Of a stretch of DNA of 37,604 bases, positions 1-37,604 are shown one piece after another (the stretch's first letter is position 1; every line of letters starts with the position of its first letter). The translations under genes and the position numbers were made by a program. The notes under the pieces are model-generated. The model had not been told where the DNA came from. It saw only the letters and a program-made list of their open reading frames with translations, and did no database searches. The stretch lies in assembly GCA_937936805.1 (NCBI GenBank), contig CALDDP010000223.1:1-37604 (forward strand), written 5' to 3'. The DNA comes from an uncultured Gammaproteobacteria bacterium (GTDB taxonomy: Bacteria > Pseudomonadota > Gammaproteobacteria > GCA-001735895).

Positions 1-1791
1 CTGCAATAACACCTCGTCGGGATTTTTGCTGTCGCGGTAAGCGTTCAGGCTTGCCCGGATTACGTCGAATCCCCAGCGCTGCTCGATGAATTCGAACACC
101 AGCGAGGCCTGAAAATAAGAATGCATTACCTGTTCCGGGTAGGCGGGTCGAACAAACCCATTGTTCAACTGGCTGACCGGCAACAGACGTCCGTCCAGAT
201 AGGCGAGCAGAAAATCGGGGCTGACATCGCCCCCCCAACCGGGACGGGCAATCCGTTCCTCGTAGACCGCGAGCCCTTCGCTGAACCAGCGCGGCACCCG
301 GTTGTTGGTCATCGACAGATGGAATACGTGGGCGAGCTCGTGCCACAGCGTGGAACCCCAGTTAAAAGCGCCGCGCGGGCGCGCCGCGGGTGAATCCATC
401 GCCACCACCGGTCCGAAGCAGACGCCGAGCAGCCCGACGCCGGCCAGGCCGACCGAGCGTACGGAAAAATCGGCATGATCCGGATACAGTTCGATGCGAA
501 TCGGCTGACCGGGTTGGTGCCGATAACGCGTTTTCATGCGCTGATAAGCCTGCGTCGCGAGATCGCGAATATACTCGCCGAGCAGCGCGTTATCCTGGTC
601 GTGCAAAACGATGCTGAAATTACCCTGGTCGGTCTGCACGTAACTATTGAAGGTATCCGCGAGCTGCAGCGTGTTTTTAATCCAGACATTGTATGGATCC
701 CCGGTGAAGGAGCGTTCCAGGCTGGCTCGCCCGGCCTCGATCTGCCCCAGCCTCAACTGATTCATGCCGAGCAGTCCGTAACCTCGCCATGACTGCGGAT
801 CCAGCTCTACCGCGCGTTGGGCAAATATTTCGGCATCCTGGTATAGCCTGTTTTGCGCCGCCAGCTCCGCCAGCGTGGCGTAGAATTCTGCATAGCGCGG
901 ATTCAGCTCCATGACCTGTTGCTCTATGACTTCGAATTGTGCCGCGTTGCGTTGGAGATGATTGATTGCACCGAGCATGGTCAGAGCCTCGAGCGACACC
1001 GGGTTGACCTCGAGCGCAAGTTCCGCCTCGTGCCTGGCGTCGCTATATTGCTCCAGTTCGATAAACAGTCGCGCCAGGAAAACCCGCGCCGGCACGAGGT
1101 GCGGGTTGATCAATAATGCTTGCAGCGCGGTCGTCGAAGCCTGCGATGAATAATCGAAGTGCTGGCTACGCGCCAGCCCCAGCAGCGCGCGAGGATGCTC
1201 GTCGTTGATGGCAAGCACATCCTTGAACAGTGCCGTTGCTTCCTGGTTATTGTATTTTTCCAGCAGCAGCTCGCCCAGTGCAATACCCGCGTCCAGGAAT
1301 CCCGGGTCCTTGCTGCTGGCCTGATCGAACAAGCGTACCGCCTCCTTGAACAGCTGTGGATCGGATCGGCCCAGCTGGCGCGTGGCGCTGGCAATCGCAA
1401 ACAGGTCGCGCGCGCTCAGGCTTGTTTCGCTTTGATAGGCTTGCCGTATATCGCGCCACAGGGTTTCTGCGGCTTCCCATTCACCCCGCTGCCAGTGAAT
1501 CTCGGCCAGCTTGAGTTGCGCCATCAAGCGGTCGGGACCGCCAGACTCCAGCGCCTCGCGGAAGCGCGCGGCCGCGGTCTCCAGCTCTCCCGTTTGCAGC
1601 CGAAGCTCGCCAAGCTGGTTCAGCAGCAGGCTATCGCCCGGCGCCGCCACAAGTTCGCTCTGGGCGCGTTCGATTGCGGCCGGGTATTCGCCAGTCAGGC
1701 GCAATGCCTGGATTTGATCCTGGCGCGAGTCGGTGGCCGCGTAACCGGGTTGGATAAGGCCAAGCAGAACCAGTGTGAACAGATATTTCAC
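1..1791 (-). CDS. TPR-repeat protein with C-terminal HExxH peptidase (peptidase MA-like), 3' end outside window
   Basis: The reading frame is open to the window edge, so 597 residues are visible and the C-terminus is missing. I place the start at a GTG directly after the TAA of the upstream gene, with an AGGAAAG ribosome-binding site just before it. The first ~18 residues form a signal peptide ending near GYA. Most of the protein is a run of helical TPR-type repeats with Leu/Ala spacing and motifs such as PRALLGLA and NPRYAEFYATLAEL. Around residues 483-490 lies WHELAHVF, an HExxH zinc site, followed about 20 residues later by SEGLAVYEE, which supplies the Glu expected of gluzincin peptidases such as the peptidase MA family. 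It is probably a periplasmic metallopeptidase or a chaperone-like relative. It is the last visible gene of a tightly packed operon. The fold assignment is good; the substrate is unknown. Confidence 0.8.
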   Translation of the reverse strand, partial: MKYLFTLVLLGLIQPGYAATDSRQDQIQALRLTGEYPAAIERAQSELVAAPGDSLLLNQLGELRLQTGELETAAARFREALESGGPDRLMAQLKLAEIHWQRGEWEAAETLWRDIRQAYQSETSLSARDLFAIASATRQLGRSDPQLFKEAVRLFDQASSKDPGFLDAGIALGELLLEKYNNQEATALFKDVLAINDEHPRALLGLARSQHFDYSSQASTTALQALLINPHLVPARVFLARLFIELEQYSDARHEAELALEVNPVSLEALTMLGAINHLQRNAAQFEVIEQQVMELNPRYAEFYATLAELAAQNRLYQDAEIFAQRAVELDPQSWRGYGLLGMNQLRLGQIEAGRASLERSFTGDPYNVWIKNTLQLADTFNSYVQTDQGNFSIVLHDQDNALLGEYIRDLATQAYQRMKTRYRHQPGQPIRIELYPDHADFSVRSVGLAGVGLLGVCFGPVVAMDSPAARPRGAFNWGSTLWHELAHVFHLSMTNNRVPRWFSEGLAVYEERIARPGWGGDVSPDFLLAYLDGRLLPVSQLNNGFVRPAYPEQVMHSYFQASLVFEFIEQRWGFDVIRASLNAYRDSKNPDEVLLQ

Positions 1792-2766
1792 TTAACTTTC
1801 CTGTGCCCTGATTTCCCGGCTGAGCAGGGCAAGGTCGACCAGTAATTGTTCCAGTCGGGTGTAATAGTCGACCCGGATGAGGCTCTCGCGCTGACGCTTC
1901 AGGTCGCTGATCGCCTGTTCGAGGTTCTGTTTACGCTGCATCATCTCGACCAGCTGTGCGGAAGCGCCGAGCTCCAGCGACGGTGGCTGCTGCAGGTAGA
2001 CGCGGTTCGCCAGTGCGCCGTCGGCGGCGAACTCGCCCGGATCCCGGCTGCCCTCGCCATCGCCGTTATCGTCCAGCAGGGCGTGCTCGGTGGACAGTTG
2101 TTTTTCGTTATCGTAGGCGCGCCGGGTCTCGCGGCGCGCAAACACGAATGCCTCCAGCATCGATATCCGTTCGTCCTTGTCCATGTCCGCGCCGTCTTCA
2201 GCAAAGGCGGCGACGAAGTAATCGCCGAAAAGCGTTGCGTAGTACTCACGGCCGCTCGATGTGGCCGTTATTACAATGCGCCTGTCCCCGGAGAGCGCGT
2301 TGATAAATGGTCCGCTGGCGGACGCCGTGTTGACGATGACGAGCAGCTGATTCTCCAGCCCGGACAGGGCTGCGGCGAGTTCCATTGCGGAGATATCCGG
2401 GCCCGGCAGGTTAAAGGCCGCGCTGTCGCCGCGGGGGTTACCGTGGCCGATCAGGATTACGAAAACGCGGTCATCGACCTGCGTCCTGGCGCCGATTTCC
2501 CGTAACGCCTGCAGGATCGTCGTTTTGTCCGAAACGCGATGCGATCGTGACGTATCCGGCAACGCCGTCTCGCTCAACAAGGTGATATTGCTATCATCGA
2601 TGCCGGCCGCGATGGCGGATTCGTACATGCGCGCCGCCCTGGCCGCAAACAGCTCGCGATAGGCGTCGACCCCGCCGATCCCGCTGATAATCAGCAGATG
2701 ATGTTGCGCCGCCTGCGCCAATGGAGTCGCGCATAGCCAGAGCAGAATAATGACGTTCAGCTTCAT
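1792..2766 (-). CDS. Secreted caspase-like (clan CD / C13-like) protein with Ser at the Cys position
   Basis: The protein has 324 residues. The ATG at 2766 overlaps the stop of the upstream gene (ATGA), so the two are probably translationally coupled; a longer frame upstream would destroy the signal peptide. Residues 1-20 are a signal peptide (MKLNVIILLWLC...AQA). A caspase/legumain-like fold is suggested by the strand VFVILIGHGN (His108 in GHG) and by LLVIVNTASASG (143-152). The latter sits where active members have a Cys in a pattern like S-A-C-x-S-G; here that position is Ser149. There are Asp-rich segments (DMDKDER, DDNGDG), possibly calcium-binding, and a C-terminal coiled coil (about 270-322). 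The family assignment is from motif pattern only. The protein is probably a catalytically changed or inactive relative acting in the periplasm with its operon partners. Confidence 0.7.
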   Translation of the reverse strand: MKLNVIILLWLCATPLAQAAQHHLLIISGIGGVDAYRELFAARAARMYESAIAAGIDDSNITLLSETALPDTSRSHRVSDKTTILQALREIGARTQVDDRVFVILIGHGNPRGDSAAFNLPGPDISAMELAAALSGLENQLLVIVNTASASGPFINALSGDRRIVITATSSGREYYATLFGDYFVAAFAEDGADMDKDERISMLEAFVFARRETRRAYDNEKQLSTEHALLDDNGDGEGSRDPGEFAADGALANRVYLQQPPSLELGASAQLVEMMQRKQNLEQAISDLKRQRESLIRVDYYTRLEQLLVDLALLSREIRAQES

Positions 2767-5027
2767 GCCACGCCCCGCCACCGACGATACCACCACTCGG
2801 CACCTAACAGGGTGACGAGTAGCAGGAACACAACCGGCATATCCCATAACTCGAGGCGCAGCAGGGTGCGCGATCCACGCGGATTACTATCCAGGGCGTT
2901 GACCAGTTTGCCCATACCCTGTGGTCTGAAAAAGCTGCCGTTGGATTCGTCTGCAATCCGACGCAACAGCTTTTCATTCATCTCCGAATTGAAGTATTCG
3001 TTGCCTTCACGGGTCACCAGCAAGCGCGTGTCGGCACTGCGGTGCACTTGTCCAGCTTCTTCAAGTTCCACGTGCACCAGGTAATCCCCGGGTTCGTCAA
3101 CCGACAGTTCTGCTGCGTAGGCACCTGGCTGGGAGGGGTGTGGTTGCAGGCGTATCGTCTGTTCACCACCGTCCGACGCGGTCAGCACTGCTCGCGGCCG
3201 TGCCGCGTGCTGTTCGCTAAAATCACTGCGCAATACCTCGCTGCGCAGCTTGATCACGCCGCCGACATGAATTTTTCCTGCTGAAAGGTCAAGGCTCAAG
3301 CGCTGCGGTACGCTTTCGGCCAGCCAGCGCAGCATTTGCCGCCACAGCAGTTCGTGGGTCTGATCTTCGAGATCGATTTCGTGGTGCATTTGCCAGAGCC
3401 ATGAATTCTGTACCGGAAACGCGATCACCTTGCCGCGGCCGTAGCGATGCCAGGCCATGGCCACGTAGGGATCCTCCTGACCATTAACCGGGCTGCTCAA
3501 CAGCAGCGTCGCACCGGGTTTGACTCGCCGAATCGGGTTGACCATGGTTAGCGGTGGCAGCGTCAGCCAGCGCGCGATCGATTTTTCGCTGTTGTCGGCG
3601 ATCATCAGCGCCGGGTGGACCCAGGCCGCATCGGTTGGCCGAATCTTGATCGGGCGGTTGAATTCCGGCTCGGCCTGAACCGGCATGACCACGGGAGATA
3701 TGCCATGCAGCGCGGAATCGCGATAGCCTCCTTCGGTGAAGGCATGACGGCCGCCGAGCATGAGCAGGCCACCCCCGCGCTCGCTGACAAACTCGACGAT
3801 CATATCCTGCTGCTCACGACTCAATAATGAGTTTTCGACGCTGCCCAGGATGATGGCGTCGTAGGAAAACAGTTCGTCCCGGGTTATCGGAAAGCCGTTG
3901 CGCAGCTCCTCGCTGGATTCGATACCCACCCGGTAATACTTCGCGTCGGCGGTTCTGATCAATCCGGTAACGCCCAGGTTGTCGTCGTCGGCAACCGCGC
4001 GACGGACGAATTTCAACTCGAAACGGGGTTCGCCCTCGTAGTAGAGAATCCGGATTTTACGGTCATCCACCGTCAGCATGGCCTGCTGGCTGTTGTTGCC
4101 GGCGATTGCCTCATCGGCCATTGTGGTCAGGCGAAACTCGAGCTGCCGCGCCCCGGACTCCTCGGTAGCAAGCGGGATTCGAATCGACTGCATGCCGGGT
4201 TTGAGTCGTAGCTGTTGCCGGTGCAGAATTTGACTGTCGTCCTCGATCGTGAGTTCCACCTGCAGGTCGTCGTATCCATGCTGCTTTATGGAAACATCCG
4301 CCATCACCCGGCTGCCGTTCACAACCGCGTCGGGTAACTTGACGCGGCTGATTTCGATATCGCGCGTGTAGCGACTCTCACCCAGGCCGATGCTGTATAC
4401 CGGAATACCCGCCGACTTAAGGGATAACAGCGAGGCGTCCAGTGGCTCATCCGGTTGCACTGCGCCGTCGCTAATAACCACCAGTCCGGCGAGTGGCTCA
4501 CCCTGCAGGCTTGCCTGGGCGAAGTCCAGCGCCCGGGTCAGATCGCTGTCGCCGTCGTTGAAGTCGAGTGCGGCGATGTCGGGGATCGCCTTGGTTTCGG
4601 CGCCGAACTTGAACAGGCGCACGTCGAAGTCCTGTTGCAGGTCGCGCAGCAGGTCTCCGGATTCGGCGTCGAACTGTTGCCGGATAAAATCACTGCGTGC
4701 GTTTTGATCCGGGCCCTTTAGTTGCATGCTGATCGAATTGTCGAGCAAAATTCCGACCACGCCTGGTTGTTGCATCTGCGTGGTGACTTCGAGTAGCGGT
4801 TGCGACAGGCTGAAGATGATCACGCTTAGCGACATGCCGCGTAGCAACGAGATTGTCATCCTGTCCCGGCTGCGGGTGCGCCCTTGCAGCCTGAAGTAGC
4901 CCAGCACGACGAAGGCAAGCACCGCCAGGCTTGCTGGCAACAGCGCCAGTTGCCACCAGGGCAGGGCGGTTATCAACTTGCCCTCTGCAAAATATTCGAC
5001 GGGGTACTTGAACAGGAATTCGAACAT
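2763..5027 (-). CDS. Membrane protein with VWA domain and glutamine amidotransferase-like domain
   Basis: This 754-residue protein has two N-terminal membrane helices (about 24-45 and 58-80), a large extracytoplasmic part and one C-terminal helix (about residues 730-748). After the second helix lies a von Willebrand A domain whose MIDAS begins LLDNSIS (Asp96, Ser98, Ser100) and continues with VVISDGA. The middle contains a class I glutamine amidotransferase-like segment (YDAIILGSVENSLLS, GGGLLMLGGRHAFTEGGY) without an obvious catalytic Cys elbow, as is usual for this membrane family. The C-terminal part is rich in beta strands. Relatives sit in MoxR ATPase/DUF58 clusters thought to act in envelope stress or chaperone functions. 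The stop overlaps the next start by 4 bp, and the gap to the upstream DUF4159 gene is 19 bp, so this is one operon. The exact function is unknown. Confidence 0.85.
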   Translation of the reverse strand: MFEFLFKYPVEYFAEGKLITALPWWQLALLPASLAVLAFVVLGYFRLQGRTRSRDRMTISLLRGMSLSVIIFSLSQPLLEVTTQMQQPGVVGILLDNSISMQLKGPDQNARSDFIRQQFDAESGDLLRDLQQDFDVRLFKFGAETKAIPDIAALDFNDGDSDLTRALDFAQASLQGEPLAGLVVISDGAVQPDEPLDASLLSLKSAGIPVYSIGLGESRYTRDIEISRVKLPDAVVNGSRVMADVSIKQHGYDDLQVELTIEDDSQILHRQQLRLKPGMQSIRIPLATEESGARQLEFRLTTMADEAIAGNNSQQAMLTVDDRKIRILYYEGEPRFELKFVRRAVADDDNLGVTGLIRTADAKYYRVGIESSEELRNGFPITRDELFSYDAIILGSVENSLLSREQQDMIVEFVSERGGGLLMLGGRHAFTEGGYRDSALHGISPVVMPVQAEPEFNRPIKIRPTDAAWVHPALMIADNSEKSIARWLTLPPLTMVNPIRRVKPGATLLLSSPVNGQEDPYVAMAWHRYGRGKVIAFPVQNSWLWQMHHEIDLEDQTHELLWRQMLRWLAESVPQRLSLDLSAGKIHVGGVIKLRSEVLRSDFSEQHAARPRAVLTASDGGEQTIRLQPHPSQPGAYAAELSVDEPGDYLVHVELEEAGQVHRSADTRLLVTREGNEYFNSEMNEKLLRRIADESNGSFFRPQGMGKLVNALDSNPRGSRTLLRLELWDMPVVFLLLVTLLGAEWWYRRWRGVA

Positions 5028-5046
5028 GCTTCTGTCTGACGCGGCG

Positions 5047-5847
5047 CTAGTGGGTCATGCCATAGATGACGAAATTGATTCCGATTTCGAAGGCATAGGT
5101 CGAGAATTTGAGCGGGTATTCGGGATGGTCTGCCCACTCCCACGCGTCTCCAAGGTCGGTATTCCAGTTGATCAGAACCATCAGGCGGCCATCGTCGTCG
5201 AAGATGCCACGCACGTGGGGCACGATGCCGTCATACTCGTGGGTAGGCCCACCGTATTGTGCGCCCCAGCCCTGGCGAACGTTGGGTACCTGGATGACGC
5301 GATCGATGTTGTAAAACACATTAAACACGGGATGGTCAGGTGGCACCTCGACAATTGCGCGATCGGGGAAGACCAGTTGCATTTGCGTCAGGAACTGATC
5401 CCAGGCCCAACTGCCCCAGAAATCGTCGATCACCAGCAAACCGCCGGCCAACAGGTAATTTCTCAGCGCCAGCGCTTCCGCCTCGGTCAGTGACATCGAA
5501 CCTACTTCGACCGTGTATAGCAGTGGAAACTGCCGTAAGCGGGGGTCGGTCAATTCGATCGCATTGTCTGAGCCGTAGGCATCGACGACGCTGAGCCGTT
5601 TCAAGGCCACCAGGAACTGGTGATCGGCTTTCGGATAATCGATCGCCCAGCGACCGCCCTCGTCGTAATCGTCAAACTCCCCACTATAAATCCCGCGGGT
5701 AAAATAAAATTCATGCGAATTACCGGGCGGGGCCTCCGGCCCGCTGGCTGGTTGCGCCCGGTCTTCCTGCCGGGGTGACTGGGCTGCCGACAGTGCTGGC
5801 AACAGGCAGGCAATCAGCAAAAGAGCAAACGGCTTTGCGTAATTCAT
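5047..5847 (-). CDS. DUF4159 domain protein, secreted
   Basis: The protein has 266 residues. I chose the ATG at 5847 because it gives a clean signal peptide (MNYAKPFALLLIACLLPALSA); the in-frame start at 5877 would add ten polar residues ahead of it. The mature protein has the DUF4159 pattern: FYFTRGIYSGE, then RWAIDYPKADHQFLVAL, a strand-loop LPLLYTVEVGS-type segment, GGLLVIDDFWG, and a C-terminal block with a conserved-looking DLGDAWEWAD. No catalytic motif is evident. In known genomes DUF4159 genes neighbour VWA/GATase-like membrane proteins and MoxR ATPases; here the VWA partner follows 19 bp downstream, while no MoxR or DUF58 gene lies upstream. Function unknown; likely a periplasmic partner of the VWA protein. 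Confidence 0.85.
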   Translation of the reverse strand: MNYAKPFALLLIACLLPALSAAQSPRQEDRAQPASGPEAPPGNSHEFYFTRGIYSGEFDDYDEGGRWAIDYPKADHQFLVALKRLSVVDAYGSDNAIELTDPRLRQFPLLYTVEVGSMSLTEAEALALRNYLLAGGLLVIDDFWGSWAWDQFLTQMQLVFPDRAIVEVPPDHPVFNVFYNIDRVIQVPNVRQGWGAQYGGPTHEYDGIVPHVRGIFDDDGRLMVLINWNTDLGDAWEWADHPEYPLKFSTYAFEIGINFVIYGMTH

Positions 5848-5892
5848 GGTTTTTCCATCGATCCCGTGACGGCGCATGTCGTTGCAGCAGGG

Positions 5893-6432
5893 CTATTCCG
5901 GGGTGAGCACGATATCGAAACGGCCAAACATAATGGTTTCTCCCTTCACCGTGGACTCCTCCAGGAAAATAGCGGTGCCGTTTTCGTAGTGTTCGTCGAG
6001 GTTCGGGTCGCCCTTGAATAATATGCTCGTATCGAAGTACTCGAAACCATCCTGGTATACCGTCAAATGGACATGCTTGGCGCCGAAATAGTTGCCGGGT
6101 ACTACCGAACCGAACTGAAAGCGCCCTCTGGCGTCGGTCTCGAGGGTGGTCCGATAGTTTTCAGTATACTCGCCATCTCCATCTGCCTGGCGTACGGATA
6201 TCTGGACGCCGCCGAGGGGAGTGCCGTCGATACTGGTTACCCGACCGCGAATATTCATGCGTTGACCCGTATCCCCGGGTTGCCACAGATCGATCAATTT
6301 CGATTTTTTCTGTGCGCCGGAAGTCGATGTGTCGGCCTGCGCAAATATTAAATCAGAAGCGATAGCAGCGTTGGAAATCAGCGAACCTGTAATTGCCATG
6401 AACACCACCAGCCTAAATCCGTGTTTGAACAT
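5893..6432 (-). CDS. Secreted intradiol dioxygenase-like protein
   Basis: The protein has 179 residues from the ATG at 6432, which begins a signal peptide (MFKHGFRLVVFMAITGSLIS...AIAS). An in-frame start at 6561 would add 43 non-signal residues, so I reject it. The mature part matches the intradiol ring-cleavage dioxygenase fold: IRGRVTSIDGTPLGGVQISV is the opening strand pair, DARGRFQFGSVVPGNY follows, then KHVHLTV. The four iron ligands of protocatechuate 3,4-dioxygenase (two Tyr, two His) have plausible counterparts at Tyr93 (or Tyr89), Tyr115, His120 and His122. The downstream FKGDPN also fits the family. The protein is shorter than cytoplasmic catechol dioxygenases and is exported, so the real substrate is unclear. 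It sits 45 bp upstream of the DUF4159 gene and may open that operon. Confidence 0.72.
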   Translation of the reverse strand: MFKHGFRLVVFMAITGSLISNAAIASDLIFAQADTSTSGAQKKSKLIDLWQPGDTGQRMNIRGRVTSIDGTPLGGVQISVRQADGDGEYTENYRTTLETDARGRFQFGSVVPGNYFGAKHVHLTVYQDGFEYFDTSILFKGDPNLDEHYENGTAIFLEESTVKGETIMFGRFDIVLTPE

Positions 6433-6475
6433 TTCAGGTCCTCGTCGAGCAGTAGAAGCTGAAAAATATACACTA

Positions 6476-6494
6476 TTTATCCTGACTGGATAAA
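6476..6494. promoter_or_regulatory. Inverted repeat TTTATCC-TGACT-GGATAAA
   Basis: Seven-base arms flank a 5-base spacer, about 44 bp upstream of the start of the secreted intradiol-dioxygenase-like gene (minus strand). A TATATT box lies between the repeat and the gene. The central 11 bases TCCTGACTGGA recur at 8051-8061. The size and position fit an operator; the regulator is unknown. Confidence 0.4.
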
Positions 6495-6631
6495 GCAACG
6501 AAAGGTCAATTGCATCTTTTTCGAGGCAGCATGTGCAGGCCGGTGGCGGGTAAGAAGACATCTAAGTCTTTGTTATAACGGTATTTCTGCTGATCATTGC
6601 GGTTTGGTAAGAACCGCGTTATGCCAGATGC

Positions 6632-7798
6632 CTACCTACCATGGCTTATTGCCCTTTCAATAATCGATTGAATCTCCGCCACCGAAGCCACGCGCGGATT
6701 GGTAGTGGCAGCGCTGTCCTGGATGGCCTTTTCCGCGATCACCGCGGCACAGTCGGCCGGTACGCCGATGTCGGCCAGGGTTAGCGGAATTCCGAGAGAG
6801 TCGAGCATTTCGCAGACAGCACGGTAAAAGCCATCGAAGGATTTATCCCCGACGTCCATCGCGTCGCACATCTGCGGGATCTTGTCGGCGATTGATTGCG
6901 CGTTAAATTTCAGTACCGCGGGCAGCACGATGGCATTGGTCAGGCCGTGGTGGGTGTCGTACTCGGCACCGACCATGTGGCTGATGGCGTGCACCATTCC
7001 GAGGCCCTTCAGGAACGCGATACCGGCGAGACAGGAACCGGTCAGCATGCCACCCCGGGCTTCGATGTGGCCGGGTTCATTCACCGCTGTGGGCAACCAG
7101 GTGTTGATCAGGCGCAGGCCCTGCAGCGCGATACCGTCGCACATCGGGTGAAATCCCGGCACGCAGTAGGCCTCGATCGCGTGCACCATCGCGTCACAAC
7201 CGGTCCAGGCGGTAAGATTTGCCGGCAGGCCGACAGTAATCTCGGGATCGAGCAAGGCCAGCACCGGTTTCAACTGCGGATGCCAGGTGCAGAATTTCAT
7301 CTTGCGCTCAAGCTCGGTGATCATTGCCGTGCCCTCGGTTTCGGCGCCTGTGCCCGCGGTGGTGGGAATACAGATTAGCGGTGGGAAGGGCTTTTCCTTG
7401 CTCATGTCCGGTGGGGTTCGTTCGAACTCGAAGGCCCACAGGTCGATATCGTTGGTGGCTACCGTCGCGATTGCCTTGCCGCCATCCATGCCGCTGCCAC
7501 CGCCGACGGCGACGACGCCATCGTGCTCACCCGCACGAAACATCTCGCGCCCGGCGGCTATTTCATCGTCGCGCGGATTGGGGGAGATATCGGCATAGAT
7601 ACCGCTGGGCAAGCCGTTGTCCGAGAGCGTTTGCATGATGGAGGCTATGAAAGGCAGCTCCCGGCTGCCGCGATCGGTTACCAGTAGCGGTTTCTTCATA
7701 CCGGCATCGCGACAGAAATCGGCTATCTCTGTAAGACGCCCGGGGCCATAGGCGATCGGTATTGGAAAGGTCCAGTCCTGGGCTTCAAGTATGTTCAT
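6632..7798 (-). CDS. Iron-containing (group III) alcohol dehydrogenase
   Basis: This 388-residue protein matches the usual length of Fe-ADH (PF00465) enzymes, which oxidise alcohols or reduce aldehydes with NAD(P) in the cytoplasm. The nucleotide-binding GGGSGMDGGKA lies at 99-109, and the phrase IPTTAGTGAETEGTAMI is typical. The metal site residues are visible as Asp and His in TAWTGCDAMVHAIEAY and two later His in GMVHAISHMVGAEYDTHHG. It is divergent from the betaine-type ABC importer across 374 bp. Fe-ADHs occur in osmolyte pathways (for example DddB in DMSP degradation), so 3- or 4-carbon hydroxyacids or aldehydes are reasonable substrates, but this is inference. A 69-codon frame directly upstream overlaps its start (ATGA) and is probably not a gene. 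Confidence 0.9.
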   Translation of the reverse strand: MNILEAQDWTFPIPIAYGPGRLTEIADFCRDAGMKKPLLVTDRGSRELPFIASIMQTLSDNGLPSGIYADISPNPRDDEIAAGREMFRAGEHDGVVAVGGGSGMDGGKAIATVATNDIDLWAFEFERTPPDMSKEKPFPPLICIPTTAGTGAETEGTAMITELERKMKFCTWHPQLKPVLALLDPEITVGLPANLTAWTGCDAMVHAIEAYCVPGFHPMCDGIALQGLRLINTWLPTAVNEPGHIEARGGMLTGSCLAGIAFLKGLGMVHAISHMVGAEYDTHHGLTNAIVLPAVLKFNAQSIADKIPQMCDAMDVGDKSFDGFYRAVCEMLDSLGIPLTLADIGVPADCAAVIAEKAIQDSAATTNPRVASVAEIQSIIERAISHGR

Positions 7799-8172
7799 GG
7801 CAGTAACTTTGTTTCCTCAAGTTTTACGCTAGTTTGGTTTGCTAGCAACCTGATTCCGTTGAGATATGCGGGATCAGAATGCATTGAATCATGGAGTGTT
7901 AAGCGGAGCCCGATTTCCCGCCAGGCGAGTAAACCCTGCCGCGACAAACGGAACCAGCAGGTCATAACAGGTCGGATAATCCTGTGCTTTAGCAGCTGGA
8001 GCATTCAAAATTCGTTATTTATATGCTGTTTTATGAGGTATTATTCGGGTTCCTGACTGGAAATATAAGCTTATATTCGTAAACATAATACGTTTTTAAT
8101 AATAATTTTTGTTTCAACAGCGCGGGTTTGTCACAATCCGCGTTAATAATAAAACCCGAGGAGCAAATGCTA
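7799..8172. promoter_or_regulatory. Divergent control region between alcohol dehydrogenase and ABC importer genes
   Basis: No convincing gene lies in these 374 bp. The right half (about 8005-8120) is strongly AT-rich, as expected for the importer promoter. It holds a perfect 16-bp palindrome AATATAAGCTTATATT at 8062-8077 and, just left of it, TTCC-TGACT-GGAA (8050-8062), whose core matches the repeat at 6480-6490. A second inverted repeat, CGCGG...CCGCG, spans 8121-8142 in the leader. The ribosome-binding site GAGGAG is at 8158-8163. Binding proteins are not known. Confidence 0.5.
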
Positions 8173-9114
8173 ATGAATTACAGAAATTTCTTTCTTGCAA
8201 CCAGTCTGCTGGTTGCCAGCAGCCTGCCTGCCATTTCCCAGGCCGCCGACGCGATCAAGATTCCTATCAACGAGTGGACAGGCCAGCACATCTCGGCCCA
8301 TATCACCGGCTCGTTGTTCAAGAAAGCCGGCTACGACGTCGAATATATCACCGCGGGCGCGGTGCCGCAGTTCGCGGCGATTGCGCAAGGTGATTTGCAC
8401 GTGCAGCCGGAAACCTGGACCAACAACGTCGGCGACATTTATCCGAAAGCAGTGGCCAAGGGCGACATCGTGGTCGTCGGTTCGCTCGGTCTGCAGCCGA
8501 GGGAGAGCTGGATCTTCCCGCCCTACATGAAGGAAAAATGCCCGGGCTTGCCCAGTTACGAGGCGCTTTACGATTGCGCGCAGGCATTTGCTGCCTCGGA
8601 CACTTTCCCCAACGGACGCCTGATCACCTATCCGGCCGACTGGGGCACTCGCTCCAAGGATGTCGTGGCGCAGATCGGAATACCGTTTCAGCCGGTCGCC
8701 GGTGGTTCTGAAGGCGCAATGATTGCCGAGGTCAAGAGCGCCTATGCCTCCAAACAGCCGATTCTTATGATGTTCTGGCAGCCGCACTGGCTGTTTGCCG
8801 AATACGATTTCGACTGGATCGAATGGGATTCGGCGCAGGGCGAGTGTGTCGAGGAAAAGGGGCAGAAGCGAGGCAAGGCCTGCGGTTTCCAGCAAGCCTC
8901 GATCGACAAGATCATGAGCAAGGATTTCGCCGCCAAGTGGCCGGGTGCCGCCAAGCTGTATGAGCAGATGGTGGTCGACAATACGACCATGAATGGGTTA
9001 ATGCTCGAGATTGATAGAAAGGGCCGCAAAGTCGAGGACGTGGTCGCCGAATGGATGGGCGCCAACGAAGCGACCTGGAGCCCCTGGGTCAAGGCTGCGA
9101 AGGCGGCACAGTAA
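8173..9114 (+). CDS. Glycine betaine/choline/TMAO-type ABC transporter substrate-binding protein
   Basis: The protein has 313 residues. I chose the ATG at 8173 because GAGGAG lies 9 bases upstream and the signal peptide (MNYRNFFLATSLLVASSLPAISQA) begins there; ATG 8167 and TTG 8128 fit less well. The mature domain is OpuAC-like (type II periplasmic binding fold). It is rich in Trp in the places where this family builds an aromatic cage for quaternary ammonium groups: NEWTGQ (Trp35), ETWTN, PADWGT and MFWQPHW. Four Cys residues could form disulfides. It captures a betaine-like osmolyte in the periplasm and hands it to the permease encoded downstream. TmoX-type (trimethylamine N-oxide), choline and betaine binding proteins share this fold; sequence reading alone does not choose among them. 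A strong hairpin follows the gene, so it is probably made in excess over the ATPase and permease. Confidence 0.88.
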   Translation: MNYRNFFLATSLLVASSLPAISQAADAIKIPINEWTGQHISAHITGSLFKKAGYDVEYITAGAVPQFAAIAQGDLHVQPETWTNNVGDIYPKAVAKGDIVVVGSLGLQPRESWIFPPYMKEKCPGLPSYEALYDCAQAFAASDTFPNGRLITYPADWGTRSKDVVAQIGIPFQPVAGGSEGAMIAEVKSAYASKQPILMMFWQPHWLFAEYDFDWIEWDSAQGECVEEKGQKRGKACGFQQASIDKIMSKDFAAKWPGAAKLYEQMVVDNTTMNGLMLEIDRKGRKVEDVVAEWMGANEATWSPWVKAAKAAQ

Positions 9115-9156
9115 TCCTGTCCCCGGTTCACTGGTATTAGTGATTCAGTAAACTGT

Positions 9157-9188
9157 CGGGGCCGGCGATTCAGCTGGCCCCGGTTTTT
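9157..9188 (+). terminator. Intrinsic terminator/attenuator after the binding-protein gene
   Basis: A 10-bp stem (9157-9166 with 9173-9182, one G-U pair) closes a 6-base loop GATTCA and is followed by five T residues (9184-9188). It lies between the binding-protein gene and the ATPase gene of the same importer, so it is probably leaky and sets their ratio. Confidence 0.8.
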
Positions 9189-9236
9189 CATATTATCGAG
9201 GTGGTCTCGCCAAATCGGTTTTAACAGGAGCGAGCG

Positions 9237-10322
9237 ATGAACGCGGTATCCGAGGAAACCAAGCTTTCCTGCCGGCACGTCTGGAAGGTCTATGCGGGTG
9301 ATGCTACACCTTATTTCAAAAGCGAAGTCGACGGCGCGAACGCGGCGGAACTCTCTGCCCGCATGCGTGAGGACGGTGCGATCCCTGCGGCGGTCGATGT
9401 CAGTTTCGACGTCCACGTCGGCGAAATCTTCGTCATCATGGGCCTGTCCGGCTCCGGCAAGTCAACCATGGTGCGCTGCCTGTCGCGCCTGGTAGAGCCG
9501 ACTCACGGTGAAATCCTGCTCGATGGCGAGGATCTGCTGAAGAAATCCGACAGGGAATTGATCGATATCCGCCGCCACAACATGGGCATGGTGTTTCAGA
9601 ATTTCGGCCTGATGCCACATTTAAGCGTATTCGACAATATCGCCTTCCCGCTGTCGCTACAGGGGGTGCCGATGGCTGAGCAGGTCGAGAGAGTGCGGCG
9701 GGTGATCGAACTCGTCGGTCTCGAGGGACGCGAAACTTCTTATCCGACAGAGCTTTCCGGCGGCCAGCAACAGCGAGTCGGTATTGCCCGCTCGCTGGCG
9801 GTGGAACCCGAGCTATGGTTTCTGGACGAGCCTTTCTCGGCGCTCGATCCGCTGATCCGCCGGCAAATGCAGGACGAGTTCCTGCGTATCCAGAAAACGC
9901 TGCAAAAATCGATCGTTTTTATCACCCACGATTTTCTCGAGGCGCTCAAGATCGCGGACCGAATGATGATCATGCGCGACGGCATGGTAGTGCAGGTAGG
10001 CTCGCCGGCGGAACTGATCGTCAACCCGGCGGACGACTACGTCGCCGAGTTTACCGAAGATGTGCCCCTGGTGCGGGTATTGAAAGCCACCGACGTACTC
10101 GATCCCGAACAGGCGCCGACAGCGGAAATGCCGCAGCGGGATTGCCAGTGCAGCGTCGAGGAATTACTGTCCCTGCTGTCGACCCACCGGGAAGGCATCG
10201 CCGCGATGCGCGACGGCTCGCCGATTGGCGTGGTGACCGCGGCCAGCGTGATCACCGCGCTGGCGCATGCGGAGCGCGGCGATGAAGAGGAGGCCGCGAT
10301 GCTGGAAGAGGTCTCGAATTGA
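9237..10322 (+). CDS. Glycine betaine/proline-type ABC transporter ATPase with C-terminal CBS-like region
   Basis: The 361-residue protein starts at an ATG with AGGAG 7 bases upstream. All ABC ATPase motifs are present: Walker A GLSGSGKST (69-77), Q-loop FQNFGL (120-125), signature LSGGQQQR (173-180), Walker B LWFLDEP (193-199) and the switch His231 in FITHD. As in ProV/OpuAA ATPases, an N-terminal extension precedes Walker A, and a C-terminal regulatory region of about 80 residues (280-361) looks CBS-like; in OpuA such regions sense ionic strength. It energises import by the permease encoded next. The TGA stop overlaps the TTG start of the permease, so translation is probably coupled. Confidence 0.92.
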   Translation: MNAVSEETKLSCRHVWKVYAGDATPYFKSEVDGANAAELSARMREDGAIPAAVDVSFDVHVGEIFVIMGLSGSGKSTMVRCLSRLVEPTHGEILLDGEDLLKKSDRELIDIRRHNMGMVFQNFGLMPHLSVFDNIAFPLSLQGVPMAEQVERVRRVIELVGLEGRETSYPTELSGGQQQRVGIARSLAVEPELWFLDEPFSALDPLIRRQMQDEFLRIQKTLQKSIVFITHDFLEALKIADRMMIMRDGMVVQVGSPAELIVNPADDYVAEFTEDVPLVRVLKATDVLDPEQAPTAEMPQRDCQCSVEELLSLLSTHREGIAAMRDGSPIGVVTAASVITALAHAERGDEEEAAMLEEVSN

Positions 10323-12394
10323 GCCGCTTTCGCGCCATCGACTGGGCCTGGCTCGGCCTGATTGCAATGACGCTGGTACTCCTTGCGTTGCGGGATTCCG
10401 CCACCTGGTTGATCAAGTATCCTGACGAGTGGGTGGTTCCGATCACGCCCTGGCTCAATGTTTTCATGGATTGGTGCGTCGACAATTTCGGCCCGTTCTT
10501 CCGTGCCTTCTCGGCGGCGCTCGACGTCCCCATGTCCGCCGTGCGCGACCTGCTCAACTGGTTGCCCTGGTCGGTCACGCTGGCGCTGTTGACCTATGTC
10601 TCCTATGTCGTCTCCGGCTGGCGGCTGGCGCTGTTTACTTTCCTCGCAATTCTTTACATGGTGGTTATCGGCTACTGGTCGGAATCGATGAATTCGCTGG
10701 CCCTGGTGGCGATTTCGGTCCCCCTGGCGGTGGCGATCGGATTCGGGCTCGGTACCCTGTCCTTTTATTCGAAGCGCGCCGAACGCATCATTGGGCCGAC
10801 GATGGACCTGTTGCAAACCGTGCCGGCCTTCGCCTATTTGCTGCCCATCCTGCTGCTGTTCGGCTTCGGGCCGGTGGTCGGTTTGATCGCCAGTGTGCTC
10901 TATGCCTTCCCGCCGACCGTGCGCAACACGATGCTGGGTCTCTCGCGCGTGCCCGCGGAAGTGATCGAAGCGGGCCTGATGGCCGGCGCGACGCCGCGCC
11001 AGTTGTTCTGGCGGGTACGCACGCCGACCGCCTTGCGCCAGATATTACTCGGCGTCAACCAGACCACAATGGCGGCGTTCTCGATGGTTATCATTGCATC
11101 GATCATCGGTGGTACCGCGGACATCGGCTGGGAAGTGCTGTCGACAATGCGCAAGGCCCAGTTCGGCGAGAGCCTGCTGGCCGGCATCGTCATCGCGCTG
11201 ATGGCGATGGTCATGGACCGGATAACCGCGGCGGCGGCGATTGCCGAACCGGGTGAGCCGAAAATCAACCAGGGTTTCGTCGCGCGGCATCGCTTCTTGA
11301 TCCTGTTTACGGCGGTGGGTCTCGGGGTTGCCCTGCTTTCGCAATTCCTGTCGTTTCTCGTCGATTATCCCGAGGTCTGGCAGATCTATCCGGCGCAGAT
11401 CCTTAACGACGGCGTCAACTATCTTGTCGTCGAACACGCCGCGACCATTAACCTGATCAAAAGCTGGGCATTCTTTTTCGTGATGTTGCCGGTGAAGATG
11501 GGTTTCGAGCAGACGATCACCCCCTATAGCTGGGGTTTTGAATTTAGCGGCGCGCTGAAACTGCTTTATGCGATCGCGGCGGTCGGGCTGACGCTGTGGG
11601 CTGCCTTCAGGCGTGGTTTGAGTCGCGCGATTCTGATCGCCTTTTGCGCCACCTTGCTGTTTTTCGGCCTGACCCGTCTGCCGTGGCCGGCATTACTGGC
11701 GATGGCGACCCTGTTAAGCTGGCAGCTCGGCGGCACCCGGCTTGCGCTCGGAACCCTTGCCGGTCTGGGATTCCTGGTGCTTGCGGGTGTATGGCCGCAA
11801 ACGCTGTTGTCGATTTACCTGTGTGGCCTGGCCGTGTTGCTGTCTTTTGTCATCGGTGTCGCGCTCGGTGTGCTGGCTTCGGAATTCGACGGGGTTTCGG
11901 CTTTTCTGCGCCCGATCAACGACACACTGCAGACGATGCCGCTGTTTGTCATTCTGATTCCATTCGTGATGATCTTCAAAATAGGTGAATTCACGGCCTT
12001 GCTCGCGATTATGGCTTACGCGATCGTACCGGCGATCCGCTATGCCGAACACGGGCTCAGGAGCGTATCCGATACCGTAATCGAAGCGGCCACGGCAATC
12101 GGCTGCACCCGCTGGCAGATGCTGTGGCGGGTGAAATTGCCGCTTGCGCTGCCGGTGATGATGCTCGGGCTCAACCAGACCATCATGTACGGTATCGCCA
12201 TGCTCGTGATTGCCGCGCTGGTCGGTACCAACGGACTCGGTCAACGGGTTTACATCGGACTCGGCGACGGTGACTTCGGTGTCGGCATGGTCGCCGGTAT
12301 CGGCATGGCGATCATCGCCATCATCGCCGATCGACTCACCCAGGCCTGGAGCAGGAAACGGCAGACTGAGCTGGGTATCGATGTGGAGCAGTGA
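10319..12394 (+). CDS. Double-domain betaine-type ABC transporter permease
   Basis: The 691-residue membrane protein uses a TTG start overlapping the ATPase stop (TTGA). It contains two complete binding-protein-dependent permease domains in tandem. Each has an EAA loop that contacts the ATPase: EAGLMAGATPRQLFWRV (first half) and EAATAIGCTRWQMLWRV (second half), both followed by P-x-AL and by an NQT segment. Most ProW/OpuAB proteins carry one such domain and act as homodimers, so this fusion should serve as a complete pore. The C-terminus ends shortly after the last helix (ADRLTQAWSRKRQ). Together with the two preceding genes it forms an osmolyte/quaternary amine importer whose co-transcribed downstream genes are catabolic, which points to nutrient uptake rather than osmoprotection. 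Confidence 0.92.
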   Translation: MSRFRAIDWAWLGLIAMTLVLLALRDSATWLIKYPDEWVVPITPWLNVFMDWCVDNFGPFFRAFSAALDVPMSAVRDLLNWLPWSVTLALLTYVSYVVSGWRLALFTFLAILYMVVIGYWSESMNSLALVAISVPLAVAIGFGLGTLSFYSKRAERIIGPTMDLLQTVPAFAYLLPILLLFGFGPVVGLIASVLYAFPPTVRNTMLGLSRVPAEVIEAGLMAGATPRQLFWRVRTPTALRQILLGVNQTTMAAFSMVIIASIIGGTADIGWEVLSTMRKAQFGESLLAGIVIALMAMVMDRITAAAAIAEPGEPKINQGFVARHRFLILFTAVGLGVALLSQFLSFLVDYPEVWQIYPAQILNDGVNYLVVEHAATINLIKSWAFFFVMLPVKMGFEQTITPYSWGFEFSGALKLLYAIAAVGLTLWAAFRRGLSRAILIAFCATLLFFGLTRLPWPALLAMATLLSWQLGGTRLALGTLAGLGFLVLAGVWPQTLLSIYLCGLAVLLSFVIGVALGVLASEFDGVSAFLRPINDTLQTMPLFVILIPFVMIFKIGEFTALLAIMAYAIVPAIRYAEHGLRSVSDTVIEAATAIGCTRWQMLWRVKLPLALPVMMLGLNQTIMYGIAMLVIAALVGTNGLGQRVYIGLGDGDFGVGMVAGIGMAIIAIIADRLTQAWSRKRQTELGIDVEQ

Positions 12395-12550
12395 AGAACT
12401 AACGCGGCGAAACCCGGCCGTGACGGAGCCGCTGTCGAAAGCAGTGTTCACTGTGCGGCGGCTGCGCATAATCGATCGACCACATCCCGCGTTCGAAGCC
12501 ATGCCGCAGGATAGTACCTGTGCCGAACTGGCAGGGCGCCGCCTTTCCCG

Positions 12551-14875
12551 ATGAGCAAACTGCCTTTGACCAGCAATCACTGGGGCACCTACCGCGTTGA
12601 AACCGAAAGCGGTGTCGTCAAGGCATTGCACGGTTTTGAAGAAGACGATGATGTGTCGGCCATCGGCAGCGGCATCGTAGACGTGCTCGATGCGCCGTCG
12701 AGAATCAAGGCGCCGATGGTCAGGAAAAGCTGGTTTGAATCGGGTCCGGGCAGCAATAACCATCTGCGCGGCGCCGAAGCCTTTGTCGAAGTGACCTGGG
12801 AGCAGGCTGAAAAGCTCGTTGCCGAAGAATTGTCCCGGGTTAAGAATCAGTATGGTAATCAGGCTATTTTCGGTGGTTCCTACGGCTGGTCCAGTGCGGG
12901 TCGGTTTCATCATGCGCCAGGCCAGTTGCATCGTTTTTTAAAGTGTATCGGTGGTTATACCCGTTCGGTTGGCACCTATAGTTTCGCCGCCGCTGAAGTC
13001 ATCGTGCCGCACGTGCTCGGCGATTACTGGGCCCTGTTACTGGAAACCACCAGTTGGCGTTCGGTCATCGGTGAGGGTCGGTTGGTGGTTGCAATTGGGG
13101 GCATGCCGTGGAAGAACGGGCAGATAAACGCCGGTGGTGTCGGCCGCCATGTCCAGCGGGAGCATATGCTTGCAGCGCGGGATGCGGGCGTCGAGTTTGT
13201 AAACGTCAGCCCGATCCGCGCCGATGTCGACGATTCCCTGAATGCCGAGTGGTTGGCGCTGCGACCCGGAACCGACACGGCGCTGTTGATCGCGATTGCC
13301 AAAACGCTGGCCGACGAGCAGCTCATGGATAACGCGTTTCTTGAGCGATACACCATCGGCATGGATGAGTTTCGCAATTACCTGGATGGCGTCGATGACG
13401 GTATCGCCAAGGATGCCGACTGGGCGTCTGCGATTTGCGCGGTTCCCGCGGACCGTATTCGCGATCTTGCGCGCCGTATGGCTGCCAGTCGAGCGATGCT
13501 GTCGATCAGCTGGTCGTTAACCCGGCAGCATCACGGCGAGCATGCATTCTGGGCCGCGATTACCGTGGCCGCGATGCTGGGCCAGATCGGCCTGCCGGGC
13601 GGCGGCATTACCTTTGGCTACTCGACCACCAACGGGATTGGCGGGCACAATACCAAGGTACCGGGCGCGTCGTTACCGCAGGGGCAAAACGCGATTTCGA
13701 GCTTCATACCGGTGGCCCGCATCAGTGACATGCTGTTGCAACCCGGCAAGCCATTCGAATTCAATGGCGGCAGCTACGAGTATCCCGACATTCACCTGGT
13801 TTACTGGGCCGGCGGTAACCCGTTTCATCATCACCAGGACCTCAACAAAATGCTTAAGGCCTGGCAAAAGCCCGACACCGTCGTGGTAAACGAGTGGTGC
13901 TGGAACAGCATGGCCAAACACTCTGATATTGTGCTGCCCTGTACCACAACATTAGAGCGCAATGACATATCGATATCGCCACGCGATCCTTACGTGATTG
14001 ATATGCAGCAGGCGATCAGGCCGATTGGTGGCAGTCGTAATGACTACGATATCTTCACCGGCATCGCGCGACGGATGGGTATCGAGGCGGCGTTTACCGA
14101 GGGTCGCAGTGAACGGCAGTGGATAGAGTCGATCTATGCGGCGACCGTCGAGCGTGCGAAAGACAAAGGGTTTAATATGCCCGACTATGCGGATTTTAAG
14201 AAAGCCGGCTGGTTTAAACCCGAGCCACCCGCTGAAGCGGTGGTGATGTTGCGAGGCTTTCGGGATGATCCAATAGCGCATTCTCTACCAACCCCGTCAG
14301 GTAAAATTGAAATATATTCTGCCGTTATAGCCGGTTTCAAATACGACGACTGTCCCGGCCATGCGACCTGGATGGAACCGTTTGAATGGCTCGGCGGCGC
14401 TACCGCAGATTTCCCGTTGCATCTCATTTCCAATCAACCAAAGACTAAACTTCACTCGCAGCTGGATCACGGCAGCCATTGCCGCGCGGCCAAAATCAAT
14501 CAGCGCGAACCGATCATGCTGCATCCCGAGGATGCCAGGGCCAGGAACCTGGTCGACGGGGATGTGGTGCGCGTGTTTAACCAGCGCGGTGCCTGCCTGG
14601 GCGGGGTGATAATCGATGACCAGGTGATGCCCGGCGTGGTGCAAATGAGCACCGGCGCCTGGTACGACCCGCTCGACCCGGCTGAGCCGGGAAGCCTGTG
14701 CAAGCACGGCAATCCGAACCTGCTGACGCCTGACATCGGCACATCCCGGCTCGCACAGGGGCCGATCGCGCATACCTGCCTGGTGGAGGTAGAGCGCTAC
14801 CCGGGTCCGTTACCTCAGGTCACGGCCTTCGATCCACCTGAAATCCTGCGCCAACACGAGCCGGCTGCGCACTGA
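12551..14875 (+). CDS. Cytoplasmic molybdopterin N-/S-oxide reductase-like enzyme (BisC/DorA/TorA family)
   Basis: This 774-residue protein starts MSKLPLTSNHWGTY, which lines up with the very N-terminus of the cytoplasmic BisC enzymes; there is no twin-arginine signal and no N-terminal Cys motif for an Fe-S cluster. The Mo site is recognisable: GGSYGWSSAGRFHHA (Trp113 matching the active-site Trp of DMSO reductase) and GTYSFAAAEVIVPHV, where Ser144 is the expected Mo ligand. C-terminal HLISNQPKTKLHSQLDH and TGAWYDP fit the bis-MGD-binding domains. The family reduces TMAO, DMSO, biotin sulfoxide or methionine sulfoxide. It lies 156 bp after the permease gene and before a demethylase gene, so an imported amine oxide such as TMAO is an attractive substrate, but that is inference. 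Its electron donor is not encoded nearby. Confidence 0.88.
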   Translation: MSKLPLTSNHWGTYRVETESGVVKALHGFEEDDDVSAIGSGIVDVLDAPSRIKAPMVRKSWFESGPGSNNHLRGAEAFVEVTWEQAEKLVAEELSRVKNQYGNQAIFGGSYGWSSAGRFHHAPGQLHRFLKCIGGYTRSVGTYSFAAAEVIVPHVLGDYWALLLETTSWRSVIGEGRLVVAIGGMPWKNGQINAGGVGRHVQREHMLAARDAGVEFVNVSPIRADVDDSLNAEWLALRPGTDTALLIAIAKTLADEQLMDNAFLERYTIGMDEFRNYLDGVDDGIAKDADWASAICAVPADRIRDLARRMAASRAMLSISWSLTRQHHGEHAFWAAITVAAMLGQIGLPGGGITFGYSTTNGIGGHNTKVPGASLPQGQNAISSFIPVARISDMLLQPGKPFEFNGGSYEYPDIHLVYWAGGNPFHHHQDLNKMLKAWQKPDTVVVNEWCWNSMAKHSDIVLPCTTTLERNDISISPRDPYVIDMQQAIRPIGGSRNDYDIFTGIARRMGIEAAFTEGRSERQWIESIYAATVERAKDKGFNMPDYADFKKAGWFKPEPPAEAVVMLRGFRDDPIAHSLPTPSGKIEIYSAVIAGFKYDDCPGHATWMEPFEWLGGATADFPLHLISNQPKTKLHSQLDHGSHCRAAKINQREPIMLHPEDARARNLVDGDVVRVFNQRGACLGGVIIDDQVMPGVVQMSTGAWYDPLDPAEPGSLCKHGNPNLLTPDIGTSRLAQGPIAHTCLVEVERYPGPLPQVTAFDPPEILRQHEPAAH

Positions 14876-14919
14876 GCAGCCGGAGGCCTGTTTCAACAAC
14901 ACCATAGAGACCAGATTGA

Positions 14920-16134
14920 ATGAACATCCAGGAAAGTCTTGATATCAACGATACCGTGCGCATCAGCTCAAGAGCCTTTGAAGCGTCACCTTATCTCGCG
15001 CGATACGATGATCCGAATATGATTCGCGGCGTTTACGCGGGTCGCTTCTTCACCATTTATAACAGTGAGGATCCGATTCAAAAATACTGGACCTTGCGGC
15101 GCAAAGCGCTGATTTACGACGTTCCGGAAAAGCCGCTCGAGATTTCCGGCCCCGACGTGGTGCCGTTTCTGGAGAAGGTGTTCGCGCGAACCATCTCTTC
15201 ACTGCAGGTGGGGCGCGGTCGTTACGCCATTGCCTGCACCCCCCGGGGCGGCGTGTTCATGGATGGCGTGTTATTCAAGCTGGCAGACGATCGCTACTGG
15301 TACGTGCAGGCCGATGGTGCGATGGAAACCTGGTTTATTGCCCATAGCGGTGGCTTCGATGTCACTATTACCGATCCCAACTCCCGCGTGATCCAGATCC
15401 AGGGACCTGCATCGTTCGACATTATGAATGCGGCTTCGGCCGGCGCTATTAGCGAAGAGATGCGGTATTTTCATGCCGGTTTTTTCGATCTCGGCGGGCA
15501 ACAGCTCTACGTGTCTAGAACCGGTTTTACCAACGAGCTCGGGTTCGAAATCTACTGCCAGGGCGAGGCGACCGATCACCTGGCCCTGTGGGATCACTTG
15601 ATCGCGTCGGGCGATCCGTTCGGCATGGAATTTTCCAGTACGCGTTCGTTGACGATACGTCGTATCGAGGCGGGTATTCTAGGCAATATGACCGATATGG
15701 ATATGTCGATGACGCCCTTCGACGCCGGTCTCGAACCATTTGTCGATATGGATAAGCGCGATTTCATCGGCCGCGATGCACTCGTCGATTCCGACCGACG
15801 TACGCGCCTCTACGGCGTAACCTGCGCCGATGCGATTCCGGGTCGCGGCAGTGCCGTTCTCGATGATGATGCAGTGGTTGGGAAGTTGACCGCGGGCGTC
15901 TACTCGCCGACGCTGGGCTGTGGCATTGGTTACGTCGTCTTCGATCATGCGGGTGAATGGAACAGTCGCGGCATGCATGTCAGGCTGCCGGACGGGAAGG
16001 TATATCCCTGTAATATTGTAGAGCTTCCGTTTTTCGATCCGGAGAAACTTATCGTCAGGGGCCTGGACAGGACGATTCCCGAAGCGCCCGTGGTCGCGTC
16101 CGAGAAATCCGCGAAGCTGGAATCCGTTTTTTGA
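14920..16134 (+). CDS. GcvT/DmdA-family folate-dependent demethylase
   Basis: The 404-residue protein belongs to the aminomethyltransferase (GcvT) superfamily. The N-terminal folate-binding domain shows LRRKALIYDVPEKPLEISG, then GRGRYAIACTPRGGVFMDGVLFKL, RVIQIQGPASFDIM and SRTGFTNELGFEIYC. The C-terminal beta-barrel part has LEPFVDMDKRDFIGRDAL and AGVYSPTLGCGIGYV. Members move a methyl or methylene group from N, S or O donors (glycine, dimethylglycine, DMSP, lignin methoxyls) to tetrahydrofolate. The length and some blocks (for example DRYWYVQAD) recall DmdA, but I cannot separate DMSP demethylase from N-demethylases by eye. It sits 44 bp after the Mo enzyme gene and 21 bp before a CoA-lyase gene, so the three are likely one transcript. 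Confidence 0.85.
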   Translation: MNIQESLDINDTVRISSRAFEASPYLARYDDPNMIRGVYAGRFFTIYNSEDPIQKYWTLRRKALIYDVPEKPLEISGPDVVPFLEKVFARTISSLQVGRGRYAIACTPRGGVFMDGVLFKLADDRYWYVQADGAMETWFIAHSGGFDVTITDPNSRVIQIQGPASFDIMNAASAGAISEEMRYFHAGFFDLGGQQLYVSRTGFTNELGFEIYCQGEATDHLALWDHLIASGDPFGMEFSSTRSLTIRRIEAGILGNMTDMDMSMTPFDAGLEPFVDMDKRDFIGRDALVDSDRRTRLYGVTCADAIPGRGSAVLDDDAVVGKLTAGVYSPTLGCGIGYVVFDHAGEWNSRGMHVRLPDGKVYPCNIVELPFFDPEKLIVRGLDRTIPEAPVVASEKSAKLESVF

Positions 16135-16155
16135 GCAAAACACCATAGGACAATC

Positions 16156-17013
16156 ATGAGCGATTCGATCGTGCGGCCGCGCCGCAGTTTCATTTTCACG
16201 CCGGGATTGAAGCCCGAGATGTTTCCCAAGGCGCTGGCCTCGGGCACCGACATTGTCTGCGTCGAACTCGAAGACGGTATTGCGCCGAAAGACAAGACTG
16301 AGGCGCGCAAAAAAGCACTGGCTTTATTTGAAACCCCGCAGGCGGATGACGGAGTCGAACGAATTCTGCGCATCAACTGTATGCGCGAGCAATTCGGTGT
16401 TGAAGATGTGCAGGCAATCCTGGCTACCGAGACGCCGCCGCCGGCGCTGATGATGCCCAAGATCAGAACGCCCGACGAGGTCGTGATGCTCGATAATCTG
16501 CTCACCGAACGAGGACACGACACGCGGTTGCACATCATCATCGAAACCAACGCCGGTCTCGAAGCCTGCTACGAGATCGCGCATTGCAGTTCACGTATCG
16601 ATGCCCTTTTTTTCGGCGGCGTCGACATGGCCGCGGAGCTGCGCTGCGAAAATGCCTGGGAACCGTTGCTCTATGCGCGCTCACGCGTGGTGCATGCCGC
16701 CGCATCCGCCGGGCTCGATGTGATCGACGTGCCTTACCTCGACCTCGAAGACCATGAGGGGATGGTGGTGGCCGCAGGGCAGGCAAAAGCACTTGGTTTT
16801 TCCGGCAAGGGGGCGATCCACCCGAAACAGATCGCCGCGCTCAACGACGTGTTCACGCCGCGCGAAGACGAGATTGCCCGCGCTTGCCGCATTATCGAAA
16901 CATTTGAACAGGCCGATACCGGCCTCGTGGTGATCGACGGTAAGCTGATCGAAAAACCGGTCTTACGCGACATGTATCGCATTGTCGCCATTGCCGATCG
17001 AGTAAGCGAATAA
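16156..17013 (+). CDS. HpcH/HpaI-CitE family CoA-ester lyase (malyl-/citramalyl-CoA lyase-like)
   Basis: The 285-residue protein is of usual length for the CitE/malyl-CoA lyase family. It begins RRSFIFTPGLKPEMFPKAL, has the VELEDG loop (acidic Mg2+ ligands nearby), LRINCMREQFG with a substrate-binding Arg, IIIETNAGL, FFGGVDMAAEL and the family phrase KGAIHPKQIAALN. These enzymes cleave or condense beta-hydroxyacyl-CoA such as malyl-CoA, linking C2 and C1 metabolism (serine cycle) or citramalate and itaconate breakdown. It is the last gene of the importer/Mo enzyme/demethylase run. The physiological substrate is not determined; no other serine-cycle genes are in the window. A terminator hairpin follows. 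Confidence 0.87.
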   Translation: MSDSIVRPRRSFIFTPGLKPEMFPKALASGTDIVCVELEDGIAPKDKTEARKKALALFETPQADDGVERILRINCMREQFGVEDVQAILATETPPPALMMPKIRTPDEVVMLDNLLTERGHDTRLHIIIETNAGLEACYEIAHCSSRIDALFFGGVDMAAELRCENAWEPLLYARSRVVHAAASAGLDVIDVPYLDLEDHEGMVVAAGQAKALGFSGKGAIHPKQIAALNDVFTPREDEIARACRIIETFEQADTGLVVIDGKLIEKPVLRDMYRIVAIADRVSE

Positions 17014-17014
17014 C

Positions 17015-17067
17015 CCCGCAAAGCTGCTACTTCCGGCTAAGCGGCGACTCTTCTGCATTTTTGCGGG
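17015..17067. terminator. Inverted repeat between convergent genes
   Basis: CCCGCAAA (17015-17022) and TTTGCGGG (17060-17067) pair across a 37-base loop that has internal G/C-rich pairing potential. The element fills the short gap between the lyase gene (plus) and the first flavoprotein gene (minus), both of which end here. A bidirectional terminator is likely, although the loop is long. Confidence 0.45.
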
Positions 17068-17069
17068 TC

Positions 17070-19148
17070 TCAGGGTAGCTTGAATTCCGCCGCCAGTTCG
17101 CTCAGTTCCCGGCGATACGGGATGTCGGTTGTTTCAGTGCCGATTTCGCGCGCGAAGCGGTGTCCTTCGTAGACCGCCGCGGCAATGGTCGCCGGGCCGT
17201 GGCAATCGCCGATAGCTCGCAGGGTCTGAATGCCGGCGGCGGTTAAGGCCCCTCGGTCGGCCGCCAACTCCCGGTAGAGGTTGTCATTGGGCAGACGCGA
17301 CACGACCATGACCACTGCCGAAACCTCGACTCTACGCGTTTTGCCGGAGAAGACGCAGTCCAGGCTGGCGCTGTCAGGGGTAATTTCCTGCAGGCTATGA
17401 CTGCTGATGACTTCGACCCCAAGTTCGAGCAGCTGCGCCTGGATGCGATGCTGCTCCAGCGTGTAGTCGGTCCACGACGCGGCCACTGCAGCGGGTGTCG
17501 CCAGTACCACTTCGAGACCATCTCCGACCAGTTGCTCGGCCACCACCGAGCCCATGTAGTAGTGGTCGTCGTCGTACACCAGCACTCGACCTTGCGGGCG
17601 CAACCCGTTCATGATGTCGTCCGGTGTCAATACATTGCCGCCATCAGTGCCGGGAATCGGGAACTGGTGACTACGACCGTAGCCGTCGCGCCGCCAGCGT
17701 GCACCGGTAGCTACGGCCACGTGGCGGGCGCCGAATTCGAGAATCTGTTGCGCGCTCAATTCGCTGGACCTGTAGATTTCTACATTGGCCATTTGCGATA
17801 ATTGGTACTCACGGTAATCACGCACCCGGGCCCAGGTCGCGAGGCCCGGCAACCGGCTCTCCCGACTAACGCGCCCACCGAGTTCTTCGGTGGCCTCGGC
17901 CAGGATCACTTCGTACCCGCGCTGCCCGGCGGCGAGTGCGGCCTCGAGTCCGGCCGGACCGGCGCCGACGACCAGCACCGTACCGTCGTCGGCTTTCGCC
18001 GCGATGCGTTCCGGGTGCCAACCGCGACGCCACTCTTCACCGTTGGTCGGGTTTTGCGTGCAGCGCATTGGAGCGATCATGATGTCCCAGGCGACGCAGA
18101 TGTTGCAGCCGATGCATTCGCGGATTTCGTCGATGCGGCCTTCCTCGATTTTTTTCGGCAGGAAGGGGTCGGCGATCGATGGCCGTGCGGCGCCGATCAT
18201 GTCGACGATACCCTTGTTGACGATCGATACCATGCGGTCCGGCGTGGTATAGCGGCCGACCCCGACCACGGGTTTTGTGGTCACTTTCTTGACAAAGTCG
18301 ATGAAGGGTTCCTGGAAGCCTTCGTCGGAAAATCGACTGGTCTGGCTGTCGTTTTCCCATTCGGCGAGACAGACGTCCCAAAGATCGGGCAGCTCGGCCA
18401 GCATCTCGACAATTTCACGGCCTTCCTTGTGCGCCTCGAGCCCTTCGGCGCCGCGCAGTTCGTCTACTGAAAAACGTACGATGACGGCCATCGTATCCCC
18501 GACTGCATCCTTTGTGTCCTCGATGATTTCGCGGAACAGCCGCACGCGGTTTTCGAGACTGCCGCCATATTCGTCGCCGCGGGAATTGTAACGCTGTTTC
18601 ATGAACGCGCCGGGCAGCGTCAGGTTGTGCCCGGCGTAACAGCAGATGATGTCGAATCCGGCAGTGCGGGCGCGCTTGACCGCTTCCAGGTGCCAGCGCC
18701 TGAAATCGCGGATATCGGCTTTGGTCATCGCGCGCGCCTGCAGCGGATAACCATGGCTGGTTACCGGCATGTGCGACGGGAACAGCGGAACCTCGCGGCT
18801 GTAGAGGTTGGCCGCGATCCTGGCATTGTGCACCAGTTCGATCGACGCCAGCGCATCGTGTTCGTGTACTGCGTCGCACATACGCGCGAGGTAGGGGATG
18901 TCCTGGTCCGACCAGAGTCGGCCTTCGGTCGACGGAGTGATATCACTGGTCGGATGAATATCGATCTGTTCGGTCGAAACCACGGCCCAGCCGCCTTCCG
19001 CCTTGACGCCGCGCATCGCCGCCATGCTGGACGGAAAGGTTCGTCCCATGCCGTTACAATGCGGCGCCTGGTAAAACCGGTTTTTAGCGGTTACCGGACC
19101 GATCCGGACTGGTTCGAAGAGGATGTCGTAGCGGGGGTCGCGCGTCAT
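17070..19148 (-). CDS. TMADH-family flavoprotein, paralogue A (dimethylamine dehydrogenase-like bowl)
   Basis: The 692-residue protein has the trimethylamine dehydrogenase layout: an FMN TIM barrel (about 1-370), a 4Fe-4S site, then an ADP/FAD-NAD-type domain with VLVVGAGPAGLEAA. FYQAPHCNG carries Cys31, matching the Cys that covalently holds FMN. CIGCNIC plus CTQN supply four cluster Cys. Catalytic Tyr and His in CYAGH and Asp in AEWENDS are kept. The aromatic bowl residues read Gln61 (TMADH Tyr60), Trp in AEW and Trp in CVAWD; Gln at the first position is the state known from dimethylamine dehydrogenase. Expected role: oxidative N-demethylation of a secondary amine to formaldehyde and a smaller amine. 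It lies 323 bp downstream of paralogue B and may have its own promoter. Confidence 0.88.
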   Translation of the reverse strand: MTRDPRYDILFEPVRIGPVTAKNRFYQAPHCNGMGRTFPSSMAAMRGVKAEGGWAVVSTEQIDIHPTSDITPSTEGRLWSDQDIPYLARMCDAVHEHDALASIELVHNARIAANLYSREVPLFPSHMPVTSHGYPLQARAMTKADIRDFRRWHLEAVKRARTAGFDIICCYAGHNLTLPGAFMKQRYNSRGDEYGGSLENRVRLFREIIEDTKDAVGDTMAVIVRFSVDELRGAEGLEAHKEGREIVEMLAELPDLWDVCLAEWENDSQTSRFSDEGFQEPFIDFVKKVTTKPVVGVGRYTTPDRMVSIVNKGIVDMIGAARPSIADPFLPKKIEEGRIDEIRECIGCNICVAWDIMIAPMRCTQNPTNGEEWRRGWHPERIAAKADDGTVLVVGAGPAGLEAALAAGQRGYEVILAEATEELGGRVSRESRLPGLATWARVRDYREYQLSQMANVEIYRSSELSAQQILEFGARHVAVATGARWRRDGYGRSHQFPIPGTDGGNVLTPDDIMNGLRPQGRVLVYDDDHYYMGSVVAEQLVGDGLEVVLATPAAVAASWTDYTLEQHRIQAQLLELGVEVISSHSLQEITPDSASLDCVFSGKTRRVEVSAVVMVVSRLPNDNLYRELAADRGALTAAGIQTLRAIGDCHGPATIAAAVYEGHRFAREIGTETTDIPYRRELSELAAEFKLP

Positions 19149-19471
19149 TTCAGGTTTCCGTTTTTATTGTGGATATCAGGTTGGTATTTTGCTCTGTCCC
19201 ACTATGTTACAGGTTCGTGCTCGAGCACGGTTCGAACGAGTTGGCATGGTTTTATCGCTACGCAAGTATACACTTCGCCGAAACCTGCAGGTGGCCACCG
19301 GGAACAGATTTGCGCCGGTTCTCCCTTTTCGCTTCATTCTTTTGCTGCGCACGGAACAATAACATTTCTCGTTCGACGTCGCGGCTGCCAGGGTTCGTGA
19401 CGCCGGCGCGGGAGGGGCGGAACCGGCGCAGGCATACAGGGTGAAGAGTATGATCAAAATGGGTACCCGGG
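19149..19471. promoter_or_regulatory. Intergenic region before paralogue A with 14-bp perfect palindrome
   Basis: These 323 bp separate two minus-strand flavoprotein genes. I see no supported gene; short frames on both strands lack family features and ribosome-binding sites. A perfect palindrome CGTGCTCGAGCACG lies at 19216-19229, about 70 bp upstream of the paralogue A start, followed by TTCGAA. This could be an operator. It differs from the palindrome at 23790-23811, so a different regulator is expected. Confidence 0.35.
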
Positions 19472-21538
19472 CTACTCGTCGTCGAAGAAAACCCGATCGT
19501 ATTTCATGCGATTGTCCGGGTCTACTTCGCTGTCGAGTTCGCGTGCGTAACGGTGACCGGAGTAAACCGCGCCAGCGATGATCGACGGCGCTTCGCAGTC
19601 GCCGATGCGTGTAATCGACTCGGGCCGGTGCTCGGTGTCACCTTCCAGCATGCGTTCGACTTCGTGGAACAGCTCGCTGTTGGGTGCGCGCAGGGTCACC
19701 GTGACCACCGCCTCGGCGGTGACAGTTTTTTGTTCTCTGGTGTAAACGCATTCGAGTTGTGCCTCGCTGCCGTTGTAGGCGACGAGGCCGTGCGAAGTGA
19801 TGATTTCTATCCCGAGTTCCATCATGCGCCGCTGTACGCGCCCCTGTTCGCCGGTCTTGCCGCCCCAGGATGACAGCGTGGCGTCGGGCGTGACCAGCGT
19901 GACCGGGGCGCCCCTGGTGCGCAACAACTCGGCAATCACGTTAGCCATGTAGTAGTGATCGTCATCGTAGATCAGCGTCGGCCCCTCGGGCAGTCGCCCG
20001 GCCATGATGTCGTCCGGGGTGAAGATCTGCTGCGCCGGAGACAAGTTTTCCAGTGGCGTCATATTGTAAAGTCCGCGACCATCGGCCAGCCAGCGTGCGC
20101 CGGTGGCGAAAACGATATGCTGCGCCTCGATCGCAAGCACGTGCTCGGCGTCCATCTTGTTGTCGAAATAAACATCGACGTTATGCATGTGCTGTATCTG
20201 GTGCACGCGATAGTTGCGTACCCGCACCCATTCACCCAGGCCCGGTAATTCGGATTCGCGCGAAACACGCCCGCCCAGCGTATGCTCGGCCTCGGCCAGC
20301 AGTACATGATAGCCGCGCTGGCCGAGCGCGCGCGTGGCTTCGAGCCCTGCGGGTCCGCCGCCGATGACCAATACCGTCGAATCCGATCCCTTCGGCGCGA
20401 TCTTTTCCGGGTGCCAGCCGAGGCGCCATTCCTCGCTCATGGTCGGGTTCTGCGTACAGCGGATCGGCGTGCCGGTGCTGTCGCCGGTGTAACAGATATT
20501 GCAGCCGATGCATTCGCGGATTTCGTCGATGCGGCCTTCCTCGATTTTCTTCGGCAGGAAAGGGTCCGCGATCGACGGCCGCGCGGCGCCGATGAAATCG
20601 ACGATGCCGCGATTGACCTGTGACACCATCGTGTCCGGTGATGTAAATCGACCGACGGTCACCACCGGTTTTGTGGTAATCGATTTGACGTAGGACATGT
20701 AGGCTTCGAGCGAGCCCTCACGGACGAAACGCGATACGCCCATTTCACGCGAGTAATCCTTGATATTGATATCCCACAGGTCAGGTAGCTCGGCGAGCAT
20801 TTCGATCATCTCGCGATGCTCGCCAATGACCGGTTCGTCGTCGCTGCCTTCCTCGTCGGCGGAGAATCTGACCGCCACGGCACAGCGATCGCCGACCGCG
20901 TCTTTGGTTTCCTCGATCAGTTCGCGCACCAGGCGCACACGATTCTCCAGTGAGCCCCCATACTCATCGCTGCGGTTATTGGTTTTGGCATTGAGGAAGT
21001 GCGCCAGCATGTAGTGGTGTGTCGCATAGACATAGACGATGTCGAATCCCGCGTCGCGCGCGCGCAGCGCGGCGTTACGGTGCCAACGACGCACCTCGTG
21101 AATATCCGACTTGTCCATCCTGCGTGCCTGGAACGGGATTCCTATGGAATTGGGCATGTGGTTGACGTCCATCGCCACCTCGCGCGTGAACAGGTTGGTC
21201 GTGCGCGAGCCGCCGACCCAGAGCTCGGCGCCGGCAAGACCGCCATGTTCGTGCACCTTTTCGGTCATCAACGCGTGCGCCTTAATGTCACCCTGATCCC
21301 ACAGCGAGGCATAGGGGTGGGGCAGGTCGTCCGACTTCGGGTGAATCGAACAGTATTCGGTACAGACCACGCCCCAACCGCCCTCGGCCTTGGTGCCGCG
21401 CAGTTCCGCGACCATGCGTGGCCGCAGCCAGCCGAGGCCGGTGCAGTGCGGTACCTGGTAGAATCGATTCTTTGCCGTAACAGGGCCGATTTTTACCGGT
21501 TCGAAGAGTACGTCGTATCGAGGGTCGCGCTTGTGCAT
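19472..21538 (-). CDS. TMADH-family flavoprotein, paralogue B (Tyr60-type)
   Basis: The start MHKRDPRYDVLFEPV at 21538 aligns with its paralogues and gives 688 residues; the open frame extends to 21754 but the extra residues overlap the neighbouring gene. FMN-linking Cys32 is in FYQVPHCTG, the 4Fe-4S site is CIGCNIC...CTQN, and the dinucleotide site is VLVIGGGPAGLEA. Tyr62 in CTEYCSIHP matches Tyr60 of trimethylamine dehydrogenase, but the segment with Trp264 and Asp267 reads DYSREMG (Tyr, then Glu in place of Asp), and the Trp355 position is Gly. Tyr and His of the catalytic set (VYATH) remain. So it is a true family member with a changed bowl, and I do not assign the substrate. It lies 22 bp after paralogue C and is probably co-transcribed with it. 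Confidence 0.87.
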   Translation of the reverse strand: MHKRDPRYDVLFEPVKIGPVTAKNRFYQVPHCTGLGWLRPRMVAELRGTKAEGGWGVVCTEYCSIHPKSDDLPHPYASLWDQGDIKAHALMTEKVHEHGGLAGAELWVGGSRTTNLFTREVAMDVNHMPNSIGIPFQARRMDKSDIHEVRRWHRNAALRARDAGFDIVYVYATHHYMLAHFLNAKTNNRSDEYGGSLENRVRLVRELIEETKDAVGDRCAVAVRFSADEEGSDDEPVIGEHREMIEMLAELPDLWDINIKDYSREMGVSRFVREGSLEAYMSYVKSITTKPVVTVGRFTSPDTMVSQVNRGIVDFIGAARPSIADPFLPKKIEEGRIDEIRECIGCNICYTGDSTGTPIRCTQNPTMSEEWRLGWHPEKIAPKGSDSTVLVIGGGPAGLEATRALGQRGYHVLLAEAEHTLGGRVSRESELPGLGEWVRVRNYRVHQIQHMHNVDVYFDNKMDAEHVLAIEAQHIVFATGARWLADGRGLYNMTPLENLSPAQQIFTPDDIMAGRLPEGPTLIYDDDHYYMANVIAELLRTRGAPVTLVTPDATLSSWGGKTGEQGRVQRRMMELGIEIITSHGLVAYNGSEAQLECVYTREQKTVTAEAVVTVTLRAPNSELFHEVERMLEGDTEHRPESITRIGDCEAPSIIAGAVYSGHRYARELDSEVDPDNRMKYDRVFFDDE

Positions 21539-21560
21539 CCAGTGTTTCCTTCCGGTTTTG

Positions 21561-23636
21561 CTAGCTTTCAAAGTCTTCGAGTGAAATGATCTCGCGCCGG
21601 AACGGCATGTCGGGGTTTGCCGGTGGGGCGTCCATTTCACGCGCCACGCGGTGACCGTCGTGCACCGCGGCGGCGATGGTCGACGGGCACAGGCAGTCGC
21701 CGATGGCGTTGACCGACTTGATGCCTGCGTCGGCGAGGCGATCCGCATCGGCATTCAGCTCGAGCAGCAGTTCATCATTGGGCTGGCGCGACGTCACCAG
21801 CACTACAGTCGCGGCCGGCAGGGTACCCGCTTTGTCGGTGTAGACGCAGGCGGTCTCGACCGAGTCGCTGCCGATTCGGGTAATATTCTTCGAGGTTACG
21901 ACCTCGATACCGAGTTCGAGTACATGCGCCTGGATGCGGTGTTGCTCGAGCGTATGCTCGGTCCAGGACGAAACCTGTGTCGCCGGGGTCACCAGTGTTA
22001 CCTCGTGGCCGGCCAGTTTGAGCTGTTCGGCGAGCAATGCGCCCATGTAGTAATTGTCATCATCGAAAACAACCACGGGGCCGTTTATCTCGCTCCCGGC
22101 GAAAATGTCTTCCGCTGTTATCATGTGATCCTGGTCGGCACCGGGAATTGCCTGCCAGTTGGTTACGCCTACACCGCTGTCGCGCCAGCGTGCGCCGGTA
22201 GCGAGAATGACATGTCTGTAGTCCATCGCCAGGATATCCGCGGCGGTCAGACGGTTGTCGAGGTAGAACTCGACGTTCGCCATCGGCTGGATGCGTCCCA
22301 GGCGCCAGTCGCGCACGCGCGCCCAGGCGGCTAGCCCGGGAAGCTGGCTTTCACGCGTAACGCGCCCGCCGGCCTCGGTTTGTGCCTCCGCCAGCGTTAC
22401 CGGGTAACCGCGCTGTCCCAGTGCGCGTGCCGCCTCGAGCCCGGCCGGGCCGGCGCCGACGATGAGTATGCTGTCGTCCGATCCTTTAGCTGCAATTTTT
22501 TCGGGATGCCACTTGCGGCGCCATTCCTCGCCGATGGTCGGGTTTTGCGTGCAGCGCATCGGGGTGAAGGTCAGCTGTCCGGAGACACAGGTATTGCAAC
22601 CGATGCATTCGCGGATTTCATCTTCGCGGCCCTGCTCTATTTTCTGCGGCAGGAACGGATCGGCGATGGACGGCCTTGCCGCGCCGATCATGTCGAGCAC
22701 GCCGCGATTGATCTGGCTGACCATCGCGTCTGGCGAGGTGAAACGGCCGACACCGACCACTGGTTTTGTGGTCACGCTTTTGACGAAACCGACGTACTGC
22801 TCCTGGAAACCTTCATCGGAAAAACGCGAGGTCTGCGAGTCGTTTTCCCAACTGCTGACATTGACGTCCCACAGGTCGGGCATTTCGGCGAGCATCTCGA
22901 TGATCTCGCGGCCTTCGCCATCGCTGGTGATTCCGTCGGGGCCGAGTAATTCGTCGACCGCCATGCGGATCGCGATCGCGCAGCGGTCGCCAACGGCGTC
23001 TCGGGTTTCCTCGAGCACTTCACGGAACAGCCGTACCCGGTTTTCCAGGCTGCCGCCATACTCGTCGCTGCGCTGATTACGCCGCGCTGAGAGAAAGTGC
23101 ATCAGCAGCGTCGAATCGTGCCCGGCGTAGACATAAATGATATCGGCATCGGCCTTCTTTGCCCGTAATGCGGCATCGCGGTGCCAGCGGCGAAACTCGC
23201 GGATATCCGTTTTGCTCATACCTCGGGTATGTGTCGGCTGGTTTTCCACCGAGGCCTGGTGCGAGGGGCCAATCGGCGGCATGCGGGTATAGAGGTTCTG
23301 CGCGCCAACGCCATTGTGCGCCAGCTGCACCCCGGCGAGTGCGCCGTGACGGTGCACGCCTTCGACCATCAGTCCCAGGCACCTGATGTCGTAGTCGTCC
23401 CACAGGCGCGCCTGCGGTTCGGGTGTGTAGTCGGAAGTCGGGTGGATCATGCACTCTTCGGTGCAGATGACGGCCCAGCCGCCCTCGGCCTTGGTTTCGC
23501 GCATTTTGGCGTGGGTTTGCGGCCAGTTGAAGCCCATGCCGTTGCAGTGCGGCACCTGGTAAAAGCGATTTCTGGCGGTGACCGGACCGATCTTTACAGG
23601 TTCGAAGAGGACGTCATAAAGTGCGTCTCGGGTCAT
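21561..23636 (-). CDS. TMADH-family flavoprotein, paralogue C (Glu at the Tyr60 position)
   Basis: The 691-residue protein is the promoter-proximal flavoprotein of the minus-strand operon. FYQVPHCNG holds the FMN-linking Cys31; CIGCNTC and CTQN give the 4Fe-4S cluster; ILIVGAGPAGLEAA starts the dinucleotide domain. The catalytic Tyr/His (VYAGH) and Asp (SSWENDS) are present. The bowl positions are Glu61, Trp, and Gly. An acidic residue in place of the first aromatic suggests a substrate with a second charge, such as an amino acid betaine, N-methyl amino acid or dimethylglycine-like compound; DgcA and StcD demethylases belong to this broad family. Its start lies 154 bp from the TetR operator, pointing to substrate-induced control. 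Confidence 0.88.
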   Translation of the reverse strand: MTRDALYDVLFEPVKIGPVTARNRFYQVPHCNGMGFNWPQTHAKMRETKAEGGWAVICTEECMIHPTSDYTPEPQARLWDDYDIRCLGLMVEGVHRHGALAGVQLAHNGVGAQNLYTRMPPIGPSHQASVENQPTHTRGMSKTDIREFRRWHRDAALRAKKADADIIYVYAGHDSTLLMHFLSARRNQRSDEYGGSLENRVRLFREVLEETRDAVGDRCAIAIRMAVDELLGPDGITSDGEGREIIEMLAEMPDLWDVNVSSWENDSQTSRFSDEGFQEQYVGFVKSVTTKPVVGVGRFTSPDAMVSQINRGVLDMIGAARPSIADPFLPQKIEQGREDEIRECIGCNTCVSGQLTFTPMRCTQNPTIGEEWRRKWHPEKIAAKGSDDSILIVGAGPAGLEAARALGQRGYPVTLAEAQTEAGGRVTRESQLPGLAAWARVRDWRLGRIQPMANVEFYLDNRLTAADILAMDYRHVILATGARWRDSGVGVTNWQAIPGADQDHMITAEDIFAGSEINGPVVVFDDDNYYMGALLAEQLKLAGHEVTLVTPATQVSSWTEHTLEQHRIQAHVLELGIEVVTSKNITRIGSDSVETACVYTDKAGTLPAATVVLVTSRQPNDELLLELNADADRLADAGIKSVNAIGDCLCPSTIAAAVHDGHRVAREMDAPPANPDMPFRREIISLEDFES

Positions 23637-23763
23637 ATCAGATACTCTCGCTGGTTGAAACTTTTCAGGCTCCGAATAGCCGATAATCTACGATAATGAT
23701 TAAACAAGTTGCGACCGTCCCTGGTCGCCAAATTACCGAGGAGTGTCGGTTTTTTTCAACTCG

Positions 23764-23792
23764 TTGACAGGTTAGTAGACAGGAAAGATACT
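23764..23792 (+). promoter_or_regulatory. Promoter of the TetR-type regulator gene
   Basis: TTGACA at 23764-23769 is followed after 17 bases by GATACT at 23787-23792, a good sigma-70 arrangement. The -10 box overlaps the palindromic operator. On the opposite strand TTGTAA (23818-23813) and TAGTAT (17 bases on) could form the promoter of the flavoprotein operon. Confidence 0.6.
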
Positions 23793-23811
23793 ATCTGACC
23801 AGTCAGATAGT
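23790..23811. promoter_or_regulatory. Palindromic operator ACTATCTGAC-CA-GTCAGATAGT
   Basis: Two perfect 10-base half-sites are separated by two bases, located between the divergent flavoprotein operon and the TetR-family gene. The site overlaps the -10 region of the regulator promoter and lies in the spacer of a likely opposing promoter. Length and position are typical of TetR operators, so the adjacent BetI-like regulator is the best candidate ligand-responsive repressor of both directions. Confidence 0.75.
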
Positions 23812-23881
23812 TACAAGTGCGGAAAACCCGGTGCAAATGACATGATAGACTGCAATGCAATGCCATCCGCTGCAGGGAAAA

Positions 23882-24517
23882 ATGAAAGTAGCTGAAGTAA
23901 CCAAAGATAAACGTCGAATCCGGGGCGAGGAAAGCCGAAAACTGATCCTTAAGTCAGCGATAGACAATATCGCGAACAGGGGTCTCGGCAGTTTGACGCT
24001 CGATCGTGTGGCCGAGAAGCTCGGGGTTTCGCGCGGGCTCGTCGTTTTTCATTTCAAATCGAAGAACAATTTGATCATGGAGGTGCTGGAGTATCTCGGC
24101 AAGAAATATTCCGGCGGTTGGAATGCCATTATCAAGGAAGAGGGTGTTTCAGACATTGAAAAGCTTTTGCGTCTAATCGACTACGATATCCGTTTCGCCT
24201 GCGACAACCCGAAGTATGTCTCCGCCTGGCACGCTTTCTGGGGCGAATCCAGTGGCAAGGAAATGTTTCACGATCTGGTGTTGCCCAGAGACGAGGGTTA
24301 TGCCGCCGACATGAGGGGGCTAATTGAGAATGTCTGCGAGCAGGAAGGTTACAACGAGGTGGATGTTCCGACGGCAACCAGGGGGCTGGTTTCCATGATG
24401 TTTGGCACCTGGGTGTTGTTGCATTTGAGCCCCGGCTCACATGACTACGAGAAAAGCATGCAGGCTTTGCGCCTTTACCTGGGTGGAATTTTTCCCGATA
24501 CCGAGCTTCCGCAATAG
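23882..24517 (+). CDS. TetR-family regulator, BetI-like
   Basis: I place the start at the ATG at 23882 (211 residues), which follows GCAGGGAAA; an in-frame ATG at 23855 would add nine residues and has no ribosome-binding site. The N-terminal HTH covers about 37-60: LTLDRVAEKLGVSRGLVVFHFKSKNNLI. The C-terminal ligand domain has SAWHAFWGESSG, close to the AW-AFW phrase of BetI-type repressors that respond to choline or betaine compounds. It is divergent from the C-B flavoprotein genes with a 22-bp palindrome between them, and is followed 46 bp later by the amidinohydrolase gene. Likely autoregulated and released by a methylated amine or betaine. Confidence 0.85.
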   Translation: MKVAEVTKDKRRIRGEESRKLILKSAIDNIANRGLGSLTLDRVAEKLGVSRGLVVFHFKSKNNLIMEVLEYLGKKYSGGWNAIIKEEGVSDIEKLLRLIDYDIRFACDNPKYVSAWHAFWGESSGKEMFHDLVLPRDEGYAADMRGLIENVCEQEGYNEVDVPTATRGLVSMMFGTWVLLHLSPGSHDYEKSMQALRLYLGGIFPDTELPQ

Positions 24518-24563
24518 CGAACCGGCCAGCGAACCTGGTGAATGACGTTAGACTGGAAATCGC

Positions 24564-25472
24564 ATGGCCGCAATATCGATAAATGATGAATTTTCGCAGC
24601 TGCAGCGGGTCATTATCGGCCTCGGTGCGCCTTACCAGACCAACAAAAACCAGGTCGCCAGCGAAATGGCGGAATTCCCGTTCGTACCGAATACCGATCG
24701 AAAGCGGGAAGTTCTCGCGCTAACCTATCCGACCGAGGAAATCCTGTTGCGAGAGTATGCCGACTATGTCGGGATACTGGAAAAGTACGATATCGAAGTG
24801 TTGCGGGCAGACCCCGGCGTCGCATATTCCTTCGACTATACCTGTCCCCGCGATATCGGGTTTGTCATCGGCGATCGGTTCTTTGTCGCCAACATGGCCG
24901 TACCGAGTCGGGTGGACGAGATCGATACCGTTCGACACTTGATGGCGAATATTGACCCGGACCGAATCGTGCAACCACCGACAGGCGTCCTGCTGGAGGG
25001 CGGGGACGTGATACTGATCGACTACAGCACGATCCTGGTTGGAATCAATCAACGCTCGAATTTTCGAGGTTATGCATTTCTAAGGGATTATTTGAGTCCG
25101 CTCGGGTACCAGGTTTTGCCTCTCGAACACAACCAGCTGCATCTGGACTGCTGTCTTAATCCGCTGGGCGGAGGGCATCTGCTGATCCACCCTGATAGTC
25201 TGAAAGGAAACCATGCAGCAACCTGGCGCATACTGGAAGGGTTTCGCTGGGTCCATGTCGATGCTGTCGAACGAGAGCATCTTGCGACCAATGTGCTTTC
25301 TATTAATCCTGATACCGTCATCGCGCGCAGTCATGTTGCTTGCACGCGCGTAAATAATATTCTCAGGGACCTCGGTTACCGGGTTGAAGAAATCGATTTT
25401 GATGGCGTTCCGGCGACCGGCGGTTCCTTCCGCTGCGCGTCGCTGGTTCTCAGCAGAGCTGTTGAGAGCTAA
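24564..25472 (+). CDS. Pentein-fold amidinotransferase/dimethylargininase-like hydrolase
   Basis: The 302-residue protein belongs to the guanidino-modifying pentein superfamily (arginine deiminase, DDAH, glycine amidinotransferase). The sequence shows CPRD (94-97), LLEGGDV (Glu145, Asp148), LHLDCCLNPLGGGHLLI with catalytic His193, and GGSFRCASL with nucleophile Cys291. Such enzymes attack the guanidinium carbon and release ammonia, an alkylamine or transfer the amidino group. DDAH would give citrulline and dimethylamine, which would suit the dimethylamine dehydrogenase-like paralogue A nearby. The protein is longer than bacterial DDAH (about 255), so arginine deiminase-like or other guanidine substrates remain possible. 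It is probably co-transcribed with the regulator gene. Confidence 0.82.
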   Translation: MAAISINDEFSQLQRVIIGLGAPYQTNKNQVASEMAEFPFVPNTDRKREVLALTYPTEEILLREYADYVGILEKYDIEVLRADPGVAYSFDYTCPRDIGFVIGDRFFVANMAVPSRVDEIDTVRHLMANIDPDRIVQPPTGVLLEGGDVILIDYSTILVGINQRSNFRGYAFLRDYLSPLGYQVLPLEHNQLHLDCCLNPLGGGHLLIHPDSLKGNHAATWRILEGFRWVHVDAVEREHLATNVLSINPDTVIARSHVACTRVNNILRDLGYRVEEIDFDGVPATGGSFRCASLVLSRAVES

Positions 25473-25590
25473 AGAAAAAATCTGCAAGAATGGGCTCAGC
25501 CCGAATCCTGGTCAGTATGAAAATCGACATGCAAGTTGTAAGGTTTGACCTTGCGGTCGAAACTGGCATGCCGTCTATTTTTCGGGAGCT

Positions 25591-26325
25591 TTAGAAGTGG
25601 AAGAACAAGCCCGCGTATGGACCTTTAATAGTCAGCTTTACTTCGTCGTCGTTGTCGTCATATTGAACATCGAAATAACGGTAACCTCCCTCGATGCCCA
25701 GGCCAACCGATGACTCCCAGCCGATCGTAGCCTTCGCGTCGTAAATCCAGTTATCGTCATATTTAATGATGTTGCCATCGGCGCCAACAAAGAGACCAGT
25801 TAACGGCAGATCAAATTTCACGGCAGCATAGCCCAATGGGATAAGTGCTTCGATATCCAGTTTTGCGCTGTCGTTTTCATCTTCAATCTTGAGACCTTTT
25901 TCAAAAAACCTGCCGGTAATGCCTAAATCAAGCGAGACCCAGTTATCCAGTATCTCGTAATAGAGCGTGGTGTCGGTATGGGTCAGGTCGATAGTGCTCT
26001 TTACTTCGCCCGGGAAGACGACGCCATCGAAAGTTTTACCATCCAGGTCCCCGTTGGCGTTAGCGTCAATAACAGTTCGCTGCACCAGGACATTAGGGAA
26101 AAAGGGGGCTGCGTGCTCAAAGGAGATATAGCCCTGGAAGCCATCGTCATCATCATAGCCCAGATCATCTTCAACATCGATTTTGTCGTCAGTATCGCCA
26201 CTTCTGGCGTGACCGGAAAAATTCTGTTGCCAGGCGTTAGCGCCGATTCTGATGCCCAGTGCATCCGCTTGTGCAGTTGCGGGCAGAAACAGGCCGATAA
26301 GGCTTACGATGAGTATTTTCTTCAT
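25591..26325 (-). CDS. TIGR04219-type outer membrane beta-barrel protein
   Basis: The 244-residue protein has a signal peptide (MKKILIVSLIGLFLPATAQA) and ends in LFFHF with the C-terminal Phe needed for BAM insertion. Alternating strands such as GLGIEGGYRYFDVQYDD and TLYYEILDNWVSLDLGI fit an eight- to ten-strand barrel, and acidic loops (DTDDKIDVEDDLGYDDDDG) are typical of the family. The function of this family is unknown; some members lie near envelope or metal genes. It is convergent with the amidinohydrolase gene and divergent from the PA2779-like gene. Confidence 0.85.
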   Translation of the reverse strand: MKKILIVSLIGLFLPATAQADALGIRIGANAWQQNFSGHARSGDTDDKIDVEDDLGYDDDDGFQGYISFEHAAPFFPNVLVQRTVIDANANGDLDGKTFDGVVFPGEVKSTIDLTHTDTTLYYEILDNWVSLDLGITGRFFEKGLKIEDENDSAKLDIEALIPLGYAAVKFDLPLTGLFVGADGNIIKYDDNWIYDAKATIGWESSVGLGIEGGYRYFDVQYDDNDDEVKLTIKGPYAGLFFHF

Positions 26326-26439
26326 AAAGGTGTGCCTGGATAACTGAACTTCATATGAGTTTAGTCAATGTCAGGGGAACTGCCATTAAACATAGTTATT
26401 TACCGGCATTAATATTGTAAATGCGGTGGAAATAGTGAC

Positions 26440-26466
26440 TTGAAACTGTAAATCTTAATCTATACT
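26440..26466 (+). promoter_or_regulatory. Putative promoter of the PA2779-like gene
   Basis: TTGAAA (26440-26445) and TATACT (26461-26466) are separated by 15 bases, shorter than the ideal 17. GAGGGG lies before the ATG at 26501. Confidence 0.35.
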
Positions 26467-26500
26467 GATTGCAGAACTAAACAATGATGAGGGGTTTGTT

Positions 26501-26896
26501 ATGTTGAGCAGGTTAAGAAGATGCCGGGCTATTACCGCGTTACTTGCAGTATCGATACTGTTTGTCTCGGTTCAACCAGCCGTGAATGCGGCGATCGTTT
26601 CTACGTCGGATATGGTTGTAACCGAACAGTCCAGGATAGACAGGGATTACCTGTTAGGTTCGCTGGAAAGAGAAGAAGTGCAAACTGCATTGATAAGCCA
26701 GGGCGTTGATCTGGAAATGGCTAAACAACGCGTTGCCAGCATGACAGATGAAGAAGTCAGGGCGTTAAATCAAAAAATCGATGAAATGCCGGCGGGTAGC
26801 GGTGTTGTCGGTGCGGTAGTTTTGATTTTCCTGGTGTTGTTGATTACGGATATCGCGGGCCTGACTGATGTTTTTCCGTTTGTGAAAAAGAATTAA
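26501..26896 (+). CDS. PA2779-family small membrane-anchored protein
   Basis: The 131-residue protein has an N-terminal signal segment (ALLAVSILFVSVQPAVNA), a short helical, charged middle (SRIDRDYLLGSLEREEVQTALISQGVDLEMAKQRVASMTDEEVRALNQKIDEMP) broken here as RDYLLGSLEREEV / VDLEMAKQRVASM, and a C-terminal hydrophobic helix (VVGAVVLIFLVLLITDIAGL). This layout matches PA2779-like proteins of gammaproteobacteria, whose role is unknown. In Pseudomonas the neighbour is a C39-family peptidase gene; none is present here. The gene is a single transcript unit with its own promoter and a strong terminator. Confidence 0.8.
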   Translation: MLSRLRRCRAITALLAVSILFVSVQPAVNAAIVSTSDMVVTEQSRIDRDYLLGSLEREEVQTALISQGVDLEMAKQRVASMTDEEVRALNQKIDEMPAGSGVVGAVVLIFLVLLITDIAGLTDVFPFVKKN

Positions 26897-26921
26897 CTTA
26901 CCCGGAAATGCATAAAAAACC

Positions 26922-26955
26922 AAGCCCATCAAACATTTGTTTGATGGGCTTTTTA
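26922..26955 (+). terminator. Rho-independent terminator
   Basis: A perfect 13-bp stem (26922-26934 with 26939-26951) closes an ATTT loop and runs into TTTTTAT. Upstream A-residues make it usable in both directions. It ends the PA2779-like gene. The following 207 bp up to the YqaA-like gene show no supported gene or site. Confidence 0.95.
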
Positions 26956-27162
26956 TTGCCTTACCTGCGAGTATCCTGAACTGGCGGAAGAGTGTCTCCG
27001 ATCAGTTTTTTTTAGAGTTTCCCCTGCGCGCCTCTGGATACAGGAAATCAATAACCCGACTTCCGTTGATATCAGGGATTATGTCGACTTTGCTGAATCA
27101 CCGCCGGCAACATCAGAACCAGCCCCCGTATTTGATTGCAAGGCCTGATCCCTGGTCGTGGA

Positions 27163-27591
27163 CTAAAGCATGGCCCAGTCACTGATGAATACAACCGAGA
27201 TGTAGCGCAGACCCTTGCCGGTGCCGACCAGCAGCAGGAATAGCCACAGACGTAACTTCATAATGCCTGCGATCAGCGTAAGTGCATCGCCGCCGATCGG
27301 TAGCCATGCGAACAGCAGTGACCAGAAGCCGAAACGCTGGTACCAGCGCTGCGCTTTATCAATTTGATCGCGGCTGAAGTAAAACCAGCGTCGGTCCTGA
27401 AAGTGCAGCAGGTAGAGACCAAGTGCCCAGTTGACTACCGAGCCCAGCGTATTGCCGAGCGTGGCGACCACGACCAGCGCTACCGGATCACCGCCATCGC
27501 GCAGCAGCGAGAACAGAACGACCTCGGAAGAGAACGGCAGGATCGTCGCGGCGAGGAATGCCGAGGCGAACAGCAGCAGGTAAGCCGTCAT
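27163..27591 (-). CDS. yqaA: YqaA-like DedA/VTT-family membrane protein
   Basis: The 142-residue protein has about four membrane segments and the YqaA/VTT motif region: ATILPFSSEVVLFSLL, then ATLGNTLGSVVNWALGLYL, RWYQRFGFWSLLFAWLPIGGDALTLIAG and a C-terminal helix. VTT proteins are lipid scramblases or flippases in several lineages; for YqaA the substrate is unknown. It starts 61 bp after the end of the selenoprotein gene on the same strand and may share its transcript. Confidence 0.85.
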   Translation of the reverse strand: MTAYLLLFASAFLAATILPFSSEVVLFSLLRDGGDPVALVVVATLGNTLGSVVNWALGLYLLHFQDRRWFYFSRDQIDKAQRWYQRFGFWSLLFAWLPIGGDALTLIAGIMKLRLWLFLLLVGTGKGLRYISVVFISDWAML

Positions 27592-27652
27592 TCGTTCGAC
27601 CCATTCCCCGCGATTGAGGTCCTTGAATGGTTATACAGTGCGCGTGTCGGCG

Positions 27653-28828
27653 TCACAGGTATTCGTAAGTCCGTTCCGGCGGAACCAGGGAGCCTGCGAT
27701 CATGCGTAAATTTTTGTCTTCTCCGAGATGCGCGGCATCCTGGAAATCAAGAATCATCTTGCCCGCGAGTGTCTGCTTCCAGAACCACTCGTTGAGCTGG
27801 AAAGACGATGGTCGACCACCGTTGGCCAACGCCGCCTCGAGGTAAAACACCTTGATATCATCGACGCTAAAACGTGCGCGCGATACCGGCGCCATGCCTT
27901 TCGGATTCGGCATCGGATCGGGCGAGAGATAACGCTGGATAAACTCGACCGCTGTCTCGGGTGAGAATCCACTGATACCAAAGGTAGTTCTGTTAGTGCG
28001 GGCTCGAGCCTTTTCCCAGACCGGTAGCACAGACAGCGCTTCCGCAAGAACCGAACCGGCATCGAGCCTACCCGGAAATTCCCAGCTCAAATCGCCCTGC
28101 AGATCGTTCGATTCTTCGGCAAAGTCCCGTAACAGGGGTTCAGAGGTGGGCTCATCGAGTAATGCCAGGGCTGCTTTCAGTACCCGCTGTTGCAGGGCGG
28201 CATCGTTGGGCGTGGCAAACGGGCGGCCCATTTCAAAAGGCACCCAGATCGCTCTGGGTGGTGACATTTTAGCCACATGTTCGCGCACGAGGGCTACGAC
28301 GGTGGTCGACAGACCTTCATCTTCGAGGTAATGGGCCAGCCCGCTCACGGCGCGCGTACAATTGGGTCACACCGGCGCCAGGACGACTGTATTCACTCCT
28401 AGCGCCAGCATCGATCTGCCGACTTCACGGGCCTTGTCCTCGAGCTCGTCAGGATGGGTGGCACCCATAAAGGCGTAGTGGGTATCGGCGGCCTTGCCGA
28501 TAACGCCTTCGGCTTCGAGTTCCTTCAGGCGATCACGCGGCAGCATGACGTTGAGATCCTGCTGGAAACCGCTGCGGTCAAAATTAACCGAAACATGGCT
28601 ACAGAGAATATCGCTATCCGTTACCTCCGTGGCGATTGAACGATAACCCGTATCGTTGCCGAGTGTCGGGCGCTGGCCGCGGACAATCAGCCCGGCAGAC
28701 GAAACAATCGCGACATGCCGCTCTTCGGGAGCCACTGCCGGGGTAAGGGGTTGGTGCGCATAGGGGACACATTCCAGTCCAGCCATGTAGCTGCGTTCGG
28801 GTTCGGGGATGTCGGCAAGTCGCACCAT
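27653..28828 (-). CDS. GrdB-family selenoprotein with in-frame TGA (Sec154)
   Basis: Two abutting open frames join through TGA at 28369-28367 into one 391-residue product. The N-terminal part (HVSVNFDRSGFQQDLNVMLPRDRLKEL, here in pieces HVSVNFDRSGFQQD and VMLPRDRLKEL, then GVIGKAADTHYAFMGA) matches the glycine/sarcosine/betaine/D-proline reductase selenoprotein B family. The stop codon sits exactly at the redox position: VVLAPV-U-PNCTRAV, a U-x-x-C motif like U-G-T-C-T-R in GrdB, and the family sequence continues after it (MSPPRAIWVPFEMGRPFATPN). selA, selB and tRNA-Sec genes lie directly upstream. No GrdA, GrdC/D or other reductase subunits are present, so it is probably a stand-alone thiol/selenol oxidoreductase of the proteobacterial branch, not glycine reductase. 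Its substrate is unknown. Confidence 0.92.
28367..28369 (-). other. Selenocysteine codon (TGA, recoded)
   Basis: The codon is in frame with both halves of the selenoprotein, and Cys follows three residues later (UPNC). The ~40 bases after it are GC-rich (GCGCGC...GCGGGC can pair over five of six positions) and could form a bacterial SECIS hairpin, but I could not identify a clear one by eye. Confidence 0.88.
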
Positions 28829-28959
28829 GTCAGCGGATGCCCGAGCAGGTCGTGATCAGGTTGTTTGCCGATGCGCGCAGGACGAAAATCATCGGTCGAT
28901 ACTAGCCTATTCACCCGGCCCGGGCAAACGGGCTGGGCACTCAGCGCCTATCGATGAAG

Positions 28960-29055
28960 TGGCGGAAGAGCGTGGGAGTCGAACCCACCAGGGACGTGGT
29001 ACGCCCCTCACCGGATTTGAAGTCCGGGCGCCCCACCGGGGTGCGATCCTCTTCC
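28960..29055 (-). tRNA. selC: tRNA-Sec (UCA anticodon)
   Basis: The 96-base gene with encoded CCA follows the tRNA-Sec pattern. The acceptor GGAAGAG pairs with CTCTTCC, followed by G and CCA. The anticodon stem CCGGA/TCCGG closes the loop CTTCAAA containing TCA. A long variable arm (AGGGGCGT with ACGTCCCT) and a T-arm GTGGG-TTCGACT-CCCAC complete it. The eighth acceptor position appears to be G-G, a small departure from the usual 8-bp stem. It begins 3 bases after the selB stop codon, so it is likely processed from the selA-selB transcript. Confidence 0.96.
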
Positions 29056-29058
29056 TCA

Positions 29059-30993
29059 TCAAGCTTCATCATCGAGCGCGAAAACAGTCGCGGCGGGACG
29101 TCTAATTCGGCGACTGTTCCCTGAGCGTTGGGTAAAAGCCAGGCGATCGAAATACTCCAGCAATTCGATGGCGAAGTTTCTCCCCGTTCCGGTCTGCTGG
29201 CAAAACTCGGCTACGCTGAAGGAGCTGTCGGCCGACCTCTCCGCCAGGGCCTCGGCAGCGTAACCCAGTCGCGCCGTGTATGCCGTCGGTAAATAACGGT
29301 TCTTCGCTACCATCACCATTTCCCCGATCCTGACTGCATTCTTTAGAGACCTTTCGAGCATGGTTTTGTCAACTCCCAGCGCTTCCGCCGCCTGGTGCAG
29401 GCTTAGTGGGCTACCCGAATCCGGCGCCAACCTGGCGGCTGCCTGTTCCCAGAGCTGTCGGTCCTGCGCGGCGATCTGAATTTCGTGCGACGGCCAATGA
29501 AACCTTGTACGTCGTTGGCCGAGGCGCTTTTCCAGCACCAGGAAATCAGTGGCTTCCTCGAGTATGGGTGTCTCCACATGGGGTTTTAGCGCTAACTGGA
29601 TGTCCTTGAGACTGGCGCCGGGAAGCTCCGGCCTGGACTGGTGAAAGAGTCCGACCGCCTTTTCGATACGCCTGGTCAGGTCCTGCCATTGCGTTGCGCT
29701 GAAGACCCACTGCCGCGGGTGACGACCGATCCGTTGCAGCGAAAGTGATTCGACGATGGCGTCCGTTTGTTCTGACGGAAGATTATGCGAAACGGAGAAG
29801 GCGGCTAACGGCACTCCGACTTCACTGATCGCGGTCAGTGCAGTGAGCGCGTCGGCGGGGTCACGATGATTCATCGCCCGCAATGCGGCGATGCGGGTCG
29901 GTCGCGCACGCCCGCGCCTGGGCGACATCGGATCGATGACATGCCCGCCCGCAATGGTGCGCTGTGCGGACTGGTCACGTAGTACGAAGCGATCCCCGTG
30001 AACGACGAAAGCATCCTGATCCAGAACAAGCTGTGCCAAACCCCGCTCACCCGCGGCAATGGCGCCTCCGCAAAGAACCGCTACCCGCGCCGTCAGGCGA
30101 TCCGCGCCGATATGCAAATGCGTCGGGGTCCAGTGTTTCAACGATCCGGGCTCGGAGTCGAGCACGCGCAAATCGACGTCTATTCTTCTGCTCGGAGCGT
30201 ATAGATCGGCATGCATCAGCCAGTTACCGCGACGCACCGAGTCTTCGTTGACGCCACGCCCGACAATGTTTATCGCGCAGCGCTGTCCCGCCTGAGCGCT
30301 ATCGCTTACTTCGTTGTGCGCGCGGATTCCGCGTACCCGCACCGCTGATCCATCGGCAGACAGAACCAGGCTGTCATCGAGGCTGGCAATACCTGAAAAC
30401 ACCATACCCGTTACGACTAATCCAACCCCTTTAATGTTAAACACCCTGTCGATCGCCATGCGGAAATAGCCATCGACAGGACGCGGCTTTATGGCTTGCG
30501 CCCGTTTGCCAAGGTCATCCTTAAGCGCTGCCACGCCCTGGTTGTCGGGCGCGCAGACTGGATACATGGCACCGCCCTCGAGCCCGGCCTGGCCGAGTAA
30601 TGTCTCTACCTCCCCCTGGACTTCGAGAATCCGGTCGTCGTCGACCCGATCGATCCTGCTTATCGCCACGACACACTGGTCGATCCCGAGCAGGCCGAGA
30701 ATTGCGCAATGCTCGCGGGTCTGCGGCATCACGCCGTCGTCAGCCGCCACCACCAGCAAACCCAGATCGATACCGCCGACACCGGCCAGCATATTGCGGA
30801 TGAATTTTTCGTGCCCCGGCACATCGACAAACCCCAAAGACGACTTGTCAGGCAACGATTGATAGGCAAATCCCAGGTCGATCGACTGGCCGCGTGCCTT
30901 CTCCTCGGGCAGTCGGTCGGTATCCGTGCCGGTCAATGCCTTGATCAGCGCGGTCTTACCGTGATCGACGTGGCCTGCCGTCGCTATGATCAT
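29059..30993 (-). CDS. selB: Selenocysteine-specific elongation factor SelB
   Basis: The 644-residue GTPase brings Sec-tRNA to the ribosome at UGA codons marked by a SECIS hairpin. The G1 motif GHVDHGKT is at 7-14, switch II is DVPGHEKFI, and SRID stands where other factors have NKxD. EF-Tu-like beta-barrel domains follow, and the C-terminal third consists of winged-helix repeats (for example LSLHQAAEALGVDKTML) that bind the SECIS. It is slightly longer than the E. coli protein (614). The ATG overlaps the selA stop (ATGA), and tRNA-Sec begins just after its stop. Confidence 0.96.
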   Translation of the reverse strand: MIIATAGHVDHGKTALIKALTGTDTDRLPEEKARGQSIDLGFAYQSLPDKSSLGFVDVPGHEKFIRNMLAGVGGIDLGLLVVAADDGVMPQTREHCAILGLLGIDQCVVAISRIDRVDDDRILEVQGEVETLLGQAGLEGGAMYPVCAPDNQGVAALKDDLGKRAQAIKPRPVDGYFRMAIDRVFNIKGVGLVVTGMVFSGIASLDDSLVLSADGSAVRVRGIRAHNEVSDSAQAGQRCAINIVGRGVNEDSVRRGNWLMHADLYAPSRRIDVDLRVLDSEPGSLKHWTPTHLHIGADRLTARVAVLCGGAIAAGERGLAQLVLDQDAFVVHGDRFVLRDQSAQRTIAGGHVIDPMSPRRGRARPTRIAALRAMNHRDPADALTALTAISEVGVPLAAFSVSHNLPSEQTDAIVESLSLQRIGRHPRQWVFSATQWQDLTRRIEKAVGLFHQSRPELPGASLKDIQLALKPHVETPILEEATDFLVLEKRLGQRRTRFHWPSHEIQIAAQDRQLWEQAAARLAPDSGSPLSLHQAAEALGVDKTMLERSLKNAVRIGEMVMVAKNRYLPTAYTARLGYAAEALAERSADSSFSVAEFCQQTGTGRNFAIELLEYFDRLAFTQRSGNSRRIRRPAATVFALDDEA

Positions 30994-32384
30994 GGGATCA
31001 CCAGTCCTTGCAGGTTGTCGATAAACTCTGCCTCATCTTCGAGGCAGCGCAGGTCGAACCACAAGGCATCGTCGGCAATGCGCCCGATTACGGGTGTCGG
31101 CAGATCCCGAAACGCTCTCGCCAGCTGCTCCAGTGCCTTGCCCGGGCGGCGCAGCTTGGGTTGGGTAAGCCTGATGGCAAAGCTCCCCAGTTGGTCGACG
31201 GGCAATGCGCCACTGCCCACCTGGCTGTGGGTGGGCGCGACCGTAACCCGGAAACCTTCACAACAGCGCTCAACAACCGGGGCGAGGCGAGTCGCCAGCT
31301 GTTCGATTTCGGTTTCCTCGCGGGTCAACCAGTGCAGGGTAGGCAGTTGTTCGGCAAGGCGGGCTGGATTGGTGTACAGGCGCAGCACGGCGTGCAGTGC
31401 CGCCAGCGTAATCTTGTCGGGGCGCATGGCGCGGGTCATCGGATTGCGCTTGATTTTCTCGACCAGGTCATGGCGGCCGGCGATGATACCGGCCTGCGGT
31501 CCGCCAAGAAGCTTGTCGCCGCTAAATGTTACCAGGTCCGCGCCTGCGGTTAAGGCCTCGCTGACGGTGGTTTCGTGAGGCAGGCCATAATCTTCTAGAT
31601 CGATCAGGGTGCCGCTGCCGAGGTCGGTTACCAGCGGCAGGTTATGCGCGTGCGCTATGCTGGCGAGTTCTGCTTCAGTAACGCCGCTGGTAAATCCCTG
31701 GATCTCGTAGTTGCTGGTATGGACCTTCATCAGTAGTGCGGTCCTGGGACCCACCGACGCTTCGAAATCGGCGGCATGCGTCCGATTGGTCGTGCCGACT
31801 TCTACCAGCTTGCAACCCGCCCGCGCCATGATGTCGGGCATGCGGAAAGCCCCCCCGATCTCGATCAACTCGCCCCTCGAAACCGGCACTTCCTTGCGCA
31901 ATGCGAGGCTGTTGAGGGTCAGCATGACGGCTGCGGCATTGTTGTTGACCACCAGTGCCCGCTCCGCCCCTGTCAACTGGCATAACAGGGCCTCAGGATG
32001 TTGGTGACGATCGCCGCGCTTACCCGCAACCACATCGAACTCGAGACTACTGGCGCCACGGGCGACTTCGATCATGGCGTCAATTGCGCAAGCGGGTAAC
32101 ACGGCACGACCGAGATTGGTGTGCAACACCGTTCCGGTCAGGTTGATGACCCGCCGCAACGACGGACGAACCGCCCTGGCGACCTCCTCACCAAGATTGT
32201 CGACGAGATCGTTCGACTCGAATGACTGACCGGCCAGTACCAGACCACGTGCCGACTCGAGGACGTTACGTGCGCAGCCGGTGACGAGGGTAGCGCCATA
32301 ATCGCGCACCATCGCTGCTACAGCCGCGTCGTTCAACAGACGATCGACCGACGGCAGCTGTTTGGGGGTATCGATAATAGACAT
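30990..32384 (-). CDS. selA: L-seryl-tRNA(Sec) selenium transferase SelA
   Basis: The 464-residue PLP enzyme converts Ser-tRNA(Sec) to Sec-tRNA(Sec) using selenophosphate. The N-terminal tRNA-binding helices begin QLPSVDRLLND. The core contains RRVINLTGTVLHTNLGRA, VVNNNAAAVML and VTFSGDKLLGGPQAG, with PLP-binding Lys291. The length is almost identical to E. coli SelA (463). It is the first gene of the compact selA-selB-selC-selenoprotein unit; selD, needed for selenophosphate, is not in the window. Confidence 0.97.
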   Translation of the reverse strand: MSIIDTPKQLPSVDRLLNDAAVAAMVRDYGATLVTGCARNVLESARGLVLAGQSFESNDLVDNLGEEVARAVRPSLRRVINLTGTVLHTNLGRAVLPACAIDAMIEVARGASSLEFDVVAGKRGDRHQHPEALLCQLTGAERALVVNNNAAAVMLTLNSLALRKEVPVSRGELIEIGGAFRMPDIMARAGCKLVEVGTTNRTHAADFEASVGPRTALLMKVHTSNYEIQGFTSGVTEAELASIAHAHNLPLVTDLGSGTLIDLEDYGLPHETTVSEALTAGADLVTFSGDKLLGGPQAGIIAGRHDLVEKIKRNPMTRAMRPDKITLAALHAVLRLYTNPARLAEQLPTLHWLTREETEIEQLATRLAPVVERCCEGFRVTVAPTHSQVGSGALPVDQLGSFAIRLTQPKLRRPGKALEQLARAFRDLPTPVIGRIADDALWFDLRCLEDEAEFIDNLQGLVIP

Positions 32385-33011
32385 GTCGAATCACACGGAC
32401 CGAATAGAGACGACAGTATCGGCTTGCCGCCCGTTTGACAAGATGTAATACCACCGCGCGGTCTATCGGTCGGGGAAATTTCCCGCGTCAGCCCACCTGT
32501 TTCCTGATTACTGGCCGGCGACCGCGGGTCTCCTGCCCTCCACGCCATTTAAGGGCGGGCGAATCTCTACTGTGCGGATTGAACGCCCCGGCAATTACGA
32601 TTCAACTTGTCTGCAACCTTACCGAAGCGGACGCTCGAAAAACTATGCCGGGCGGCAAAAACCGCCCCTCAACAGTCACTCAAAATGAATAGTAAAGATT
32701 GGTTTCAGAATTTGTCATCCCGCGGCTTGAACGCGGGATCCAGAGATATTGAACTGGATTCCGGCTTTCGCCGGAATGACAAGAACTGGCCGGAGATTGC
32801 CTTCTGCCAGGATCTTGTAGGAGTCTGCTATTGCGAAAACAGGCGCTCATACCGGATGAATCAGCAGCAATATGTGACCCATCTCGCTCTCCTGGTCTCG
32901 CACCGACATTATTTTTGCCGGATGTGGATATGCCACTCGGAGCATTGATTTTGATGCTTATACTCTTTTCAGGATCATTACTTTTTTAAGTAACGATTCA
33001 CGACCAGGTTT
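32385..33011. other. Intergenic region upstream of selA with one palindromic repeat
   Basis: These 627 bp lie between selA and the two-domain hydrolase gene, both on the minus strand. I see no supported gene; short plus-strand frames (for example at 32435-32692 and 32607-32948) run through the repeat and lack family features. The selA promoter should lie near its start, and a TTGTCA about 60 bp upstream is a weak -35 candidate. An AT-rich inverted repeat at 32978-32993 sits just after the hydrolase stop and may help termination. Confidence 0.5.
32712..32782. repeat. REP/MITE-like 71-bp palindromic element with two hairpins
   Basis: The element is bounded by TTGTCAT and ATGACAA. Inside are two 8-bp hairpins: ATCCCGCG/CGCGGGAT (32717-32724 and 32732-32739) and ATTCCGGC/GCCGGAAT (32758-32765 and 32770-32777). 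GGATCCAG and CTGGATTCC also pair across the middle. Elements with this GTCAT...ATGAC form are common as dispersed intergenic repeats in proteobacteria. Only one copy is present in the window. Confidence 0.8.
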
Positions 33012-34811
33012 TTAAAAGTCGAACTCCATGCTCTGGAACACCTGGCCGGCATTGCGTTTGGCCAGGAACTCGGCGGTTGGCAGATGCATGTAGGGAGACT
33101 GGTCAATCTGGTATGCCTCGTCCAACGTGCCCCCGTTTTCGATCAATTCACCGACTTTTTCCCGCAGGTACACGAGGTAATCGCGGGTATATTTTCTTAC
33201 CGTTGCCATGTCGGTCGGTTCACCGTGACCCGGTATCACGACCTCGGCACCCAGAGCCTCAAACTTGTCCCAGGTTTCGATCCAGGCTGCCGAATCGGTA
33301 TGTTCGAACAGGGGTAACATGCGTTGGTGAAAAGCCATGTCGCCCGAAATCACGAGACGTTCTTCTGGCAGCCATACGATAATATCGCCTGGGCTGTGCG
33401 CCGGGCCCAGGTTAAGCAATTCGATTCGTTGATCACCCAGCTGGATAATCTTTTTATCCTCGAAAGTCTCGTCCGGCATTGCCACCTTCGTTCCTTCCGC
33501 CTTTTCCCTGGCGCGCGACTGCATCGTTTCCAGCAGCGAAAACGATTGCTCCTCGATCTCGTGCAGCGCGTCGATATGCGCGATCACGGGGACACCTTGC
33601 TCCTGCCAGTAGCTAGAGCCAAGCATCGCATGTCCCTGGCCATTCTCCAGCACCACGTAGCGCACCGGCTGGTGGGTAATTTTTTTAATTTCCTCGTGCA
33701 GGGCTTTTGCCAGCAGGTAATTATCGCCGGCATTCACCACCAGCACCCCCTCGTCTGTAACGACGAACGACAGGTTATTATTGTGCCCGGAATTCGAATA
33801 AGTTCTGGGTGCGGTCGCGCCGATCGCCGACCATACTCCGGGTACTACTGCCCTGGGCAGCTCGAATAACACCGATTGCGGCGCGTTATCGTTGTTATAG
33901 CGTGCCTCACCGGTGAACGCCTCGCCGGAAGTCACTTCGGTGGCGGGAACTGTCAATTGTTCGCGCATAAATTTTGCCGCGCGTTGAATCGAATCTTTCG
34001 CTGCCAGATCGTCGGCAAAAGTCCGCACGCTTTCGGTACGAAAATCGAAGCCGCGACCAACACCGGGATAGGTTATCAGCCGTGCATCCCTGCCTTTGTC
34101 CTGCATTACCTTGATGCTGGTCTCGATCACGCGACGACGCTGATACTGTTCTTCGTCACCGATAAAAACCAGCGTTGGCAGGGTCAATTGCTCGATTTCT
34201 GGCGCATAGCCGTAGACCTGCAGCGGCTCGGGCGCGTTCGGATCCTGCAAGTGGGGGTAATAAGATACGTAGCAGGCGATGTGTTTATCCTGACGTTTGA
34301 ACGTGGTTGCTACTTTAAGGGTGTAGTATCCCCCGCGGGTGTGGGAATAAAGACAGGTCTTGTCCGTGCTGATGTCACCGCGATCGAGGAGCACGTCAAC
34401 CGCTGCGTCGATGTCCTTTTCCAGGGCATAGTCGTGCTCTATCGGGTGAGTACCGATAAAATGCGCCCCGTAGATATCCGGCGCCAGCACCACGAATCCA
34501 CGCGCCGCCAGGCGTCGAGCATGACGTTGAATCAGATCACCCAGCCCACGTCTTCCATGAACAAACAAAACGGCTGGATATTTCTCCTTGTTTGCTGGCC
34601 GTACTACAAGGGTTGGGACCTCTACGTCACCGCTCGTGTAACTGTCCCATGTTGATTCGATGGCATGATTTTCGGGTGCCTCGATCAAGCCGTCATTCCA
34701 CCAACCATCATCCCACCACCAGGAATTATCCTCATCAGTCGATTGGGCAGCTACCGGGTTAACCGCGATAGAGATCGCGATGAAAACGATTGTTCGAAGT
34801 CTGGAAAACAT
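33012..34811 (-). CDS. Periplasmic fusion of dienelactone hydrolase-like and metallo-beta-lactamase-like domains
   Basis: The ATG at 34811 opens a signal peptide (MFSRLRTIVFIAISIAVNPVAA) and has GGGGA upstream, so I prefer it to the start at 34835; the product has 599 residues. Residues 60-285 form an alpha/beta hydrolase like dienelactone hydrolase (VLFVHGRRGLGD, LAPDIYG). The nucleophile elbow reads SHTRGG, with Thr158 where Cys or Ser is expected; Asp219 is kept, but the His position looks like Arg253 (GVGRGFDF). Residues 310-599 are a metallo-beta-lactamase fold related to SoxH/quinoprotein-associated hydrolases. His472 (PAHSPGD), Asp491 (SGD) and His529 (PGHGEP) are kept, but the first HxHxDH motif is replaced by ENGQGHAM. 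Its activity is doubtful; a binding or altered hydrolase role is possible. It lies beside cytochrome c genes. Confidence 0.82.
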   Translation of the reverse strand: MFSRLRTIVFIAISIAVNPVAAQSTDEDNSWWWDDGWWNDGLIEAPENHAIESTWDSYTSGDVEVPTLVVRPANKEKYPAVLFVHGRRGLGDLIQRHARRLAARGFVVLAPDIYGAHFIGTHPIEHDYALEKDIDAAVDVLLDRGDISTDKTCLYSHTRGGYYTLKVATTFKRQDKHIACYVSYYPHLQDPNAPEPLQVYGYAPEIEQLTLPTLVFIGDEEQYQRRRVIETSIKVMQDKGRDARLITYPGVGRGFDFRTESVRTFADDLAAKDSIQRAAKFMREQLTVPATEVTSGEAFTGEARYNNDNAPQSVLFELPRAVVPGVWSAIGATAPRTYSNSGHNNNLSFVVTDEGVLVVNAGDNYLLAKALHEEIKKITHQPVRYVVLENGQGHAMLGSSYWQEQGVPVIAHIDALHEIEEQSFSLLETMQSRAREKAEGTKVAMPDETFEDKKIIQLGDQRIELLNLGPAHSPGDIIVWLPEERLVISGDMAFHQRMLPLFEHTDSAAWIETWDKFEALGAEVVIPGHGEPTDMATVRKYTRDYLVYLREKVGELIENGGTLDEAYQIDQSPYMHLPTAEFLAKRNAGQVFQSMEFDF

Positions 34812-35029
34812 AATATAAAATCCCCGATATCTCATTCATGCTGATTTTTAGTGACTTCAGCCATATACCAGCTCAAGGGTATTTCGAATAACAACAAATA
34901 AAAATACCGCGAATGGGATGTATTTGTTTTTGCGGATACTGAAGCTTACCTGCTGATTTCGAATCCGGCAATTTGATATTGACCACCTTACTGAGCAGTA
35001 TTTTCGTGCATGACGAGTAGCCGCAGGAT

Positions 35030-35797
35030 CTATTTCCCCTGGTGTGCATCAAGATAATTACCGTTGACGCCAACGCCGTGAACATAGGTCAATGTGCCGC
35101 CGTAATGTGCGGTCACGGAAACGCTTAGACTCGCGAGTAACAGTGCTACTGCAAGTAAACCTCGGTTTAAAAAATTCGACTTAAGCAGAGCAATTACGCC
35201 AACCACAACTGAAAATGCCGTTATACCGAGTGTGCTGTAAGCAAAAAAATCGTGCTGTTGCAGGGTCCTGGCCGCTTCTTCGGACAGCCCCCGGGTATGC
35301 GGGTGCATCGGGAATGCTGCAACATAACCACCCAATAGGCCAGCCGCAGCAAATGCCGTGGCAAGCGCCACGAAATAACGATTTGCGAAAAAAATGCTGG
35401 TCAGGCCGAAGAGGAGCGCCAAGGGGATCATTATCACCGGCACGTGCACAACCATTGGGTGGAGGGTCGGAAAATCGTCGAGCTTAAAATCGTCGATCGC
35501 TTTACCGAGTCTGGAGGCGGGACCGGGTTTTGCGGTCATCACCGATTTTTCCGCTTGGGATTGTGCTTTATCAGTCTGGTTTGCGGATTCCTGCGTTTCA
35601 TAGGAATTGTCGTTCAGCGGGGACTGCAGTGCCTCGTCCGGCTGGTTATCTGAAGAAATACTGACGGTAGGGGCCTTATCAGTTGGCTGTTCGATCGCCT
35701 GGCTTTCCTCGGCGTGATTCTCCGTTCCATGTCCCAGCGTAGCCTCCGAAAATATGAGCAATCCAGCAATAAAAACGTGTGCGTAAAGTAATCTCAT
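35030..35797 (-). CDS. DUF2231-family membrane protein with acidic periplasmic linker
   Basis: The 255-residue protein starts at the ATG at 35797; an in-frame GTG at 35806 is possible. A signal segment is followed by about 70 low-complexity Gln/Glu/Ser/Thr-rich residues. A DUF2231 domain then follows: FPTLHPMVVHVPVIMIPLALLFG with two conserved His, three further helices, HPHTRG, and a C-terminal HYGGTLTYVHGVGVN. DUF2231 proteins are found near cytochromes and are thought to carry redox or heme-linked roles. It lies 19 bp after the cytochrome c-DsbC gene and is likely co-transcribed with it. The 218 bp between its end and the next gene hold no supported gene. Confidence 0.82.
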   Translation of the reverse strand: MRLLYAHVFIAGLLIFSEATLGHGTENHAEESQAIEQPTDKAPTVSISSDNQPDEALQSPLNDNSYETQESANQTDKAQSQAEKSVMTAKPGPASRLGKAIDDFKLDDFPTLHPMVVHVPVIMIPLALLFGLTSIFFANRYFVALATAFAAAGLLGGYVAAFPMHPHTRGLSEEAARTLQQHDFFAYSTLGITAFSVVVGVIALLKSNFLNRGLLAVALLLASLSVSVTAHYGGTLTYVHGVGVNGNYLDAHQGK

Positions 35798-35816
35798 TGT
35801 CTTCACTCGAGTTGAT

Positions 35817-36926
35817 TTATGGTTGTTGGATTAGCAGCGGAATCAATTCCTGGTATGGCCGGTAGCCCTCGATTTTTTCACCGTTGCTTTTGATTAATGC
35901 CGGGGTACCGCTGATGCCCATCTTGTTACCCGCGAGATAACCACGATCAACCATCGACGCGGCCTCGCAATCACCTGGAGGCAGATCATCGAAACGTTGG
36001 TTCTTGGCGTCGGTCATGGCCTGGTTTCGATTTTCCGCACACCAGATCGACCTGAGGTGTTGATAACCGGGACCCCGGCTACCACCGCGGGCATAGGGGA
36101 AATAGCGGACGGTGATACCGGCCTCCTGCAGTTTGTCGATTTCACCGTGCAGTTTCTGGCAATAGGGACAGGAGGTATCGGTAAAAACATTCAGCATCGC
36201 TCTGGATTGACCCCGGGCGGGGAATATAACCAGATCGGTATCGTCGAACTCGGACAGGGTTTCAATCGCCGTTAAACGGCGAGCCTGCTCGGTTAAGTTG
36301 CGACCGTCTTCGAGATTAACCAGATCGCCCATTAACGCGTACCTGCCGCCGTCCAGCAGGTAAACGTAACGATTGCCGATCTGTACCTGCCAGACACCCT
36401 CGACGGAGGTTTTTGAGACGTCGTCGATCTTTGCATTACCGATTCGTTGCCGCAGCAGTCTGGTAATAGCTTTATTCGTCGCGACGACGATATCGTTCAG
36501 CGAAGGCAAGTCTGAAGATTCGAAACGTCCGGCCCAGCGCTGATAGATTTCGTCAGGCCACTTCGACTGGAAAAAGGCGATGATGCTGTCGATTTCCGTT
36601 GCGCTCAAACTCCCCTCGAAACCAGGCATCTGTCCGCCGAATTTGGCGCCACCTTCACGAATCGTGCGCCGCAGGAGTTCCAGGTCATGATGCCAGGTAT
36701 GTGCTGTGCCATTCAATGGCGGCGGCGGATAATTGCCGTTGGCGTCGGTTTGTTTCCAGTTGGGTGTTGCCTCGGCATTCTGACCGTGACATGCAGCGCA
36801 ATTCTGTTGGAACAGCGGCTCACCCCGGGTAACCTGCTCGTCGCTGTACCAGCGTTCCTTTGCCGAAGCAGGTACCTGACTGGTGGTCAGGACCAATGCC
36901 ACAATGAAAAGTTTTAGTATTTTCAT
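35817..36926 (-). CDS. Cytochrome c - DsbC disulfide isomerase fusion protein
   Basis: The 369-residue exported protein (signal MKILKLFIVALVLTTSQVPASA) joins two periplasmic redox modules. Residues 25-130 are a class I cytochrome c with CAACH (Cys43, Cys46, His47) and distal Met100 in GQMPGFEG. Residues 145-220 resemble the DsbC dimerisation domain (GVWQVQIGNRYVYLLDGGRYALMGDLVNLEDG, here seen as GVWQVQIG and YALMGDLVNLEDG). Residues 240-369 are a thioredoxin fold with CPYC (253-256) and cis-Pro in GISGTPALI. Normally DsbC is a separate protein reduced by DsbD. The fusion suggests direct electron exchange between heme and thiols or linkage to cytochrome maturation. It begins 2 bp after the small cytochrome gene. 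Confidence 0.92.
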   Translation of the reverse strand: MKILKLFIVALVLTTSQVPASAKERWYSDEQVTRGEPLFQQNCAACHGQNAEATPNWKQTDANGNYPPPPLNGTAHTWHHDLELLRRTIREGGAKFGGQMPGFEGSLSATEIDSIIAFFQSKWPDEIYQRWAGRFESSDLPSLNDIVVATNKAITRLLRQRIGNAKIDDVSKTSVEGVWQVQIGNRYVYLLDGGRYALMGDLVNLEDGRNLTEQARRLTAIETLSEFDDTDLVIFPARGQSRAMLNVFTDTSCPYCQKLHGEIDKLQEAGITVRYFPYARGGSRGPGYQHLRSIWCAENRNQAMTDAKNQRFDDLPPGDCEAASMVDRGYLAGNKMGISGTPALIKSNGEKIEGYRPYQELIPLLIQQP

Positions 36927-36928
36927 GA

Positions 36929-37309
36929 CTAGTCCCCCTGGTAGAGTTTTTTCTGGCGTTGGTAATAGCGCAGGTAAGGCACTATCCGGTCCATTTTTCC
37001 CGACGTCATTCCGACCACCGGTGGCATGTCGCCAAAATTCCAGTGATGCTGTTTAACACCCTTCAATGCGGCGCGATAGAATGATTTGTCGTTATGATGC
37101 GAGGGTTTATAAAACGGATGAATTAGCGGCGGTCCCTTGTCTGAACCGTTGAGTTGCAGTCCGTGACATGAACTGCAGTACTTTTCGTATAGAAGTTGCC
37201 CCCTGGCCATGTGGAAAGGGATTTCGACATTCTCTGCCGAAATCGCTGGAACAGCAGAAACCGGCACAAGAACGAAAAATGCAGCTAAGCGCAAGATTTG
37301 AGATTTCAT
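36929..37309 (-). CDS. Small periplasmic c-type cytochrome
   Basis: The 126-residue protein has a signal peptide (ILRLAAFFVLVPVSAVPAISA), a heme site CSSCH (45-49) and the distal ligand Met95 in GDMPPV. It is a mono-heme class I cytochrome c. AGGAAAAC precedes its ATG. It is followed almost immediately by the cytochrome c-DsbC gene, so it probably shares an electron-transfer chain with it. Confidence 0.9.
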   Translation of the reverse strand: MKSQILRLAAFFVLVPVSAVPAISAENVEIPFHMARGQLLYEKYCSSCHGLQLNGSDKGPPLIHPFYKPSHHNDKSFYRAALKGVKQHHWNFGDMPPVVGMTSGKMDRIVPYLRYYQRQKKLYQGD

Positions 37310-37440
37310 AAGTTTTCCTTAAAAAAAGTGGAGACACACGCAGTTGTCTGCGTTACCGGGCTTTTTTCAGGAAATGGGGGGACGATATATCGATTCAGCC
37401 TGACGCGAACTGAACCTGGTATCGCCTGGAGGACTATCGA

Positions 37441-37536
37441 TTAATCGATGCGCTCGCTCGCGGCCAGATCAAAAACCGGTGTTAAGCCGATACAGAGTAT
37501 CAACAGACAATGGATCAGTTTTTGATTGCGAGCCAT
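37441..37536 (-). CDS. Possible 31-residue secreted peptide
   Basis: An ATG frame encodes MARNQKLIHCLLILCIGLTP followed by a short tail ending SERID. The positively charged start, hydrophobic core and AAS site look like a signal peptide with only a few mature residues. It lies upstream of the small cytochrome gene on the same strand, separated by 131 bp. The ribosome-binding site is weak, so this may not be a gene, or it may be the remnant or leader of one. Confidence 0.3.
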   Translation of the reverse strand: MARNQKLIHCLLILCIGLTPVFDLAASERID

Positions 37537-37604
37537 ATTTGAAAATGCGAACCGGAATAATTTTTAATTATGTTAAACAATCAGACAAATTAAACTTAGC
37601 ACAG

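Follow-up and report, generated by a model that had tools for sequence, protein, structure and literature searches.

In Paracoccus, the sox cluster is named soxRSVWXYZABCDEFGH, and soxH is its last gene. Paracoccus SoxH is a lone protein of 312 residues. The role of SoxH stands unexplained in print (PMC11237559), and another paper (PMC11034169) gives the name soxH to the gene of Sulfitobacter mediterraneus DSM 12244 found at one of the loci compared below (L083). Here we describe a SoxH homologue encoded in a window of 37,604 nucleotides, a contig of an uncultured gammaproteobacterium. Its metallo-beta-lactamase (MBL) half is 57.5% identical to Paracoccus SoxH over 292 of 312 residues and shares with it the motif ENGQGHAMLG and the later His/Asp ligands. 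In contrast to Paracoccus SoxH, the window copy is fused to a dienelactone hydrolase (DLH)-like half and lies outside a sox cluster. The open-licence literature searched held no description of a triad-less DLH family or of a DLH-SoxH fusion; a DLH of unspecified kind is listed in an Allochromatium proteome table. What is new here is a DLH-SoxH architecture of the known, unexplained SoxH, together with a new Sox-linked partner family.

Architecture of the fusion protein and its altered active sites

The fusion gene occupies positions 33012..34835 on the minus strand, where all protein features given below also lie. It forms an uninterrupted open reading frame for 607 amino acids, with coordinates checked by translation. 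The internal Met9 falls at position 34811, the end of the reading frame in a preceding sequence-only reading of this DNA. It is likely the better start codon, since most relatives align from residues 8-10 and a signal-peptide-like stretch comes after it. This stretch (residues 9-31, MFSRLRTIVFIAISIAVNPVAAQ, 34743..34811) was judged by eye, and the protein is probably exported to the periplasm. A Trp-rich motif, WWWDDGWW, occupies residues 39-46 (34698..34721), and its W40, W41, W45 and W46 are invariant among 51 sequences. Pfam places a DLH domain (PF01738, E 1.6e-15) at residues 74-292 and a Lactamase_B domain (PF00753, E 5.4e-11) at residues 413-537. The DLH half contains the only two cysteines of the whole protein, C161 and C188. 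Structure models were built separately for each half rather than at full length, because the halves came out misaligned when fused, DLH-only and MBL-only rows were aligned together.

The DLH-like half, modelled as residues 28-300 (33936..34754), adopts an alpha/beta-hydrolase fold of the PF01738 type with a mean pLDDT of 91.7. Its model matches 4zv9 with a VIA Z of 25.2 (rmsd 2.6 over 219 residues) and the DLH 3f67 with a Z of 24.1, and the dienelactone hydrolases compared (3f67, 4zv9 and 1din) span Z values of 22-25. While the fold is alike, the window family differs from these enzymes in its Thr at the nucleophile position, its Arg in place of the catalytic His and an invariant Arg/Glu/Cys set of its own. 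The DLH alignment comprises the window protein and 50 of the 53 rows available; the other three, which were partial, were omitted. The nucleophile elbow, Ser164-His165-Thr166-Arg167 (34335..34346), reads S-H-T166-R-G-G, with T166 and R167 conserved in 51/51 rows and H165 in 48/51. In profile alignments, T166 falls on the Ser of chlorophyllase 8fjd, and R261 (motif YPGVGRG, 34053..34055; 51/51) falls on the His of 3f67. The triad acid position lies in Asp227-Glu-Glu-Gln230 (34146..34157), where E229 and Q230 are invariant (51/51) and residue 227 is Asp in 42 rows, Glu in eight and Ala in one. Arg95-Arg96 of the HGRRGL motif (34548..34553), Cys161 (34353..34355), Cys188 (34272..34274) and H195 are likewise found in all 51 rows. 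The two arginines may sit near the oxyanion-hole position, and a disulfide between Cys161 and Cys188 is possible. Measured against esterases, the DLH half has the fold, and lacks both the Cys/Ser nucleophile (Thr166) and the catalytic His (Arg261) in every one of the 51 rows.

The SoxH half, modelled as residues 303-607 (33015..33929) with a mean pLDDT of 93.9, has an MBL fold. The closest solved fold is 8d2z from Burkholderia cenocepacia (VIA Z 32.9, rmsd 2.3 over 273 residues), whose own motif, SHYHAVR, is altered in another way; chlorothalonil dehalogenase and CphA match with Z values of 31.7 and 29.0. The window protein reads ENGQGHA in place of HxHxDH, with N398-G-Q400-G-H402-A403 at 33627..33644. 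The MBL alignment contains the window protein and 64 of 68 rows; it leaves out four rows (two canonical, one more of canonical type, one partial) and retains one canonical outgroup row (L036). Q400 and H402 are present in 64/65 rows, the sole exception being this outgroup. N398 and A403 are each present in 49/65, and the rows that do not match are L036 and 15 cousins with GGQDHR, GxQDHHW or similar. The later ligands His480 (MBL His196 position, 33396..33398), Asp499 (Asp/Cys221 position, 33339..33341) and His537 (His263 position, 33225..33227) are invariant (65/65), as are R505 and W518. In addition, His351 of the SGHNNN loop (33783..33785) is kept in the SoxH clade (49/65, the others being the cousins and one outgroup). 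His503 of GDMAFH (33327..33329) occurs in 50/65 rows and is replaced by Ser in L198, a sox-cluster SoxH of Paracoccus that reads ENGQGHSMLG. Among the marks of a canonical metallohydrolase, the MBL fold and the later ligands are present and HxHxDH is absent.

The best NCBIfam matches across the whole MBL half are two families of SoxH-related quinoprotein relay metallohydrolases, TIGR04558 (132 bits, cut-off 300) and TIGR04559 (139.3 bits, cut-off 280), both below the curated threshold. A sister MBL-fold family (L021-L029, L097-L099, L030-L033) carries GGQDHRWLG or GxQDHHWLG for HxHxDH, also conserved, and 15 of its members were placed in the MBL tree.

The sequence-only reading had described a DLH half with Thr and Arg at two triad positions and an MBL half that lost HxHxDH while keeping later ligands, both within one exported protein. 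The alignments agree on both halves, and from its N-terminus, signal-peptide-like as judged by eye, the protein is probably exported. Catalytic residues kept elsewhere in the protein, which that reading named as a way to overturn it, were looked for, and the alignments contain no intact triad or HxHxDH. The structure prediction and homologue alignment it proposed gave two high-confidence folds matching DLH and MBL structures, and altered residues conserved over 51 DLH rows and 65 MBL rows. The SoxH identity of the MBL half and the tracking of soxB by both halves had been overlooked.

Relatives of the two halves and their association with sox genes

A tblastn search with the MBL half matched 13 plasmid records, seven of them from Paracoccus. 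The match in P. ferrooxidans directly follows soxXYZABC, two c-type cytochromes, a flavoprotein and another MBL gene; we take the positions after soxC to be soxD-soxH, with the match in the position of soxH. The same gene set and order are found by tblastn in P. pantotrophus DSM 11072 and P. denitrificans. In Ruegeria and another Paracoccus, the SoxH relative stands beside a soxG homologue and a YeeE/YedE gene with other sox genes near, and YeeE/YedE-type transporter genes occur near several SoxH loci. The S. mediterraneus relative adjoins soxE, soxF and soxG; other loci have soxC and soxD nearby (L080), soxYABCD-type genes (L188) or soxS to soxG (L189). Altogether, nine relative loci are located in sox clusters (L080, L083, L188, L189, L195-L198 and L200). 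SoxG, encoded by the MBL gene adjoining soxH, was located at L083:3964-4929, L189:12525-13352 and L195:11030-11941. Paracoccus SoxG keeps HGHPDH, and the L083 SoxG leans towards AidB-type lactonases with a score under the cut-off.

The window contains no sox gene except the soxH match itself, and no fused copy was seen within a sox cluster, the nearest case being a genome (G018) with soxB about 17 kb away. Since the window gene lies outside a sox cluster, the name SoxH homologue refers to its sequence; the gene is fused and displaced. The fused, rhodanese-bearing and sox-cluster MBL forms, Paracoccus SoxH included, make up one clade (SH-aLRT 99). The MBL half is almost certainly a SoxH homologue and the protein linked to Sox.

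A scan of genome contigs yielded 57 loci of relatives. Fused copies occur in gammaproteobacterial metagenome-assembled genomes and in one labelled Halobacteria, probably an effect of labelling or binning. DLH-only genes are found, for example, in Thioalkalivibrio and Chromatiales, and MBL-only genes in Thiobacillus, Thiohalocapsa and Sulfitobacter. Many gammaproteobacterial relatives have a rhodanese domain with the MBL domain in place of the DLH domain (seven of ten relatives tested), and the rhodanese active-site Cys is kept in 19 of the 20 loops found. The trees are quick searches, in which some MBL rows were called rhodanese-bearing from upstream ORF length alone. The fused rows form a single clade (98) in the MBL trees, so that one fusion event is the simple reading; in the DLH tree they are not resolved as one clade and four DLH-only rows fall among them. 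Two genomes of the same genus (G004 and G030; L094, L095) carry a rhodanese-SoxH gene directly upstream of a separate DLH gene. Their DLH groups with the fused DLHs and the adjoining MBL comes from another branch, so the SoxH partner has apparently been swapped.

The association with soxB was examined in a class survey of 370 genomes, where a relative of either half was called at E <= 1e-60, giving 47 positives; misses are possible, as at most three candidates were scored per genome. soxB is present in 46/47 positive genomes versus 115/323 negatives (p 1e-17). The sole exception is the window's own genome, which is incomplete and contains a soxB fragment cut by a contig end. Counted by family, the figures are 30/30 versus 47/135 (p 2.8e-12), a test that assumes 165 families from the highest label seen and removes shared ancestry only partly. 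A second draw from the phylum, with positives mostly from other classes, gave soxB in 7/7 positives versus 9/73 (p 3.6e-6); here soxB was tested in 80 of 299 genomes, namely all seven positives other than G000 and 73 genomes chosen by even handle number. Moreover, soxB occurs in all 30 DLH-only and all 21 MBL-only genomes. The fusion also points to a second protein, a triad-less DLH whose presence predicts soxB in 30/30 genomes. Relatives of both halves are found together in only 8/30 (DLH) and 8/21 (MBL) genomes. The DLH-only and MBL-only genomes being mostly different, neither half strictly needs the other.

As a control, the related MBL family TIGR04558 has a much weaker link to soxB than the relatives of the window protein (11/16, p 0.034). 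dsrA was considered as the driver of the co-occurrence and rejected: it adds nothing within soxB-positive genomes (p 0.20), and none of the ten dsrA-positive, soxB-negative genomes carries a relative. Almost every genome of the window's own family has soxB (36/41), and a within-family test therefore gives no information. A search for the SoxA family gave no match in the window's own genome, nor in control genomes, and is therefore uninformative. The co-occurrence with soxB is strong but confounded by shared ancestry and lifestyle.

Gene neighbourhoods outside the sox clusters are diverse. The genes around the loci were picked with a home-made score instead of a gene caller; 20 neighbouring proteins were annotated and the remainder compared by clustering alone. 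The sequence-only reading had suggested a partnership with the adjacent cytochromes. The cytochrome c, cytochrome c-DsbC and DUF2231 genes that flank the window copy did not recur next to the other relatives, fused or split, in the annotated neighbour sets. As cytochrome genes were seen next to the window copy only, we rejected the partnership as a general rule. The nearest relative with flanks (L037) is preceded by an RND-pump-type gene, which clustered with L043:1568-4729, annotated as AcrB. Neighbours at other loci include DUF2130, a metallophosphoesterase, a radical-SAM/response regulator/DAHP synthase set and a TonB receptor. For the DLH half, clustering of the loci revealed no conserved neighbour or operon partner. 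One cluster that recurs there (c1) appears at loci whose DLH gene had escaped the gene picking; it resembles an antisense ORF lying over that gene. Two genes upstream of the fusion gene, the window encodes a cytochrome c fused to a DsbC-like isomerase (35817-36926, minus strand; PF13442, PF10411 and PF13098). A DsbG-like gene directly adjoins the SoxH gene in the sox cluster of another genome (G547).

Possible roles of the fusion protein

We put the probability at about 60% that the fusion is a Sox accessory protein of the periplasm whose MBL half has a rebuilt metal site and whose DLH half is non-hydrolytic and binds anions. Any single mechanism is more tentative. The fusion would act as an accessory factor of thiosulfate oxidation on periplasmic sulfur species, most likely SoxYZ-bound or free sulfane sulfur, and would receive or clear those borne by the Sox carrier. 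The rhodanese domain on many SoxH-type relatives suggests sulfane-sulfur work; the window protein has the DLH half instead. In the SoxH half, a rebuilt site would bind a single metal in place of the canonical dinuclear zinc site, with H402, H480, D499 and H537 as candidate ligands and H351 and H503 near. The DLH half would not hydrolyse esters; its R95, R96, H165, R167, E229 and R261, which are invariant or nearly invariant, may instead serve to bind a sulfur-containing anion or a partner protein. Cys161 and Cys188 could serve as a disulfide or redox pair.

The first motif has a bearing on SoxH in general. HxHxDH would ordinarily underlie a proposal of hydrolysis by SoxH, and it is absent from the lineage that contains Paracoccus SoxH, an absence conserved over the different proteobacterial classes sampled here. 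One may tentatively suppose that SoxH is not a zinc hydrolase, that its lineage rebuilt HxHxDH into NxQxHA as a carrier- or sulfane-sulfur site, and that the triad-less DLH is a further, previously unrecognised periplasmic Sox component, brought to light by its fusion to SoxH and by its restriction to soxB genomes among the 370 surveyed.

Both halves might instead be non-catalytic, together forming a structural or chaperone-like pseudoenzyme scaffold for Sox proteins or for their redox or cofactor maturation. The invariant loss of both the triad and HxHxDH would fit such a scaffold, as would the DsbG-like gene beside the G547 SoxH gene and the cytochrome c-DsbC fusion two genes from the window gene. 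We find it doubtful, since H402, H480, D499, R505 and H537 persist in 64-65 of 65 rows, which a pure scaffold would not require. The proposal of a non-catalytic or new role in the sequence-only reading divides along the same line: the conserved changes fit a non-classical role, whereas a non-catalytic one is less clear, as the metal-ligand-type residues H402, H480, D499 and H537 remain and could form a rebuilt metal site.

Somewhat less likely is an active metallo-hydrolase, in which the SoxH half would free sulfate from the S-sulfonate of a SoxY cysteine as a stand-in for SoxB, with the DLH half docking. Such hydrolysis of SoxY-bound sulfonate has been proposed for Campylobacterota proteins that go by the name SoxH (PMC10045233, PMC11237559). 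H480, D499 and H537 are invariant here, H402 can replace Asp120, and the nearest folds include class B2 enzymes such as CphA (Z 28.7-29.0). Class B2 enzymes work with Asn116 and one zinc. However, the first motif retains none of its four canonical ligands unchanged, and where the relatives occur soxB is already present, so that a substitute for it is not needed.

Chemistry like that of persulfide dioxygenases, with a mononuclear iron in the MBL half oxidising a persulfide delivered by rhodanese in the split forms or by the DLH half in the fused form, is improbable. The rhodanese-MBL architecture of the relatives recalls the persulfide dioxygenase-rhodanese fusions mentioned in PMC6060420, and two of the three iron-ligand positions (H480 and D499) are kept. 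In that source, the first iron ligand of AcPDO is H57, the His of HxHxDH; this position is Asn398 in the window protein, so that the 2-His-1-Asp site lacks its first His, which makes this chemistry less likely. The window protein differs from those fusions also in lacking the rhodanese domain.

The accessory reading takes the altered sites as functional, and the pattern of substitution agrees. Against four fused relatives, dN/dS is 0.07-0.09 for the whole gene; against two of them, each half gives 0.06-0.09. The altered positions stay constant across sequences down to about 52% identity, far beyond chance, and with the low dN/dS this argues for sites under selection, not eroding. Judged from these comparisons, the fusion gene is a working gene and not a decayed one. 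The scattered decay that the sequence-only reading had named as a possible refutation was not seen, although two relatives lost most of the MBL half. Ordinary decay, as a pseudogene or relaxed duplicate, could point to the eroded MBL half of those two relatives (L057, L088/L096) and is scarcely conceivable against the dN/dS of the whole gene and of each half and the invariance of the altered residues, so we dropped it. The deletions themselves are large, and in these fused copies (L057:5001-6116 and L088:2-622 / L096) the DLH half stays intact or nearly so, which suggests that this half can be kept alone.

Other genes in the window

The window also carries a gene of the GRDB family (PF07355) at 27653-28828 on the minus strand, with an in-frame TGA at codon 154 (VUPNC) and a frame of 391 codons when TGA is read as U. 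This is likely a gammaproteobacterial selenoprotein of the glycine/betaine/D-proline reductase B kind. Beside it, a tRNA-Sec, a SelB-like gene (recognised by eye) and selA stand in a row (28960-32384, minus strand). A methylated-amine/betaine module extends over 8128-25472 and includes a choline/betaine ABC transporter, a molybdopterin S/N-oxide reductase, a GCV_T-type protein, three OYE/TMADH-type flavoproteins, a BetI-like regulator and an ADI/DDAH-like gene. Between selA and the fusion gene, at about 32700-32790, lies a palindrome-rich stretch noted by eye (GTCATTCCGGCGAAAGCCGGAATCCAG...GGATCCCGCGTTCAAGCCGCGGGATGAC), which looks like a dispersed repeat.
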